Shown piece by piece: positions 1 through 64,000 of a stretch of 64,000 bases of DNA. The notes under the pieces are model-generated. The model was not told where the DNA came from. It saw only the letters and a list, made by a program, of their open reading frames with translations, and made no database searches. The DNA comes from Flagellimonas nanhaiensis (lineage in GTDB: Bacteria > Bacteroidota > Bacteroidia > Flavobacteriales > Flavobacteriaceae), in NCBI RefSeq assembly GCF_003382275.1, contig NZ_QTJX01000002.1, positions 1,116,001 to 1,180,000 of the forward strand. The letters run 5' to 3'. The position numbers and the translations under genes were made by a program. Numbering within the stretch: position 1 is the stretch's first letter; every line of letters begins with the position of its first letter.

Positions 1-3000
1 CATATTTCCGAGGTCACCTTTGCCAACGAAATTGATTCGGATAGTACACCCAATAATGATGATGGCGATCAAAGCGAGGATGATGAGGTATCATTGACCG
101 CTTCTCCACAACAAGCGGATTTATCCTTAACCAAAACGGTGGTCGGAAGTGAGTTTACTCCGAATGTAGGTGAGTCCATAAGTTTTGTGATTTCAGTGAC
201 CAATAGCGGTCCAGACGATGCCACTAATGTGGTAGTGGTGGATCAATTGCTTTCTGGGTTTAATTTTGACTCCTATACCGCAACCATTGGCACATACGAT
301 AATACTACCGGATTTTGGCAAATAGGAACATTATCCAACGGAGCAACAGAAACATTGACGATAGATGTCACGGTAAATCCTTCAGGAAATTATACCAATA
401 CCTCCCAGGTGATTGCTTCAGATGGGTTTGATATTGATTCCACTCCCGCAAATGGTGTTTCTTCCGAAGATGACCAAGGCGATGTAACCATAGCTCCTGT
501 TAATGTGGTTGATCTTTCCCTGAATAAATCTGTGGACAACACCACGCCAGATGTTGGTTCCAATGTGGTTTTTACATTAACCACATCAAATGATGGCCCT
601 AGTGATGCCACCTCAGTGCTGGTTGAAGATTTGCTTCCTTCGGGATTCGTGTATGTATCCGATGATGGAGGAGGAGATTATAATGATGCCACAGGGACAT
701 GGGATGTGGGAACCTTGGCAAATGGAAATACAGAAATTTTAAATATTACTGCTTCCGTGAATCCCACGGGAATTTATACCAATGTAGCGGAGATTACGGC
801 TCATGACCAAGCAGATACTGATTCAACACCCAATAATGGCTTATCCACTGAAGATGATCAGGACGACGTGGTATTGGTTCCAGTTCCTTTGGTAGATGTC
901 TCTGTAACCCAAAATGCAAATACTCTAACACCCAACGTGGGGGATCAAATCATATTCACCATTACCGTATTGAACGATGGACCCAGTGAGGCCACCAACA
1001 TTGTGGTCACAGATTTTTTACCCTCAGGATATGCTTTTGTCAATGCAACCCCTTCAGTAGGATTCTATAACCCCTTGATTGGTTCTTGGATTGTGGGAAG
1101 TTTGGCAAACGGAGCTTCAGAAACGTTAGTTTTGACTGCTGATGTATTACCAAGTGGAAACTACGCCAATACCGCAGAACTGACAGGGCTGAATGAAGCG
1201 GATGTGGATTCGTTTCCGGCAAATAATGATGGTACCGAAGACGATCAAGAAACTGTGGTGCCTGTCCCGGTTCATATATCGGACCTTATTTTACGCAAAT
1301 TTGTGAACGTATTGAGTCCATTGGTGGGGCAACAGGTAATCTTTGACGTAAACATTTCCAATGATGGACCGAGTGATGTTACCGGAGTGCAGATATTGGA
1401 TTTATTGCCTTCAGGTTACACCTATGTTTCAAGCACTAGGACGGCTGGGACGTATAATCCAGCTACCGGAATTTGGGATTTAAATGGGGTTATTCCCAAT
1501 GGAACCACAGAAACTTTGACCATTGTTGCAACAGTGAACCCAACAGGGGATTATTTCAATGTGGCGGAGGTTATAGCTTCAGACAATCTGGACCCTAATT
1601 CTACACCCAATAATACCAACTTTTTTGAAAACGATTTGGACAGTGCCGGAACCACCCCAATTCCGGCAACCGATTTAACATTGGACAAATCAGTGGATAA
1701 CGAATTTCCAGATGTTCTGGACACCGTAAACTTTACTTTGATATTGACCAATGAAGGCCCCAGCGACGCCACGGGTATTGTGGTTTTGGATGAATTGCCA
1801 ACCGGATATACTTACATTTCGGATGATTCAGGAGGAGCCTACAATCCGGTAAACGGCGCCTGGAACGTAGGGACCGTTCTTGCGGGAAACAACTCTGTTT
1901 TGACTATTTCTGTACAGGTGAATCCTTCGGGAAATTACGTTAATTCTGCAGAAATCTTGGCTGTGGTTCAGTTAGATCCAGATTCTACCCCGGGCAACAA
2001 CGATCCCACGGAGGATGATCAAGATGAACAAGGAACTACACCAAGGGCGGTCACTGATATTTCAATATCCAAAACTGTAGATAATCTGAGTCCTTCGGTA
2101 GGAGATGATATTGTTTTTACCATCACCGTGAACAATGCAGGTCCCAATGATGCAACAGGTCTTGTAATAGAGGATTTATTGGGCTCGGGATACGGTTTTG
2201 TGTCGGCGTCCGCAACTTCAGGAACTTACGATGAAATTTCAGGAGGATGGGATTTACCGAGTATTACCAGTGGAGCTTCTGAAATAATGCAAATAACAGC
2301 ACAGGTATTGCCAAATGGAAATTATACAAATACCGCAGAACTGATTGCATTGGATACTTTTGATCCAGACTCAACCCCAAATAACAACTTAAGTTCCGAA
2401 GATGATCAGGCTACGGTGGTTCCCGTTCCGGGGGGATTGGCCGATTTGTCCTTAACCAAAATAGTGGACAATGCTTCTCCAAATGTAGGCGAAGTGGTCC
2501 GTTTTACCTTGAGTCTTACGAACAATGGATTGAGCAATGCAACCGGAGTTATGGTTCTGGATCAATTACCAGTTGGTTTTACCTATCAATCCCATGTGGC
2601 CACCGCAGGAGTTTATGATCCGGCCACGGGGGTTTGGACATTGAATGGAACCATTCTCAATCAGGACACCGCAAACTTGGAAATACTGGCCTTGGTAAAT
2701 GCCCCTACAGGAGCAACGGATGAGTATCTTAACATTGCCAATATATCCGCTAGCGATTTTCCTGATCCAGACAGTGATGTCACTCAAGGAATTTCGGTTG
2801 ATGACTTGTCAGATGGCCTTCAAGATGATGACGAAGCCAGTGTTTTGGTTGTTCCACAGACAACAGATCTGGCCATTTCCAAAACAGTGAACAACACAAG
2901 TCCAAACATTGGTGATGAAGTTGAATTTACCATTACAGTTGTCAATCAGGGTGGCTTTCCAACTACCAATATTGGAATAGAAGAACAATTGCCCAGAGGA

Positions 3001-3504
3001 TATGCATTGATTTCCCATCAAGTATCCTTAGGAATTTATGACCAGGACTCAGGGTTTTGGGAAATAGACCTGCTTAGGGTTTCTGAGTCGGCCACACTTC
3101 AGCTTACGGTTGAGGTGCTGGACATTGAAGACTATGTGAATATAGCAAGTCTTGCTTTCTCAGATCAATGGGACATGGATACCTCCAATGATTCCGATCA
3201 AGCATTTGTGGAACCCACCTGTTTGGTCATCTATAATGAATTTTCACCCAATGGGGATGGAGTCAATGAGTTTTTTAAGATTGATTGTATATCTCGATAC
3301 CCAAACAATCGGTTGCAAGTGTATAATCGATGGGGAAATATTGTTTTTGAACAACGCTCATACAACAATGACTGGGATGGAACCTCCAACGGTAGGGCAA
3401 TTATCCAAAAGGGAGATGCGCTGCCAGTGGGAACCTATTATTATGTGCTAGATCTTGGAGATGGATCGGTCCCTAGAACGGATTGGTTGTACATAAATAG
3501 ATAA
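1..3504 (+). CDS. Giant DUF11-repeat surface protein with T9SS type-B sorting domain (5' end outside window)
   Basis: The frame is open from base 1, so the N-terminus lies upstream; the TTG at 94 is not a credible start. About 1167 residues are visible. They hold eight DUF11-type beta-sandwich repeats of roughly 125-130 residues, each opening with a pattern like DLSLTKTVDN..P.VGD and NDGPSDAT, separated by acidic calcium-site-like linkers (STPNN..SEDDQ). The last ~95 residues are a gliding-motility-associated C-terminal domain (FSPNGDGVNEFF, VYNRWGNIVFE, PVGTYYYVLDLG), which targets proteins to the type IX secretion system. Expected role: a long secreted adhesin on the cell surface. A PorP/SprF partner gene follows 7 bp downstream. 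The adhesin role is inferred from architecture; ligand unknown. Confidence 0.9.
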   Translation, partial: HISEVTFANEIDSDSTPNNDDGDQSEDDEVSLTASPQQADLSLTKTVVGSEFTPNVGESISFVISVTNSGPDDATNVVVVDQLLSGFNFDSYTATIGTYDNTTGFWQIGTLSNGATETLTIDVTVNPSGNYTNTSQVIASDGFDIDSTPANGVSSEDDQGDVTIAPVNVVDLSLNKSVDNTTPDVGSNVVFTLTTSNDGPSDATSVLVEDLLPSGFVYVSDDGGGDYNDATGTWDVGTLANGNTEILNITASVNPTGIYTNVAEITAHDQADTDSTPNNGLSTEDDQDDVVLVPVPLVDVSVTQNANTLTPNVGDQIIFTITVLNDGPSEATNIVVTDFLPSGYAFVNATPSVGFYNPLIGSWIVGSLANGASETLVLTADVLPSGNYANTAELTGLNEADVDSFPANNDGTEDDQETVVPVPVHISDLILRKFVNVLSPLVGQQVIFDVNISNDGPSDVTGVQILDLLPSGYTYVSSTRTAGTYNPATGIWDLNGVIPNGTTETLTIVATVNPTGDYFNVAEVIASDNLDPNSTPNNTNFFENDLDSAGTTPIPATDLTLDKSVDNEFPDVLDTVNFTLILTNEGPSDATGIVVLDELPTGYTYISDDSGGAYNPVNGAWNVGTVLAGNNSVLTISVQVNPSGNYVNSAEILAVVQLDPDSTPGNNDPTEDDQDEQGTTPRAVTDISISKTVDNLSPSVGDDIVFTITVNNAGPNDATGLVIEDLLGSGYGFVSASATSGTYDEISGGWDLPSITSGASEIMQITAQVLPNGNYTNTAELIALDTFDPDSTPNNNLSSEDDQATVVPVPGGLADLSLTKIVDNASPNVGEVVRFTLSLTNNGLSNATGVMVLDQLPVGFTYQSHVATAGVYDPATGVWTLNGTILNQDTANLEILALVNAPTGATDEYLNIANISASDFPDPDSDVTQGISVDDLSDGLQDDDEASVLVVPQTTDLAISKTVNNTSPNIGDEVEFTITVVNQGGFPTTNIGIEEQLPRGYALISHQVSLGIYDQDSGFWEIDLLRVSESATLQLTVEVLDIEDYVNIASLAFSDQWDMDTSNDSDQAFVEPTCLVIYNEFSPNGDGVNEFFKIDCISRYPNNRLQVYNRWGNIVFEQRSYNNDWDGTSNGRAIIQKGDALPVGTYYYVLDLGDGSVPRTDWLYINR

Positions 3505-3511
3505 AAGAAGC

Positions 3512-4459
3512 ATGAAAAATGTAAAAGGAACATACAAGACTATTAGAAGGTTGCAGAGCAGTCTTCTGGTGCTATTGCTCCTTTTGCCCATTGTTTCTAT
3601 GGCTCAACAAGACCCCCAGTTTACCCAATACATGTACAACACATTAAGTGTCAACCCCGCTTATGCAGGTTCTCGGGGGCATTTGACAAGTCTTTTAATG
3701 CATCGTTCGCAATGGGTAGGGGTAAACGGCGCACCCAATACACAAATTTTGGCGGTGGACAGCCCTGTGGAGAACAATGTTGGCGCCGGATTGGTATTGG
3801 CACATGATGCGTTGGGGCCATCATCTGAACTTTTTGTTGATGCCAATGTCTCATACACCGTGCAGTTGGATAGTGCCAATAGGAAACTGTCCTTTGGTTT
3901 AAAGGCAGGTGGAAGGTTGTTCAATGTAGATTTTTCCAAAGGCTTGATGGAAAACCCGGATACGGCCTTTCAGGATAATATCTCCAACAAGTTTTTCCCA
4001 ACCATTGGAGCCGGAATATACTATCACACCGGAAAGGCATATCTAGGATTTGCCGTTCCCAATTTTTTCTCTCAGAATCACTATGATGGACAAGAACAGG
4101 AAATTGCAGCTGAACGCTTGCACTATTATTTAATTGGAGGAAGGATTCTTGATTTGACCCCAGATGTAAAGTTTAAACCAGCATTCTTTGCAAAATGGGT
4201 CCCAGGAGCACCATTGATCGTAGATATTTCGGCCAATGCCATGCTCAAGGAGACCTTTACCTTTGGAGTGGCCTACCGATGGGACGATTCCTTTTCAGCT
4301 TTGCTGGGCCTTCAAATATCACCAAATCTTAACGCTGGCTATGCCTATGATTTAACTACTACCAATTTAGGGAGCTACACTAGTGGTACCCATGAAATAT
4401 TTCTTCGATACGAGTTCAAAACCGTTGAGAAGAAACTAAAATCCCCCAGATTTTATTAA
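3512..4459 (+). CDS. PorP/SprF family type IX secretion membrane protein
   Basis: 315 residues with a signal peptide ending near SMAQQ. The start of the mature protein, DPQFTQYMYNTLSVNPAYAGSRG, is diagnostic of the PorP/SprF family of outer-membrane beta-barrels. Known members are needed to secrete or attach large T9SS substrates with type-B C-terminal domains and are usually encoded directly beside their substrate, as here: the giant DUF11 protein ends 7 bp upstream. The ATG at 3512 is preceded by a purine-rich AAAAGAAGC. The OmpA-type gene follows after one base, so the three genes form one operon. The pairing with the upstream protein is inference from synteny. Confidence 0.92.
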   Translation: MKNVKGTYKTIRRLQSSLLVLLLLLPIVSMAQQDPQFTQYMYNTLSVNPAYAGSRGHLTSLLMHRSQWVGVNGAPNTQILAVDSPVENNVGAGLVLAHDALGPSSELFVDANVSYTVQLDSANRKLSFGLKAGGRLFNVDFSKGLMENPDTAFQDNISNKFFPTIGAGIYYHTGKAYLGFAVPNFFSQNHYDGQEQEIAAERLHYYLIGGRILDLTPDVKFKPAFFAKWVPGAPLIVDISANAMLKETFTFGVAYRWDDSFSALLGLQISPNLNAGYAYDLTTTNLGSYTSGTHEIFLRYEFKTVEKKLKSPRFY

Positions 4460-4460
4460 A

Positions 4461-6410
4461 ATGAAAGCTTTAAAAACCAACATAATTGCATTCGTCCTCT
4501 TGTTGAGCTGCACCCTTTCCGCCCAGTTGCAGTACAACGATGCTGATGTCAATTTTGAAAACATGATGTATGTAAGGGCGGCAAGGCAGTATGAAAGTAT
4601 GGTGAGGAAAGGAGATAAGTCCAAGCATGTGTTGCAACGTTTGGGAGATTCTTATTTCTACAATACCAACATGAAGAATGCTGCAAAATGGTACGCGGTA
4701 CTTTTTTCTAAATACGAAAACGTACTGGATCCAGAATACATTTTCAGGTATGTGCATGCTCTTCAGGGTACGGGAGACTATGTGCTCTCCAAGGCAATCA
4801 TGAAAATCTACAAGCAAAAACTTGAAAAATCCGGATTCACCGTTGAGCAATTGAAGGACAATGATGAAAAAATGGATGAACTGCTCAATAGGCAGCCCCA
4901 GTTCTATGTTTCAAATTTGTCCATTAACACATCAGTATCAGATTTTGGGACCACTTATTATAAGGACAAAATTGTGTTTTCTTCCAGTAGGGATTCATTA
5001 AAATTGGAAACCCGGGTTTACGAATGGAATAGACAACCCTATCTGGATTTTTTCGTGGCCGATGCCAATGACCTTGGATTTGATCTGGACAATGTGGTTT
5101 CATTTTCATCAATATTGAACACCAGATACCATGAAGCAGGGGCAACCTTTTCACCTGAGGGAGATGTAATGTACTTTACCCGAAACAATTTTACCAACCA
5201 GAACCTGGGAAGGGATAAAGATGGAGTAAATCACCTCAAAATTTATACCTCAGAACTCAAGAACGGCAAATGGACGGAAGCCACCGAGGTATCATTCAAT
5301 AGTGAAAACTACTCTGTTGGGCAACCTGCGATGAGTCCAGATGGTAGTAAGCTGTATTTTGTGTCGGATATGCCGAGTAGTCTGGGTGGAACGGACATTT
5401 ATGTGGTGGATGTAGATGATAGCGGTAATTTTTCAACGCCCCGGAACTTGGGTCCGGCCATAAACACGAGTGCCAGGGAAATGTTCCCCTTTGTAACAGA
5501 AGAGAAGCTCTATTTTGCTTCAGATGGGCATCTGGGTTTTGGTGGTTTGGACGTTTTCGAGAGCGAATTTGGGAATGATGGATTTGGTCTTCCCAATAAC
5601 CTTGGAAAACCACTGAACAGCAACAAAGATGATTTTGCGTATATCGTAAATGAATCTACCCAAAGAGGATATTTTTCATCTAATAGAGCGGGAGGTAAGG
5701 GAGATGATGATATCTATTCTTTTAGACGAATGGAAGAAACTTGTGAGCAAACCGTGAAGGGAAGTATTGTTCGAACGGCAAATGCACAGCCCATTGTAAA
5801 TGTAGAAGTAGCACTTTGTGCAGAAGATGGAACTCCATTGGCAAATACAGTCACAGACCCCTACGGAGCATTTCATTTTGATATGACCTTGGATTGCGAA
5901 TCAAACTATGTAATCAAGACCAAAAAGGAAGGTTTTAAGTCAGGACAGGGAAACCTTGAGACGTCAAAAGAGAAAGATTTGGAAAACAATGTGGCGCTTG
6001 AAATGACCAAGGAGCTCAACAAACTCATTGTTCAGGAAGATGGTGTGCTCAAGATTAAGATTGATAACATTTACTTTGATGTGAACAAATCGGAAATCCG
6101 GCCAGATGCTGCCCAAGAACTCAACAAAATTGTTGAGGTGATGAAGGAATACCCAAATATGGTAATCAAAATTGAGGCACATACAGATTCTCGTGGCAGT
6201 GATAGGTACAACGAAACATTATCAGATAAAAGAGCCAAGGCAACAGGGAACTACATTGTTTCCCAGGGTATTGAGGACAACCGTATTGAGAGTGCAATAG
6301 GATATGGAGAAAAACAATTGTTGAATCAATGCGCCAACGGCGTAAAATGTTCCCAAGAGGAACACAATCTTAACAGAAGATCGGAGTTCATCATAGTTAA
6401 GCTGAATTAA
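4461..6410 (+). CDS. OmpA-family protein with TPR-like, PD40 and regulatory-like domains
   Basis: 649 residues. A signal peptide (LLLSCTLSAQ) is followed by a helical TPR-like region (about 30-130), a WD40/PD40-like beta-propeller region (about 150-430, with motifs such as MSPDGSKLYFVSD and FFSSNRAGGKGDDDIY), a carboxypeptidase-regulatory-like domain (about 440-520) and a C-terminal OmpA peptidoglycan-binding domain (about 535-645, IYFDVNKSEIRPDA, IEAHTDSRGS, LSDKRAKAT). This arrangement resembles PorE-type T9SS-associated proteins, which link outer-membrane complexes to peptidoglycan. It starts one base after the PorP/SprF stop. A strong terminator closes the operon at 6438-6475. The domain calls are firm; the exact role with the adhesin is inferred. 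Confidence 0.9.
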   Translation: MKALKTNIIAFVLLLSCTLSAQLQYNDADVNFENMMYVRAARQYESMVRKGDKSKHVLQRLGDSYFYNTNMKNAAKWYAVLFSKYENVLDPEYIFRYVHALQGTGDYVLSKAIMKIYKQKLEKSGFTVEQLKDNDEKMDELLNRQPQFYVSNLSINTSVSDFGTTYYKDKIVFSSSRDSLKLETRVYEWNRQPYLDFFVADANDLGFDLDNVVSFSSILNTRYHEAGATFSPEGDVMYFTRNNFTNQNLGRDKDGVNHLKIYTSELKNGKWTEATEVSFNSENYSVGQPAMSPDGSKLYFVSDMPSSLGGTDIYVVDVDDSGNFSTPRNLGPAINTSAREMFPFVTEEKLYFASDGHLGFGGLDVFESEFGNDGFGLPNNLGKPLNSNKDDFAYIVNESTQRGYFSSNRAGGKGDDDIYSFRRMEETCEQTVKGSIVRTANAQPIVNVEVALCAEDGTPLANTVTDPYGAFHFDMTLDCESNYVIKTKKEGFKSGQGNLETSKEKDLENNVALEMTKELNKLIVQEDGVLKIKIDNIYFDVNKSEIRPDAAQELNKIVEVMKEYPNMVIKIEAHTDSRGSDRYNETLSDKRAKATGNYIVSQGIEDNRIESAIGYGEKQLLNQCANGVKCSQEEHNLNRRSEFIIVKLN

Positions 6411-6437
6411 CCAAACCTAACATAACCTCATCCTACA

Positions 6438-6475
6438 AACCTTCAATATTTATTGAAGGTTTTTTTATTTTTTTC
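6438..6475 (+). terminator. Rho-independent terminator of the DUF11/PorP/OmpA operon
   Basis: A near-perfect hairpin with arms AACCTTCAATA and TATTGAAGGTT around a two-base loop, followed by a T-rich tail of about 15 bases. It sits 28 bp after the OmpA gene stop. Confidence 0.85.
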
Positions 6476-6544
6476 AGTTTGTGCAACCCTTTTGTTTTTC
6501 TATTGTCTTTGGGTTAGATGAATAAGAATTATTTTTAGCTGTCA

Positions 6545-7105
6545 TTGAATAATCGTCCAGGATTTTTGGAAGCGAAAGTACGTTTTACCCATCAAATATT
6601 GGTGGAACAGAGCAAAGAGGGAGACCGGAATGCACAATACCAGTTGTATAAGCTGTACGTGGATGCCATGTTCAACATTGCTATGCGGTTAGTGACCATT
6701 AGGGAGGATGCCGAGGACGTTGTTCAAGAGAGTTTTGTTGAGGCCTTCAAAAAACTGGGTTCATTTAGATACGAAAGTTCATTTGGGGCTTGGTTGAAGA
6801 GAATAGTGATCAATAGGAGCATTAACCATTTAAAGGCAAAACGACTACTGTTTTCTTCAATGGAGAACGAACAGGAGCCGGTAGAAGAAGAGAATATAGA
6901 AGAAGTACATGAACTGGAGTTGGAGAAAATAAAAATCGGGCTTTCCCGATTGCCAGAAGGTTATAAGCAGATAATAACCCTATACCTTTTGGAAGGGTAC
7001 GATCATATTGAGATTGGTGAAATTTTGGGGATATCCACCTCCACCTCCAAATCACAGTACCATAGAGCTAAAAAGAAACTTATTCAAATTGTAAATGCAT
7101 TATGA
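6545..7105 (+). CDS. ECF-type RNA polymerase sigma factor
   Basis: 186 residues. Sigma region 2 is at about 25-95 (LYKLYVDAMFNIAMRL, EDAEDVVQESFVEAFKKL, SFGAWLKRIVINRSIN) and region 4 at about 135-185 (LPEGYKQIITLYLLEG, HIEIGEILGISTSTSK, YHRAKKKL). The frame is closed by TAG at 6536-6538 and the first start-like codon is the TTG at 6545, so I take that; the next ATG (6669) would cut into region 2. Its stop overlaps the start of the next gene (ATGATG at 7102), which encodes a likely membrane anti-sigma partner. Confidence 0.92.
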   Translation: MNNRPGFLEAKVRFTHQILVEQSKEGDRNAQYQLYKLYVDAMFNIAMRLVTIREDAEDVVQESFVEAFKKLGSFRYESSFGAWLKRIVINRSINHLKAKRLLFSSMENEQEPVEEENIEEVHELELEKIKIGLSRLPEGYKQIITLYLLEGYDHIEIGEILGISTSTSKSQYHRAKKKLIQIVNAL

Positions 7106-7647
7106 TGGACAATTTTGAAAGATTCATTAAGGAAAACAAACAAGCTTTTGATGTCCATAAGGCGGACCAGGATAAGCTTTGGCAGGGAATTGCCTCCCAA
7201 TTGGATGAAGAGTCCAAACCCAAGGTGATACCGCTTTGGAAATCGAGCAAACTAAGAATAGCGGCCTCGGTGATATTGCTATTAGGGCTGTCATTAATGA
7301 CTTTTTTAATGGTTCAACAACCTGATACCACCATGGAAGGGTATGCAAGTGAGGAACTGTTGGAAATAGATATGCATTATCAACATTTAGTGTTTCAACA
7401 AGTTCAATTGGTAAAAAACCATCCTAGGCTTTCCGCTGAGGACAAAGAGGAGTTTCTATCCTTTATGGATGAACTCGATGAAGAATATGGCCAGTTGAAA
7501 TTAGAGATGCAAAACAATTTGGACAATGAGCGGGTTTTGGAAGCCATTGTGAACAATTACAAAAAGCGAATAGAACTGATCGAGAACTTACTTGAACAGA
7601 TCAGTGCTTCTAAAAAAGAAATGGATTATGAAGGATATATTTTATAA
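7102..7647 (+). CDS. Single-pass membrane protein, candidate anti-sigma factor
   Basis: 181 residues: an acidic and basic cytoplasmic N-terminus of about 50 residues, one membrane segment (about 52-70, IAASVILLLGLSLMTFLMV), then a helical, charged C-terminal region (KEEFLSFMDELDEEYG, NNYKKRIELIENLLEQI). There is no clear match to a named domain. Its ATGA overlap with the ECF sigma gene, the membrane topology and the size fit the anti-sigma or regulator gene usually found at this place in Bacteroidota. The anti-sigma function is inferred from context. Confidence 0.7.
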   Translation: MMDNFERFIKENKQAFDVHKADQDKLWQGIASQLDEESKPKVIPLWKSSKLRIAASVILLLGLSLMTFLMVQQPDTTMEGYASEELLEIDMHYQHLVFQQVQLVKNHPRLSAEDKEEFLSFMDELDEEYGQLKLEMQNNLDNERVLEAIVNNYKKRIELIENLLEQISASKKEMDYEGYIL

Positions 7648-8716
7648 ACGTACGGTTGTAGCAGTAGCGCTGTTTTTCTGTTCTGTACTTGCTTTTGCAC
7701 AAAGTGAGAGAAACAAAGAGTGGGATAGGACATTCGACCTTTCCCAAACGGGTAAGGTAAGAATAGAGAACAAGTACGGTAACGTGGTCGTGAACGGTTG
7801 GGACAAGGAACAGGTAAAAGTGTCTGTTTCCATACAGGTGCGTCACAGAAAAGATGAAAATGCAGTGAAGCTGCTGGACAGAATCCAACCTAAGGTTGTA
7901 CAAACAGGGAATTTTATCCAGGTCATTTCTGAAATTGGCAACAGGAATAGCGGATTTTTCGCCAAATACTTTAATAAGGCCAATCCTTTTGACTTCGATA
8001 AATCAAATGTGCAGATAGATTATGAAGTTTATCTTCCTCAGAACACTGAGCTTGATATTGCCAACAAGTTTGGAGATATCATCATAGACTCTTGGACCGG
8101 TGACCTAGAAATAACCCTTCAACACGGTGATATTTGGGTCAATGAAGATATCTCAACGGCTAAAATCGATATGCGGTTTGGAAAAATCAATGCAAGAGAC
8201 ATGGATTATGGCAACATAAAAATGGATAATGGGCGCATTGATGTAGAAAGTGCCCAGAAGATGAAAATAATCAGCAGTGGAAGTGATGTACATTTAGGTA
8301 AAGTGGCCGATTTGGAACTGTACTCTAGCAAGGATGAGGTAGTATTAGAAGAAATAGGGGACTTGAGGGGAGATTTTAAATTCTCCAATGCGGATATAGA
8401 GAATGTAACAAATGAAATATTCCTGACACTAAGGGTAGCAGAGGTGCAAATCCAAAATGTGATGAATCCAGATGCAGAGATTGATATTGTACAGGAATCT
8501 TCGGAAATCAACATGAATATCTCAGGTCTTTCCTTTGAATTTAGTGCAACCTTGGAACAAGGCCTGTTGCGTGTTCCCAAAACCTTTTCCAATGTAAAAA
8601 CACATGTTACCAATGAAGGACGTAAGATCAGGGATATTACCGCAACCTATGGAACGGGAAAGAAGGGGGATTTTTCAATAAATGGAATCAAGGGAATCAT
8701 AATATTGACGGATTGA
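7628..8716 (+). CDS. Exported DUF4097/adhesin-like beta-solenoid protein
   Basis: 362 residues from the ATG at 7628, which is chosen because it gives a clean signal peptide (TVVAVALFFCSVLAFAQ); the frame is open back to 7592. The body is rich in short beta repeats beginning KVRIENKYGNVVVNGWDKEQVKV, the pattern seen in DUF4097-type envelope proteins, with further turns such as ANKFGDIIIDSWTGDLEIT. It overlaps the preceding candidate anti-sigma gene by 20 bp, so it belongs to the same transcript and is a likely member or sensor of the ECF envelope-stress module. Biochemical role unknown. Confidence 0.8.
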   Translation: MKDIFYKRTVVAVALFFCSVLAFAQSERNKEWDRTFDLSQTGKVRIENKYGNVVVNGWDKEQVKVSVSIQVRHRKDENAVKLLDRIQPKVVQTGNFIQVISEIGNRNSGFFAKYFNKANPFDFDKSNVQIDYEVYLPQNTELDIANKFGDIIIDSWTGDLEITLQHGDIWVNEDISTAKIDMRFGKINARDMDYGNIKMDNGRIDVESAQKMKIISSGSDVHLGKVADLELYSSKDEVVLEEIGDLRGDFKFSNADIENVTNEIFLTLRVAEVQIQNVMNPDAEIDIVQESSEINMNISGLSFEFSATLEQGLLRVPKTFSNVKTHVTNEGRKIRDITATYGTGKKGDFSINGIKGIIILTD

Positions 8717-8789
8717 TCAAAAAAAATAGGCAAAGGTGCAACCCTCATAAATTTTGATTGTCTTTAATTCTGAAACCAAAAAACGAAAC

Positions 8790-9446
8790 ATGATTAGATT
8801 AAAACCATTACTCCCGCTGTTACTCTTTGGATGTGTAGCATGGGGCCAGACCCAAGAAAATGACAATTTTATTGAATTCAATGACCGAAAAAGCGTTGTG
8901 CATGGCGTGTATTTGGGACTCACTACCTATTACGGAGAGATTGATGGCAAATCAACATATATAGGAGGAATGAAAGTGGCTTATGTAGCCAATAGGCAGT
9001 TTGAAGTTGGTTTCTCGGGGGTTTTTCTGTACTCTGAACAGGACAACCCCCGTACTTTGAACGAAGACCTGATCGGAGGCTATGGGGGACTTCACCTAGA
9101 GCCTATTTTGTTCAGTAAATCACTGGTCAACCTGTCCTTTCCAATACTTATCGGTGCAGGAGGATTTGGCTATCTGGGCAACGATTTTGATGATCGCATA
9201 GGCGATATCGACGAGGATGATGTTGACGCTGTTTTTGTTTTTGAGCCCGGAATGAACGTACTCTTCAATGTGTCCAGATACCTTCAGCTTGAAGCTGGTG
9301 TCAAATACCGCCTTTCCAGTAGATTGGAATTGGATGGCAACCCACTTAGAAACATCAATGGATTTTCAGGTGGAGTGGGAATAAAGGTCGGAGTTTTTAA
9401 CATGGGAAGGAATCGATACAAAAAACACTTGGGCAATGGCGAATAA
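8790..9446 (+). CDS. Predicted outer-membrane beta-barrel protein
   Basis: 218 residues from the ATG at 8790, giving a signal peptide ending FGCVAWGQ. The mature part alternates hydrophobic strands and turns (VYLGLTTYYGEI, MKVAYVANRQFEVGFSGVFLY, LNLSFPILIGAGGFGYLG-like) and closes with aromatic/Arg-rich strands, typical of small flavobacterial beta-barrels. No enzymatic motif is seen. It lies 73 bp after the DUF4097-like gene, plausibly in the same operon. Function unknown. Confidence 0.75.
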   Translation: MIRLKPLLPLLLFGCVAWGQTQENDNFIEFNDRKSVVHGVYLGLTTYYGEIDGKSTYIGGMKVAYVANRQFEVGFSGVFLYSEQDNPRTLNEDLIGGYGGLHLEPILFSKSLVNLSFPILIGAGGFGYLGNDFDDRIGDIDEDDVDAVFVFEPGMNVLFNVSRYLQLEAGVKYRLSSRLELDGNPLRNINGFSGGVGIKVGVFNMGRNRYKKHLGNGE

Positions 9447-9615
9447 ATCAAACCCGGAACAGCCAATGGCCAATGGACTTTTGGCCAACCACGTATTCAC
9501 GGAAAATGGCATAGTGTTTATAAGAAGCGCACAACAATTGGAACAAGATGAATGGTCCGCAATTAATTTTTATTGGATGCCTGTTTTGAAGTTGGAGCAG
9601 GAGCTTGGATCATAA
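9436..9615 (+). CDS. Small 59-residue ORF of unknown function
   Basis: Reads from ATG at 9436 to TAA at 9613-9615, overlapping the barrel-protein stop by 11 bp. The product begins MANKSNPEQPMANGLL and ends FYWMPVLKLEQELGS. The composition looks coding (even use of N, E, Q, L, W and Y, no low-complexity stretch), and the overlapping position is typical of translational coupling. No signal peptide or membrane segment. I recognise no family. The alternative is a chance ORF. Confidence 0.5.
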   Translation: MANKSNPEQPMANGLLANHVFTENGIVFIRSAQQLEQDEWSAINFYWMPVLKLEQELGS

Positions 9616-9647
9616 CAACCACCGTATTACATCAAAAAACGAATATC

Positions 9648-10481
9648 ATGAAAATTTTAAAAACTATTTTTATCGCTTCGGCGATGAGTATGCTAGTGTC
9701 CTCATGTTACCACGACACCGTATGGGTATCCGATGAAATCTCTACCCGATACTACGATTTTGACAACATTACATCTTTACAGGTGGCCACGGATTTTAAG
9801 GCTTATGTTACCTTTTCCGATACAGAAGAAAGTGTATCCATACGAGCCAATGACAATCTATTTTCAAAAATGGATGTGTACATGGAAGGCAGAAAGCTGG
9901 TGGTGAAAATCGAGAACAATGTCAATATAAAGGGAAGAGAGACCTTGAACCTTTATGTTACCACCAGGAATATCAATAGATTCAAAGCTTCTTCCGATGC
10001 TTCCATCTTTCTGGAAACGCCACTCAGCACCAACGACGTTGTTGTTGAGTTGAGCTCTGATGCCTATTTTGAAGGAGATATTACAACCGATAATTTTGAG
10101 TTTAGGGCTACTTCGGACAGTGAAGCATTGTTTTATGTTGATACCAGGGATGCTTACATGGACCTTTCTTCAGATGCTTATCTGAGAGGGGAGTCAATCA
10201 TAGATGATGCAACAATTAGGCTTTCTTCGGGCGCCATTGTTGACCTTAGTGGCTCTGTCAACGATTTGGAAGCTACCATGTCCTCGGATAGTGAACTAAA
10301 GGATTATGGGCTCCAGGTAGAAGACCTTGAAATTGAACTAACATCCGGTAGTGATGCCTACCTTACGGCAAACCAAACCATTGATGTTACGGCCAACTCT
10401 GGCGGTACACTGTATTATAGAGGTAATGCCGAAATAGTACTTCAAAGGCTGTCCAGTGGCGGAAGGGTGATCAAGGATTAG
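9648..10481 (+). CDS. DUF2807/GIN-domain lipoprotein
   Basis: 277 residues from the ATG at 9648, which gives a lipoprotein signal peptide with lipobox SMLVSSC. The mature region has the head-GIN domain pattern of DUF2807 (YDFDNITSLQVATDFKAYVTF, NLYVTTRNINRFKASSDASI, then SSDAY/SSGAI turns), a right-handed beta-solenoid fold found in secreted Bacteroidota proteins. It lies downstream of the ECF/DUF4097 genes, and proteins of the two beta-solenoid families often cluster together. Function unknown; membrane attachment is predicted from the lipobox. Confidence 0.85.
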   Translation: MKILKTIFIASAMSMLVSSCYHDTVWVSDEISTRYYDFDNITSLQVATDFKAYVTFSDTEESVSIRANDNLFSKMDVYMEGRKLVVKIENNVNIKGRETLNLYVTTRNINRFKASSDASIFLETPLSTNDVVVELSSDAYFEGDITTDNFEFRATSDSEALFYVDTRDAYMDLSSDAYLRGESIIDDATIRLSSGAIVDLSGSVNDLEATMSSDSELKDYGLQVEDLEIELTSGSDAYLTANQTIDVTANSGGTLYYRGNAEIVLQRLSSGGRVIKD

Positions 10482-10571
10482 TCGAGGGGTATAACTTGTT
10501 GATTGCCAGTATCACGATTTTGACGATGTCTTGAGGGAAAACCCATAACTTTGGGTCTGAAAAGGTGGATT

Positions 10572-11150
10572 ATGGAACGTAATGAGTTATACCCTATTTT
10601 TTTAAAGGTTTCAAACCTGAGTGTACTTATCGTAGGCGGGGGGAATGTAGGTCTGGAAAAACTGGGTTTTTTGTTGAAATCGAGTCCCAATGCCAAGGTA
10701 CAACTATTGGCCAAGGATTTTTTGCCCGAAACTTTGAAGTTGGCCCAGGACCATGGAGTGGAAATTACGGAGAGCCCCTATCATAAAGATTTTTTGAAAG
10801 GAAAGCATATGGTGATTGCCTGCACGGATGATGAGCAAGTGAACAAAGAGATTTATCTGGATTGCAGGGAGCAGAACACTTTGGTGAATGTTGCGGATAA
10901 CCCACCATTATGTGATTTTTATATGGGAGGTATTGTTACCAAGGGCAACGTAAAAGTGGCCATTTCTACCAATGGAAAATCTCCGACCACTGCTAAAAGG
11001 CTTCGACAATTCTTCGAAGAAGTAATACCTGAGAACATAGACGACTTGGTAAAGAATTTGAACGAATACCGAAAGACCCTAAAAGGAGATTTTCAGGAAA
11101 AAGTTGAAGCCCTCAATGAGTTTACAAAGAGCTTGGTAGAAAAAAAATAA
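10572..11150 (+). CDS. Precorrin-2 dehydrogenase / sirohydrochlorin ferrochelatase-type protein
   Basis: 192 residues from the ATG at 10572; the frame opens at 10551 but the ATG matches the usual start MERNELYPIFLKV. An NAD-binding Rossmann motif (VLIVGGGNVGLEKLGFLL) lies at about 15-32, and VNVADNPPLCDFYMGGIVTKGNVKVAISTNGKSP is the family's substrate-site region. It corresponds to the Met8p or CysG N-terminal module, which oxidises precorrin-2 and inserts iron to make siroheme for sulfite and nitrite reductases. No methyltransferase part is present, as is normal in Bacteroidota. No sulfur-assimilation gene is adjacent. It is convergent with the LytTR gene. Confidence 0.9.
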   Translation: MERNELYPIFLKVSNLSVLIVGGGNVGLEKLGFLLKSSPNAKVQLLAKDFLPETLKLAQDHGVEITESPYHKDFLKGKHMVIACTDDEQVNKEIYLDCREQNTLVNVADNPPLCDFYMGGIVTKGNVKVAISTNGKSPTTAKRLRQFFEEVIPENIDDLVKNLNEYRKTLKGDFQEKVEALNEFTKSLVEKK

Positions 11151-11199
11151 CAAATTCAACTTTGAGTAAATTGGTGCCTCTCTTGCTCAGATGAATGGG

Positions 11200-11952
11200 T
11201 TAAAGTCGTCTCATGGCATCTATTAGGTCCTCTTTTTTCCTTGGTGAAATACTAACGTGCATATCATTGCTCATTATAATGTAACCACCATCGGATTTAA
11301 TGTATTTTTTTACTTCATTGAGATTGATCAAATAACTGTTATGTACCCTCATAAACTGTTGGTCAGATAGTAAATTTTCATACTCCTTTAGGTGTTTGCT
11401 TACTAAGAGGGTGCTTTTATCCTTTAGGATAAAAGAGGTATAGGAACCATCTGCTTTACAAAGAATGATATCTTCTATTGCTATAAACTCCATGCCGGCT
11501 GTGGTGGCCAGACATATTTTTTCCTGCTTGTTGCCACCTCTGGATAAACTGTGCATCAAAGTGTCAATTTGCTGCCGATAAACATTGGTGTCCATACGAT
11601 TTCTGGCTTTCTCAACTGCTTCTTGTAATTCAATTAGATCGATGGGTTTCAACAGATAATCCAAAGAACTGAACTTAATGGCTTTTATGGCATATTTTTC
11701 AAAAGCTGTGGTAAAAATAACCTCAAAGCTGGGTTCTTTTACTTGTTCCAGAACATCGAACCCCATGCCGGGCTGAAGCTCAATATCCAGAAAAACAACA
11801 TCTGGGCTATAAACCGACAATACTTTCACAGCCTCTTTAACGGAACTGGCGGTTGCTATTACTTTTACATCCTTGCAAAATTCCTCAAGCATGGATTTCA
11901 ATGTTTCTCTACTATGTTTCTCGTCCTCAATTATTATTACTTTCAAAGTCAT
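11200..11952 (-). CDS. LytTR-family response regulator (orphan)
   Basis: 250 residues. A receiver domain (about 1-120) has an acidic pocket (E9, D10), phospho-acceptor D56 in VVFLDIE and K102 in YLLKPI. A LytTR DNA-binding domain fills about 145-250 (FIAIEDIILCKADGSYT, FMRVHNSYLINLNEVKKYI). It should bind DNA when phosphorylated by a LytS-type kinase, but no kinase gene is adjacent, unlike the second LytTR gene at 53917. About 670 bp of apparently non-coding DNA lies upstream and may carry its targets. Confidence 0.93.
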   Translation of the reverse strand: MTLKVIIIEDEKHSRETLKSMLEEFCKDVKVIATASSVKEAVKVLSVYSPDVVFLDIELQPGMGFDVLEQVKEPSFEVIFTTAFEKYAIKAIKFSSLDYLLKPIDLIELQEAVEKARNRMDTNVYRQQIDTLMHSLSRGGNKQEKICLATTAGMEFIAIEDIILCKADGSYTSFILKDKSTLLVSKHLKEYENLLSDQQFMRVHNSYLINLNEVKKYIKSDGGYIIMSNDMHVSISPRKKEDLIDAMRRL

Positions 11953-12626
11953 GCTGTTTCGTTTAATGTTTCATGAATGCGGATTATTGCTTTGGTACGT
12001 CTTATTTTAAGTCTGAATCAGATTGGCCCATAATATTGATGTTGTTTTGCGGATTATGATTTGATAGGTGTTCCCAGTCTTATCTCTGCTATTTCGGTTC
12101 CTGTCTAGACTTTTCTTGCTTTTTCTTTTCATATAGCTTTTAGGTTAATGAAACTTCTCGAGCAAATTTACTAAACAGATTAGCCGTTTTTTTCGTGTTA
12201 CCAGCCAATAATTTGAAAATAAATGGATAATACTATTTGCTGTTGGAGCAGGACAATTTGATGAAGTTTTTACCATTTCACGTTAGGGAGGCACGAGCCA
12301 TTTTGGGTTTACCATAGGTTTGATAGGATAGTGTTTTAGATGGAACTTGGACAGGACAGTCTTCCATACTCATAATCCGCCAATTTAATGACAGCTCAAA
12401 AATGAACGGTTGATAGGTTGCTAAGAATCTTAATTTAGGAAATATTTTTATTTACTGATGAAAAGTTACCAAACTTCATTGAAACCAAATATTTTCATGG
12501 GGTTTTTCATCTAAGTGAAAAATGAATTTTCCCACTCTTAAGATAAAAGTGCTTAACTACTTCAAGAGTTTTTCAACACTAAATGATTTCATTAAACCTG
12601 TGGGGGTGTTTTTTTGAGGTTTTATC
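11953..12626. other. Gene-free stretch upstream of the orphan LytTR gene
   Basis: I find no convincing gene here. The 9-mer GCGGATTAT occurs at 11979-11987 and 12049-12057 (exactly 70 bp apart), and its reverse complement ATAATCCGC at 12372-12380. The region otherwise is AT-rich with no clear hairpin. It probably contains the promoter of the LytTR gene. Confidence 0.4.
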
Positions 12627-12950
12627 TCAATATTGCAACCAATATGTGTAATATTTAAACTGAGATTCCATTGGATATTTACCAAAGGCAAACATTAAAT
12701 CAAGAAATATATGTACCAATAGATTGGGAAAGGATATTCCATGAGATCCATATGATTTGTAATAGGATTTCAGGAGTTTTACAATATTGTTGAATATAAC
12801 CCACCACATTGTTAATTGCAAAGCCAGTGCACAGCATAACCCCATACTTGCTTTTGACTTAGTCAAATAAGATACTTGTGGCGGGTTTTTATAATATTCA
12901 TGTACTCTTTTTGTTTTTGCCCATAAGTCTTGGGGCTGCAATATCCCCAT
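12627..12950 (-). CDS. Unrecognised ORF, possible small membrane protein or gene remnant
   Basis: 107 residues starting MGILQPQDLWAKTKRVHEYY, with two hydrophobic stretches (LCCALALQLTMWWVIFNNIV and LLVHIFLDLMFAFG). It could be a two-helix membrane protein, a fragment of a larger gene, or a chance frame in AT-rich DNA. No neighbour supports it. No family is recognised. Confidence 0.25.
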   Translation of the reverse strand: MGILQPQDLWAKTKRVHEYYKNPPQVSYLTKSKASMGLCCALALQLTMWWVIFNNIVKLLKSYYKSYGSHGISFPNLLVHIFLDLMFAFGKYPMESQFKYYTYWLQY

Positions 12951-13348
12951 CGCCAGAACTGAAGATTATGGATGATTAAATCCAATATGCAACCCAAGAC
13001 TATTCTTATTCATTAACCAAGTCTAAAATAAAGGAGTAGATTCAAATCTATTCTTGCAATTTGATGAACACATGGTCTGGATTGATAGAAAGCAGTTGTC
13101 AATTAATAGAAAATGGGATCAATGTTATTATAGCTCAACTTGTAGTTTTTACCTTTTGATAGGAGAATCAAATAGCTAATTGGTATAATATTTTGATAAA
13201 CAACAATTGTAGCTAAGGATAGAAAGCTGTGAAAAAGGAAATCAATTCAAAGCCATCTCATCTTGGAAGAGGATATTGGGGACAATAAATTAATAAAGCT
13301 CTTAAATCAAGATCAATTGAAAAAGTACGATTATGAAAACGTCGGCTA
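12951..13348. other. Non-coding stretch without a recognisable feature
   Basis: No persuasive gene. A short plus-strand frame near 13230-13290 ends in KPSHLGRGYWGQ before a stop and could be a gene remnant, but it is too short to judge. No hairpin with a T-run is visible. Confidence 0.3.
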
Positions 13349-14011
13349 TCAAGGAATTGAGGGTAGGCTATGTTTCTTATGGAAGAAAAGAGCTTCCTTA
13401 GAATTCATTTTCTGTGGAGAAACACTGTTGAAATGTCCTTTGAAATCTATATGTGAGACATTACTGAAATATCCAAGTACGTCTTCATAATCGTTAATGT
13501 TAATATTGGCATTTTGCAGGGCTCTGTATATTCTGGATTTTCGTGTATTACAATTACCGTCAATATCAGATGTATTGTTTTTGGTGTTAATGATAAGTAC
13601 TTTCAATTTGCTTAGGTGCCAGGCAGGAACATAAAAATTGGATACCCCGTCTTTAAGGGATTTAAAAGTAACATATACTTTGCCAATATTTTTGTACACA
13701 TTGGCTGTATATCCAAGTGAGGCATTGTTCAAGGGTAGATGTAAATAAGTATTGTCCGATTCCAAATAAAAAAGGATTGGATTTGTCAATAAGACTTCCT
13801 CCGTGATTTCAGGAACATCCACACATAGCGACCAACTTGGAAGTTGATTTCGAATATCAAAGGATATTAGTTCAACATTGCTTACGTTTAATTTAGTTTT
13901 AAGCTTTTTAGTAGTTTCCAATATGGAAGCCGACTGATTAAACAGCAGAATTGGGTAGCCAATGATTATTGAGGCACATAATAGGGCCCAAATTATGGTC
14001 AATATTTGCAT
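13349..14011 (-). CDS. Hypothetical protein with N-terminal membrane or signal segment
   Basis: 220 residues. An N-terminal hydrophobic segment (about 2-24, ILTIIWALLCASIIIGYPILLF) is followed by a soluble domain with beta-rich segments (NVELISFDIRNQ, VYVTFKSLKDGVSNFYVPAWHL, KVLIINTKNN). This suggests an inner-membrane-anchored or exported protein. I recognise no family. A shorter plus-strand frame overlaps its 3' end (13263-13490), and the minus-strand reading is the more protein-like. Neighbours are not informative. Confidence 0.5.
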   Translation of the reverse strand: MQILTIIWALLCASIIIGYPILLFNQSASILETTKKLKTKLNVSNVELISFDIRNQLPSWSLCVDVPEITEEVLLTNPILFYLESDNTYLHLPLNNASLGYTANVYKNIGKVYVTFKSLKDGVSNFYVPAWHLSKLKVLIINTKNNTSDIDGNCNTRKSRIYRALQNANININDYEDVLGYFSNVSHIDFKGHFNSVSPQKMNSKEALFFHKKHSLPSIP

Positions 14012-14294
14012 AAGTATATTTGTTAAGTTTTGGGAAACTTCTTTTGATTCTTCTACTAAGAAAAAGGTAAATTCTGGATTGATGTCCTATCAATAGATGA
14101 ATGCCTGATTTTGGTTGACGGATACGAACCCATCGATGAAATACGTATTTCATCGGCAAAATACTTTAAGGAAATTCACCGTAATTTGAGTTAAACACAC
14201 TAAAATCCTGAATGCTAAATTGATTGGATAATCATATCAATTTAAACCTGCAATTATACTATTTGCAAGTGATTTATGGAATATAGTGCCCCAA
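14012..14294. other. Intergenic stretch with a perfect 22-bp palindrome and a possible gene fragment
   Basis: Bases 14134-14155 form a perfect 22-bp palindrome with arms CGATGAAATAC and GTATTTCATCG. The palindrome lies inside a plus-strand frame (about 14059-14196, after a TAA and without a normal start codon) whose translation looks coding (KFWIDVLSIDECLILVDGYE, then SSAKYFKEIHRNLS and stop). The frame may be the tail of a broken gene. Confidence 0.4.
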
Positions 14295-14675
14295 TTAGAT
14301 ATCTTTCACCTCGTGCAAATGTTCCAATTGACCAACTACTTTCATAACATCGTAATTGGCAATTTTTCTGGTGCTGTAATTCCTCTTGACATGGTTTACA
14401 TAGGTATGTATTTCCAGAGTATAGTAGTTTTCCAATTCAAATATTGGGTTTTTTTCTAATTCAATATTTTCAGTATTGGCATTGTTTCCATACGATCTGG
14501 CATGATAAACAATTTTAAAACTGTTGTTTTTGCCATCAATCCATTCAATGGTAACTTCAATAAAATCATTCATTCTTTCTCTGAGTTTGTAGGTTGCCCG
14601 TCTCGGGATATTTCCAATTTCATACTCCAGTTTTACTAGGTTTAAAATCCATTTTTCAAGAAAATTCTCTTTCAT
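14295..14675 (-). CDS. Hypothetical small protein
   Basis: 126 residues from a clear ATG at 14675. It is soluble and charged with no signal peptide (MKENFLEKWILNLVKLEYEI, then WIDGKNNSFKIVYHARSYG). An alternating strand pattern is seen in the middle and a helical end (DVMKVVGQLEHLHEVKDI). No family recognised; flanking genes are unrelated. The composition and intact start support a real gene. Confidence 0.5.
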   Translation of the reverse strand: MKENFLEKWILNLVKLEYEIGNIPRRATYKLRERMNDFIEVTIEWIDGKNNSFKIVYHARSYGNNANTENIELEKNPIFELENYYTLEIHTYVNHVKRNYSTRKIANYDVMKVVGQLEHLHEVKDI

Positions 14676-14905
14676 TTTAATAGGTTTTCGGGTGTTTTGA
14701 TTTGGGCCTACTAATAGGCATTCTTATTTGTCCATGAGGCTGTACAAACGAGGATGATAAATTGGGTTCCCATTTCTTGGTTTTAACACATATTATTGTG
14801 TCAAATCCAAGGTGGCTCTGGGAAGAAGCTGTGGAGATTGATAGAGGCTAATTTATTTTTACTGTCTGCATTTGAGGCCGTATGAGCATGACAGTAGTTT
14901 CTTTT

Positions 14906-15913
14906 TTAATTCATATGAAGAAGGTCTTTTAACCAATTGATTGAATTTTCCCTGGCAAGTTGACTTTGTTCAACTCCTTCAAAGTCAAAACCATGACCGA
15001 CACCTTGATACAAATTTAATTCTACATCATCCCCTTTCTCTTCAAGCAAGTCTATCAAACAAAGTGTGTTTTCTGTAAGATAACCTTCTTCAGGAATTTG
15101 AAATAGCATTGGGGCATATGTTCTATAAATATTTTTATCATATGAATCGTCGCTGCACGCGTTGGTTCCCCAGTATCCATAGCCCATTGAGCCTCCATAA
15201 TAAAAGATTCCTCCGGCAAACCCACTCTCGGGTCTAGGGTCTGGGGGCAATACACCTGAAGAGGTATCATAGGATTTGCCTTCAAAACTTTGATTCCATT
15301 GCCAATCGTTTGGGGTCGTCTTTGTATCATATAAGGTAGCAGCTACTGCACTTGCACCATCCGAAAAACCAAGTAAAGCAATGTCTTTGGCTCGTATTAT
15401 TGAACTACCATCTTCAAACTTTAAATTTTTTAATAATTCCAGGGCAATTGTTGCGTCTTTTGGGCGGATGAATTGGGAACTTATCTTGAAATTGTCTGGA
15501 GCGGTTTTCCATTTTCCGGTCCTCGTGGTCACTCCCCGTCCTGAATAACTGTCAACATAAGCTCCCGCAATACAGTTTTCATCAAATAATTCACGCCATT
15601 CCTTATTTTGTCCCGACATGGTTCCAGTTTTGGAATCATGGTCTTTCCACATGCCATCTGAACCGTGCAGAACAACAACTGCGGGGTAATCCTTGTTATC
15701 ACAATCTTTGGGAAAGGATAGGTAAATGGGCACCTTGTACTTGCCAACGATTGCGTGGATTATTGTGTCACTTGCTGTTTTTTTTATCATAACTTCACCG
15801 CCTTCATACCCGGAAATGAAATTATCATCATCCTTGCTGCAGGAGAATAGGGTAATTGAAATTCCTAAAAGAATAAGTAGGTTGATTTTTCTGGTTTTTG
15901 GGCAACATTTCAT
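14906..15913 (-). CDS. Dienelactone-hydrolase-like alpha/beta hydrolase lipoprotein
   Basis: 335 residues from the ATG at 15913 (the frame opens at a TTG at 15922). The lipoprotein signal peptide has lipobox ITLFSC. The alpha/beta-hydrolase fold shows the first strand and oxyanion region (YPAVVVLHGSDG), a nucleophile elbow GFSDG (Ser, with ALLGFSDGASAVAATLYD) and a late His in GVGHGFDF. This matches the dienelactone hydrolase / acetyl-xylan-esterase-like group, which hydrolyses esters, often in envelope carbohydrate metabolism. The substrate cannot be told. It is followed on the same strand by no close partner, and the PorP-like gene lies just upstream. Confidence 0.85.
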   Translation of the reverse strand: MKCCPKTRKINLLILLGISITLFSCSKDDDNFISGYEGGEVMIKKTASDTIIHAIVGKYKVPIYLSFPKDCDNKDYPAVVVLHGSDGMWKDHDSKTGTMSGQNKEWRELFDENCIAGAYVDSYSGRGVTTRTGKWKTAPDNFKISSQFIRPKDATIALELLKNLKFEDGSSIIRAKDIALLGFSDGASAVAATLYDTKTTPNDWQWNQSFEGKSYDTSSGVLPPDPRPESGFAGGIFYYGGSMGYGYWGTNACSDDSYDKNIYRTYAPMLFQIPEEGYLTENTLCLIDLLEEKGDDVELNLYQGVGHGFDFEGVEQSQLARENSINWLKDLLHMN

Positions 15914-15930
15914 TGTTTTCAATATTTAAA

Positions 15931-16875
15931 TTAATAGGTGCAGGTACAGTTGGAGATTCCTTGAAACAGGTCCAATCCCAACGTTACTACATGTGTTCCG
16001 TTTGAATATCCTAGAAGCTCGTTCATTATGATTTGATAGGAATATCCAAAGTAAAAATTATCTTTTTTGAGCCCAATTATGGGTGCCATATAGAGTGGAT
16101 TTCCGAGCTGGTCATTTAAAAAACGATATGTGAAACCAGCATAGTAGTAATCCAGAAAATCGTACCATCTAAATTTTGTGTTGATATCTGTTACTGACCG
16201 ACTGTCATTTTCAAAATATTGAACAAAAACAGATGGCTCAATTTCAAAATCATCCCGCTTACTTTTTCTGAATTTGTATCCAGAATATAAATAGTAGTTC
16301 CTTAAGACGTTGGGCTCAAAAATGGGATTGAACTTTTTGAAATCTTTGTTTAAGATGTTGGCAACATTTAAACTAAGATAAAAACCAGCTCTTCGGTATA
16401 GGGCGCCCAAATCAAAATTCGGGTTACTGGATGCACGATCATTCACCACAGCCAAATCATTGTTGTCCTCAAAGTTTTCTATGTCGATTCTAAACTGATT
16501 CAGATTAAAAGACAGAGCGAAAGAAAAAAAGTGATTTTCATATTTATCGATAGTTAAGTGATGCGCAAAGGAAATTTTACTGCCCCGCTGTTTTGTTTCA
16601 CCATTGGAATCATTGTACAATACCATTCCAATGCCAGATCGATTTCCCAATCGAACATCAGCGGATAGTGATTGAGTGTCTGGGGCATCTTTTATACCGG
16701 TCCATTGTGTAACCCCATTCATTCTAACTTTTACATAATTCCCAATCCCGGAAAAGGAGGGTGACATTAAGAAAGGATTGTCAGAAAGATATTGTGATAA
16801 TTGGGGAACGGTCAATTCCTGTGACCTTACTGTCAATATGTTCATTATGATCAAGAAACCTATTACCTTTTTCAT
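15931..16875 (-). CDS. PorP/SprF family type IX secretion membrane protein (second copy)
   Basis: 314 residues from the ATG at 16875, which gives a signal peptide (MKKVIGFLIIMNILTVRSQ); the frame is open to 16929 inside the preceding gene. The family start region reads LTVPQLSQYLSDNPFLMSPSFSG, a diverged version of the PorP/SprF signature seen in the other copy (here SQYLSDNPFLMSPSFSG instead of TQYMYNTLSVNPAYAG). The remaining sequence has outer-membrane strand patterns. It overlaps nothing but starts five bases before the giant T9SS protein gene stop, so the pair is co-transcribed. The expected role is export or anchoring of that protein. Confidence 0.88.
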   Translation of the reverse strand: MKKVIGFLIIMNILTVRSQELTVPQLSQYLSDNPFLMSPSFSGIGNYVKVRMNGVTQWTGIKDAPDTQSLSADVRLGNRSGIGMVLYNDSNGETKQRGSKISFAHHLTIDKYENHFFSFALSFNLNQFRIDIENFEDNNDLAVVNDRASSNPNFDLGALYRRAGFYLSLNVANILNKDFKKFNPIFEPNVLRNYYLYSGYKFRKSKRDDFEIEPSVFVQYFENDSRSVTDINTKFRWYDFLDYYYAGFTYRFLNDQLGNPLYMAPIIGLKKDNFYFGYSYQIIMNELLGYSNGTHVVTLGLDLFQGISNCTCTY

Positions 16876-16879
16876 TGTT

Positions 16880-19800
16880 TTATCTATATAGGGTGAAGTG
16901 TCCAACAAACTCTCGACCAGAACCATCATATAACCTCACTATGTACCAATAATCCCCTGAAGGCAAGGCCTTGGATTCATAATATCCGTCCCAGCCTTTG
17001 TCCAATGGCCCCATTAATTTTATTTTTCTTCCATATCGATCGAAAATGTATGTTTCGATGTTGGGAAAAAGCTCCATGTTTTTAGGTTTCCAGAAATCAT
17101 TTTGACCATCCCTGTTTGGAGTAAAGAAATTGGGTATCGAAATGTCCACTAGATTCATTGCAATGGTTGTAGAAATCTCACATCCTTTACTGTCGATTAC
17201 AGTAACACCAAATGTCCCGCTTCTTGTGATGGTATAAGTGTTTGAAGAACTTCCGTTGTTATTTTCAAAATAGAAAGTATATGGGGGGAAACCGCCACTA
17301 ACATTGGCCGTTATTTGGTTTACGTAGTCGTTGGTTAAACTCAAATTCAAAGTGGCAATTTCCTCTATGGAAAATGGAATCTCTACAATGCACCCATTAT
17401 TGTGCATTATGGACAAACTATGATTACCAGCGCTGATATTCTCAAAATCAGGACTCAATACAAAGTCATTTGGATTTGTTGAATCTAGAGCATAAAGAAC
17501 ATCATTGACTATACTTGGATCGAACAAATTGACAGAAATACTATTTGAAGGAAGACTGGACACGCAGAAATACATAGGTTCTACAGACGCTTCAAGATTC
17601 AGGCCTCCAGGTAAGATTTCAAATTCAGTTACAGAGATACATCCACTGTTGTCTATAATGGTCAACTCATAGTTTCCAGATGATAAATTGTCTATAACAA
17701 AAGAATTGTTGGGGAATACCATAGGTGCTATCGAATTCAACTGTACGGTTAAAGGCAATCCAGTTGTATTTGCGTCTATTGTTACAGAACCGTCTCCACT
17801 TTCCCAACAAGTCTCATCTTGTATGTTTGTTGATATATCAAATCCTGTTATGGTGACCTCGAAGGAGTTCTCGGTGTCTGGGCAGCTTCCGGTCCCCGGG
17901 CTGAAGACGTACAGGGTGGCGGTGGCGGCGATGTTGTCGCCTGCCGAGAGGGCGTTGCCCCCTCCGTTGGGCGCATCGAAATAGGCGCCGTTGGCCAGTG
18001 GGGGGAGGATGTAGGAGTCACAGCTCTCGACATCGGCCGGTGCGTCGGCCATTGGGGTGCTGTTTATGGTGACCTCGAAGGAGTTCTCGGTGTCTGGGCA
18101 GCTTCCGGTCCCCGGGCTGAAGACGTACAGGGTGGCGGTGGCGGCGATGTTGTCGCCTGCCGAGAGGGCGTTGCCCCCTCCGTTGGGCGCATCGAAATAG
18201 GCGCCGTTGGCCAGTGGGGGGAGGATGTAGGAGTCACAGCTCTCGACATCGGCCGGTGCGTCGGCCATTGGGGTGCTGTTTATGGTGACCTCGAAGGAGT
18301 TCTCGGTGTCTGGGCAGCTTCCGGTCCCCGGGCTGAAGACGTACAGGGTGGCGGTGGCGGTGATGTTGTCGCCTGCCGAGAGGGCGTTGCCCCCTCCGTT
18401 GGGCGCATCGAAATAGGCGCCGTTGGCCAATGGGGGGAGGATGTAGGAGTCACAGCTCTCGACATCGGCCGGTGCGTCGGCCATTGGGGTTTGACTTATT
18501 ATTACTGTAACTGTGGCAGAATCGTCGAGGCATGGGGATGGGGCGATTGGGGTAATAGTGTATGTGAAGTTATACATGCCTGCTGGGATTCCCATGAAAT
18601 CAACGTTGGAAGGGTCCATCAAATCGACTCCCGTTCCATCACTATCTACCCAATTGCCTCCTGGGTCTGGTGTCCCGCTAAGACTTGTGAACAAATTAAT
18701 AGGAGGATCATTGACACAGATATTGACAATATTGGCACCCCCTGCATCAGGAGAAGTATAAACATTTATTGTTTGGATAAGATCAGTGAAGTTGCCAGAG
18801 GTGTCAGATATTCTATAGGTTCGAGTAATAATTTCAGGATTGGTGCCGCCAAGTGAAAAATCTACTATATGTGTTACTGTATCTACAGCACAATTATCAT
18901 CCAAATTATATACGTCAGCAGTATTGACAGGAGGAACTACATCACAAACATTGACATCATCAATGCTTCCACTAGGCGGCGTAAAATCACCATAACCAAT
19001 AGTAAACACTTCTCCATTTTCAAAATCTACATTGTGGAACTCTGCAATTCTAGATAAAGCGTCCACAACGGTTGCTTCTATATAGGTAATGGGGCCAGTT
19101 GTAAAATCTCCGTCCCCATCGGTATCTATCATCAAATAGAGCGCACAGTCTGGAATTATAGTGATATTGGATCCTGAAAGCTCTATACTTACATTTACTC
19201 CTGAAATTGGTGTAACCCCTACAGAAAATGTTTTTTGGATCTTCCATTCCCTCGAAATTCTTTCCGTTACTGTTCCTAATGGAAGCTCAACATTTGTGGA
19301 GGATAAACTGGCATGGTCGTTTCCCCAGAGCAAGTAATTGTGTTCTCGGGGATTTGTAAATGGAGAGGCATCGATTGCCGTTCTAGTATCATCAAGATTG
19401 TCCGTGATAAAATCGGTATTCGTAGACATTGTGACAATAGCTTCGGTATTGACACTTTTTGAAATACGCTGGTATAGGTTATATCTCAATCTGTTTCCCC
19501 CAGGAACATCATAAAATCTGTCTTTTCCAATACCTGCAATATCATAATTGTAGGGATTGGCCAAATCAAAATCCCAAATAACTGTACCATCTGCAGCCAA
19601 ATAATTATAGGATGTGTTTCCGTTTACGCTTCCAAGGCCTCCTGCTCCGTTAAGGGTGATGCCGTATTTGACTGCTAAATAACTTTCCATTCTTTGGATG
19701 TGGTTGGCATCTGTAATACCATCCATCAACATTACTTCTGCTATGTGTCCGTCCAGATTACTTGGGTCTGTAAACCCGAGTCCATCGGTGTCATTGAAGT

Positions 19801-20719
19801 GCTTTCCCATTCTATTGTAATAGAATAGACCCTCATCAGCTGTGGGGTGATTTCTTGCCAGATTGAATATGTCGGGCAGCCCATTCACTCGAGTATTTAA
19901 TGTTTCTTGATTCAGGCCTGTTTGCCTGATAAAAGTTCCTATAGTTGGTCTTTCCAAAAGGTCAACCCCACCTGATTGAAAGAATGTGCCTGTATCCCAA
20001 GTCCTCCCGATGGAAAAACGATTACCATTAGATATTCCCAAAGAAAGATTTGTATGGTTGTTAAGATGATTGTCGATATCTCCACCAAATAGCAAGCTTT
20101 GCGTTTCTGCGGTACTTCCAGCTCCAGTGGCTGCAAAGACAATGAAAACTATAGACTCATTCCTGGCGTGGGAACGAAAGTATAGGGCGTCACCAGGCCC
20201 TGAGGGATCGAATTCTATTGCCGGGTTAAAGTTCATTATATTTCTGCGCAATGTTGGAAGACCTGGAATTGCCCCTATTGGGGATAGAAAACCTGAGCCA
20301 CCCGGATGCTCAAAACCATGGTTTGGATAATTTTCCCATGGTTGGTCATAGTTCAATGGATTAGGATGCTCCATAGCATCTTGCCTAAAGGCTAATGAAT
20401 AGTCAACCAATTCATACCAGACATTGACGGGAGTACCATCTGCTGGTGCATAAGGTGTAAATTCGGATAGTGCTCCAGGGAATGTAGAGGGAACGTTAAT
20501 AGCTCTGTCCGCGGAATACCAATTGTCTACCTGTTGTGCGTGCAATTGAACCTTAAAACATAGAAAGTAAAATAGTACAGTCGCACATAGGCGCCAGTGC
20601 ACGAAGCCAGAACAAAAGACTTTCCTTTTGGAAAGATAGCGTATGATCAAGAGTAGAGATATAAGCATAAGCAAGTAGGTTTTTCCAAGTATTTCCTTTA
20701 GGAAATAAACAGGGAACAT
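16880..20719 (-). CDS. Giant secreted protein with triplicated 72-residue repeats and T9SS type-B sorting domain
   Basis: 1279 residues. An N-terminal export signal ends near FKVQLHAQQ (the true start may be downstream of 20719, since the listed leader is unusually long). The first ~480 residues contain a laminin-G/DUF8202-like region with HIQRMESYLAVKYGITLNGAGG. A HYR-like region (SGNFTDLIQTINVYTSPDAGG) follows. Three nearly identical 72-residue repeats occupy about 744-957. SprB-like repeats (LNSIAPMVFPNNSFVIDNLS, NYELTIIDNSGC) lead to the C-terminal gliding-motility sorting domain (SIPNFFTPNRDGQNDFW, IFDRYGRKIKLM, LPSGDYWYIVRLYDG). A surface adhesin or structural protein is the likely role. 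Confidence 0.9.
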   Translation of the reverse strand: MFPVYFLKEILGKTYLLMLISLLLIIRYLSKRKVFCSGFVHWRLCATVLFYFLCFKVQLHAQQVDNWYSADRAINVPSTFPGALSEFTPYAPADGTPVNVWYELVDYSLAFRQDAMEHPNPLNYDQPWENYPNHGFEHPGGSGFLSPIGAIPGLPTLRRNIMNFNPAIEFDPSGPGDALYFRSHARNESIVFIVFAATGAGSTAETQSLLFGGDIDNHLNNHTNLSLGISNGNRFSIGRTWDTGTFFQSGGVDLLERPTIGTFIRQTGLNQETLNTRVNGLPDIFNLARNHPTADEGLFYYNRMGKHFNDTDGLGFTDPSNLDGHIAEVMLMDGITDANHIQRMESYLAVKYGITLNGAGGLGSVNGNTSYNYLAADGTVIWDFDLANPYNYDIAGIGKDRFYDVPGGNRLRYNLYQRISKSVNTEAIVTMSTNTDFITDNLDDTRTAIDASPFTNPREHNYLLWGNDHASLSSTNVELPLGTVTERISREWKIQKTFSVGVTPISGVNVSIELSGSNITIIPDCALYLMIDTDGDGDFTTGPITYIEATVVDALSRIAEFHNVDFENGEVFTIGYGDFTPPSGSIDDVNVCDVVPPVNTADVYNLDDNCAVDTVTHIVDFSLGGTNPEIITRTYRISDTSGNFTDLIQTINVYTSPDAGGANIVNICVNDPPINLFTSLSGTPDPGGNWVDSDGTGVDLMDPSNVDFMGIPAGMYNFTYTITPIAPSPCLDDSATVTVIISQTPMADAPADVESCDSYILPPLANGAYFDAPNGGGNALSAGDNITATATLYVFSPGTGSCPDTENSFEVTINSTPMADAPADVESCDSYILPPLANGAYFDAPNGGGNALSAGDNIAATATLYVFSPGTGSCPDTENSFEVTINSTPMADAPADVESCDSYILPPLANGAYFDAPNGGGNALSAGDNIAATATLYVFSPGTGSCPDTENSFEVTITGFDISTNIQDETCWESGDGSVTIDANTTGLPLTVQLNSIAPMVFPNNSFVIDNLSSGNYELTIIDNSGCISVTEFEILPGGLNLEASVEPMYFCVSSLPSNSISVNLFDPSIVNDVLYALDSTNPNDFVLSPDFENISAGNHSLSIMHNNGCIVEIPFSIEEIATLNLSLTNDYVNQITANVSGGFPPYTFYFENNNGSSSNTYTITRSGTFGVTVIDSKGCEISTTIAMNLVDISIPNFFTPNRDGQNDFWKPKNMELFPNIETYIFDRYGRKIKLMGPLDKGWDGYYESKALPSGDYWYIVRLYDGSGREFVGHFTLYR
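17849..18490 (-). repeat. Three tandem 216-bp coding repeats, GC-rich
   Basis: Units begin at 17849, 18065 and 18281, so the period is exactly 216 bp (72 codons). I see only two base differences across the whole array: the unit at 18281 has a GTG-to-GCG type change giving IT instead of IA, and a silent AAT/AGT-type change near 18428. The units are clearly GC-rich by eye (over 60%), while the flanking parts of the gene are AT-rich, so codon use changes sharply at the repeat borders. The encoded unit begins TPMADAPADVESCDSY and ends DTENSFEVTINS, with two cysteines. Confidence 0.95.
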
Positions 20720-20900
20720 TATTTGGTAACATAAATTAAAGTGCTTTGACTTTAAGAAAGTGACTCCGATTAACCTATAGGGGGTTAGAATTGATAAATG
20801 GCTGAAATGAGTTTATGGAGCAATTCTATGATGGTGATGTTATGGCACTTATCTTTTTCTTTGATTTTATTGTGCTATTGTTAGCGGAAATTAAATGACA

Positions 20901-20931
20901 AAAGGCCATCAATAATATCTTGATGGCCTTT
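20901..20931. terminator. Perfect 12-bp stem hairpin, possible bidirectional terminator
   Basis: Arms AAAGGCCATCAA (20901-20912) and TTGATGGCCTTT (20920-20931) enclose the 7-base loop TAATATC. It is symmetrical with short A/T ends on both sides, but lacks a long T-run, so termination is only likely. It lies exactly where the OmpA similarity of the adjacent remnant stops. Confidence 0.6.
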
Positions 20932-21182
20932 CCTGTGTCGAAAAGAATGGTCCTTGCATAGTCGTTTAGCTGTTTCCGAACTTCTATGATAACTTCGGGG
21001 CATCCTTTGTTTTCAAATGGTCTTGCTACTTCACATCTGTCGCTCCTGTCTATAATACCATTTCCATTAGTATCTGGACAACTATTGTGTTCTTTAGCGC
21101 CAGGTTGAAGAGGATAATCGTCGTCTTTGTATAGTAAAACACGAGCAAGGGCAACACCAAGTTCTTTGAATACATTAAAAAC
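20925..21182 (-). pseudogene. Remnant of an OmpA-family protein with thrombospondin-3-type repeats
   Basis: Reading the minus strand from 21182 (just after an in-frame TAG) gives KDDDYPLQPGAKEHNSCPD, TNGNGIIDRSDRCEVA, PFENKGCPEV and LNDYARTILFDTGKA. This is the calcium-binding TSP3 repeat region and the first strand of the OmpA domain of flavobacterial outer-membrane proteins. There is no start codon with a signal peptide, and similarity ends abruptly at FDTGKA, where a hairpin begins. It is therefore an internal fragment of a lost gene. Confidence 0.7.
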
Positions 21183-22070
21183 CTACTTTACCCCTTGTGA
21201 AAAATGCAAAAGAATTTTTGTTGTTGATACTGAACATCACTCCAAGCCATGAAATTGTCCGAAGTTGGAAAAGTTGCAAAATTGCATAGTCCTGATTGAT
21301 AACGCGAAATACCTGGTGAACATTAAGGCTTATATAGTCATCTACCTAAAAACCGATATATGATTGTCCAAAGCAAAAAGACATCTATCAAAAGTTTTTT
21401 TGTATTCATGATTTACTATTTAGTCTTTCCTGTAGCAATGTTTTTACATGGAGTATATTCTTCCATGCATACAGCAAAGAGATAGTAAATAAGTATAAGT
21501 GTAGTGCATGAACAAAGAAACGACATGTTTCAATTGATGTACCGATATTTTGGATTTACCATTAGGTGAAGAACAAGGGGATCCAAATAGAAGAAAACTG
21601 ACCCATGAAGTCTGGATGTCAACCATCTTTGGAATTTTCTTTTGAGAAGAATGTTTGATGGGGAGAGTTTCTGAAAGAAAAGTATAGGGAAGGGGAAAAT
21701 AAGTACGGCCTTAATACTAAAAATCCATTACAACCAAGGAATCCTGTTGATTCCTTGGCGTAACGGAAACCTCAACTAAACTAAACACTTTATGACCATC
21801 AGCCTAAAAGTGCATTGCTATATGTCCGCGTTAATTTGATCTTGCTTTGTCAATATGTAACGCGCATTTACACTACAAACATATTATATGTTTAAAGCAT
21901 AATAGGTGGTGAGCTAACGAATACCCTATTTGGATTAACGGATGGGCTATTTCGCTTAGCGGTTCGGTTATTGAAATCGATATTTTTTAACCTCCAATCT
22001 AAAAAGGAATACGGATAACAAGCTTTTTGAAGTTAGAAGTATCTGGACGCAGTAGGAGGATTTTATGCAA

Positions 22071-23174
22071 CTAGTCAAGTTTTGTAGTGTTCTCTTTTTG
22101 GGCAATGGGTGTTGAATCTCTCCACCATGTTGCTAATGATGACCCTGAAATGTTCATCCAAGGGCCAAACACTGCCGGGGCCAACCCCATGGTAGCAATT
22201 CTGTTCATCTCCAAAGCAATACCAGAAGCCAATCCCGCATTTTGCATACCTACCTCAAAAGCAACGGTACGGGCAGACTTTTCATCCAATCCTGATAGGC
22301 GACTTCCCCAATACCCCAGAAAATAACCCGTAGCATTGTGTATAATCACTACTAAGATCAATGTGAGCCCAATGGTGAGCAATGAATCTCTTCCTGCAGC
22401 GGTAATTACGGTTATTATTATGGCAATACCCGCCATGGAAACTATGGGCATGGCCTTATCAAGCCATTTAAACCGACCGTGCGCCAATTTATTGAAAATT
22501 AAACCGGCTATAATGGGAAGAATTACCAATTTCATGATGCTCCAAAGCATTCCTAAAAAGTCTATGGGTACCAACTGATCTGCCAATAACTTCATTAAGA
22601 AAGGGGTCATCAAAGGGGCCAACAAGGTGGCCACAGCTGTTAAGGTCAATGATAAGGGCAGGTTGGCACCGGATATGTAGGCCATTACATTGGAAGCCAA
22701 TCCACTTGGAGAGCAACCGACCAAAATTACGCCCGCGGCAACCTCCGGAGGTAGGTTAAAAGCATAAGTAAGGCCGAGACCAACAAATGGCATTATCGTG
22801 AATTGACAAATGATCCCTACCAAAACACCTTTGGGCATTTTGATTACGCCCACAAAGTCTTTTAAGCTCATAGCGGTCCCCATACCAAACATTATTAGCA
22901 TGAGTAAGGGCACTATCAATCTCTTTAAATTAAAATCTCCTATTTCAGTGAACAAGTCAGGATAATACAGAGAAGCCGATACTGCGGCAAATATTAAGAT
23001 AGTATAGGAAAAACCTTTTAACGCAGAAATACCCTGAAAGGCTATGGCCAAACTTAAAAAGAAACCAATTACCGCAACACCGGTTTGATGGGACATACCC
23101 AATACCAGCATAACTATGAGAATAATAGCCAAAATAGAACTTACTCCCAACAATAGTTTACTATATGCTTTCAT
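22071..23174 (-). CDS. Bile acid:sodium symporter (BASS/SBF) family transporter
   Basis: 367 residues with about ten hydrophobic segments. Family signatures include MFGMGTAMSLKDFVGVIKMP, the sodium-site-like crossover SPSGLASNVMAYISGANLPLSLTLT, and VAFEVGMQNAGLASGIALEM. Members move organic anions with sodium (bile acids, pantoate, keto acids). The start ATG is at 23174. It lies downstream of the alginate catabolic operon on the same strand, but a 277-bp gap without a gene separates them, so co-transcription is uncertain. A role in exporting or importing an organic acid from uronate breakdown is only a guess. Confidence 0.9.
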   Translation of the reverse strand: MKAYSKLLLGVSSILAIILIVMLVLGMSHQTGVAVIGFFLSLAIAFQGISALKGFSYTILIFAAVSASLYYPDLFTEIGDFNLKRLIVPLLMLIMFGMGTAMSLKDFVGVIKMPKGVLVGIICQFTIMPFVGLGLTYAFNLPPEVAAGVILVGCSPSGLASNVMAYISGANLPLSLTLTAVATLLAPLMTPFLMKLLADQLVPIDFLGMLWSIMKLVILPIIAGLIFNKLAHGRFKWLDKAMPIVSMAGIAIIITVITAAGRDSLLTIGLTLILVVIIHNATGYFLGYWGSRLSGLDEKSARTVAFEVGMQNAGLASGIALEMNRIATMGLAPAVFGPWMNISGSSLATWWRDSTPIAQKENTTKLD

Positions 23175-23451
23175 GATTTGGTTTTATGCGAAGTTGTTAA
23201 TCCGCTTCAATATACGCTACTTGTATTATTTGTTTAGAAATTCCCTAAGAATAATATTGGTTTTTCCAATCGTGTTCGTTTGTTCAGAGGGCTTGTATCT
23301 GTTTTTCTGGGAGGTAACGGAGAGGTATCTGTAAAGGAAAGGGTGTCTTTTTCAAACTGCGATTCAAGCTTTAATGTTGTACTTAACTGGCTGGACCGAA
23401 CTTCGGTTGAACAGAAGGTGGAATTGAAGTATTCCACGCCAAGATTGGCCC
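23175..23451. other. Intergenic region between BASS and Nramp-like genes
   Basis: 277 bp. Short overlapping frames exist on both strands (such as 23280-23477) but none is protein-like. No operator resembling the GntR-type site is visible. It presumably carries the promoter of the BASS gene. Confidence 0.4.
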
Positions 23452-24729
23452 CTAAAAGTACACCAGCAATGCCATAATTCCATTATATGAAATAAGGCAT
23501 GAAAAAAATAGGGCCGCTACAAGTCCAATATTCAACCAAAGTCCGGTTTTATGTCCGCGCATTAACTTTTTGTTGTTCACCAACAAAATTATTCCCAAAA
23601 TTACCAAAGGAAGTACAAATACATTGAATACTTGTGACATTATTTGCATTTCAATTGGATTGGCGCCAAAAATGGGTACAATCAATGAAAATAAACAAGC
23701 AAATGCGGTTATTATCTTAAACTGACGCGAGTGGGTATCCAACGTACCGGACTGATAATCCGATAGCAAGATTGGAGCTATCAACAAACATGGAAAAATG
23801 GAAGATAAGCCTGCACTTAACGTTCCAAAAAAGAACAGGGTCAAGGCAAATTTACCGGCTACGGGCTCAAGTGTATTCGCCATATCCAAAACCTTGGTTA
23901 CAGGCTCTCCTTCTAAAAACAGGGCTCCGCACGCAACGGCCATAACTGAAGCACTGATAACAAAAACCAAACAGGCCGCTATGATAGCATCTTTTTTCTG
24001 CTGCCCAAGATTGGAAATGTTCCAGCCTTTTCCTTTTACAAATAAAGGTCTGGATAAAAAGGTAGCTGCCGCCATGGTAGTTCCCACAAAGGCCGCAACC
24101 ATCATCTTACCGCCCTTTACTTTTGGTATGGATGGAATGAGTCCTCTGATCACTTCTTCGGGCTGTGGATAGACCATGAACAGTGATACTAAAAAAGACA
24201 GTCCCATTATTGTCACAAATATGACCAGGATCTTCTCAAAGAAAGTATACCTTCCCACCAACAATAGGGCATACATGGTCAATATGATGATTATCGCAAT
24301 CCCCAGGACCGCTTCGTACTCAACGCCTTCCAATTGTGGGAAATAAATCAGGATTATCTCAAAAATGATATTGGCAGAGATACCCAAAATACCCATTAGG
24401 GAATTCCATTGACCGAAGGTGACTCCCAAAATGATCAAAATGGCGATCATTTTACCCCATTTCAAATGTTTTTTGAAAGCAAAAAGTGCGGTTTCCCCGG
24501 TTATCAATGCATAGTTTCCATAGGTAAACATCAAGATTCCCGAAAAAATACAGCTCAACATCAACACCCAAAGCAATTGCATGCCATAAGTGCTTCCAGC
24601 TACGATCATTGAGGTAACGCTGCCCGTACCAATAGTATAGCCAATGGCAAAAATACCCGGCCCGAATGCTAAGACTAGGCCTATGATTTTTTTAATTAAT
24701 GAGCTGTTGTTTGAAACCTGCTTGTCCAC
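23452..24729 (-). CDS. Nramp-like (PF01566-type) transporter lacking the classical metal-binding motifs
   Basis: 425 residues with about 11 membrane helices (AFGPGIFAIGYTIGTGSVTSMIV opens the first). The gene starts with GTG at 24729, five bases after the KDPG aldolase stop. In true Nramp metal carriers helix 1 holds DPGN and helix 6 holds a Met-Pro-His-Asn type motif that bind the metal. Here helix 1 reads GPGI and helix 6 reads AAATFLSRPLFV, so Asp, Asn, Met and His ligands are gone. The protein is therefore probably not a manganese/iron carrier. Its place as last gene of the catabolic operon suggests an organic substrate, but that is inference. Confidence 0.8.
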   Translation of the reverse strand: MDKQVSNNSSLIKKIIGLVLAFGPGIFAIGYTIGTGSVTSMIVAGSTYGMQLLWVLMLSCIFSGILMFTYGNYALITGETALFAFKKHLKWGKMIAILIILGVTFGQWNSLMGILGISANIIFEIILIYFPQLEGVEYEAVLGIAIIIILTMYALLLVGRYTFFEKILVIFVTIMGLSFLVSLFMVYPQPEEVIRGLIPSIPKVKGGKMMVAAFVGTTMAAATFLSRPLFVKGKGWNISNLGQQKKDAIIAACLVFVISASVMAVACGALFLEGEPVTKVLDMANTLEPVAGKFALTLFFFGTLSAGLSSIFPCLLIAPILLSDYQSGTLDTHSRQFKIITAFACLFSLIVPIFGANPIEMQIMSQVFNVFVLPLVILGIILLVNNKKLMRGHKTGLWLNIGLVAALFFSCLISYNGIMALLVYF

Positions 24730-24734
24730 CGATT

Positions 24735-25403
24735 TCAGTTTCTGACCTTGGCTATGGTTTCCAATGTAGTTTTTACCAGGTTCTTGAGCCCATCAAAATC
24801 TTTATTGGCCAAAATCTCTTTGCTAATCAATTTTGATCCCATTCCAACACAAACGACCCCAGCTTCAAACCACGATCTTAAATTGTCCTCTTCTGTGCTC
24901 ACTCCACCTGTGGGCATTATGCTGGTCCATGGCTGTGGACCTCTTATCGCTTTTACAAAACCAGGGCCGTAGACAGCACCTGGGAATAATTTAATAATCT
25001 CGCAACCAAGTTCTTCGGCTTTATTGATTTCCGTTAAGGAACCACAGCCTGGAGACCACAGGACTTTTCTTCGATTGCATATCAAGGCAATATCATCCCT
25101 AAAAGATGGTGTGACAATGAAATTGGCTCCCATTTGCATAAAAAGTGATGCTGCGGCAGAATCAGTAATGGAACCTACTCCCATGATCATACCTGGAAGT
25201 TCTTTTACCGCATATTTGTTCAGTTCTGCAAACACCTCAAAGGCAAAATCCCCTCTAGCTGTAAATTCCATTAATCTGGCTCCGCCATCATAACAGGCTT
25301 TGAGCACCTTTTTGCCTAATTCTACGTCTGGATGATAGAAAAGGGGAACCATTCCTGTGCTTTTCATTGCATCGACTACCTGTAACCTTGAATATTTTGC
25401 CAT
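24735..25403 (-). CDS. kdgA: 2-dehydro-3-deoxy-phosphogluconate (KDPG) aldolase
   Basis: 222 residues from the ATG at 25403 (the reading frame opens at a TTG at 25430). A class I TIM-barrel aldolase: the acidic residue in ARLMEFTARG and the Schiff-base lysine in CEIIKLFPGAVYGPGFVKAI with the phosphate-binding IMPTGGVSTE all match the KDPG/KHG aldolase family. It cleaves KDPG to pyruvate and glyceraldehyde-3-phosphate, the last step of the alginate monomer pathway. It is 78 bp downstream of the kinase gene. Cytoplasmic. Confidence 0.95.
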   Translation of the reverse strand: MAKYSRLQVVDAMKSTGMVPLFYHPDVELGKKVLKACYDGGARLMEFTARGDFAFEVFAELNKYAVKELPGMIMGVGSITDSAAASLFMQMGANFIVTPSFRDDIALICNRRKVLWSPGCGSLTEINKAEELGCEIIKLFPGAVYGPGFVKAIRGPQPWTSIMPTGGVSTEEDNLRSWFEAGVVCVGMGSKLISKEILANKDFDGLKNLVKTTLETIAKVRN

Positions 25404-25481
25404 TTCTTTTTGATTAAAAGTCCCATACAAAATTTACTGTTTTATATGGGACCTACTTAAAAATCTAGTCAACTAATACTT

Positions 25482-26522
25482 TTATCTTGCTACTCTACCT
25501 GAAGCATCGCCCCCCATAAGCTTTTCTACCTCTTGAACTGTGACCAAATTGGCATCTCCTTTTATTGTGTGTTTTAAACATGAAGCAGCCACTGCAAAGT
25601 TCAGGGCATTTTGGTCATCATCAGGATATTTTAGAAGTCCATAAATAAGGCCTCCCATAAAAGAATCCCCGCCACCAACTCTATCCACAATGTGGGTAAT
25701 TTGATATTCAGGGGATTTGTACATGGTCTCCCCATCATAAAGTACTCCTGCCCAAGTATTATGGGATGCAGAAAGTGATCCTCTTAAGGTAGTGATCACT
25801 TTTTTGGCCCTAGGAAATTTTTTCATCATTTGTTTACAGACCGAAAGGAAAGCTTCAGCCTTGACATGTTCTCCCTGCGTGGTAATATCCAATCCTTCGG
25901 GTTTTATGCCAAAGTGTTTTTCGGCATCTTCTTCATTTCCGAGAATAACATCGCAATAAGAGGTTAATTTGGTCATAATAGCTTCCCTATCTCCACCATA
26001 CTTCCAAAGTTTTGCCCTATAATTTAGGTCTGTGGAAATGGTGACACCCATTTTACTGGCAGCTTCAACGGCTTCAAGACAGGCATCTGCCGCACCTTGA
26101 GAAATGGCAGGTGTAATTCCAGTCCAATGAAACCACGATACTCCTTCAAAGACCTTCTCCCAATCAACCATTCCCTTTTCTATCTGGGCCATGGCAGAGT
26201 GTGCACGGTCATAAACCACCTTACTACCTCTACTAACTGCGCCGGTCTCCAAAAAATAGATTCCAAATCGATCACCACCAAAAACTATATTTCCGGTACC
26301 GACTCCTCTTTTTCGCATTTCCATCAACGCGCATTGACCAATATCATTATTGGGAAGACGGGTAACAAAATCAACGGGAACGCCATAATTGGCCAGAGAT
26401 ACCGCCACATTTGATTCTCCACCTCCATACACTACATCAAAGGAAGTTGTTTGCGAAAACCTTAAAAATCCGGGAGGTGCCAATCTCAGCATTATCTCAC
26501 CAAAGGTCACTACTTTTTTCAT
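25482..26522 (-). CDS. kdgK: 2-keto-3-deoxygluconate (KDG) kinase, PfkB family
   Basis: 346 residues. PfkB/ribokinase-family hallmarks: substrate-binding GGGESNVAVSLANYG at about 32-46 and the catalytic DRVGGGDSFMGGLIYG near 285, where the Asp of GGD is the base. It phosphorylates KDG to KDPG with ATP, between the reductase and the aldolase in the DEH pathway. The start ATG at 26522 is 46 bp after the SDR stop. All neighbours are in the alginate pathway, which makes the KDG substrate highly likely. Confidence 0.95.
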   Translation of the reverse strand: MKKVVTFGEIMLRLAPPGFLRFSQTTSFDVVYGGGESNVAVSLANYGVPVDFVTRLPNNDIGQCALMEMRKRGVGTGNIVFGGDRFGIYFLETGAVSRGSKVVYDRAHSAMAQIEKGMVDWEKVFEGVSWFHWTGITPAISQGAADACLEAVEAASKMGVTISTDLNYRAKLWKYGGDREAIMTKLTSYCDVILGNEEDAEKHFGIKPEGLDITTQGEHVKAEAFLSVCKQMMKKFPRAKKVITTLRGSLSASHNTWAGVLYDGETMYKSPEYQITHIVDRVGGGDSFMGGLIYGLLKYPDDDQNALNFAVAASCLKHTIKGDANLVTVQEVEKLMGGDASGRVAR

Positions 26523-26568
26523 CTATCTTGTTATAAGGATTTGAGTATAAATTTAGGGTTTATTGTTG

Positions 26569-27321
26569 TTAACTAAAGGCCAATCCGCCGTTAATATCAA
26601 TATTATTTCCAGTAATAAAAGATGATTCATCCGAAGCTAGATAAGCAACTAAATCAGCAACTTCCTCAGCAGTTCCTTCTCTTCTTAAAGGGGTACTCGC
26701 GGCGACTTTTACACGAACTTCATCTTTGGTAAAATCATCATGGAACTTTGTAGCGATCATTCCTGGGCAAACAGAATTGATTCTAATTCCTTGTGGACCA
26801 AACTCTTTGGCCCAATTTCTTGTTAAAGTCATAACGGCACCTTTGGAAGCAGCATAAATGACTGATCCTGGACCACCACCATCGCGACCTGCTTGCGAAG
26901 CAAAATTTATAATTGATGCTCCTTTACCCATCATTTTTTTAAAAGCTTGGGTAACAAACACAGTTCCCTTGAAATTAACATCCATAACCAAATTATAGAA
27001 CTTCTCATCCAATTCTTCAACTGTTTTTCTAGCAAACAGCCCACCTGCGCAATTAACCAAAATATCAACCGTGTTGCCAAAAGCCTGTTTGGTCTTGGCA
27101 ACCATATTGTCAATGTCCTGTTGTTTTGTTACATCAGCCTGAACAGTAATGGCCTCACCACCAACGGCTTTAATCGCTGCAAGGGTTTCGTCACTGTCAG
27201 TCTGACTATCAAAATAATTGACCACAACCTTAGCTCCTTCTTTGGCCAGTTTTACGCAAACTGCGCGACCTATATCTCTACCACCTCCGGTTACTACCGC
27301 TACTTTACCTTGTAAATTCAT
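26569..27321 (-). CDS. SDR oxidoreductase, probable DEH reductase
   Basis: 250 residues from the ATG at 27321; an upstream in-frame ATG at 27339 would add six residues. An NAD(P) motif (VAVVTGGGRDIGRAVCVKLA) is followed by the active-site Ser (NFASQAGRDGGGPG) and YAASKG (Tyr, Lys). The pattern closely resembles flavobacterial reductases that turn 4-deoxy-L-erythro-5-hexoseulose uronate (DEH) into KDG, and the gene lies between the MFS permease and the kinase. The NAD(P)H preference cannot be read with confidence. A second SDR gene sits just upstream. Confidence 0.9.
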   Translation of the reverse strand: MNLQGKVAVVTGGGRDIGRAVCVKLAKEGAKVVVNYFDSQTDSDETLAAIKAVGGEAITVQADVTKQQDIDNMVAKTKQAFGNTVDILVNCAGGLFARKTVEELDEKFYNLVMDVNFKGTVFVTQAFKKMMGKGASIINFASQAGRDGGGPGSVIYAASKGAVMTLTRNWAKEFGPQGIRINSVCPGMIATKFHDDFTKDEVRVKVAASTPLRREGTAEEVADLVAYLASDESSFITGNNIDINGGLAFS

Positions 27322-27376
27322 TGTTCTATTATTTTTCATCCTAAAACGGATGAATTTTCATAAAAGATGTTTTGGT

Positions 27377-28141
27377 TTAAATTCCCAAACCTTGTCCACC
27401 GCCTACTTGGATAGTTTCAGCAGTCAGAAATAAAGCATCATCACCTACCAAGAATGAGATAACCGATGCGACCTCCTCAGGCTGTCCAAGTCTACCAAGT
27501 AAAATATTGTTTTTCCACGAAGCAAATACTTCTGGTTTGGTGGATTTAATCTGGTTATGAAAAGGCGTATCAATAGTACCAGGAGATACTGCATTGACCC
27601 GAATACCATACTCTGCAAGGTCTTTTGCCAGTGCCCTAGTTATGGCATGAACTGCAGCTTTTGACGTTCCATAAATACCGGCCCCGGGTCCTCCCGCATT
27701 CCAACCCGCAATTGAAGTATAATTGATGATTGAAGCGTTCTCGCCTTTTTTTAGAAAAGGTATGGCCGCTCTTGAGACAAAGAACGTAGAATCCAGATTT
27801 AAAGCCATAACCCCTCTATAAAATTCTGTGGTCATCTCTTCAAACCGGGACCTTCCCCCTAGACCTCCGGCATTATTGATCAGAGCGTCTATTTTACCAT
27901 ATTTTTTCCCAATCTCATTAATATTTGAGTTCACCGCTTCCTCGTCTGTCACATCAAAACCGTAGTACTCTGCCTGGATGCCCTCGGAAGCAAGTTCCTT
28001 AACTCTTTGGGCTCCAATCTCATCTTCTATCCCATTCAAGATTACAGTGTATCCGTCTTTGCCGAGTCTTTTTGCTACCTGAAATCCGATACCCCCAGTA
28101 GCTCCGGTTATTACTGCTATTTTATTTTTTGAATTGCTCAT
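27377..28141 (-). CDS. SDR oxidoreductase (second)
   Basis: 254 residues with the family cofactor site ITGATGGIGFQVAKRLG, an NAGG motif (INNAGGLGGRSR) and active-site YTSIAGWNAG and YGTSKAAV (Tyr, Lys). The late part ends EVASVISFLVGDDALFLTAETIQVGGGQGLGI, as in beta-ketoacyl-reductase-like SDRs. It lies 20 bp after the MFS permease stop and 55 bp before the DEH-reductase-type gene, in one operon. It probably reduces a uronate-derived keto acid or is a second DEH reductase with a different cofactor; the substrate is not determined by the sequence. Confidence 0.85.
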   Translation of the reverse strand: MSNSKNKIAVITGATGGIGFQVAKRLGKDGYTVILNGIEDEIGAQRVKELASEGIQAEYYGFDVTDEEAVNSNINEIGKKYGKIDALINNAGGLGGRSRFEEMTTEFYRGVMALNLDSTFFVSRAAIPFLKKGENASIINYTSIAGWNAGGPGAGIYGTSKAAVHAITRALAKDLAEYGIRVNAVSPGTIDTPFHNQIKSTKPEVFASWKNNILLGRLGQPEEVASVISFLVGDDALFLTAETIQVGGGQGLGI

Positions 28142-28161
28142 TATATATGTTTATCGTTTTA

Positions 28162-29430
28162 TTATTTATTTTCAACTGGTCCTATTTTCTTTACTAATCT
28201 GAATATTGACAACACTCCTAGCGGTACAAATACTGCAATTAAAATAAATGCTGGTGTGTAGGATGTTTTTGTTATTACCGGAATAAGAAAATTCATGGCG
28301 ATTACGGAAAAAATACCGACCGTACCGCCCAATCCGGCCAAGGTTCCTACAGATTTTCCACTGAAAAGATCGCTTGGGATGGTCTGAATATTGGAAATGG
28401 CAAATTGAAAGCCAAATAGCACAAAGGCCACAATGACTACGAACTTTGTGGGGTTATCGGCAAAAAGTATGGTGGTCACCAAGCCCAAGAACATCAAAAG
28501 TCCTCCAATCCAAATTGTTCGCTTCCGAGCCGTATCAATGCTGGTGCCGCCAGCAACCCACCTTTCGGTAAAAATACCTCCCAAAAGGCTTCCGATTGCA
28601 GCTCCAACAAATGGCACCCATGCAAACATTCCTATTTCCTTTACATCAAATCCGTATGTGTTTTGTAGATAAAGTGGCATCCATCCTACGAACAACCACC
28701 AAATGGGTTCCAAAAAGAAGCGTGAAGCCAAAACGGACCAAGATTCTTTATAGGACAGAATTTTGGCAATGCTCAAGCCTTTTCCCTCATGGTCTTCTTG
28801 GCGGCTTTCATACCTTCCTGAAACGATGTAGTGCTTTTCTTTTTCGGTTATCCAGGGGTGGTATTTAGGTCTTTTCTTATTGAAAATCAACCAGGGAATA
28901 ATCCACAACATTCCAACGGCCCCAATAATTATAAAAGTGGTCCTCCAACCAAAACCCAGGTATAAAAATGCAATCAAGGGTGGAGCAACTACCGATCCAA
29001 GAGAGGCCCCTGCATTGAAAATCCCCTGACCTATTGCCCTGTCCTTAACAGGAAACCATTCGGCATTGCTTTTCACTGCACCAGGCCAGTTACCCGCTTC
29101 TGAAACTCCCAACAATACCCTAAAAAGGCTTATTGAAAGTACTCCTCGCGAAAAGGCATGCAGCAAAGATGCCAGGGACCAGACAAAAATGGATATAACA
29201 TAACCCAACTTGGTACCTACTTTATCGTACATTTTACCGGAGATTGATTGACCTAACGCATAAGCAACCATAAAAACGTTGAGTATGATGGCATAATCTG
29301 ATTCCGTCATTCCCAATTCCTCTGAAATACCTGGCCACATTATGGCCAATGCTGATCTATCAACATAATTGATAACTGTGGCTAGGGCAATCAACCCTAT
29401 AATCCACCAACGTAAGCCTTTTAGTTTCAT
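28162..29430 (-). CDS. MFS transporter, hexuronate-type permease
   Basis: 422 residues with 12 membrane segments. The first cytoplasmic loop has the MFS signature in GKMYDKVGTKLGYV. ITIWPGISEELG-like and YVDRSALAIMWPGI motifs resemble the anion:cation symporter group (ExuT-like), whose members import hexuronates and DEH/KDG-type acids. It is the first gene of the catabolic operon (MFS, SDR, SDR, kdgK, kdgA, Nramp-like). The start ATG at 29430 is preceded by two palindromes (29467-29493) that may be operators. Inner membrane. Confidence 0.9.
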   Translation of the reverse strand: MKLKGLRWWIIGLIALATVINYVDRSALAIMWPGISEELGMTESDYAIILNVFMVAYALGQSISGKMYDKVGTKLGYVISIFVWSLASLLHAFSRGVLSISLFRVLLGVSEAGNWPGAVKSNAEWFPVKDRAIGQGIFNAGASLGSVVAPPLIAFLYLGFGWRTTFIIIGAVGMLWIIPWLIFNKKRPKYHPWITEKEKHYIVSGRYESRQEDHEGKGLSIAKILSYKESWSVLASRFFLEPIWWLFVGWMPLYLQNTYGFDVKEIGMFAWVPFVGAAIGSLLGGIFTERWVAGGTSIDTARKRTIWIGGLLMFLGLVTTILFADNPTKFVVIVAFVLFGFQFAISNIQTIPSDLFSGKSVGTLAGLGGTVGIFSVIAMNFLIPVITKTSYTPAFILIAVFVPLGVLSIFRLVKKIGPVENK

Positions 29431-29466
29431 TTTCTACTTAAAATTTTGGGGAAGTTTGACAAGGGG

Positions 29467-29493
29467 TTCCCTTAAGGGAATGATCCTTAAGGA
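29467..29493. promoter_or_regulatory. Two adjacent palindromes upstream of the MFS operon
   Basis: TTCCCTTAAGGGAA (29467-29480, perfect) and TCCTTAAGGA (29484-29493, perfect) share the core CCTTAAGG, with centres 15 bp apart. They lie 37-63 bp upstream of the MFS start. No GntR-type tandem site is present in this gap, so this may be the site of a different regulator. Function inferred. Confidence 0.4.
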
Positions 29494-29608
29494 GACCAAT
29501 CCCTTTTTAAACTTTGGAAACCTAAACTTGAAATGTAAATCTTGCCGCTCTGCAAGAATTGCCATCGTATTTTAGTAAGTTCTTCTTCCCTCCAATTATT
29601 ATTTCAAT

Positions 29609-29646
29609 ATGGTAAAAACAAAAGCGTGCAATCTTGTTTTTACCAT
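29609..29646 (-). terminator. Terminator hairpin downstream of the GntR-family gene
   Basis: A perfect 13-bp stem with arms ATGGTAAAAACAA (29609-29621) and TTGTTTTTACCAT (29634-29646) around a 12-base loop. It lies just after the regulator stop at 29659 on the minus strand. The T-run is inside the arm, so termination is probable and not certain. Confidence 0.6.
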
Positions 29647-29658
29647 TACAATTAATCT

Positions 29659-30360
29659 TTAAATGTTATAACAATATTGATATAAAACTTTAAAATGCGC
29701 CTTCATTTTTTCTTTGGCCTTTATAGGGTCTTGTTCCTTGATCGCCTCATAAATATCCTCATGCTCCTGTATTCCCTTGAATGAAAGGCTAGCATCACAA
29801 ACATGGTATTTTTCAAAATTTGTAATAATCTCTGGGGTAATGACCAACATAAAAGTGTTCATGGTACTGTTCTTACTGGCTTGCGCTATAGCCAAGTGGA
29901 ACAATAAATCTTCCTCAACTGCATCCTGTTCGTTCAACACTTTCTTTTTATAGGCATCCAAAGCTTGCCTCATTTTTGCCAAATCTTCATCTGTTCTTCT
30001 CAAAGAAGCCAAACGTACAGTTTTAAGCTCCAATAAGATTCGTGTTTCCACCAAAGACTTAAAGTCGGGATCTTCTAACCTTAAAATATCATCCAGCATT
30101 CCACTCATAGCAACCCGTCCGATGTTGGCAATGAAAGTCCCACTTTGCGGTCTAGACTTTAATATGCCAAAAAACTCAAGTTTTTGAATTGCCTCTCTGA
30201 TATTACTTCGGCTGACACCAAATTTTTCAGAAAGCATTCGTTCGGAAGGTAACTTATCACCTGGTTCCAAGTTTTTATATTCGATATAATCCTTTATACT
30301 GGAAATAATTCCCTTTTGCACCTTGTTGATTTCGTTCTTTGTCAGAATTTCTATTCTCAT
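29659..30360 (-). CDS. GntR/FadR-family transcriptional regulator of the alginate locus
   Basis: 233 residues. The N-terminal winged helix-turn-helix (about 5-75) has LEPGDKLPSERMLSEKFGVSRSNIREAIQKLE and ILKSRPQSGTFIA, the GntR signature. The C-terminal FCD ligand domain (about 90-230) has metal-site-type residues in LFHLAIAQAS, EHEDIYEAI and MKAHFKVL. Regulators of this group repress until a sugar-acid effector such as KDG or DEH binds. A tandem TTGGTTAACCAA-like site lies 20 bp upstream of its own start (autoregulation), and sites like it occur at the SusC and 46.9-kb promoters. Confidence 0.93.
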   Translation of the reverse strand: MRIEILTKNEINKVQKGIISSIKDYIEYKNLEPGDKLPSERMLSEKFGVSRSNIREAIQKLEFFGILKSRPQSGTFIANIGRVAMSGMLDDILRLEDPDFKSLVETRILLELKTVRLASLRRTDEDLAKMRQALDAYKKKVLNEQDAVEEDLLFHLAIAQASKNSTMNTFMLVITPEIITNFEKYHVCDASLSFKGIQEHEDIYEAIKEQDPIKAKEKMKAHFKVLYQYCYNI

Positions 30361-30380
30361 TGTATCAATTAAAGGTTAAA

Positions 30381-30405
30381 TTGGTTAACCAGATTGGTTT
30401 GTTAA
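30381..30405. promoter_or_regulatory. Operator A: tandem-palindrome site at the GntR gene promoter
   Basis: The plus strand reads TTGGTTAACCAG, A, then TTGGTTTGTTAA, two 12-bp palindromic units with a 13-bp period (the second is degenerate). It begins 20 bp before the regulator start. On the minus strand a TAAATTTA box (30403-30410) and a TTG (30427-30429) 16 bp upstream of it fit a Bacteroidota promoter, with the site overlapping the initiation region. FadR-type GntR proteins bind GT..AC palindromes of this form. Confidence 0.7.
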
Positions 30406-30528
30406 ATTTAGTCAATTTGTCCTAACCAAGAAAACATCTTTATTATTATTGTTATACCAATTAAACTTTAAGATGTTAAAAACTATTGGCCAAAAAAAAT
30501 TGGCCAATAGTTACTAAACTCAACTAAC

Positions 30529-31464
30529 TCAATGTTCAACCTGTAAGGCATAATATTTTACCACTGCCGATGTGCCTTCGTCCTTACTAATAAGGTAATT
30601 TCCTGCCTTAAAATAATTTTCAAAAACACCCCACTTTTCCATATGGATATCTTCTTTTACAAAAGATTCGTTATTATTCAATATCACCTCAATCCTACCC
30701 TCGGAAGCAATTACTTCCAATGAGAACTTTTCGGTTCCCACAGGTTCAGGAAAGCTATAAGGCACATCATCTTCCCATGCAGAAGTGTGCAACAATTCCT
30801 CATTGGACACATCTAGGTTTTTTAATTTTTTTGTGTGGACTCTTACCTTACCATCATTCCAATAAATCTTTAATACCGGGGGCGCATTATTGTCATCCTC
30901 CCCAATCAAATCTCGTTGTTCATTGGTTAATCTGCCATGTATCTGCATGATTATGGTTCGGTACTTTTTACCATTTTCATCTTCTGAAATAAAAGGAACT
31001 GAGAGTGTCCCCGTCATTCTGCCACCTTGGGCAAATGTCCAATTGATATTATTACTTCCGGGTTCCATTTGTTCCCTCAATTCTGTTCTTGAATAGGTGG
31101 AATTTGGAGTGGATGAGCCCGGAAAGGTGTAAAATACCAAAGACCCATCTGTAGAATCGTTATACATGTAAGGAAGTAAAGCTTCATTTGTAGCGTAATC
31201 CAAAATTTCTGGAGGTTTGACCTCATCTGGAGCTCCAATCGGCAAGGTTACCTTCCAATTACTTAAATCGATTTCCGGAAGTAAATAGGTTGACCCCTCA
31301 TTATCATCTGGCACAGTATCATCCACAACATCATCTTCTATGTTGCTATCTTCTGTTTGTGTGTCTTCTATAATCTCCTCAGACGATGATTCGCAACTAA
31401 AAGCACTCAAACCCATCACGAGTAGCAGAGAAAAACAGATTAGATGTGTTGTATTTGTAGTCAT
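30529..31464 (-). CDS. PL7 alginate lyase, surface lipoprotein
   Basis: 311 residues. Signal peptide with lipobox LSAFSC (Cys 24), then an acidic linker (about 28-57), likely a surface-export signal, and the PL7 jelly-roll. The catalytic regions are SRTELR (125-130), QIHG (174-177) and YFKAGNY (284-290), which supply the Arg, Gln/His and Tyr that line the active site of PL7. It cleaves alginate by beta-elimination to unsaturated oligomers. It lies at the 3' end of the SusC operon, 11 bp after the second PL7 gene. Confidence 0.95.
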   Translation of the reverse strand: MTTNTTHLICFSLLLVMGLSAFSCESSSEEIIEDTQTEDSNIEDDVVDDTVPDDNEGSTYLLPEIDLSNWKVTLPIGAPDEVKPPEILDYATNEALLPYMYNDSTDGSLVFYTFPGSSTPNSTYSRTELREQMEPGSNNINWTFAQGGRMTGTLSVPFISEDENGKKYRTIIMQIHGRLTNEQRDLIGEDDNNAPPVLKIYWNDGKVRVHTKKLKNLDVSNEELLHTSAWEDDVPYSFPEPVGTEKFSLEVIASEGRIEVILNNNESFVKEDIHMEKWGVFENYFKAGNYLISKDEGTSAVVKYYALQVEH

Positions 31465-31475
31465 CGAACTCTTGG

Positions 31476-32387
31476 TTAGTGTGTTACAGATAGTTCATAA
31501 AGTTTAACCTTGGCAAAGGCCCCTTCATCTCTGGTCTGCAAATAATTGCCCACCTTAAAATAGTTTTCAAATATTCCCCATCGTTTAATGCTGGGACTAT
31601 CATAAACAAAAAATTCATTTTTATTTAGGGATACCACCATTTTTCCTTCGGTCACCTTAACCTCAATGGTAAATTTTCTAAAACCTACCTCTTCCTCAAA
31701 GTTTCTACCCTTGTCATCAGTCCATGCTTCTTTGTACAAAATACCCTTTGGGCCCACTCCAGCAAACTTCAGAACTTTGGTCTTAACTCTTATTTTTCCC
31801 TTGTCCCAGTATATTTTTAAAATTGGTGGTGCATTGTTGTCTTTTTGTCCAATCAAATCTCTTTGTTCATTGGTCAATCTTCCATGGATCTGTGCAACAA
31901 TAACTCTATGGTGTTTGCCTTTTTTATCTCTGGTCACTTCTCCCATTGCCATTTTAGCCTTCAAATATCCACCATCCTTAAATGTCCAGTTTGCATTATC
32001 GTTTCCCGGTTGCATTTGCTCCCTTAATTCTGACCTTGAGTATTTGGTATTTGCCGTGGTTGCATTAGAAGGGTAAGCATAAAACACCAGGGCTCCCGAG
32101 GTAGAATCATTGTACATATATGGCTTTAAAGTTTCATTGTTGGCATACTCCAAAATCTCTGGAGGTTTTACACTTACGGCACCACCTTTGCCTTCACCTT
32201 CAGGGATAGTAACTTTCCAGTGGCTTAAATCAATATTTGGAAGCTTGTACTTTTTCTTTTTCCTCTTCTTCCTTTCAACTTTTGCATCGGATATAGCAAC
32301 GCCACTTTTCTTTTCCTGAGCAGAAACGTTAACTATCATGAATGCTATCATAAAAGTTGCCAGATATGTCTTTAGGAAAATCTTCAT
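31476..32387 (-). CDS. PL7 alginate lyase, secreted
   Basis: 303 residues from the ATG at 32387 (a TTG opens the frame at 32399). Signal peptide ends IVNVSAQ with no lipobox, so the product is free in the periplasm or medium. A basic linker (ERKKRKKKK) leads into the PL7 domain: SRSELREQ, QIHG and YFKVGNYLQ are all present. The sequence is close to the lipoprotein PL7 downstream, suggesting an in-operon duplication that now places one enzyme on the surface and one as a soluble protein. A short hairpin lies upstream at 32442-32472. Confidence 0.94.
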   Translation of the reverse strand: MKIFLKTYLATFMIAFMIVNVSAQEKKSGVAISDAKVERKKRKKKKYKLPNIDLSHWKVTIPEGEGKGGAVSVKPPEILEYANNETLKPYMYNDSTSGALVFYAYPSNATTANTKYSRSELREQMQPGNDNANWTFKDGGYLKAKMAMGEVTRDKKGKHHRVIVAQIHGRLTNEQRDLIGQKDNNAPPILKIYWDKGKIRVKTKVLKFAGVGPKGILYKEAWTDDKGRNFEEEVGFRKFTIEVKVTEGKMVVSLNKNEFFVYDSPSIKRWGIFENYFKVGNYLQTRDEGAFAKVKLYELSVTH

Positions 32388-32441
32388 ACTATAAATCAAT
32401 TATTAAGTACAATATTCTTCACTCTTTAAACACTGGGATTT

Positions 32442-32472
32442 AACCACCCAGCCAATTATAAACCGGGTGGTT
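32442..32472. terminator. Weak hairpin between the PKD lipoprotein and PL7 genes
   Basis: Arms AACCACCC (32442-32449) and GGGTGGTT (32465-32472) enclose a 15-base loop. It lies in the 101-bp gap of an otherwise continuous operon, so it could reduce downstream expression or protect mRNA. There is no long T-run on the minus strand. Confidence 0.4.
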
Positions 32473-32500
32473 TTGATGTATCAACAGTGTTTATTTACTA

Positions 32501-34486
32501 TTATTCAATGGTTATGTTATCATAGAAGGCCTCAGCCGTATTGTCAACAACATCAACATTCCTCACATAAATCACTATCTGGTTTGTAGATGGTGTAAAA
32601 TTGAAGCTGCTGGTCACGAATACACTTGAATCTGCATTGAAATCATTTGTGATTTCAAAGTACGCATCAACAGCACTGTCAGAAGTAGATGCATTGATTC
32701 CTACTTCATCTTCGATTTCAGTATTCAATATGAAGACATCAGTATTTGTTTGAAAGCCTGATGTACGTGAATCAATTGAAAAAGTATACGAAACTCCTTG
32801 CTGTACTTGAACTACTTGATACAAACGGCGGCTAGGTTCTTCAAGTTTTCCTCCTCTAGTGTCATTATTTCCATCACTGGTAGAACCAGGCTGTTCGCTA
32901 TTATCACCGTACTCAGTATTAAGCCAGCTATCCAAAGCACCATTGTCCCAAAGAGGATCATACGGACTAGGAATATCATTTCCATCACAATCCTTAATCG
33001 TAGAATTAGGTGTCATATCCCATGGATCGGCATTGTCCCCTGTGCTTTCTCCAGTACATCCTGCAGTTGTGCCATAAAGGTCAAAATTTCCATTTAATAC
33101 CTGTACCACAAAACCTTGAGATACGACAAGTTCCTCTGTTGCCACACTTATGTTTCCAGTTATACTTGTAGCGGTAAGGGTAACCGTGTAAATTCCGTCT
33201 TCATCATAGGTATGTGTTGGATCCATTCCGGTAAATTGGAAACCATCCCCAAATTCCCATAACAATGATTCTATCAAACCTTCAGAGGCATCCATGAAAG
33301 AAAACGTTCTATAATCACCTGGGTCCACTTGAGAAGTGAAATCAGCACTTACGGGAGCTAAAATGGTAATAGTCTGTTCCAATGAATTTGACAAACCGGA
33401 ATCATTAGTAGCAACAAGTGTTACCGTATAGGTATCGGCTACGGCGTATACGTGAGTTGGCGACTCTTCTGTTGAAACATTTCCATCACCAAAGTCCCAC
33501 TCATAGCTTGTTGCCCCAGTTGAGGAGTTTGTAAAGGTATATTCCAAGTAATTCACCTCACTCTGAGCAGATGCAAAGCCGACAGATGGAGGTACAGCAC
33601 CTTCGGCACCAACCTCAATCGTGAAGTCATCCAATCTACCTTCTACTTCACCATTGGTGAAGAAAATAGCTACTGTATTATTAGTCCCAGAATTAAAAGA
33701 CAATTTTTGTTGTAGGTAAACATCAGGCTCAGAATCATCGGTTACCGTTACAGAGGCAATGGTACCGTTAGCCACATCTTCCAATGTGGTGAAAGTGCCT
33801 CCATTTTCTGTTACCCCTAAAACTGATACTATTAACCTAGGATCGGAAGATCCACTTAACATTGTATACCAAAAACTCAGGTCATAGTTCGTATCAGGTT
33901 CTACCGTAATTTCTTGATAACCTGCCCGGTCTCCTGCCGGGGTAGGCAATTTACCGCCTTGATCACCAAAAGTGACAGGGCTTCCTGTAATCTGGATAAC
34001 GCCACCTAGATCACTGTTTCTCCATGAGTCTCTTCCATCACCGCCTCCCTCTGGTAGGGTATCATCCTCGAAACCTGCTTCCAAAATAATAGGTTGAAAT
34101 GGACCTTCAGCCACAATAACATCTATTGTAGTGGTACCTGTTACACCATTTCCATCAGTAGCGGTCAATGTTACAGCATAGGTGCCTTCACCATCTTCAA
34201 ATGTAAATGTAGGATCTTCTTCACTAGAGGTGCCATTTCCATCGAAATCCCAAGAATAAGTGGATGCCTCCGATGATAGGTTGGTAAAATTGATGATCCT
34301 AAAATCATCTGCAGAGGAAGCATATGAAAAGTTAGCTTCTGGAAATATCTCATCTACCTTAGAGTTTGCCCCTGGCAATTCGTCTCTAAAAATTTCGTCA
34401 CCTACACAGCTCACAGCAACACCAGTCACTGCCAGCAACACCAGCACCAGTTTTGTTCTACTAAATTTATTTATAATATGTTTCAT
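32501..34486 (-). CDS. PKD-domain surface lipoprotein of the alginate locus
   Basis: 661 residues. Lipobox VAVSC. Three PKD domains show the motifs YSWDFDGNGTSSEEDPTFTF, YEWDFGDGNVSTEESPTHVY and LLWEFGDGFQFTGMDPTHTY. Two beta-sandwich, carbohydrate-binding-like segments lie between and at the end (about 130-295 and 465-661). It sits immediately after SusD in the operon, where alginate loci carry surface glycan-binding proteins; PKD-domain lipoproteins are known in flavobacterial alginate operons. It likely binds alginate at the surface. No catalytic motif seen. Confidence 0.9.
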   Translation of the reverse strand: MKHIINKFSRTKLVLVLLAVTGVAVSCVGDEIFRDELPGANSKVDEIFPEANFSYASSADDFRIINFTNLSSEASTYSWDFDGNGTSSEEDPTFTFEDGEGTYAVTLTATDGNGVTGTTTIDVIVAEGPFQPIILEAGFEDDTLPEGGGDGRDSWRNSDLGGVIQITGSPVTFGDQGGKLPTPAGDRAGYQEITVEPDTNYDLSFWYTMLSGSSDPRLIVSVLGVTENGGTFTTLEDVANGTIASVTVTDDSEPDVYLQQKLSFNSGTNNTVAIFFTNGEVEGRLDDFTIEVGAEGAVPPSVGFASAQSEVNYLEYTFTNSSTGATSYEWDFGDGNVSTEESPTHVYAVADTYTVTLVATNDSGLSNSLEQTITILAPVSADFTSQVDPGDYRTFSFMDASEGLIESLLWEFGDGFQFTGMDPTHTYDEDGIYTVTLTATSITGNISVATEELVVSQGFVVQVLNGNFDLYGTTAGCTGESTGDNADPWDMTPNSTIKDCDGNDIPSPYDPLWDNGALDSWLNTEYGDNSEQPGSTSDGNNDTRGGKLEEPSRRLYQVVQVQQGVSYTFSIDSRTSGFQTNTDVFILNTEIEDEVGINASTSDSAVDAYFEITNDFNADSSVFVTSSFNFTPSTNQIVIYVRNVDVVDNTAEAFYDNITIE

Positions 34487-34503
34487 AGTATTTTTATTTT
34501 TTA

Positions 34504-35952
34504 TTAATAGCCAGGGTTTTGCGTCAAAAGCCCATCGCTCAAATTAATTTCCCTTGCCGGAATTGGCAATAGCAAATCCCTTCCGGTAAAAACATATCCC
34601 ATCTCATCAGAGTGAGCACTCAATACTTCATTGGCAACACCGAATCTAAGCAGGTCAAACCAGCGCTGGTTTTCAAACGCAAGTTCCACACGTCTTTCCA
34701 CTAAAAGTTCATCTTTGCTAACACTTGACACGCTGTTAGGAGCTGTTTCTGGAAATGCCCTATCCCGAATCATCTGAAAAGATTGTAGTGCACCTGCATC
34801 AGTTGTACTGGTACCTGTTCCTATTGTCGCTTCAACGTGCATCAACAAAACATCTGCATAACGCAAAGCTATATAGTCATTTCCAGCATCTCTGGCATTA
34901 TCCCCGTAGGTTGGAGGAGAAACCGTAATGTCCGAACCTTCGGGCAAATACTTAATCACCTCGATAGAACTTCCATAATTAATGAACGATTGCTCACCTC
35001 GATTGCCACCAAAAGCGGCAAAATCTGCCACCAGATTGTCATTTACAATGTTCTGACCATCTTCTCTTCCCTGTCGAACAAAAGATGTAAATTCAGAAGA
35101 GAAACTCTGACTTTCAAGTTGGTTTCCAAAAGCATATTGAATTGCAAATATGATCTCATCGTTCAATTCATTATAGAAAACATCGGTGAAGTTGTCCTGT
35201 AAGCTGAATTGGCCACTACTGATGATGTCTTCACAAAGTGACTTTGCCGCTGCATAATCTGGAGTTGGCAGACTCATATAAACCTTGGCCAATATGCCTT
35301 GGGCCGCCGCTCTGGAAGCTCTGGCTTTGTAGGTATTATCCAAAACGTTCACCGCCTCCTGTAAATCTTGGATTATTTGATCATAAATCAATGCGGTAGA
35401 CACCCTAGTGAAAAGGGCCTCTTTATCATCTGGAAGTAAAACTTCAGTTACCAAAGGCACATCACCAAATAACCTTACCAATTTAAAATAAGCATAGGCC
35501 CTTAAAAACTTAATCTCTGCTGTATATCGTGCCTGATTATTTGCGTCGGCCAACTCTACAAACCTGAACATGTTATTGGCTCTAAATATTACTTCATACA
35601 TTGATGCGTAATAATCCTCTGATTCGACATTATTTGCATCAACCACATATCTATGAAAATCAGATTTGGAACCTTCCAAGGTTGCATTTCTGGTATTATC
35701 TGTTCTATGTTCTGTTAATAGATGTTCAAATTGCACACCTCTATTAGCATCACCTATGTTTGTCTCTGTATTTTCATTGACCCCTTGAAGGGCATCGTAA
35801 ATTCCAATGATACCTGCTTCAACATCAGCATCAGTCTGAAAAAATGACTCTTCGACTACCACCGAGTCCGGTAACGGATTCAAAAACTCGTCTGTATCAC
35901 ACGACATGAAGACCATTGTCAATGTGAGTACTATATACTTTATATATTTCAT
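34504..35952 (-). CDS. susD: SusD-family outer-membrane lipoprotein
   Basis: 482 residues. Lipoprotein signal with lipobox VFMSC. The SusD fold is seen in the N-terminal TPR-like helices (LRAYAYFKLVRLFGDVPLVTE) and in the C-terminal signature (ELAFENQRWFDLLRFGVANEVL, LLPIPAREINLSDGLLTQNPGY). It caps the SusC channel and binds alginate oligosaccharides. The gene lies 18 bp after the SusC stop. The substrate is inferred from the surrounding lyases. Confidence 0.95.
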   Translation of the reverse strand: MKYIKYIVLTLTMVFMSCDTDEFLNPLPDSVVVEESFFQTDADVEAGIIGIYDALQGVNENTETNIGDANRGVQFEHLLTEHRTDNTRNATLEGSKSDFHRYVVDANNVESEDYYASMYEVIFRANNMFRFVELADANNQARYTAEIKFLRAYAYFKLVRLFGDVPLVTEVLLPDDKEALFTRVSTALIYDQIIQDLQEAVNVLDNTYKARASRAAAQGILAKVYMSLPTPDYAAAKSLCEDIISSGQFSLQDNFTDVFYNELNDEIIFAIQYAFGNQLESQSFSSEFTSFVRQGREDGQNIVNDNLVADFAAFGGNRGEQSFINYGSSIEVIKYLPEGSDITVSPPTYGDNARDAGNDYIALRYADVLLMHVEATIGTGTSTTDAGALQSFQMIRDRAFPETAPNSVSSVSKDELLVERRVELAFENQRWFDLLRFGVANEVLSAHSDEMGYVFTGRDLLLPIPAREINLSDGLLTQNPGY

Positions 35953-35970
35953 AATTTTCTTTTTGTTTTT

Positions 35971-38900
35971 TTAAAAATCTACGTTAAGACCAAGGGTCAC
36001 CGTTTTAAAAATTGGTGTACCGGCCCTTTGAGAGCCATACGCCCTTACGTTGCCGTTGTCGTCATGTTCAGGGTTAAAACCATGATAGTCATCTGCGGTT
36101 ATGTACAGAAGATTCTGAGCAGTAGCATATAGTCTAACATTAGAAATGCCTATTTCGGAGAATATATCACTATCAAAATTGTAGCCTACATTAATGTTTC
36201 TCAACGAAAAGTAATCAGCACTTGCAATTACCTCACTGGTCAATACTTTTTCCTGTATGAAAGAGGCATGTGGAACTAAACCGTCCGCAACGGCTTGTGC
36301 CTCACCGCCACTTCTGGTTCTATTACCAAACCAATTGAAGAAATATTGATCTCCAATATTGTTTACTTGGGCCCCCAAACTTCCTTGCACCATGAACGAT
36401 AGATCAAAATTTCCAAATTGGAACTCGTTGGTGAAGCTATATATCAAATCTGGATATGGGTCACCAAGAATCGTTTTATCGTCTTCTGTAATAATGCCAT
36501 CTCCGTTTAAGTCGACAACAATGGTATCATCAGATTGTCCGTTAATCCTGTTCCAAGGATTGTCCACGTAGGTAGTCCTAAATTCGGTCTCATCAAATGC
36601 CTCGGTATCCACTACATAACCCCAGAATGAAGAAATAGGTTCTCCTATTCTGTTTATCCACTGTGAATTTCTACCATATGTATCTTCAATCAGTGCATTA
36701 TTGGAGTCTCCAAAACTTAATAGCTCATTTTGGTTGGTAGAAGCAATCAATGTAGAGCTCCATCGAAAGTTCTCTTTCATAATGTTTCTGGTCCTAAGCT
36801 CAAATTCCACCCCTCTATTTTGAACCTCACCTAGGTTTACAATACCACCATTAAAACCGGTTAGGTAAGAAACTGGATTTTCCAACAAAAGGTCATCACT
36901 ATTTCTTTGATAATAATCAATGGACCCAGAGATTCTATTGTTCCAAAAACCGTAATCCAAACCAACGGTGAATTCTTCGGAAGCCTCCCATCCTAAATCG
37001 GCATTCGCAATATTTAATGGAGATGAACCCGAAACCAAAGAGCCATTAACAACAGCATTGGTATTCTGCAATAATGATAGGTAAGGCCATATGGTTTCTT
37101 CAAGGGTGTCAAGATTAAAGTTTTCAGCGCCAGTTAAACCATAACTAGCCCTTAACTTTAAATTATTTACTAATTCACTGTTCAACAAGAAACTTTCCTT
37201 AGCAACATTCCAACCTACGGATACTGCGGGGAAATTACCCCATTTGGTGTTGTTTCCAAAAACAGAACTACCATCTCTACGGAAAGATGCATTCAATAAG
37301 TATTTATCCTTATAAGCGTAGTTTACCCTTGCGAACATACCTATTTTCTTACGCTCACCATTATTTTGAATAGCGGTTAGGTTATCAGGATTACCTCCAT
37401 TGATGTTTCTTAAACGATCATCTGTAAAACCATTTATCTCAACCTCGCTTATTTCGGTTTTACGTTGTTGTACGGTTAAACCGCCCAACAAGTTCAAACT
37501 ATGATCTCCAAAATCTTTGTTGTAGTTTAAGGTATTATCATTTACTATTCTCGTTCTAAAACGATTCTGCAAGTAGAAATTAGAACGGCTTGCCCCAGAA
37601 GCATGGTAGTTTACACCATCATATCTGTCCCTTCTTCGTTGCTCCAAAGTAATACCAACGGAAGTTTTTGCTGTTAAGCCATCTGCCAGTTTATAGCTCA
37701 AATAAGAAGAACCGAACAACTTTGTGTTAAACTCATAATGTTGTCTCTCAACATATTGTTGAAACGGATTGGAATCACCAGACGTACGGGGTCTTTCGTT
37801 ATTGCCATCATTATCAAAATCCATGTTGACCAAATGGTTTTCCCAGAAGTAATCCCCCACATCAACATCAGGATATACATCACGATTGATGTACTGTAAT
37901 GTTTCCTCTGTGTGGTATATGGGTAACCATGGGGACTGCCGAGTTGGATTGTGTATGGAGGTGGGCAACCTTCTTTGTTCTGTATACGAAGGAGACGCTC
38001 TAAGACCAAATTTCAGTCTTTTTCCAATCTTGGTATCAAATTTTAAGTTTGCGGTGTATAATTGATAATCGTCGGTAATAACAACTCCCTCGTCACTCAA
38101 AGCTCTTAAAGAAGCGCTAAAAGTAGAATTCTCATTCCCACCACGAGCTGATAGTGAATGACTTGTTACTATTCCTCCATCAAAGAAGACATCTTGCCAG
38201 TCTCTGTTGATACCTGTGGTCTCAACAATGTCCAAAGCGTATAGAGTTTCTCCAGAAAGTGTTCCCGTTGCTGCCTGTTCTATAGCTGCCCATTCCTTAA
38301 GGTCCTTTTTATAATCGTCACTTCCATGAGCTTGCTTATATCCTGTGTAGGTTTGATAGCTGAATTGTGTCTTGCCTTCCCTACCACTTTTAGTTGTTAT
38401 CAAAATAACACCATTAGCACCTTCACTACCATAAATTGATGCAGATGCAGCATCTTTAAGTATTTCGAAGGATTCTACATCATTCATATCAATATTGGCA
38501 AGAAACTCTGAGCTAACCACGATACCGTCCACAACTAATGCGGGACCAGAGTCTGCATTAATGGATCCAACACCCCGAATGGTAATAGTGGGCGCGCCTC
38601 CTGCTTCTGCATTTGTTGCTTGGATATTTACCCCAGATACTTGACCAATCAAAGCATCATCAACCCTTGATACGGCTATTTGGTCCAAAGTTTCATTAAC
38701 CACTTTGGATATAGACCCCGTTACTGTTGATTTTCTTTGTGTGCCATATCCGATAACCACAACCTCATCCAATTGGCTGGTATCTTCCAGAAGTGTAATA
38801 TCTATTGTTGATTGTCCATTAATAATGACAGTCTGGGTAGCGTAACCGAGATACGAAAACTGCAATACCTCATCGGTGGAAACCGTTAAAGAGTAGTTGC

Positions 38901-39075
38901 CGTCAAAATCGGTCTGGGTACCTCTTGTTGTGTTGAGCACGATAACATTTACCCCCGGGATCGGGAAGGTATCTGCTCCTTTTACGACCCCGGATACTGT
39001 ATAAGATTCCTGGGCTATTGATTGGAGACTGACGAGCAATATCCCAATCAATATTAGTTTTGATCTAAAATTCAT
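35971..39075 (-). CDS. susC: SusC-family TonB-dependent outer-membrane receptor
   Basis: 1034 residues from the ATG at 39075 (the frame opens at a TTG at 39093). Signal peptide (LIGILLVSLQSIAQ), carboxypeptidase-regulatory-like domain (about 20-105), TonB-box region DEVVVIGYGTQRK, plug domain (about 115-225, with ALIGQVSGVNIQATNAEAGG, ILKDAASASIYGSEGANGVI) and a ~800-residue barrel ending TVTLGLNVDF. It imports alginate oligomers with energy from TonB. It heads the operon SusC, SusD, PKD lipoprotein, PL7, PL7. An operator lies about 275 bp upstream with a hairpin between. Confidence 0.95.
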   Translation of the reverse strand: MNFRSKLILIGILLVSLQSIAQESYTVSGVVKGADTFPIPGVNVIVLNTTRGTQTDFDGNYSLTVSTDEVLQFSYLGYATQTVIINGQSTIDITLLEDTSQLDEVVVIGYGTQRKSTVTGSISKVVNETLDQIAVSRVDDALIGQVSGVNIQATNAEAGGAPTITIRGVGSINADSGPALVVDGIVVSSEFLANIDMNDVESFEILKDAASASIYGSEGANGVILITTKSGREGKTQFSYQTYTGYKQAHGSDDYKKDLKEWAAIEQAATGTLSGETLYALDIVETTGINRDWQDVFFDGGIVTSHSLSARGGNENSTFSASLRALSDEGVVITDDYQLYTANLKFDTKIGKRLKFGLRASPSYTEQRRLPTSIHNPTRQSPWLPIYHTEETLQYINRDVYPDVDVGDYFWENHLVNMDFDNDGNNERPRTSGDSNPFQQYVERQHYEFNTKLFGSSYLSYKLADGLTAKTSVGITLEQRRRDRYDGVNYHASGASRSNFYLQNRFRTRIVNDNTLNYNKDFGDHSLNLLGGLTVQQRKTEISEVEINGFTDDRLRNINGGNPDNLTAIQNNGERKKIGMFARVNYAYKDKYLLNASFRRDGSSVFGNNTKWGNFPAVSVGWNVAKESFLLNSELVNNLKLRASYGLTGAENFNLDTLEETIWPYLSLLQNTNAVVNGSLVSGSSPLNIANADLGWEASEEFTVGLDYGFWNNRISGSIDYYQRNSDDLLLENPVSYLTGFNGGIVNLGEVQNRGVEFELRTRNIMKENFRWSSTLIASTNQNELLSFGDSNNALIEDTYGRNSQWINRIGEPISSFWGYVVDTEAFDETEFRTTYVDNPWNRINGQSDDTIVVDLNGDGIITEDDKTILGDPYPDLIYSFTNEFQFGNFDLSFMVQGSLGAQVNNIGDQYFFNWFGNRTRSGGEAQAVADGLVPHASFIQEKVLTSEVIASADYFSLRNINVGYNFDSDIFSEIGISNVRLYATAQNLLYITADDYHGFNPEHDDNGNVRAYGSQRAGTPIFKTVTLGLNVDF

Positions 39076-39270
39076 TTGTTTAGTTAGTTTCAATTATTCT
39101 TGTTGTTCAGTTAAAATTCGATTCACATTGTGCATAGTGATTGCCTCATAAATCTCTGCCAACCACTACAATTCTCTTAAAATCAAATGAATTCCGTAGT
39201 TTTGTGTTGACAGCTACCTATAAGGTGAGCTTGTTAACGTATTACTTCCCTCCAAAGAAGTGATATCTAC

Positions 39271-39298
39271 AAAAGGATAGGCGTGCACCTATCCTTTT
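39271..39298. terminator. Strong hairpin in the SusC leader
   Basis: An 11-bp stem with arms AAAAGGATAGG (39271-39281) and CCTATCCTTTT (39288-39298) around CGTGCA. A seven-T run follows on the plus strand and only four T on the minus strand, so it is a better plus-strand terminator. It could also end transcripts of the cupin operon, or attenuate the SusC leader. Confidence 0.55.
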
Positions 39299-39349
39299 TT
39301 TGTTGGTCTATGTTTTCATATTTTGTTGTTTTCTTATTGGTATTCCAAA

Positions 39350-39374
39350 CTGGTCAACCAATTTGGTTTACCAA
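39350..39374. promoter_or_regulatory. Operator B: tandem-palindrome site upstream of SusC
   Basis: The plus strand reads CTGGTCAACCAA, T, then TTGGTTTACCAA: two 12-bp palindrome-like units with a 13-bp period. The minus strand has a TATATTTG box (39372-39379) directly against it. The extended sequence matches operator C almost base for base (see 46880), which argues for the same regulator. Predicted binding site of the GntR-family protein encoded at 29659. Confidence 0.75.
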
Positions 39375-39496
39375 ATATATGTTATCAAAGCGTTAAAAAA
39401 AAATGATTTTATCATTTAAGTGTTAAAATTTTGAGGACTTAATAGATTTGTTTAGTTTAAGACGTTTATGGTTAAACAAAACCATTGTTCCGTAAA

Positions 39497-39847
39497 CTAG
39501 GACTGCATGAAATCCTCACGAATCGGGCTGAAAACATCGATTAAAATCCCTGATTTTTTGCAGATTGCACCATGCATTACATGCGGAGGGATATAAAATG
39601 CATCTCCGCCTTTCATAATTTTGGTTTCCTCACCAATAGTAAGTTCAAATTCACCGCTTTCAACATAGGTTACTTGTGAATGATAATGCTCGTGCATGGG
39701 ACCAATTCCCCCAACATCAAAATGGACCTTTACCAACATGATCTTATCGTCGTATCCCATAATTTTCCGCTTCACGCCTTCTCCAACCACCTCCCATTCA
39801 ATGTGGTCATCCATTAAAAATTCTTTGCTTGCTCCAAATGTTTCCAT
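39497..39847 (-). CDS. kdgF: KdgF-type cupin, uronate ring-opening enzyme
   Basis: 116 residues, a single cupin barrel. The metal ligands are seen as H52, H54, Q58 (in HEHYHSQ) and H92, with PPHVMHG closing the second motif. KdgF converts the cyclic 4,5-unsaturated monouronate released by alginate (and pectin) lyases to the linear ketone, here DEH. It lies 8 bp after the PL17 stop, in the lyase operon. Cytoplasmic (no signal peptide). Cupins are numerous and this call rests on motif and context. Confidence 0.88.
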   Translation of the reverse strand: METFGASKEFLMDDHIEWEVVGEGVKRKIMGYDDKIMLVKVHFDVGGIGPMHEHYHSQVTYVESGEFELTIGEETKIMKGGDAFYIPPHVMHGAICKKSGILIDVFSPIREDFMQS

Positions 39848-39854
39848 AATTCTG

Positions 39855-42104
39855 TTATTGTTTAGTTTTAATGAAATGGTAAGGCCCAGTCCATTGATAG
39901 TTTTTATTGTTAATGGTAAGTGTGTGTTTCTTGTCTTTTAAAGGGTTTTTATTTGATAGAATAAACAACCCTACTTTTCCCTCTACATTTTCAATGGTCA
40001 CGGCGGTGTAATCGGAAGAGTCGTGAACCACTTGCAATTCCGCAATACCACTGTTTGAATCAACCGAGAATTCAGAAACAGGGCTATAACTACCATGAGA
40101 TTCTATGGTCGACACAAATACAGTGTTTTTGCTGTTTTTTCTTCTAATCAGTAAACTGGCGTCTCTTCTAAGGTTAAATTCAGGATCATTGGCTCCCAAT
40201 CTAGTAAAGAGCATTTCATCATTTTTATGGATCACAGAGGTTAGCGTGTAAAATTTGTTGTTACGCAACCACGAAAGTTTAGTGTTTTTTGTTTTAGGCT
40301 TTCCTTTTCCTTCTATATAGAGATGTTGATAACCGTTATCGGTCCCCAATGCTCCTAAGTCGGAGGGTGAACTATAGTCAAAATTCACTTTCATGACCTG
40401 TCCCAAAAAATGAAAGGGCAGATCATATTGGTTTTCTGTTTGGGCACTTACCCTTAAAAGATCCAGCACTACTGGCTTTTCAAAATCTTCAAAACTGAGC
40501 AATGCCATGGTTCGATGCATTTTGGTACCCGGGTAGGCATTGTTTTCCTTTGCGCTCACCACCTGTACATTTTTATCAGACACATCATAGAAATAAAGCT
40601 CTGAATGGTGCTGACTTCCTATTTCATATTCACCATTAAAATGTGAAGTTTCGTTTTGTACCAAGGTGTTATGGGCAATAGTCTGCTTGGCCCAGGTTGT
40701 GTTTTCCCTTAAATAATTTCCTCCCCCTTTTTGTTCAATATTGACGAAACGCGCCATACCGTAATCTTGCAAAACATCCATACCCTCGTCATACAGCATA
40801 AAGGATAGTTTGTCATAATGGCCATGACTTAATCCATGGGCAGTATATTTAAATACTAGTTCGAGCTTGTCTTCACGTAGCACGGTAATTCCTCCCTGTT
40901 TGCCATCCGGACCATCGGATAGATGAATGGACTGTTTCTTAAAAGACTCTGTTTTATCCTCGCGAATACCCAGTGCAACAGATAGCCCTGAATCATCCAA
41001 GATCACCCTATCCTGTTTTTCTGAAATGCTTAGCAATCTAGGGTCGCTTCCACCATAGTGATAGGCAATGTTAACCGCAGTGACCAACTCACGGGAATAG
41101 TATGACATACCCTTTTGAGCATCGTTCAAAGGAAAAAAATCCCCGTCCTCATTCGAGAGGTTGATAAGCGCATTGACCGATTTTAATAGTACACTGTCCT
41201 TATGTTGAAAAATTTTAAGCTCCGGTTTTACATTGTGGAGTCCAACTGCAAAAATCAAAAATGGATACATGGCATATCTTTGATAATACGGTCCTTCGGT
41301 ATAATACCCATCAGGAGAGAAAGGTTCTTCGAGATTGGCCAAAAACCCTGCTTTGCCCTGCGTTTTGATAAAGCCCCCATCGTTATCCTTGGCATCGGCA
41401 TCAAGACCATCATCCTCAATGCCGTACAATGCTCTCTGTATGAGCTCTTCATCGCCCATTACCAATCCGATCATGCCCACAGCAGCATTCCCCCAGGTAC
41501 TATGGTTATGAACCCGATTAAAGAATTGTGGGTTCTCCGTGGATATGAAATCAGCGAAAGGTCGGAACAGATTCTTTTCAAGCTGTTGGCGCTCTTTCTT
41601 TGATAGCCAATCATAAATACAATCATAGGCTTGGCTAACGTACACCAACCAATTGCTATCGTTCAAACATTGCCAAAACAGTTTTCCCCGAGCATAGGAC
41701 CGTTCCTTTGGGTGCACTGGCAAGTCTTTATATAATGCTTCGTACTGAAAAAGCATATCCCTAACATAAACTGCATATTTTTCATCTTGTAAAATCTGAA
41801 AAAGAACCCCAGCTTTTTGAAGAATTAAAAAATTACGCTTGTGCCGTTCGTGGGTATAACCACCAGAATAATCCTTTGGGACGGGTGTATCTATACCCAA
41901 AGCGATTTCTGCATCAACTTCTTCTTGTATTATTTTTAAGGATGCATCAAACAGTGGAACCTTACCTAGCTCTGCCCTGATCTTTTCTACCCCTCTTTTG
42001 GTCAGAATAAGATTTGGATGCTCCTGAGCCAATACCATATATGAACTGAACACCATTAGTATGCAGCCTAGGGTTTTTGTAGCTCGAAGTATTGTGTTTC
42101 CCAT
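39855..42104 (-). CDS. PL17 oligoalginate lyase
   Basis: 749 residues. Signal peptide ends SSYMVLAQ. An alpha/alpha toroid N-terminal domain with the catalytic pair N200-H201 in RVHNHSTWGNA, the conserved Tyr in YYTEGPYYQRY (about 267-277), then the heparinase-II/III-like domain with HGLSHGHYDKLSF (about 430-450) and a C-terminal beta-sandwich. PL17 enzymes act on oligomers exolytically, releasing unsaturated monomer, the step before KdgF, whose gene follows 7 bp downstream. It is 7 bp after the PL6 gene. Periplasmic. Confidence 0.93.
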   Translation of the reverse strand: MGNTILRATKTLGCILMVFSSYMVLAQEHPNLILTKRGVEKIRAELGKVPLFDASLKIIQEEVDAEIALGIDTPVPKDYSGGYTHERHKRNFLILQKAGVLFQILQDEKYAVYVRDMLFQYEALYKDLPVHPKERSYARGKLFWQCLNDSNWLVYVSQAYDCIYDWLSKKERQQLEKNLFRPFADFISTENPQFFNRVHNHSTWGNAAVGMIGLVMGDEELIQRALYGIEDDGLDADAKDNDGGFIKTQGKAGFLANLEEPFSPDGYYTEGPYYQRYAMYPFLIFAVGLHNVKPELKIFQHKDSVLLKSVNALINLSNEDGDFFPLNDAQKGMSYYSRELVTAVNIAYHYGGSDPRLLSISEKQDRVILDDSGLSVALGIREDKTESFKKQSIHLSDGPDGKQGGITVLREDKLELVFKYTAHGLSHGHYDKLSFMLYDEGMDVLQDYGMARFVNIEQKGGGNYLRENTTWAKQTIAHNTLVQNETSHFNGEYEIGSQHHSELYFYDVSDKNVQVVSAKENNAYPGTKMHRTMALLSFEDFEKPVVLDLLRVSAQTENQYDLPFHFLGQVMKVNFDYSSPSDLGALGTDNGYQHLYIEGKGKPKTKNTKLSWLRNNKFYTLTSVIHKNDEMLFTRLGANDPEFNLRRDASLLIRRKNSKNTVFVSTIESHGSYSPVSEFSVDSNSGIAELQVVHDSSDYTAVTIENVEGKVGLFILSNKNPLKDKKHTLTINNKNYQWTGPYHFIKTKQ

Positions 42105-42111
42105 CCTATTT

Positions 42112-44460
42112 TTAGCTTTTGATCAATCCCAAGTCGCTCCCATCGGTTCCCTTTCCTTTTAAAACGGAATCTCCACTTAAGTTATATGACTGGTCGTCCA
42201 TGAATCCAGGGGACAAGGACCATAAGTTTTCAACGGTATATTTTTGATCTCCTGTGACTTCGAGTTTATCCGATCTGTAAAAATTGTTGTTAGCCACTTT
42301 TACAATGGGTTCCCCCACCACCAAGTGCATATTTATACCCTTACTATTGTCAAATATGTTGTTCTTGATATCAATTTCCTGTACCCCATAAAGCGAAACG
42401 GCCGCACCATACTTATTCCGCTTGTCGTGCCCAACATTATCCAAAACATTATGTGCCATTTGCAAAAAGGGACCAAAGGTACTTTCATCTTTTCCTCCAC
42501 GGTGCAATCTAAGTACCGCACCTCCAACTCCATTGAAGACATTATTTTTGAGGATTACATACTCCGCATTGTATATTCCTATATCATCGGTCTCTTTATC
42601 CAAAGCGATCACATTGCCAGAGATGGTCTTAAATCTAGAGTTCTTGATGCTAATGGTATCAGCAAATGTATTCTTATACACCCGGATGGCATCATACGAA
42701 TGATTCACATCCAAATTCACAAAATCACAGTTATCTACAAACAACTTGTAATTTTTGTTCATAGAGTATTTGCTAGTGGTTATTACCGAATTTCCTGTTC
42801 TGTCCGGAGATGCTTCCCCATCAAAAATGATGTTTTCCAAACTAAGGCTTCCACCATTCTGGATTTCGAAGAGCGACTTCTTTTCAAACAAAATTTTGGC
42901 TTTATTGCCTGTTGTACCCCTAAAGGTCAGTGGATGTTTGATGGCAATACTTTTTGTGAGGGTGTACGGTTCTCCGGAATCCAGCTCAAGAATATCGCCA
43001 GGCTCCGAGCTTTCAACAGCCTCGAACAGGCTATTAAGGCCTGCTGCTACTTGAATTGTTTTTCCCGAGGAAAGCAACACATCACTAGTCTTCTTAGAAT
43101 ACCATGAAACACCGGTATTTTGCTTAGTAGCAATTTCAGAGCTGAGTTTTGCGCCGGTTTTTAGTGTTGCATCAGCAGGGACCAAAAGACCATTTTCATT
43201 TTCTTCCAGTTCCAATTCCAACTTGGTGAAGCCCGATTCTGAGATTGAATTTACATTTGGACTGATAATGTTGTTTTGGAAATTGATTCCACTGATATCG
43301 TCATATACCGTAAAAAGGTTATCGCGTTTCTCATTGTAAAAAATATTGTCCGCCACAACACAGTTTTCTGGCGGAGCATTCCGTTCTGCATCTGCCCCAG
43401 CACACAATTGAACGTGATCACAATTTATAAAAGTGTTGTTCTTTACAACCGCATCCTTTGCTTGATCATATCTATTGATTGGGGAATTGTAGATGCCGTT
43501 CATGATTACAAAGGCTCCCCTAAAGCGATATCCTGTGAGCCCAATGCCATAATTATTGGTTACCGTCTGTTTTCCATTAATGACCCGTATGCCTCCAGTT
43601 GATGGTTTACCATTGCCAATAAAAACATTTCCGTCTACAAGTGTTCCTTCACCATGGCGCATGGTCAATGTTCCGATACATTCATAAAACACGTTGTTTT
43701 TATATGTATTCTGCCCAGACTTATTTGAGATAATCTCGTGCTCCCCATCGCATTGATCAAAATAATTTGCTTCTACAAGAGTGTTTGAATTGGTACGGGA
43801 AAAATGGCTGGTGCCTATCCGCAAAGTTTCGCCGCCATTCGACCCTAGGTTTGGCCTTGGTCCAAAATAGTTGTGGTCAATTTTATGATGGTTTTCTTGA
43901 TGTTCTTTCCCATTGAGCCTAACAATCATGGTGACCCCTCTATTTCTTTTACCAACCAAATGGTTGTGGTCCACACGGTTGTTTTTTCCATATATGGCCA
44001 CCCAGGTATCAGGTTCATGGCGCTCAGGATTGTTATAATCGTCTATTACGCATTCTGTTACCCTACTATTTATAGCGAAAGAGTTCCGGTCTTTTTTGAA
44101 AGAGATCACCTCTGTAGTCGGAGTAAAACCATTTTTGAAAACCAAGCCTTCCACATGGAGATATTGGCCGGCCATTCGGAGATTTGAAGCTCCTTCTAAG
44201 CTTACTTTCCCTTTTTCTTCAACTGTCAAGGTAATCGGTTTCTCTTTGGTTCCATTCCCCTCGAACAATAATTCAGCATCTTCCCATACCCCATTTGCCA
44301 GAACAATTACATCCCCAGGTTGGGCATTGGCTACAGCATTGTCAAAATCTTCCATGGTGTTCACCAAAGTACCATCAACCCTTTGTTCTTTGCAGGATTG
44401 AAGACCCGTAAAAAAAGTGGTCACTATAGCTAAGGATAAAAATATTCTAAGTTGTTTCAT
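42112..44460 (-). CDS. PL6 alginate lyase, lipoprotein with two beta-helix domains
   Basis: 782 residues. Lipobox TGLQSC. The N-terminal parallel beta-helix (about 30-400) carries the PL6 site: N208 in NLGSNGGETLRIG, E240 and E242 in CDGEHEIIS, K247 in NKSGQ and R268 in MRHGEG. The spacing (39, 7, 5 and 21 residues between the ligands and the Lys/Arg) equals that of the PL6 enzyme AlyGC as I remember it (N181, E213, E215, K220, R241: calcium ligands and catalytic base/acid). A second beta-helix (about 480-780) follows. It degrades alginate to short products. Confidence 0.94.
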   Translation of the reverse strand: MKQLRIFLSLAIVTTFFTGLQSCKEQRVDGTLVNTMEDFDNAVANAQPGDVIVLANGVWEDAELLFEGNGTKEKPITLTVEEKGKVSLEGASNLRMAGQYLHVEGLVFKNGFTPTTEVISFKKDRNSFAINSRVTECVIDDYNNPERHEPDTWVAIYGKNNRVDHNHLVGKRNRGVTMIVRLNGKEHQENHHKIDHNYFGPRPNLGSNGGETLRIGTSHFSRTNSNTLVEANYFDQCDGEHEIISNKSGQNTYKNNVFYECIGTLTMRHGEGTLVDGNVFIGNGKPSTGGIRVINGKQTVTNNYGIGLTGYRFRGAFVIMNGIYNSPINRYDQAKDAVVKNNTFINCDHVQLCAGADAERNAPPENCVVADNIFYNEKRDNLFTVYDDISGINFQNNIISPNVNSISESGFTKLELELEENENGLLVPADATLKTGAKLSSEIATKQNTGVSWYSKKTSDVLLSSGKTIQVAAGLNSLFEAVESSEPGDILELDSGEPYTLTKSIAIKHPLTFRGTTGNKAKILFEKKSLFEIQNGGSLSLENIIFDGEASPDRTGNSVITTSKYSMNKNYKLFVDNCDFVNLDVNHSYDAIRVYKNTFADTISIKNSRFKTISGNVIALDKETDDIGIYNAEYVILKNNVFNGVGGAVLRLHRGGKDESTFGPFLQMAHNVLDNVGHDKRNKYGAAVSLYGVQEIDIKNNIFDNSKGINMHLVVGEPIVKVANNNFYRSDKLEVTGDQKYTVENLWSLSPGFMDDQSYNLSGDSVLKGKGTDGSDLGLIKS

Positions 44461-44531
44461 GTCAATTTATGTTATATGACTGATTTTAAAATGTATGTGC
44501 GGCACAACATGGCCGTTTCAATATTAAAAAA

Positions 44532-46778
44532 TCAATCGAGCTTTATTGTTACCATTTCACCAGGCATGATCGGTGCCATTTCTTTTTTCTTTGAGTTCCT
44601 ATAAGATATCTCAGCAGTCATCTGGTTTGCAACCAGCGACTTGATTTTCAATTGATTTTCTTTTTGTTCTAAATAAACGTCCGCTCTTTCGGAAAACTTT
44701 ATTTGGATATTTCCTTTTGATATGGAATCCACCGAAAAGAAAAAATGTTTTGGACCATTGGTGATTGAAACAGAATCAGGTCCCACAGTCGACCAAGGGG
44801 AAACATTGAGTACCCAATCACCAAAATAGGTTTTCCCCTCTGATTGACCAATGACGTTTAGATAACTATCAAAAGGTAAAATAATGGTGACAAATTCAAA
44901 TTCGTCAACATTGTTTTTGGTCATTATTGTCCATTCCTTCCCTCTTTTACCCTGGGTATCAATACTATCAACACTATTGAGCTGAAATATGGAACACCCC
45001 GAACCATTTTCAAAAGATGATAAAATATGATTTGGTGCCTGCTCCATGGTATAGTGACCTTGCCAAACCTGCCTGAAATCACGTTTTTCCTCCGATTTGA
45101 AATTATCCTTGATAATCCAGAAGTTTTTCTTTAAGAAAATTACCTGTCTTGAATATTGGGTGTCGATATCTTCAAACCCGTTGTGTGTGCCAACAAAAAG
45201 ATCCATTTCTTCGGTTGAATTCCAAACCAAAACTTTGGGATGCGGCAATCTGCCAAATTTTCCAAAACCGGTTCTACCCTTGTTCGGAGTCCAAATTTTG
45301 CCCTGCAGTTCATCATCTACCAAGGCCACATTTTTTACCATGGAATTTTTAAAGAGCTGAAAATCGTCCAAAGAGTACCTAACCAAATAATTGGGTAAGA
45401 TAACTTTGCCATTGGCCCATGCTTGAACTCCAAGCATGTCCCCATGCTGGTGATCCGGTTTCTTATCATCCAAACCAGCAGTAACTATCATTACATTGGA
45501 ATCTTGTTCCCATCCATCCCTCATGATAAAATAACCGGTATCATGAAAGGCAACAGAACCAATATCAGGCTTTTGAGTTTTTATCTCCTTCAATTCTTCC
45601 AACTTCTCCTTATTTACAAACCAGTAAAGCTCATGGTTCAGCCTATCATCTGCAAAATACCCCATAACGGGATCTTTGAACAGCAAATAGCCCAATGCCA
45701 TAAAATCTGATATAATGTTTCGCTCTGCCCATGGACGATCTGTATCATCTTGTAATGCAGGAGCAGTGCCATCGGGGTATGCCACTTTGGTCAATGTTGT
45801 AAAAAGTGCATTCATCTTGTTGGTCCATATCTCGCTAACCTCTTGTTTGTTCAACATTGCCAACTGATACACATAGAAATAATTTTCAATATCACTCAAG
45901 TGGTAATGAAGAGAGCGCTCAAATTGAAATCCATCATCATTTATCTCTGCTTTCAAATGTTCTTCCAAGATTTTCATGGAATGGTGGTACCATTTTTCTG
46001 TATCTTCGAAATCCCTGAATAGTATGCTAACCATAGCCAGTGCGGACATTCCCCTTGTTTGATGGTTTCCTGGAACAAACTCTGGATTGGATTCATACAA
46101 CTCCGCAGCGGTTTGTAGCAAAGTTGCAATAGTGTTCAATTGCTCCTCATCGCTATACGCGGTCTCTCCCAAAAACATATTGTGAATCTGCAGCCAGTTG
46201 AGTATTCTATACCCCGACCTTAGACCCTCGTAAACACCATTCCCGGTAGATGATGTTTCAAATTCATTTGCGGTTAATGCAGCGTTCAAAGATGATTTTT
46301 GCTTTAAAAAGTATTCAATAAATTTTGGGTCTTTCTCTTGGTAGAAATAGCTAAAAGCAATGTCCAGCATTTTGTGTTGCCTAGCCAAATGCCTAAAGGA
46401 GTAGGTATCCAAAGGCTTACCAGTTTTGTCATTAAATGGAAGCTGCCATTTGGTTTGGGCCTCAAATCGTTCCATATGCTCCGAAGCCCTCCTTAGATGA
46501 CTTGCCTTTCTATCTTTATACAAATCTTTATAAAGTTTAAAGCGTACCTCAAAATTTTTCCAATCATAAAAATATCTTTCGGAAAAAACTTGTCTAAAAT
46601 ATTTTGCCAAATGGGATGCGGTAGGTGTCTCAGAGCCTAGTAAATCTATTCTCTGTTCTTTTTTTAGGTATTTGTGTAAATCTGAATTCGAAATAATCTC
46701 AGTCGAAGAAATCTCTTGGCCCATAAGGCCCATTGTGGTTAAAAGAAACAGAATCGTTAAAATTCTTTTAGCTTTCAT
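44532..46778 (-). CDS. Heparinase-II/III-like polysaccharide lyase, PL family not assigned
   Basis: 748 residues from the ATG at 46778 (frame opens at a TTG at 46805). Signal peptide ends TTMGLMGQ. An alpha-helical toroid (YFYDWKNFEVRFKLYKDLYKD; GNHQTRGMSALAMVSILF carries an Asn-His pair like that of PL17) is followed by a beta-sandwich with DHQHGDMLGVQAW and a Tyr in SFRHLARQHK. It resembles heparinase-II/III families (PL15, PL17, PL39) but I cannot place it. First gene of the operon with PL6, PL17 and KdgF, so alginate is the likely substrate. Driven by operator C. Confidence 0.8.
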   Translation of the reverse strand: MKAKRILTILFLLTTMGLMGQEISSTEIISNSDLHKYLKKEQRIDLLGSETPTASHLAKYFRQVFSERYFYDWKNFEVRFKLYKDLYKDRKASHLRRASEHMERFEAQTKWQLPFNDKTGKPLDTYSFRHLARQHKMLDIAFSYFYQEKDPKFIEYFLKQKSSLNAALTANEFETSSTGNGVYEGLRSGYRILNWLQIHNMFLGETAYSDEEQLNTIATLLQTAAELYESNPEFVPGNHQTRGMSALAMVSILFRDFEDTEKWYHHSMKILEEHLKAEINDDGFQFERSLHYHLSDIENYFYVYQLAMLNKQEVSEIWTNKMNALFTTLTKVAYPDGTAPALQDDTDRPWAERNIISDFMALGYLLFKDPVMGYFADDRLNHELYWFVNKEKLEELKEIKTQKPDIGSVAFHDTGYFIMRDGWEQDSNVMIVTAGLDDKKPDHQHGDMLGVQAWANGKVILPNYLVRYSLDDFQLFKNSMVKNVALVDDELQGKIWTPNKGRTGFGKFGRLPHPKVLVWNSTEEMDLFVGTHNGFEDIDTQYSRQVIFLKKNFWIIKDNFKSEEKRDFRQVWQGHYTMEQAPNHILSSFENGSGCSIFQLNSVDSIDTQGKRGKEWTIMTKNNVDEFEFVTIILPFDSYLNVIGQSEGKTYFGDWVLNVSPWSTVGPDSVSITNGPKHFFFSVDSISKGNIQIKFSERADVYLEQKENQLKIKSLVANQMTAEISYRNSKKKEMAPIMPGEMVTIKLD

Positions 46779-46879
46779 AGCATCCGGTAGGTTTTCTGCG
46801 ACCAAATTGTTGTGGGCTGGCGATGGTCATTATTAATAGCTATTTCGGTTTTGAATGATTGTTCAAAAAAGCCCTTCAA

Positions 46880-46919
46880 TTGGTCAACCAAATTGGTTAA
46901 CCAAATATATGTATATTTG
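46880..46919. promoter_or_regulatory. Operator C and divergent promoter between the lyase operon and the 46.95-kb operon
   Basis: The plus strand reads TTGGTCAACCAA (46880-46891), A, then TTGGTTAACCAA (46893-46904): two perfect or near-perfect palindromes, 13-bp period. The minus-strand box TATATTTG is at 46902-46909 (toward the heparinase-like gene). A plus-strand TATATTTG box is at 46912-46919, with TTG 16 bp upstream (46893-46895), so both promoters overlap the operator. This explains the start choice for the plus-strand gene at 46950. Confidence 0.75.
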
Positions 46920-46949
46920 TTACACTATCAAATTTTTAACATAAAACAA

Positions 46950-47855
46950 TTGAAACTGCTAAAAAATACAGCACTTAGGTCCTTTATACATTTCCAATGT
47001 GTAAAATGGGGGGTATTTTATTGTTTCGCTTTTTCAATTTCAAGTATTTCAGGGCAAACCCTGAACAAAATAGGCATCGATAATACCTATCCGTGGTGTA
47101 TTGTAGCTTACGATTCTCTAAAGCGCTCACCGGAAGAGCGCATTGACATGATAAAGAATCTAGGGTTTGAAAAGTATGCCTACGATTGGCGCAATGAACA
47201 TTTAGATGACACTTTTACTGAACTGGAGCTAGCAGCTAGGAACAATATTGAGATTATTGGGGTCTGGCTTTGGCTCAACGCAAAAAGAGATAGTCTTCAA
47301 CATTTAAGCGCTGATAACGAGCACTTACTGCAAATAATAAAGCAATTGGATCTTAAAACAACTTTTTGGGTCGGTTTTAACGGAAATTTCTTTGAAGGGT
47401 TAGATCAAGAACAATCTGTAAAAAAGGCAACGGATTTAGTGGGTTTCATTGCCGAGAAAGTAACGGCCATGGATTGCAAAATAGCGCTGTACAACCACAG
47501 TGGTTGGTTTGGGAATCCTCTGAATCAGCTAGAAGTTATTCAAAAGCTTCCAGAATTTAATATTGGCATCATCTATAACTTTCATCACGCCCATGGGGCT
47601 ATTAATGATTTTAATAACGTTGCAAATTCCATTGTTCCTTATTTAAAAGCAGTGAATCTAAACGGGATGGAGGTCGATGGAAAAAAAATCCTGCCAATAG
47701 GACACGGAAAACATGAAAAAGAAATGATTCGTACACTTCAAAAGTCGGGGTTCAAAGGCCCTTGGGGAATTTTGGGGCATGTGGCATCACGTGATGCAAA
47801 AGAGGTGCTTGAAGAAAATCTTAACGGACTCAAAGTATTACTGGCTCCTGAATAA
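46950..47855 (+). CDS. Exported TIM-barrel protein (sugar phosphate isomerase/epimerase-like)
   Basis: 301 residues from the TTG at 46950. The frame is open from 46812, but the promoter box at 46912-46919 lies inside that extension, so the TTG is preferred. It gives a signal-like N-terminus (WGVFYCFAFSISSISGQ). The domain follows the AP-endonuclease-2/xylose-isomerase-like TIM barrel (ERIDMIKNLGFEKYAYDWRNEH, IIGVWLWLNAKRDSL, IALYNHSGWFGNPL, IGIIYNFHHAHGA, HGKHEKEMI). Substrate unknown; the Glu and His ligands typical of the fold are partly visible. Head of a plus-strand trio under operator C. Confidence 0.78.
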   Translation: MKLLKNTALRSFIHFQCVKWGVFYCFAFSISSISGQTLNKIGIDNTYPWCIVAYDSLKRSPEERIDMIKNLGFEKYAYDWRNEHLDDTFTELELAARNNIEIIGVWLWLNAKRDSLQHLSADNEHLLQIIKQLDLKTTFWVGFNGNFFEGLDQEQSVKKATDLVGFIAEKVTAMDCKIALYNHSGWFGNPLNQLEVIQKLPEFNIGIIYNFHHAHGAINDFNNVANSIVPYLKAVNLNGMEVDGKKILPIGHGKHEKEMIRTLQKSGFKGPWGILGHVASRDAKEVLEENLNGLKVLLAPE

Positions 47856-47861
47856 GCTAAT

Positions 47862-48857
47862 ATGGGAATGATAAAAAAAACTGAACAGCATAAAAATCCT
47901 GGGGTGCACAGAAGAGAGTTTCTCAAAAAATCTACCCTAGCAGGTTCGGCTTTGATAATTGCACCACTCACAATTGCAAATGAAGGTATTTACTCAACTC
48001 AACCAACAAAGTATGAGCTTGATGTGTTTATATTTTCAAAACATCTGCAGTTTCTTAACTATCAAGATATGTGTGAGGCAGCAGCCGAAATGGGATTTGA
48101 TGGTTTGGACCTTACGGTGAGGCCAAAAGGTCACGTGCTCCCTGAAAGAGTATCCGAAGATCTTCCAAGAGCAGTTGAAGCTATGCGCGCAATGAGTTTT
48201 TCACCAACTTTGATGACCACAAATATTACTAATGCTGATAAAACAGTAAATATCGAAGTTCTGAAAGCTGCCAGCACCAATGGGTTTACTCATTATAGAA
48301 CCGGTTGGTTGGACTATCCAGAAAACAGAAGTATTCCCGAAAGCATAGAAGTCTATGCTGAGCAATTCAGAAAATTGGAATCGGTCAACAAAGAATTGAG
48401 TCTGATTGGATGCTATCAAAACCATTCTGGGAACCACGTAGGGGCACCTATTTGGGATTTGCCGCACCTTTTATCCAAAACAAACAACACCCATTTAGGA
48501 TGCCAATATGATATTAGACATGCTGTGGTTGAAGGAGGGAGAAGCTGGGAGCTCGGGTTAAGAAACATTGCTTCCCATATCAAGACGATAGCCATTAAGG
48601 ATTTTAAATGGGGAATTGTAAATGGAAAAAGGAAGCCTATAAACACTCCTTTAGGGAAAGGGATGGTCGATTTTAAAAGATATTTTTCCTTACTTAGAAA
48701 ATATGGCGTGCAAGTACCTGTTTCCTTACATTTTGAATATGGATTGGGCGGTGCGGAGCATGGAAATTCAGAAATTACAATAGAGCCAAAAAAAGTTTTT
48801 GAGCAAATGAAAAATGACCTCAGTTTCCTTAGAAATACTTGGAAAGAGGTCCAATAA
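47862..48857 (+). CDS. Tat-exported sugar-isomerase/epimerase-like TIM-barrel protein
   Basis: 331 residues. A twin-arginine signal, HRREFLKKSTLAGSALIIAP, so the folded protein is sent to the periplasm. The xylose-isomerase-like TIM barrel shows MCEAAAEMGFDGLDLTVRP, IGCYQNHSGNHVG, CQYDIRHAVVEGG and VSLHFEYGLGGAEHG. Such proteins isomerise or epimerise sugars. It starts 6 bp after the first barrel protein stop; the RraA-like gene overlaps its end by a few bases of frame. Substrate unknown; likely a uronic acid given the context. Confidence 0.85.
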   Translation: MGMIKKTEQHKNPGVHRREFLKKSTLAGSALIIAPLTIANEGIYSTQPTKYELDVFIFSKHLQFLNYQDMCEAAAEMGFDGLDLTVRPKGHVLPERVSEDLPRAVEAMRAMSFSPTLMTTNITNADKTVNIEVLKAASTNGFTHYRTGWLDYPENRSIPESIEVYAEQFRKLESVNKELSLIGCYQNHSGNHVGAPIWDLPHLLSKTNNTHLGCQYDIRHAVVEGGRSWELGLRNIASHIKTIAIKDFKWGIVNGKRKPINTPLGKGMVDFKRYFSLLRKYGVQVPVSLHFEYGLGGAEHGNSEITIEPKKVFEQMKNDLSFLRNTWKEVQ

Positions 48858-48880
48858 ACCTACCGAAAGAACTAGTTTTT

Positions 48881-49600
48881 ATGGGAAATATAGATGCCTC
48901 CACAATAGAGAAATTAAAAAAGGTAAGTACCGCCACTGTTGCTACATGCCTTTTTAAAAAGGGTCTAAAAAATCAATTCATCCAAAATGTTGGGCCATTA
49001 CGCTCCATGAAGGAAACCATGGTTGGGACTGCCTTTACATTGCGTTACATTCCCGCGCGAGAGGATTTAAATCCCATTGAAGTATTCAGAGATCCCAAAC
49101 ATTTGCAACGGGTAGCAGTTGAGCAATGTCCTGTAGGAGGTGTATTGGTCATCGACAGTAGAAAAGATTCACGTGCGGCTTCTGCAGGCTCCATTCTGGT
49201 TACCCGACTCTTAAAGAGAGGTGTGGCCGGAATAGTCACGGATGGAGGTTTTAGAGATTCCGCGGAAATAGCAGAACTGGATATTCCTTCGTTCCACAAT
49301 AGACCTTCTGCTCCCACCAACTTGACCCTGCATCAGGCTATAGCAATCAACGAACCTATTGGTTGTGGTGATGTTGCGGTGTTTCCGGGTGATATAATAG
49401 TGGGAGATAATGATGGGGTTATGGTAATACCTTCAGGCATAGCCAATGGAGTGGCCGAGGAATGCCTTGAAATGACTCTCTATGAAGAATATGTAATAGA
49501 AAATGTTGAGGAGGGTAAATCAATAATTGGTTTGTATCCTCTAACGGAAAAATCTCATGAGGTTGGTTTTGAAAAATGGAAAAAGAAGATAAAAGACTAA
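48881..49600 (+). CDS. RraA/HMG-aldolase family protein
   Basis: 239 residues from the ATG at 48881 (frame opens 48839). The family core is intact: CPVGGVLVIDSRKDSRAASAGS, then VTDGGFRDSAEI with the Arg-Asp pair that binds metal and pyruvate in HMG/CHA aldolases, and HNRPSAPTN and VFPGDIIVGDNDGVMVIP. Aldolase members split 4-hydroxy-2-oxo acids to pyruvate plus an aldehyde or keto acid; the RraA branch instead inhibits RNase E, which Bacteroidota lack in that form. Third gene of a trio under operator C. A catabolic lyase role is favoured. Confidence 0.82.
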   Translation: MGNIDASTIEKLKKVSTATVATCLFKKGLKNQFIQNVGPLRSMKETMVGTAFTLRYIPAREDLNPIEVFRDPKHLQRVAVEQCPVGGVLVIDSRKDSRAASAGSILVTRLLKRGVAGIVTDGGFRDSAEIAELDIPSFHNRPSAPTNLTLHQAIAINEPIGCGDVAVFPGDIIVGDNDGVMVIPSGIANGVAEECLEMTLYEEYVIENVEEGKSIIGLYPLTEKSHEVGFEKWKKKIKD

Positions 49601-49916
49601 CTAGAATCTATATTCTGACCAAAACCACCATAAAAAGGTCTGTAAACAATTAACCCCAATAATTTTAAATGTCAAGTTTTTGATGAGGTTGAATCTTTCC
49701 TTTAAGCTGCAGTTTTAAGTTTTTGTCAAAAGATCTTTTCAGAAGTGCCTTGACCTTCAGATTTCCGCAACATTTTACATTCCAAATTGGCCTTTAGCAG
49801 AATTTGTGGGTATTCAGCATTATCTTGCATACTGTCATCGTGTTATGAATCATAATTGTAATGGGGTTAATGGCTTTGACTTGGGTAAGTTTACATTTGA
49901 TTGAAGGTAAATATAT
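49601..49916. other. Intergenic region with a promoter-like box
   Basis: 316 bp without a gene. TACATTTG at 49892-49899 matches the TAnnTTTG box and lies about 17 bp before the next gene start, but no good TTG partner is at the usual distance. No operator-like palindrome is seen. Confidence 0.35.
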
Positions 49917-51509
49917 ATGAAGTTGTTTAAGAACTTGTCAATTACGTTTCTGATACTCTTTTCTTGGTTAATTCATTCCCAAGAAGACGAGTATTTTGTG
50001 GGAAAACTGGTTGATTCATCAAACAATTTACCTGTTGTATATGCCACAATACAATTAAAGGGACAATCAATTGGAATAATCTCAAATTTGGACGGAAGCT
50101 TTAAGATTCCTAAACATTATGTGGATATTGGAAATGAGGTTCTAATTTCCTGCATTGGTTATGAGGCACTTGAAGTAAAACTTTCAAACGTAGCATCAAG
50201 TCAGCCTAGTGTTATTAAAATGAACATTGAAGCCATAGAATTGGATAGCGTGACCCTTTATGCGGAAAAAAGAAAAAAACTAACCCCACGTAAAATTGTA
50301 AAAGAGGCAATTAAGGCTATCCCGGAAAACTATGCTCTAAATTTCTTTTCCCTATTAGGATATTATCGTGAATATCAATTGGAAAGAGGGAAGTATGTGA
50401 ACTTAAGTGAGGCATCTGTGGAAGTTTTTGATAAAGGTTTCAGTGAAATAGACCGACTTACAACAAAAGTTAGAATTTATGACCGTAGGGAAACCAATGA
50501 TTTCGAAATAGATACTTTGGCCCGCTTGCCTTATGATTATGAAACAAGAAAAAAGACGATCACTAATGCCTTTCTTAGCGATTATGGAGGAAACGAATTC
50601 GTAATCTTACGAATACATGACCCGATTAGGAATTACAATATAGATTCTTTTGATTTTGTAAATGAGCTGCAATCTGATTTTCTAAAAAACCACTCTTTTT
50701 CAGCTTTGGGAAATCTGTCGTTGGGTGCTGATCTGTTATCGGTAATAACCTTTAAGAGAAACCACCCGGACTACGTGGTAAAGGGTAAGCTATTCATTTC
50801 AAAGTACGATTTTTCCATTCACAAGATTGAATATGCTATTTATAATAAAGAGGTTACAAGGAAAAAACAGGAAAACGATGGGTTATGGGAGAACAGCAGA
50901 CTAATTTTTGAAACAATTACCGAATATCAAAAAGTAGGAGGTAAGATGTACCTCAATTATTCAAGTTTTCAAAATTCCTTTAAATTGAAATCTCCTTCAG
51001 CCTTTCGCATAGAAGAAATTTCGTTGCTCCCGGGGAAGAAATGTATAGCCATAAAATTTAATTCAAAACCTGATGCAAAAAGCGCTACAAAGCGGAATCT
51101 TTATTCCATAAAATTCAAGAACAAAAAGGTGAGGGTCAATTCTATTGAAATTGATGATAAAACAGTTTTGCTTTACCCAGAATTGAATGAAGTAGATATG
51201 AAGGCAGCGGTGAATTCCTTAAAGAGTGATGTTTGGAATAACAATGATGAAACTAAAATTATTGATGTCAAAGTTGATAATATAACGAGCGAAAATGGAG
51301 ATGTCCTGGGCGAGGATTTTATCAAAACGTATTATCAATTTAGAGAATTCTTTGTACATAAAGTGAATGAAAAAGCTTCATATCCTACCGAAGGACCATT
51401 TATGGACATGGAAAAACCATTTTTTGGTGAGCAGCAGATTGCGCCAACAAAAAGGGAACTTGAAATTTGGATGAACACGCCTTTAAAAACATTGAATACA
51501 TCGGAATGA
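49917..51509 (+). CDS. Exported protein with carboxypeptidase-regulatory-like domain
   Basis: 530 residues. Signal peptide ends FSWLIHSQ. The regulatory-like beta-sandwich of TonB-dependent-receptor type follows (about 25-110: GKLVDSSNNLPVVYATIQLKG, SNLDGSFKIP), and then a large C-terminal domain (GYYREYQLERGKYVNLSEAS, DYVVKGKLFISKYDFSIHKIEY, FETITEYQKVGGKMYLNYSSF). This architecture is common in Bacteroidota, in proteins said to work with outer-membrane receptors. Function unknown. Its stop overlaps the next gene start (ATGA at 51506-51509), so the two are coupled. Confidence 0.85.
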   Translation: MKLFKNLSITFLILFSWLIHSQEDEYFVGKLVDSSNNLPVVYATIQLKGQSIGIISNLDGSFKIPKHYVDIGNEVLISCIGYEALEVKLSNVASSQPSVIKMNIEAIELDSVTLYAEKRKKLTPRKIVKEAIKAIPENYALNFFSLLGYYREYQLERGKYVNLSEASVEVFDKGFSEIDRLTTKVRIYDRRETNDFEIDTLARLPYDYETRKKTITNAFLSDYGGNEFVILRIHDPIRNYNIDSFDFVNELQSDFLKNHSFSALGNLSLGADLLSVITFKRNHPDYVVKGKLFISKYDFSIHKIEYAIYNKEVTRKKQENDGLWENSRLIFETITEYQKVGGKMYLNYSSFQNSFKLKSPSAFRIEEISLLPGKKCIAIKFNSKPDAKSATKRNLYSIKFKNKKVRVNSIEIDDKTVLLYPELNEVDMKAAVNSLKSDVWNNNDETKIIDVKVDNITSENGDVLGEDFIKTYYQFREFFVHKVNEKASYPTEGPFMDMEKPFFGEQQIAPTKRELEIWMNTPLKTLNTSE

Positions 51510-53866
51510 GTTATGTTAGAAATATGTTGAAAAAGTACTCTGAGAGTTCAATTTTGTTTTTTTCAACTCTGTTCATTTTAACTTCACCAGACCTTCTCGG
51601 TCAAAGAGCAAGTTCATTGTTGATGAATGAGGTTAAAACCTTTTTTAGCCCACTTAGGGAAAACGTGTTTCTCCATTTGAACAAAACAACTTTTATTAAA
51701 GGTGAGAACATTTGGTTTGCAGCTTATGTTTACGATCAGAATGAAGAGCTTCCTTCTGTGTCAACATCAAATCTTCACGTTGCACTTTATAATTCTAAAG
51801 GGCAGGAGGTTAAGAAAGAAATAATTTATGTTGAGCATGGTATTGGGCATGGTCAATTTCTGATTGATGAGAATTTTACGGATTCTTCTTATTACATAAA
51901 AGCTTGGACCAATTGGATGAACAACTTTGAAGAAGTAAAAGCATATTGGCAAAGGATAGAGATTCTCAATTCGGGTTCAAGATTAAATGCCATGAACACT
52001 GAACCCACCATTGACTATACGCCTTTGGTCGATGTTTTTCCGGAAGGGGGTAAAATTATTTCCTCAGCCAACAATGTCATTGGATTTCAAATTAAAAACG
52101 CCTTTTCAAAAACTAACCCAGTAGAATCCATTGCCTTGTTGGATGATCAAGGTGGCGTCAAAGACAATGGTATTTCGTTTGACGCATATGGTTATGGGAA
52201 ATTCAATATGTATATAGAGCACTCCAAAGAGTATCAGCTGAGGGTCACTTTTAAGAATGGAAATGAGATTTTTAAAACACTGCCTCAGGCAACCGAAGAA
52301 GGTATAAACGTCAATGTAGCTTCAATAAGTTCTTCCTACATAAACCTTGCGGTCAATACCAATCCAGCTACTTTGGAAAAAGAACGGGGAAATGTGCAAT
52401 TTTTACTTTTCAAAAAGAACACTAGGTCTTTTGTAAAAGAATTGATATTGGATTCTACAAGTACAATTATAAAAATTCCCAAAAAGTCTCTTTATGGTGG
52501 TTTAAATTCGATTACCTTGTTCAATTCTGACCTTATTCCTCAATCGGAACGGCTTGTTTTCAATGACCATGGACTGGTTGGTGGGGGGAAAGAGCTGAAA
52601 GTTGGCTATGAATATAATGGCACTAAGGATTCAGTAGTGCTAAGTGTCGCTCTTAACAATAAAGCGGACAGTTTAGCACATCTGAGTGTTTCTGTTCTTC
52701 CGGCAAGGTCCATAGCTTACCGTCCAAGGCAAAATATTGTTTCTTCCATGCTGGTAGAACCTTATATAAAGAATGCATTCAGAGGTGTGGGAAGAAATCT
52801 GGAACTCAACAATAGACAATCATTGTTGAACACCGAACTTCAATTGCTATTGAATGGAGGAGGGAGTTATCCGTGGAAGCTTATTGAAACCGGAGAATGG
52901 GAAGAAACGTTCAACATTGAGAACGGTATTGGCCTATCTGGAAAGATTTTGGATGCGGATTTGGGCAATGAAGAACAAATTTGGTTCTACACTAAAGAAA
53001 TGGGCAATGCTTTCTATACACTGTTGGAAGAGGATAAATCCTTCTCTGTTAACCAGATTCTATATGAGGGAGATTCATTGTTCATCTCAGTATTCGATAA
53101 AAAAGGAAAACTAAGAAAGCCAAAAGTTGAGGTTAACTTAGATATGGGCAATACTGAAAATGCAGTACAAATTCCTAAGCAAGAATTTGTTTCTGAGTTT
53201 TATCCAGAACTCGACCCCACTGAAACTGGGATGTCTTTATTAGAGCCAGAAACGATCAACTTGGATGAAGTTGTTCTGGAGGGACGTCGAAATAGAATCG
53301 GAGGATCATATCTTGGTTATGCAAATCATCAGGTTACCAAGGAAGATGCCAATAGGTATGGCTCTCTTACAATTTATTTGCGGCGACTTGGATTTAGGGT
53401 GTCCGTTGAAAATTCTAGATTGGTGGTTGCTTCAAATCGATTTCCACATCCGGTGTTGCCCATATTTGTTGATGGAATGTACAGTAATGGAACAGAATTG
53501 ATAGACTGGCCTCTTAGCTTGGTATCAAGAATTTCATACGATTCAAACTCACCTAAAGCAATCTCCATAACCTTGAACCGACAAAGTCGAGCTAAAGAAA
53601 AGAAGTATGAAGTGCTGCCCATAGCACATGGCTATGCCTTTTCAACTCCTTATGAAGCACCTAATTATCTAAGTATTAAAGATGAGGTATTCCAATTATT
53701 AGGAGCTATCCACTGGGAACCTAATTTAACACTAAGAGCCGATTTAGAATCTCATATCAGTTTTCATTCATTTGAACAAGAACAATTTATAATTCATTTT
53801 GAAGGAATAGATTCAAATGGGAAATTGATCTCGCAAAAAGAGTTCATTTCACTAAGACAGAATTGA
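51506..53866 (+). CDS. MG2-domain (alpha-2-macroglobulin-like) outer-membrane protein with plug-like end
   Basis: 786 residues from the ATG at 51506. The signal peptide ends SPDLLGQ. An MG2-type fold is seen early: NVFLHLNKTTFIKGENIWFAAYVYD, HGIGHGQFLIDE, YYIKAWTNWMNNF. Later parts include LDEVVLEGRRNRIGGSYLGYANHQVTKEDANRYG, TonB-plug-like. The gene overlaps its upstream partner by four bases. Such paired genes occur widely in Bacteroidota, but the substrate or partner is unknown. Outer membrane or periplasm. Confidence 0.82.
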   Translation: MSYVRNMLKKYSESSILFFSTLFILTSPDLLGQRASSLLMNEVKTFFSPLRENVFLHLNKTTFIKGENIWFAAYVYDQNEELPSVSTSNLHVALYNSKGQEVKKEIIYVEHGIGHGQFLIDENFTDSSYYIKAWTNWMNNFEEVKAYWQRIEILNSGSRLNAMNTEPTIDYTPLVDVFPEGGKIISSANNVIGFQIKNAFSKTNPVESIALLDDQGGVKDNGISFDAYGYGKFNMYIEHSKEYQLRVTFKNGNEIFKTLPQATEEGINVNVASISSSYINLAVNTNPATLEKERGNVQFLLFKKNTRSFVKELILDSTSTIIKIPKKSLYGGLNSITLFNSDLIPQSERLVFNDHGLVGGGKELKVGYEYNGTKDSVVLSVALNNKADSLAHLSVSVLPARSIAYRPRQNIVSSMLVEPYIKNAFRGVGRNLELNNRQSLLNTELQLLLNGGGSYPWKLIETGEWEETFNIENGIGLSGKILDADLGNEEQIWFYTKEMGNAFYTLLEEDKSFSVNQILYEGDSLFISVFDKKGKLRKPKVEVNLDMGNTENAVQIPKQEFVSEFYPELDPTETGMSLLEPETINLDEVVLEGRRNRIGGSYLGYANHQVTKEDANRYGSLTIYLRRLGFRVSVENSRLVVASNRFPHPVLPIFVDGMYSNGTELIDWPLSLVSRISYDSNSPKAISITLNRQSRAKEKKYEVLPIAHGYAFSTPYEAPNYLSIKDEVFQLLGAIHWEPNLTLRADLESHISFHSFEQEQFIIHFEGIDSNGKLISQKEFISLRQN

Positions 53867-53916
53867 TGGGCCCTTAGATAGATAAAAAGGAATGTGGTCT
53901 TCAATGTTTGGATTAA

Positions 53917-54663
53917 TTAAAAAGCCAACCTCTTGAGCAGTTCTTCCTTTCGTCGCACGGCAACCTCAATTTTGGAACCATCCAACAAGGTCACGTAACC
54001 TCCCTTTCCTTTAATATAGTTGTCCACAAAGGACAGATTTATCAAATGGGATTTGTGGATTCTAAAAAAGTTGTGACTGCCAAGGATTTCCTCAAAATAT
54101 TTTAATGTTTTGGCGGCGGTAACCTTCTTGTTGGTAACCGTATGTACATGGGTGTAATTAGCATCTGATTGAAATCGAACGATATTATTGATTTCAATCA
54201 TGGTAAATCCTTCAACTGTTGGTATTGCCATTCTTTTGGGTTGAACAATTCCGTCCTTGAAGTTGTGGAAAAGGACATCTATTTTCTGCGAGGTCTCTTT
54301 AAGACTCCGGTTATGAACAATCTTTTGGACGGCATTTTCCAAATCTTCAGAGGCAATAGGTTTTAGGAGATAGTCCAAAGCAGAAAACTTAAATGCCTTT
54401 AGGGCGTAGGTGTCATATGAAGTGGTGAAAACTACCTCAAAATCCATTTTGGGCAGAAGGGAAAGCAAGTCAAACCCGGTAGCGTTGTTCAAGTGTACGT
54501 CCAAAAAAACAACATCGGGTTGGGTAACCTTAATTTGTTGTTCGGCCTCTTCAATTGTTTTGCAGTTGGAAATTATTTTGATACTGTCCTTGTGCCTCTG
54601 CAAGAGTTCGGTCAGTCTATCGATGCAATGTTGTTCGTCATCAACGATTATAGCGTTCAGCAT
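53917..54663 (-). CDS. LytTR-family response regulator
   Basis: 248 residues. Receiver domain with D8/D9, phospho-acceptor D55 in VVFLDVHL and a Lys in YLLKPIASED; LytTR DNA-binding domain at about 145-245 (MIEINNIVRFQSDANYTHVH, FFRIHKSHLINLSFVDNYI). It starts 4 bp after the histidine kinase stop, a classical LytS-LytR pair. Related to, but not identical with, the orphan regulator at 11200. The targets may include the divergent paralogue operon at 56786. It is convergent with the MG2-type gene. Confidence 0.95.
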   Translation of the reverse strand: MLNAIIVDDEQHCIDRLTELLQRHKDSIKIISNCKTIEEAEQQIKVTQPDVVFLDVHLNNATGFDLLSLLPKMDFEVVFTTSYDTYALKAFKFSALDYLLKPIASEDLENAVQKIVHNRSLKETSQKIDVLFHNFKDGIVQPKRMAIPTVEGFTMIEINNIVRFQSDANYTHVHTVTNKKVTAAKTLKYFEEILGSHNFFRIHKSHLINLSFVDNYIKGKGGYVTLLDGSKIEVAVRRKEELLKRLAF

Positions 54664-54667
54664 GCTT

Positions 54668-56464
54668 CTAAAATTGAAGTTCTAATGGTAATTTTAGCTC
54701 TACCCGAAGCCCTTCGGGCTTATCAATCATTTTGATGGAGCTCATTGTATTTTTTGCTTGGTTGATGATGTCCAATCGGTTGCCGGTAATCTTAACTCCC
54801 AACGAACTTTTCTGGTTGTTTGCAGGCATATTTTTGGAACGACCTGCCCCATTATCTTCCACAATACACAGAATCATTTCGCCTTCTTTCTTGATTTCTA
54901 TATTGATTTGACCACCGTTTTCTTTTTTAGCTATCCCGTGCCATATGCTGTTCTCAATGAACGGTTGAAGAATTAAGGGAGGGACCAAGGTGTTATCCAT
55001 TTCAATGTCTTTGTCTACCTTAATGTCATATTTGAACTCGTCCCTTAGTCGTAGGCTTTCCAATTGTATGTAGAGCTTTATTAATTCCAAATCTTCCTCA
55101 AGAGTGATCCACTTCTTTTCTGAATTCTCAAGAATGGAACGTGTAAGCTTGGCAAACTTGACCAAATACTCATTGGCCTGCTCTGTATCATTCTTTGAAA
55201 TGAAATCACTGATTGAATTTAGAGAGTTAAAAATGAAATGGGGATTCATCTGTGAGCGAAGTGCCTTCAATTCGGTTTCGGCCACCTTGGCTTTGAATTC
55301 GGCCACCTTCTTTTTTTCTAAGGCATCACGCCGGCGTTTATATAGAAAATAGCCTATAACTGAAATCAGGCCCAGCAGAATTGCTCCAATCAGATACCCG
55401 TTTTTGACCAGCTGCTGTCTTTTTATTTCCTCGTTGGCCTCTGCTTCTTGTCTTTCCATCTGAAATTCCATTTCCTTTCGGGTCAATTCAGATTTCTTTT
55501 CCTCGTTCAGCACACTATCTCTGAGCTGAATATGTTCCTTGTAGGCATCCAGTGCCTCCGCTGTTCTTCCTTCCTGTTCATAAACCGTACTGAGTACTTT
55601 CCAGGAATCTGCCTGCCATTCCACTGCTTCGATCTCTTTAGAGAGGAGAAGGGCCTTCTCCCCATTTTCCCGGGCCAAATCGTACTTTTCCAACAAAACA
55701 TTAACTTTACCGATACTGTTCAATGCCGAAGCTTCAATATATTTATTGCCTATTTTTTGAGCAAGAATCGCTGCATCTTGATAGTGCTCCAAGGCTCTTG
55801 GGTACTGCTCTAGATTTTTGTATGCCAAACCCAAGTTGTTGGTGATAGCGGCCACAAAGAGGTCATTTTTTTCCTGCTGGGCCAATGCCAAGGCTTTTTC
55901 CAGATAAGATATGCCTTCCTTAAAATTGCCAATATCGTTATAAACAATGGCCATATTGGAAAGAGCCCTTATTTCGTTGGGAACGTTGCCCAATGATTGT
56001 GAAGCGGTCAAAAAGGCTCGATAATTCTCCAAAGCTTTATCATACTCCTTTAAATCAGCATGTATATTTCCAATATTGCTCAATAAGCTGGAAGTTAACT
56101 GCTTGTCCTGTATGGTTTGACTCAAACCCAATGCTTTTTGGTAAGCATCCAATGCATTCAGGTTGTCTGCCAGAACGTAGTGCAGATTTCCTTTTTGACG
56201 CAAACCAAGGGCCTCTCCTTTCTTCCATTGTATCTCGGAGGATATGGCAATGGCCTCTTCTACATAGGGGAAAGCCTCTGAGGGATTGGAGTAGGTCATT
56301 GTACTCACAGCTTGTATCAACAGGCCAACCCTTACGGAATCTCTCTTTACATATAAGCTCAATTCTTGCTGTAACGAATCAAGCTCGCTCTTTTGGGAAA
56401 AAGACCAAAGTGAGAAGAAAGAAAATAAAAAGAGGAAAAAGGTTTTACGGGTTAGGTCTGACAT
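54668..56464 (-). CDS. LytS-type sensor histidine kinase with N-terminal TPR array
   Basis: 598 residues from the ATG at 56464 (frame opens at 56524). Signal peptide ends LWSFSQ. About six TPR repeats (GNLHYVLADNLNALDAYQKA, GNIHADLKEYDKALENYRA, NNLGLAYKNLEQYPRALEHY) sit in the periplasm, followed by a membrane helix (GYLIGAILLGLISVIGYFLY) and a cytoplasmic coiled coil. The His_kinase domain has the RSQMNPHFIFNSLNSI box with the phosphorylated His, and the ATPase end IENSIWHGIAKKENGG and VEDNGAGRS. It senses an unknown envelope signal and phosphorylates the LytTR regulator downstream. Confidence 0.95.
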   Translation of the reverse strand: MSDLTRKTFFLFLFSFFSLWSFSQKSELDSLQQELSLYVKRDSVRVGLLIQAVSTMTYSNPSEAFPYVEEAIAISSEIQWKKGEALGLRQKGNLHYVLADNLNALDAYQKALGLSQTIQDKQLTSSLLSNIGNIHADLKEYDKALENYRAFLTASQSLGNVPNEIRALSNMAIVYNDIGNFKEGISYLEKALALAQQEKNDLFVAAITNNLGLAYKNLEQYPRALEHYQDAAILAQKIGNKYIEASALNSIGKVNVLLEKYDLARENGEKALLLSKEIEAVEWQADSWKVLSTVYEQEGRTAEALDAYKEHIQLRDSVLNEEKKSELTRKEMEFQMERQEAEANEEIKRQQLVKNGYLIGAILLGLISVIGYFLYKRRRDALEKKKVAEFKAKVAETELKALRSQMNPHFIFNSLNSISDFISKNDTEQANEYLVKFAKLTRSILENSEKKWITLEEDLELIKLYIQLESLRLRDEFKYDIKVDKDIEMDNTLVPPLILQPFIENSIWHGIAKKENGGQINIEIKKEGEMILCIVEDNGAGRSKNMPANNQKSSLGVKITGNRLDIINQAKNTMSSIKMIDKPEGLRVELKLPLELQF

Positions 56465-56524
56465 GCTTGGAGGTTGATGTAACCCAAATTTAAACGTTTT
56501 GGCCCCATTGTCAAGTATTTGCAC

Positions 56525-56785
56525 CCAAGGATTACGGAAATCCCTCAGATAAGAACGGTTATATTGAATAACCCTACGTAGAATAAGTGGACATGGTTTA
56601 GGGCCGAGGGAATGTCTAGCTTAGATGTTCCAATTCCATGGCCGGTTTTTTAAGCAAACAAAATGTCGCTGTTTTTCCCTCTTTTTTTGATGTTTCTGTG
56701 AGGCTGGAAAACGGTCGTCAATACCGATAATGGTCTGATATTGAATATGGAGGGTTTTGTAACTTGGGAGTAAATCAAATTAAAG
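56525..56785. other. Divergent promoter region, two-component pair and paralogue operon
   Basis: 261 bp between two divergent starts. It contains a short repeat GGTTAT...ATAACC near 56556-56571 but no TAnnTTTG box I would trust on either side. No gene. Confidence 0.35.
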
Positions 56786-57793
56786 ATGGAACCGATGAGA
56801 TTCGGCATACTTGTTTTCGCAATTTTTATGTTTCAAGGACATGCACAAACTAAACTAGTGGATGACTTGATGGTTTTTGACCCACCTTCGGAAAAGTTTG
56901 TGTCCATAGTGCTCCAAACTCACAAAGGGTTGCCTCGGTTTGGGGTTCTTAATGACTATAGGCCCAAAAGTAAGAATTCCAACATGCGGACAATGCCCAG
57001 TAGGGGTCGCCAAAGTCCGGAGAATGTTGAAAAAATTGGAAGAGCAAGAACAGGACTGCGCAATTTATCCATCATGTTGGGACTAAATTATAGAGCGCCT
57101 TTTTTGACTGATCTGGACCGGGAGCGTCTAACCACACCATCTAGCAGCTTGCCCCAAGAACAACAGAATTCAGCATATCTGCAAAATTATCTTCTAAGAC
57201 AGGTGGCTCCCAATATCTGTTTAGATGAAAGCTGCAAGAATGCCAACCAAGGTAAAAACGAGTTTGAACGCCTTCGAAACTATAAATCCTTTATGGATAA
57301 TTGCTTTGGTTCGCTGCAGGAATGGAGCAAGGACTTTTTAAAGAATGATGAATTGGTTGGATACCATGTGTCTTTATTGCATGTTGCAAGAGGGTATGAT
57401 TTTGATAAAAAGGGGTATTGGGTAAGCCACAATTTCAATATGAATGATGTTTTTGCGGCAAAGGTTGGTGGTGCCAAAAAGGTGATTTTTGAACCGGTTG
57501 CCGCTTACGAAAACCAAATGGCAAAAAACCTTGACGCAAGAAATGGGGTGCAATTTTTTCTAAAAGTAGATGAGGCTTCTGCAGAGCGTTTTATGAAAGA
57601 AGGCATAAACTGGTTGTATCTGGTCAAAAAAATCAAGCTGAAGTACTCAGGTAAGACTTTGTCCCAACCTCGTGACCCAATTGAATTTAATTATGCCCAT
57701 GAAGATAGCAAGCTCCTCATTTATGAGGATGCTGCCCTCACCAAAAATTTCACAACAATCTCATTGGATAACCTCACTTTAAAAAAACCATGA
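56786..57793 (+). CDS. Exported protein of unknown tandem family, paralogue 1
   Basis: 335 residues. Signal peptide ends MFQGHAQ. It shares with the three following genes an N-terminal motif FVSIVLQTHKGLPRFG (about 38-53), a middle motif RNYKSFMDNCFGSLQEWSKDF followed by YDFDKKGYWVSHNF, and the C-terminal LLIYEDAALTKNFTTISLDNL. The shared part therefore spans nearly the whole protein. Two cysteines lie between the first and middle motifs (NICLDESC). No enzyme motif is visible. It is the first gene of the operon and overlaps the next start (ATGA, 57790-57793). Confidence 0.85.
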   Translation: MEPMRFGILVFAIFMFQGHAQTKLVDDLMVFDPPSEKFVSIVLQTHKGLPRFGVLNDYRPKSKNSNMRTMPSRGRQSPENVEKIGRARTGLRNLSIMLGLNYRAPFLTDLDRERLTTPSSSLPQEQQNSAYLQNYLLRQVAPNICLDESCKNANQGKNEFERLRNYKSFMDNCFGSLQEWSKDFLKNDELVGYHVSLLHVARGYDFDKKGYWVSHNFNMNDVFAAKVGGAKKVIFEPVAAYENQMAKNLDARNGVQFFLKVDEASAERFMKEGINWLYLVKKIKLKYSGKTLSQPRDPIEFNYAHEDSKLLIYEDAALTKNFTTISLDNLTLKKP

Positions 57794-58827
57794 AAACAAA
57801 GAACATACTTTTTGCTTCAGCATTAATTGTATTTCAGCATTGCCTTTGGGGACAGGGAGAGGAAGTGGTTTATGATTCGCCTTCCAACAGTTTTATTTCT
57901 CTATCACTTCAAACCCATAAGAACAAATTGCGATTTGGAACTCAGGATGAGTATTACATTAAGGCAGATGGCACTTATGTTAAACCTCAGGATAGCAATT
58001 ATTATGATGTAGATAAAAGAATGAGCCATAATATGGCAAGCAAGTATGCGTTTGTAGAGCTACTCAAAATCAGGTATAAGGAAGATATGTTCAGTGTTAT
58101 GGATAGAAGTCTGTTCACGGAGCGAAAACAAAACATGTACGACAAGGAACAAAAGTCCTACACGGCCCAACAACAGGTGCTTGCATTGGCCAATGCCTTG
58201 AGCACAAAAATGGAGCTTAAACGCTTCTTCTGTAATGAAAAGGGGGAAGATTGTGCTTCAACCTTTAAGGAGGACGGATACTATAATGAGCCTCGTAATA
58301 TTAGAACATGGGGAGGTAGGGGCGCTTCAGAATTTCAACAGTTAAGGGCCTATACCACTTTTGTCAATGAACTTTTTCCAAAACTTCAGCAATGGGGCAA
58401 TTCCCTTCATCCTACCAATAAGATTGATGGCTATTTTGTGGCCAAAGCACAGTTGGGAAAATATGATTTCAAGGATGGGGGCTATTGGCTGGATACCAAC
58501 CAGTTTTATCAAAATGGTTTTCTATTGCGATGGAGAGGACTCCAACCCATCAACACTTCGGAGCGTAAATTGATGCATCCCAACGGCACCTCCATATTAT
58601 ATAAAATGTCTCCCGAAGAAGCGGAAACTTTTTCAGAAAAGTATAAACATATATTCTTGGTTTTGGATGTAATGGCATCGTTGGACGGCATGGAAAATTA
58701 CCGCGCAGACCATTTAAAAACAACATATACATTGAACAGTCCGGTCATTGAGATTTATTCCGATGATGGACTTACCAACAAAGTGGGTGAAATCAATATA
58801 GAAACAATGGTGTACAAGACCAGATAA
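57790..58827 (+). CDS. Exported protein of unknown tandem family, paralogue 2
   Basis: 345 residues. Signal peptide ends HCLWGQ. The same motifs occur in the same order: FISLSLQTHKNKLRFG, a conserved MDRSLFTE, WGGRGASEFQQLRAYTTFVN, LQQWGNS, YDFKDGGYWLDTNQF and IYSDDGLTNKVGEINIETM. Two cysteine pairs are suggested by FFCNEKGEDC. Paralogue of 56786 and translationally coupled to it. The next gene starts 9 bp downstream. No known fold is recognised; a secreted or periplasmic role is inferred from the signal peptide. Confidence 0.85.
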   Translation: MKTKNILFASALIVFQHCLWGQGEEVVYDSPSNSFISLSLQTHKNKLRFGTQDEYYIKADGTYVKPQDSNYYDVDKRMSHNMASKYAFVELLKIRYKEDMFSVMDRSLFTERKQNMYDKEQKSYTAQQQVLALANALSTKMELKRFFCNEKGEDCASTFKEDGYYNEPRNIRTWGGRGASEFQQLRAYTTFVNELFPKLQQWGNSLHPTNKIDGYFVAKAQLGKYDFKDGGYWLDTNQFYQNGFLLRWRGLQPINTSERKLMHPNGTSILYKMSPEEAETFSEKYKHIFLVLDVMASLDGMENYRADHLKTTYTLNSPVIEIYSDDGLTNKVGEINIETMVYKTR

Positions 58828-58836
58828 ACAAAAGCC

Positions 58837-60030
58837 ATGAAAATGAAAAGTATGAAGATCAAACTCATTTTTGCCCTATTTCTTTTGAGTTTTGCAATTC
58901 CAATCCCGGCTCAAGCCCAATTCTTTAAGAAACTAAAGAAGAACGTTGAAGAGAAGATTGTTCAGCGGGCAAGTGACAAGACGGATGAACTTTTAAATGG
59001 TAAGGAGGGCGAAACAGGAATTTCGGAAAGTGAAGAATCGAACCCGGTTCCTTCAACAAAAAAGGAGGACACTCAAAGTGGCAAAATATCCAAAGAGCCT
59101 ACAAAAAAACTAGCTTCACTGGGTAACGATGATAATGTTATCACGTATAAGGCTCCTTCCAAAGAATTTATCGATGTTGTCATACAAAGCCATGATGGAT
59201 TGCCGAGATATGGTAGCCTCTATTTTTACAGGGGTAAAACAGCTCCCACGAATAACATGGCCTATAAAAACCTAGTGGAACTCAAATTTCTAAAGGATGC
59301 CTATGGTGATATGGATCGATCAAAATTGACCAAATACGACCAAACCCAAACAGGTGATCAAAAAGTCAAAAACTCCTATTTTTCCCAGCAACATTTGTTG
59401 GGAGTGGCAAGTTATGTTTGTTCCGATGGTGTGTTGAAAGACAGTTTTTGTGATTCTGAGACCAAGTCAAACTGTGTTTTTTACGATCGGGCTGGCGATC
59501 GAAAACGTATTGGGTATTGGGGAGGCGCAGGCAAAAATGAATTTGCCCAAATGCGAAGCTATTTAGGCTTCCTTAAAAATTACTTTACATCCTTGAAGGA
59601 TTGGAGTGGGACATTTTATAAAGACGGCACCCAAATTGCCTATTATGTTAACAGGGCTGCAGTGGCAGAAAAATATGATTTTAAGAACAAAGGCTACTGG
59701 ATTTCCAATGTCATCTCAAGATTTGGAACAAGTTTTATGCTGCACCACTCTGGTTTTTTACCATATACGGAAAATGAAAAAGCCTTGGAATCCAGTGGAA
59801 AGAAATTCTTTTTATCCGTAGATCCGTCTACTGCCAAGGAATTGAATTTACAGGAAAGAGCCCCAGTGTTTACGGTTTTTAAAGTAAAAGTATATCCCAA
59901 AATAAGGAACCACACCAATGTTGCACTGGAATTTGAGCTGGAAAGTCAGACCATTGAGGTTTATCGGGATATTGCCCTAACCCAAAAAATGGGGGAGATT
60001 GATATTCAAAGCCTAAAATCAAAATACTAA
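58837..60030 (+). CDS. Exported protein of unknown tandem family, paralogue 3, with charged linker
   Basis: 397 residues. Signal peptide ends IPAQAQ. It is longer than paralogues 1-2 because of an inserted basic amphipathic helix (FFKKLKKNVEEKIVQ, about 28-45) and a Ser/Glu/Lys linker to about residue 90. The family core follows: FIDVVIQSHDGLPRYG, MDRSKLTKY, WGGAGKNEFAQMRSYLGFLK, LKDWSGTF, YDFKNKGYWISNV, IEVYRDIALTQKMGEIDIQS. Four cysteines in the middle (YVCSDG, SFCDSE, SNCVF). The gene is 9 bp after paralogue 2. The N-terminal helix may be a membrane-interacting segment; function unknown. Confidence 0.84.
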   Translation: MKMKSMKIKLIFALFLLSFAIPIPAQAQFFKKLKKNVEEKIVQRASDKTDELLNGKEGETGISESEESNPVPSTKKEDTQSGKISKEPTKKLASLGNDDNVITYKAPSKEFIDVVIQSHDGLPRYGSLYFYRGKTAPTNNMAYKNLVELKFLKDAYGDMDRSKLTKYDQTQTGDQKVKNSYFSQQHLLGVASYVCSDGVLKDSFCDSETKSNCVFYDRAGDRKRIGYWGGAGKNEFAQMRSYLGFLKNYFTSLKDWSGTFYKDGTQIAYYVNRAAVAEKYDFKNKGYWISNVISRFGTSFMLHHSGFLPYTENEKALESSGKKFFLSVDPSTAKELNLQERAPVFTVFKVKVYPKIRNHTNVALEFELESQTIEVYRDIALTQKMGEIDIQSLKSKY

Positions 60031-60034
60031 GCCT

Positions 60035-61279
60035 ATGAAACGATATACAACGTACGTTCTTGTAATGGTTTTCATGCAATTGATAGTAGGCTCTCAAAAT
60101 GTGAATGCACAGTTTTTCAAAAAACTGAAACAACAGGCTCAAGAAAAAGTCCTAAAAAAGACGGATGAAATCCTGAGTGCAAATGAAGATGCAGGTAAAA
60201 ATCCCCAAAATGAACCTAGTGCTGAAAATAACAAAGGTTCTCAGCCCGAAGCATCAAAAAAGAACAACACTAAAAAACAGACCAACAGCTATACTGACAC
60301 TGCCATTTTGGTTTACAAATCTCCGGACCCAGCTTTCAAGGACATTGCAGTCCAAAAGTTCAAGGATTTACCACGATTTGGTTCTTGTGATTTCTACATG
60401 ATGCCCGACAATCCCAAAAGACCGGAGCTTACTCCGGAGGCGGGAGAGAAAAGGCGAAAAATGGAGCTGGGTTATTCGGGGTTCCTGAAATTGGCAAGGA
60501 TACATACCCTCAAAGACCATTTTAAGGTGATGGATAGAACTGCCCTGACACCACAAAACAGGAATTTAGTGGAGGAAGAGGTAAAATCCCGTTTAGCACA
60601 AAAAACATTGTTGGAGTTTGCTTTTATGATAGGAACTGAAGAACTGAAAAAAGAATATTTTCTAAATGACTGGAGTGGAACAGGGAAGAGTCCGTTTGTC
60701 CAAAAATGGGGTGGACATCAATCTGATGATTTCACTGAACATGAAAAATATGTGTCCTTCGTAGAAAAGTATTTGGATAAAATATTGAAGTGGAGCGAGG
60801 ACTTTTTCAGTAATGGTACGGAGAGTTTTTATCTGGTTCAAACATTTAAATTTCAGGGGCAATATGACTTCGATAAAAATGGGTTCTGGATAACGCTTCC
60901 CACTAACAGGAGGAATACCTATGGCATGGATTATAGCAGCACAAACAATAACTACTTTTTTGAGTTTTCTCCAAAAACACCTTATGGGCAACAGGTGTTG
61001 AACAAGACAAATCAAGCTAAATACGTAAATGGTCTGGTATTGTTCAAGGTAAGTCCGGAAAAGGCGGAGGCCCTGCTCAACAATAAGACCAAAAACCTGC
61101 AAATGGTCTCAAAGGTCCAGACAGTATTTCAAGGCTTTGAAGAAGCAAATCCCACCTTGTATAGTCCTAAATACACCTATCATTTCCTGGATTCAGAGAT
61201 TGAACTGTACGAGGATCTCCAGCTTACCAAAAGGATTGGAGAAATCAATTTAGAAAGATTGACCTATAAGGAGCAGTAG
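60035..61279 (+). CDS. Exported protein of unknown tandem family, paralogue 4, with charged linker
   Basis: 414 residues. Signal peptide ends SQNVNAQ. Like paralogue 3 it begins with a basic helix (FFKKLKQQAQEKVLKKTDEIL) and a charged linker. The family core is FKDIAVQKFKDLPRFG, MDRTALTPQ, WGGHQSDDFTEHEKYVSFVE, ILKWSEDFF, YDFDKNGFWITLPTN and IELYEDLQLTKRIGEINLERL. The cysteines of the others are mostly missing here, so the family need not depend on disulfides. It starts 4 bp after paralogue 3, the last gene of the operon. Function unknown. Confidence 0.84.
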   Translation: MKRYTTYVLVMVFMQLIVGSQNVNAQFFKKLKQQAQEKVLKKTDEILSANEDAGKNPQNEPSAENNKGSQPEASKKNNTKKQTNSYTDTAILVYKSPDPAFKDIAVQKFKDLPRFGSCDFYMMPDNPKRPELTPEAGEKRRKMELGYSGFLKLARIHTLKDHFKVMDRTALTPQNRNLVEEEVKSRLAQKTLLEFAFMIGTEELKKEYFLNDWSGTGKSPFVQKWGGHQSDDFTEHEKYVSFVEKYLDKILKWSEDFFSNGTESFYLVQTFKFQGQYDFDKNGFWITLPTNRRNTYGMDYSSTNNNYFFEFSPKTPYGQQVLNKTNQAKYVNGLVLFKVSPEKAEALLNNKTKNLQMVSKVQTVFQGFEEANPTLYSPKYTYHFLDSEIELYEDLQLTKRIGEINLERLTYKEQ

Positions 61280-61327
61280 GTGAAGGTAGAATAGAATTTT
61301 TGATGAGCTCGCACTATGTGGTCGAGA

Positions 61328-62398
61328 TCAATTTTTTGAATCCAAAACCATTTGAAGAAGAGTGCCAATATCACCAAATTCCACATTGTCCCTCACATAA
61401 GTGTCAACCATATGGACAAAGACCATATTCCTTTCAGGAATAATCTCCATCCATTGGCCGCCAGCTCCCCGCGCAGAGTAAGTTCCTACAGGAAGATTGC
61501 AATTGGGCAAATAGGGCCGTGCATTGGCATTTGTGGCCACCCACCACATATATCCGTAGCCGTCCCCATCATAAATTTCGGCATCCCAGAGATATTTGGT
61601 GCTTTCCTCAACCCAATCCCTTGGAATGATTTGATTACCGTCCCAATTTCCCTTATCCAACATTAATTGACCAAATTTGGACATGTCCGTAGGCGAAATT
61701 TTGAACATATAGGCCGGGTGTACAGACCTGGTTGGTACCCAGGAGATACTATCAGCTAACTGAAAATTTGCCCCGATGGGGTCCATAATATCACTTTTTA
61801 AGGCTTCATAGAAGTTTGTTTGGGTCTCCTGTTCAAAGATTGTTCTCAAAACATTAAAATCCCAATTGTTGTATATCCAAAACGTGCCAGGAAGGTATTC
61901 GTCTTGTGATGGTTTTAAATCGTGCATAAAATCCGATTCGGCTTCCGCAGTATGGTACACCCCGGAAGCTGATTGCATGCAGTGTTCAACAGTGGCAGTC
62001 TTCTCTTGCTCGGTCAATTCAGGGATGTCATCAATTCCTAGTTCGGCCATAGTTGTATTTAAATCAATTGTGCCGTCATCCACATATTTGCCAAACAGGG
62101 CACTCATGAAACTTTTTCTGGTTGAATGAGAAATGTATTTAGTGTCAACGTTACCCCATTGATACAATGGTTGGCCATCAACGAGGATGACCACAGCAGC
62201 GGTTTTAGTGTTATTATTGGCCCATTCTTCTGCTGCCTGCAGCTTTTCAAGGGAATATCCCAATATTTCATTATTAGACTCATCTTTTTGAGCATCTTCG
62301 GAGCAGGAGAAAAGAGCAAGTCCAAGAACAAAAATGCAAATTGAAATGCCACAGCGATGAAGGTTGATTGCTATTTCAGTTTTTTTGAGATTTTTCAT
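61328..62398 (-). CDS. Serine beta-lactamase-family hydrolase, lipoprotein
   Basis: 356 residues from the ATG at 62398 (an upstream in-frame ATG lies at 62434). Lipobox ALFSC. It is of the class-C beta-lactamase/DD-peptidase fold (PF00144): the catalytic Ser and Lys are in STRKS (SxxK), the second motif is YNN in WIYNNWDFN, and the third motif region is RGAGGQWMEI. Most lipoproteins of this kind are esterases or peptidases acting in the periplasm, and resistance is not implied. The substrate is unknown. It is convergent with the paralogue operon. Confidence 0.9.
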   Translation of the reverse strand: MKNLKKTEIAINLHRCGISICIFVLGLALFSCSEDAQKDESNNEILGYSLEKLQAAEEWANNNTKTAAVVILVDGQPLYQWGNVDTKYISHSTRKSFMSALFGKYVDDGTIDLNTTMAELGIDDIPELTEQEKTATVEHCMQSASGVYHTAEAESDFMHDLKPSQDEYLPGTFWIYNNWDFNVLRTIFEQETQTNFYEALKSDIMDPIGANFQLADSISWVPTRSVHPAYMFKISPTDMSKFGQLMLDKGNWDGNQIIPRDWVEESTKYLWDAEIYDGDGYGYMWWVATNANARPYLPNCNLPVGTYSARGAGGQWMEIIPERNMVFVHMVDTYVRDNVEFGDIGTLLQMVLDSKN

Positions 62399-62538
62399 AG
62401 AAGTAATTTCATGGATTCTATCTTTTTTGGACATAGCCCAATTGAATCGGTTTTAAAAATAACAAAAATTGACAATGATATTCTTGAAAATCAATTACTT
62501 GTATGGAGGTCTTATTTAACTAAATACCCTTGAAAAGA
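62399..62538. other. Intergenic region left of the tRNA fragment
   Basis: 140 bp between the hydrolase start and the tRNA-side terminator. No gene or palindrome is recognised. It presumably carries the hydrolase promoter. Confidence 0.3.
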
Positions 62539-62565
62539 AAAAGCTCCGATAATCTCGGAGCTTTT
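62539..62565 (-). terminator. Terminator of the tRNA-Asp gene (fragment)
   Basis: An 11-bp stem, arms AAAAGCTCCGA (62539-62549) and TCGGAGCTTTT (62555-62565), loop TAATC, with a T-run (TTTTTCTTTT) on the minus strand after it. It directly follows the tRNA 3' end (62568), so it is the original terminator of the tRNA gene, kept on the chromosomal side. Confidence 0.75.
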
Positions 62566-62567
62566 AG

Positions 62568-62609
62568 CGGTCTGGACGGGACTCGAACCCGCGACCCCCT
62601 GCGTGACAG
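62568..62609 (-). tRNA. 3' fragment of tRNA-Asp(GTC), attachment site of an integrated element
   Basis: Read on the minus strand, the fragment runs from the anticodon loop (CTGTCAC, anticodon GTC) through the T-arm (GGTTCGAGTCCC region) to the acceptor 3' strand CCAGACC and discriminator G. The CCA is not encoded. About 42 nt are present; the D-arm and acceptor 5' strand are missing, and the match ends at the base after TGACAG (plus-strand sense, 62609). A terminator follows on the 3' side and a recombinase gene on the other. It is therefore the leftover half of an attachment site. Confidence 0.8.
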
Positions 62610-62806
62610 CCTTTAATTTTGCTTTATAAATCTAATAAGTAATTTATCCATTTTGCTCATGTTCAATGTTTTACGGTACATTTTATGATACTCTTATCGA
62701 TATTTATAAGGATTTATAAAACAAAAAGTTAGGGTATTCTTAGTTAATTTCTCTTCCTATCTTCCAAGTGTTTTGATCCATAATTCACTCAAAAACACTC
62801 ATTCCA

Positions 62807-64000
62807 TTGGCTCATATATCCCTAATATTGGAAAATAAACCTAAGTCCAAAAGTAAAAGGACCGGATTATTTCCTGTAGTTCTACGAGTCTTTCATCATC
62901 GGTACAGGACTATTCGAATGGATGTGTGGACATTACCCAATGGTTGGGATCATAGCCAATTGAAACTTAAGAAGTCAGCTTTCGTAAACAAGAATCTCGA
63001 CTGTGATTCCATCAACACAGAATTGGATAGAAAGTTCTTTTTGGCTAAGGAACTATTACGTGAAATTGGCCGTAGTATAGAGCTAATAACTGTTGATCGG
63101 CTTTTGGAACACATTGTAGAAAAATGGGAAAGTAGGCTGAAATCTGAAATCAAAGAAAAGGTTGAAAATGAGATATCCTTGCTAGAATGGTCGAAGGTTG
63201 TGATTCAAAGGAGTCTAAATGCCAACAGTCCGCACACCGCTGGATGGTATAAACAAGGTGTCCAAGAAATTATCAAATACAATGACGGAAAGGACCTTAT
63301 GCTTTATGATTTAACGGTCACCTTTCTTAAGAATTTTGAAGCCCATCATAGAGGGAAAGGCAACAGTGTCAATACAATTGGGATCATATTAAGGGCCATC
63401 AGGTCGATATACAATAAGGCAATTAGCGAAGAACGCTATAGACCAAGTAAGAATGTATTTGATTCTTATAAAATTCCTGCAACAATAAGGACAAAAAAGA
63501 GAGCCATCTCCAAAGAGGAAATCCTTAGACTCTGTGAGTTAAAGTATGAGCCGTTTAGTCCTATTTGGAATGCCAGAAACTATGCCCTTATCATGTTTTA
63601 TTGCAAAGGCATGAACTTCATTGATTTGGTAAAGGTAAAAATCGACCACATTCAAGGAGACAGGCTTTACTATGGGAGAAGTAAAACGGGCACACCCTTG
63701 TCTGTCAAAATCCATCCAAGACTTAAAACTCTCTTGTTCCCATATATGAATAGCAAGTATAATGGCGACTATCTCTTTCCTACCAATTACGATGGTTCAA
63801 CCAAACACTTCCAGAAATATAAAAGTCAAAGAAGGCGCATGAATGAAAGACTAAGGCTAATTGCACATGATGCAGGAATAGAGTCAAAGTTTACCACCTA
63901 CACCATTCGTCATTCCTGGGCGACCATTGCCAAGTATATGGGTATTTCCACTGCATTAATAAGTGAAAGCTTGGGTCATTCATCAATTAAGACCACTGAA
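62807..64000 (+). CDS. Tyrosine recombinase (site-specific integrase), 3' end outside window
   Basis: About 398 residues visible, starting probably at the TTG at 62807 (MAHISLILENKP; other starts are possible). The N-terminal arm/SAM-like region reads GLFPVVLRVFHHRYRTIRMD; a core-binding domain lies about 100-220. The catalytic domain has YCKGMNFIDL (where the first catalytic Arg is expected, here Lys), TYTIRHSWATIAK (His, Arg) and LGHSSIKTTE (His), with the nucleophile Tyr beyond the window. It reads away from the tRNA fragment, as expected for the integrase of an island inserted there. Confidence 0.9.
   Translation, partial: MAHISLILENKPKSKSKRTGLFPVVLRVFHHRYRTIRMDVWTLPNGWDHSQLKLKKSAFVNKNLDCDSINTELDRKFFLAKELLREIGRSIELITVDRLLEHIVEKWESRLKSEIKEKVENEISLLEWSKVVIQRSLNANSPHTAGWYKQGVQEIIKYNDGKDLMLYDLTVTFLKNFEAHHRGKGNSVNTIGIILRAIRSIYNKAISEERYRPSKNVFDSYKIPATIRTKKRAISKEEILRLCELKYEPFSPIWNARNYALIMFYCKGMNFIDLVKVKIDHIQGDRLYYGRSKTGTPLSVKIHPRLKTLLFPYMNSKYNGDYLFPTNYDGSTKHFQKYKSQRRRMNERLRLIAHDAGIESKFTTYTIRHSWATIAKYMGISTALISESLGHSSIKTTE

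Follow-up and report, generated by a model that had tools for sequence, protein, structure and literature searches.

Gene content of the locus

The 64,000-nucleotide stretch of Flagellimonas nanhaiensis DNA analyzed here (the window) contains three sets of tandem palindromes among genes for alginate breakdown, and it raises the question of which protein reads these sites and how it acts on the adjoining promoters. Our answer is that the window very probably contains an alginate polysaccharide utilization locus under an AusR-type GntR/FadR-FCD repressor, whose stacked operators are fused to the promoters. The genes concerned are as follows.

24735..29430, minus strand: MFS transporter, two SDR oxidoreductases, KDG-kinase-like protein and KDPG aldolase, behind the regulator gene
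29659..30360, minus strand: GntR/FadR-type regulator, AusR-like, 233 aa, with GntR HTH and FCD domain
30529..32399, minus strand: two PL7-type alginate lyases, 30529-31464 and 31476-32399 (Pfam Alginate_lyase2)
32501..34486, minus strand: PKD-domain protein (Pfam)
34504..35952, minus strand: susD-like lipoprotein (profile matches)
35971..39075, minus strand: susC, SusC/RagA TonB-dependent transporter (NCBIfam TIGR04056 above cut-off; ATG at 39075 in frame)
39497..39847, minus strand: cupin, KdgF-like (sequence matches)
39855..42104, minus strand: PL17 oligoalginate lyase (PDB 7bjt, 1260 bits, 731 residues)
42112..44460, minus strand: PL6-type alginate lyase (Pfam PF14592; solved alginate lyases match)
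44532..46805, minus strand: heparinase II/III-fold protein, first gene after site C (PDB matches distant only)
46950..49600, plus strand: divergent operon of two TIM-barrel proteins and an RraA-like protein (sequence matches, frame check)

The second PL7-type lyase (31476-32399) also matches solved alginate lyases. The divergent operon likely starts with the TTG at 46950, which opens a frame with a signal-peptide-like beginning.

In the regulator, both the Pfam GntR and FCD domains score above the gathering threshold. Residues R41, R51, R55, D151, H155, H200 and H222 are invariant in 79 regulator sequences; we take the three arginines to correspond to the base-contacting arginines of FadR, and the other four residues presumably correspond to the metal ligands of the FCD domain. 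The protein shares a common domain plan and related solved structures with FadR, LldR, NanR and PdhR, but it scores far under each curated NCBIfam cut-off (LldR 125 of 311 bits, NanR 112 of 260, PdhR 92 of 330 and FadR 38 of 189), and its presumed sites differ from theirs by the 13-bp stacking. FadR sites have three central bases, whereas the palindrome found here has two.

Operator arrays and promoter boxes

The putative operators and the -7 boxes next to them lie at the following positions.

30381..30405, minus strand: site A, beside the regulator gene; a good palindrome at 30381-30392 followed by a unit with a broken half-site
39337..39374, minus strand: site B, triplet ahead of the susC operon; three palindromes in 13-bp steps
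46880..46904, strand not assigned: site C, doublet between the divergent operons
30403..30410, minus strand: regulator-promoter -7 box, TAAATTTA; overlaps site A
39372..39379, minus strand: susC-promoter -7 box, TATATTTG; TTG common to box and operator
46902..46909, minus strand: lyase-operon -7 box, TATATTTG; fused with site C
46912..46919, plus strand: divergent-operon -7 box, TATATTTG; read from the window sequence

The original prediction described three 25-bp sites, each made of two palindromes with a 13-bp period. The positions and the period held, with two corrections: site B is a triplet, its third palindrome being TTGGTATTCCAA at 39337-39348, again 13 bp off, and site A has a degenerate second unit (TTGGTTTGTTAA) with a broken half-site. 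The form TTAACAAACCAATCTGGTTAACCAA is frequent ahead of gntR in relatives, as at site A. The nearly identical minus-strand context claimed for sites B and C was confirmed, since ACATATATTTGGT is found in both. As for the TAnnTTTG-type box said to touch each site, it is present at sites B and C, and at site A the box is TAAATTTA instead of TAnnTTTG, a form that is also common ahead of gntR in relatives. In all 69 susC arrays of relatives (69/69), a TAnnTTTG -7 box is fused to the first half-site.

Among 79 loci, adjacent palindromes no more than 60 bp apart showed a spacing of 13 or 26 bp in 149 of 151 pairs. The copy number varies by promoter: susC has mostly triplets, the regulator gene has a damaged unit, and three quadruplet arrays were found by sequence. 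The tandem arrangement had been suggested to place two dimers on one face of the helix or to reflect cooperative binding. Placement on one face was rejected on geometrical grounds, because at 10.5 bp per turn 13 bp corresponds to 1.24 turns, or about 86 degrees; 26 bp corresponds to about 171 degrees.

The pattern TTGGTYAACCAANTTGGTYWACCAA, derived from the sites themselves, matches only sites B and C at ≤3 mismatches, and dinucleotide shuffling of the window, repeated 100 times, yielded no match at this threshold. A relaxed 25-mer, loosened to admit site A, matched only sites A, B and C in the 4.03-Mb genome at ≤1 mismatch and two more places at 2 mismatches; at ≤3 mismatches on both strands of the whole genome, 22 matches were found versus 11 for the reversed pattern. 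The lone exact palindrome TTGGTNNACCAA occurs at 17 sites genome-wide versus 15 for the reversed pattern, that is, at chance level, and thus only the tandem form is informative. Accordingly, the lone palindrome was rejected as a genome-wide marker. Fourteen of its sites lie outside the window, and all 12 of those examined are inside long open frames.

Co-occurrence of the motif and the regulator

We searched 299 Flavobacteriaceae genomes for the 25-mer (≤1 mismatch) and for close relatives of the GntR protein (E ≤ 1e-60). The motif was present in 69 genomes and the protein in 73; 68 genomes had both, five the protein only, one the motif only and 225 neither, whereas the reversed pattern was found in 3 of the 299. 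Fisher's test gave a value of 4e-60, which overstates independence because the genomes are related. All five protein-only genomes (5 of the 73 with the protein) have tandem sites at 2 mismatches, a threshold applied to seven genomes only. The expected association of the motif with a GntR/FCD gene in related genomes was therefore borne out. The motif was not equally frequent at unrelated genes, because six of seven regulator-distant sites, picked by hand from places found in other genomes, adjoin lyase-type or susC genes; the remaining one is at a shikimate-kinase-like gene.

Within 120 bp upstream of gntR, a palindrome (≤1 mismatch) was found in 53 of 78 loci, compared with 2.2% of random windows. 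In 17 of the 78 loci, no palindrome was found in this interval even at ≤2 mismatches, and thus autoregulation would not be universal.

A model for the switch and its alternatives

Judging from these sequence features, the tandem sites are most likely the docking sites of the cluster's own GntR-type repressor. In the proposed mechanism, repressor dimers would bind the 12-bp palindrome TTGGTNNACCAA. The palindromes themselves follow each other head to tail every 13 bp: the regulator gene has one and a damaged one, susC has three, and the gap separating the lyase operon from the TIM-barrel operon has two. Their first half-site forms part of the TAnnTTTG -7 box. The predicted extent of the arrays is about -7 to +18 or +31 relative to the presumed start; a repressor bound there is proposed to block the promoter directly. 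Alginate breakdown products bound in the FCD domain would release the repressor. At gntR, the damaged half-site falls on TAnnTTTA, a weaker box; this would be consistent with a repressor supply that is low and limits itself weakly.

One rival explanation is that the protein activates at least some promoters rather than solely repressing. For the plus-strand promoter at site C, the predicted extent of the array is about -44 to -20, and this promoter shows no good -33 box. However, the remaining three promoters have their -7 box and presumed start overlapped by the array, the position of a repressor, and papers citing the AusR work refer to it, in the passages concerned, as a repressor. Activation is accordingly very improbable, though slightly less so than the idea that another regulator traveling with the alginate locus binds the arrays while the GntR protein has other targets. 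In favor of the latter, genome G061 carries a motif-like site and no regulator at E ≤ 1e-60, but that site is isolated, being the single place found even at ≤3 mismatches. The motif co-occurs with the GntR protein and, in most of the loci examined, an operator lies at the regulator's own gene; moreover, AusR binding has been published, as cited by others in the passages available. We regard a different regulator as very improbable. That the repeats are chance or a non-functional sequence family might be argued from the chance-level count of single palindromes; this is contradicted by the shuffles, the genome-wide counts, the strict spacing, the promoter fusion and the co-occurrence, and can practically be dismissed.

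Comparison with the Zobellia system

Repression by the cluster's own GntR protein would have a precedent. Zobellia galactanivorans has an alginate utilization system with the regulator AusR, reportedly described by Dudek et al. in 2020 (NAR 48:7786). In the available passages on that system, AusR binds operators present once, twice or three times at alginate gene promoters (PMC7874173), and its parts include PL17, PL7, PKD and SusD-like components. The window resembles this partial description in that a GntR-family gene lies inside the alginate locus, operator copies (sites A-C) stand at alginate promoters, and PL17, PL7, PKD and SusD-like components are present. Furthermore, the PL17 lyase of the window matches 7BJT, listed as AlyA3, a link to the Zobellia system. 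The present locus differs in belonging to another genus, and the likeness is judged from the published description, as far as it was available, rather than from protein or operator sequences; no entry labeled Zobellia was among the best 120 of thousands of matches in each protein search. We infer orthology with AusR, and the operator-regulator system is well supported as a new example of a switch already described in a relative, Zobellia. The -7 box fusion, the 13-bp rule and the quadruplet arrays come from the present sequence analysis. According to partial accounts, which include no operator sequence, Bacteroides eggerthii and Vibrio sp. C42 also have a GntR-family gene within the alginate locus, as here, whereas Vibrio alginate loci differ in having other transporters and several gntR genes.

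A model published for a single species is thereby extended in the direction of a rule for the whole family, with sharply testable features, namely, the 13-bp stacking, the fusion of half-site and -7 box, and the promoter-dependent copy number. Alginate regulons, including unlinked lyase genes, thus become readable from genome sequence.

A leader RNA upstream of susC

The interval between operator and susC contains a further element, conserved among relatives.

39239..39302, minus strand: conserved two-hairpin leader RNA

Hairpin 1 is terminator-like, and hairpin 2 has a strongly conserved GGAGGGAAGTA stretch. The leader is nearly restricted to regulator-bearing genomes (57/58), and the window's own leader has a better fold than any of 200 shuffles (z -4.26). 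A longer conserved structure was rejected; only hairpins 1 and 2 persist in 35 leaders of 230-310 nt. Rfam models searched against 23000-57000 did not match the leader, the sole match being a weak one elsewhere (SNORD81, E 0.36, 45875-45948). Across its own genome, the search for the hairpins gave one strong match only; two weak matches (E 0.01 and 0.03) overlap on opposite strands, look like an ordinary hairpin and were discarded. Among the literature matches listed, titles and abstract openings contained no susC leader RNA of this type, and one listed paper mentions structured leaders in general.

We tentatively suggest, giving it somewhat less than an even chance, that the leader is a regulatory RNA not yet described and peculiar to operons for alginate uptake, acting at the RNA level, for example through attenuation or mRNA stability, so that the operator would be only the first half of the susC switch. 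The leader may be a more novel feature than the operator design. If functional, it would represent a second control layer in polysaccharide uptake, one absent from the available literature passages.

The leader alignment (A1) comprised 65 of 70 leaders (69 relatives and the window). L051, L067, L076 and L077 lack the hairpin-2 match and were left out, the divergent L014 was removed by hand, and L040, L053 and L065 had their coordinates corrected manually. Loci were oriented by susC; L148 has no susC start in the locus and was assumed to be on the plus strand, and for the short L162 the position was set by hand.

The 3' arm of hairpin 1 may alternatively pair with the loop of hairpin 2, for which the sequences of L024, L035 and L046 are suggestive.

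Tandem palindromes in the alginate locus

The three sites predicted to be operators of the GntR/FadR-type regulator are present in the window, and they lie among the following genes and elements.

29659-30360, minus strand: gntR, the regulator gene (233 aa); behind it, an MFS transporter, two SDRs, a KDG-kinase-like protein and KDPG aldolase
30381-30405: site A, at gntR
39302-39239, minus strand: two-hairpin leader between array B and susC
39337-39374: site B; behind it, susC, susD, a PKD protein and two PL7-type lyases
46880-46904: site C, between divergent operons; on the minus strand, a heparinase II/III-fold protein, a PL6-type enzyme, a PL17 oligoalginate lyase and a KdgF-like cupin; on the plus strand, two TIM-barrel proteins and an RraA-like protein

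Each site had been described as two palindromes. This is correct for site C, a perfect doublet (TTGGTCAACCAA-A-TTGGTTAACCAA). At site B, an additional palindrome (TTGGTATTCCAA, 39337-39348) lies one step beyond the other two, so that the site is a triplet. Of the two units at site A, one is good, and in the other a half-site is broken. The 25-mer, two 12-bp palindromes with a 13-bp period, was absent from shuffled windows (0/100). The only genome-wide matches to a relaxed 25-mer with up to one mismatch were sites A, B and C; at up to three mismatches, 22 matches were found on both strands, versus 11 for the reversed pattern. The single exact palindrome was at chance level genome-wide (17 versus 15 for the reversed pattern); 14 copies are outside the window, and all 12 with fetched loci sit within long open frames.

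The regulator has GntR-HTH and FCD domains and scored below every curated subfamily cut-off listed. Across 79 regulator sequences, the positions that we take to match the arginines with which FadR contacts bases, and those taken as metal ligands of the FCD domain, are invariant. For the heparinase II/III-fold protein (44532-46805, the first gene of the lyase operon), solved heparinases are only distant (best E about 2e-11). An Nramp-type metal transporter gene at 23452-24729 is often close to gntR in relatives.

Arrays in related loci

The best 80 of 343 relatives found gave 79 loci, a sample biased towards close relatives. Among palindromes with up to one mismatch paired within 60 bp, the spacing was 13 bp in 114 cases, 26 bp in 35 and another value in two. 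Chains with units of up to three mismatches gave 140 arrays, three of them in the window itself; 78 were doublets, 59 triplets and 3 quadruplets. The 137 arrays of relatives are before susC (69; 53 triplets, 13 doublets and 3 quadruplets), before gntR (49) or before other locus genes (11). The remaining 8 are unassigned, and among these the array at 4306 in locus L061 is seemingly inside a susC frame and probably arose by chance. The outer two units are weaker in the four-palindrome arrays at 13-bp steps before susC (L039, 575-625; L046, 4942-4992; L053, 612-662).

The TAnnTTTG promoter box was fused to the first half-site in all 69 susC arrays of relatives. Before gntR the box was TAnnTTTn in 48 of 49 arrays and TAnnTTTG in 7, and the consensus there, TTTAAC, harms box and half-site alike. 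The best palindrome within 120 bp upstream of gntR had up to one mismatch at 53 of 78 loci, two at 8 and at least three at 17; 2.2% of random 120-bp windows contained a palindrome with up to one mismatch.

Co-occurrence of the motif and the regulator

The original prediction had proposed a search for the 25-mer in related genomes, and the result agrees with it. We surveyed 299 Flavobacteriaceae genomes from 236 genera for the regulator (E <= 1e-60; 73 genomes) and the 25-mer with up to one mismatch (69 genomes; reversed control, 3). Both were found in 68 genomes, the regulator alone in 5, the motif alone in 1 and neither in 225. All five regulator-only genomes have arrays at two mismatches, and the motif-only genome has a single isolated site. 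In two genomes of one genus with a more diverged regulator (51-52% identity), three stacked palindromes are immediately upstream of its gene (G094:C42:80497-80534 and G297:C24:36184-36221).

Seven distant sites, on contigs other than that of the regulator, were hand-picked from the listed places. Three are at a PL6-type gene (L176, L181 and L182), one at a PL7-type gene (L180) and one at susC (L177); at L178, the gene resembles a polysaccharide lyase only weakly, scoring under the cut-off of its Pfam family, and a PL6-type gene comes next. At L179 (5087-5111), the doublet overlaps the start of a shikimate-kinase-like frame, and may be either a chance occurrence or an additional regulon member.

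Possible mode of repression and relation to AusR

In F. psychrophilum, the TAnnTTTG box is reported to occupy -12 to -5 (PMC9723704). Computed by hand on the assumption that this position applies here, array B would cover -7 to +31, and array A, like array C relative to its minus-strand promoter, -7 to +18. Relative to the plus-strand promoter, array C would cover about -44 to -20. The simplest reading is occlusion of the core promoter by a repressor bound to the predicted operator. Two dimers on one face of the DNA had been suggested; a 13-bp step is a turn of about 86 degrees, so adjacent dimers would not be on the same face, and this suggestion fails. The strict step argues for a putative dimer contact or DNA-mediated cooperation.

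Papers that cite the original AusR study describe this GntR protein of Zobellia galactanivorans as repressing most of the alginate genes, bound to operators in single, double or triple copies and released by degradation intermediates (PMC8286568, PMC7874173, PMC8073546). The PL17 enzyme of the window matches the structure PDB 7bjt (1260 bits across 731 residues), which is listed as AlyA3 (PMC8618178); AlyA3 is named as a PL17 component of the Zobellia system (PMC8073546). The regulator is likened to AusR by these published descriptions; no Zobellia-labelled protein was among the 120 best listed in each of three protein searches. By description, we file the arrays and regulator as a further example of the AusR type.

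A two-hairpin leader before susC

Hairpin 1 of the leader is AAAAGGATAGGT-GCAC-GCCTATCCTTTT and hairpin 2 is ACTTCTT-TGGA-GGGAAGT; both were found again in 65 of 70 leaders, a few strongly diverged. Among 63 distinct sequences, 92.9% of the pairing cells were paired, versus 44-53% with partners slid, and 8 of 19 pairs changed on both sides, versus 2-4, six of the eight depending on 1-4 sequences each. Further pair types were not above shuffles (15 versus 14.5; 260/500), the RNAalifold covariation term was small (-0.22), columns 19/34 were unpaired in 27 of 63 sequences, and three pairs of hairpin 2 had no variation. The loop length of hairpin 2 is variable, which argues for an RNA element rather than a DNA-binding site. 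Rfam gave no match at the hairpins.

The leader model had one strong match in this genome and matched in 58 of the 299 genomes, 57 with the regulator; under filters stricter than in the other searches, 16 of the 73 regulator genomes had no match. The sole match without the regulator (G257, E 2.7e-4) is near a sigma-factor gene, with no array within the 10 kb fetched. Where loci were fetched, an operator (up to two mismatches) was upstream in 30 of 30 and the fused box in 29 of 30. Because structured leaders have been reported in another flavobacterium (PMC9723704) and, in Bacteroides, RbpB is described as rearranging the 5' UTR of a susC mRNA (PMC11697453), an RNA-level layer of control at the susC leader is plausible but unproven. 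In three relatives (L024, L035 and L046), the loop of hairpin 2 is able to pair with the 3' arm of hairpin 1 plus the linker, and changes on the two sides seem to match; this pairing is a possible alternative fold.
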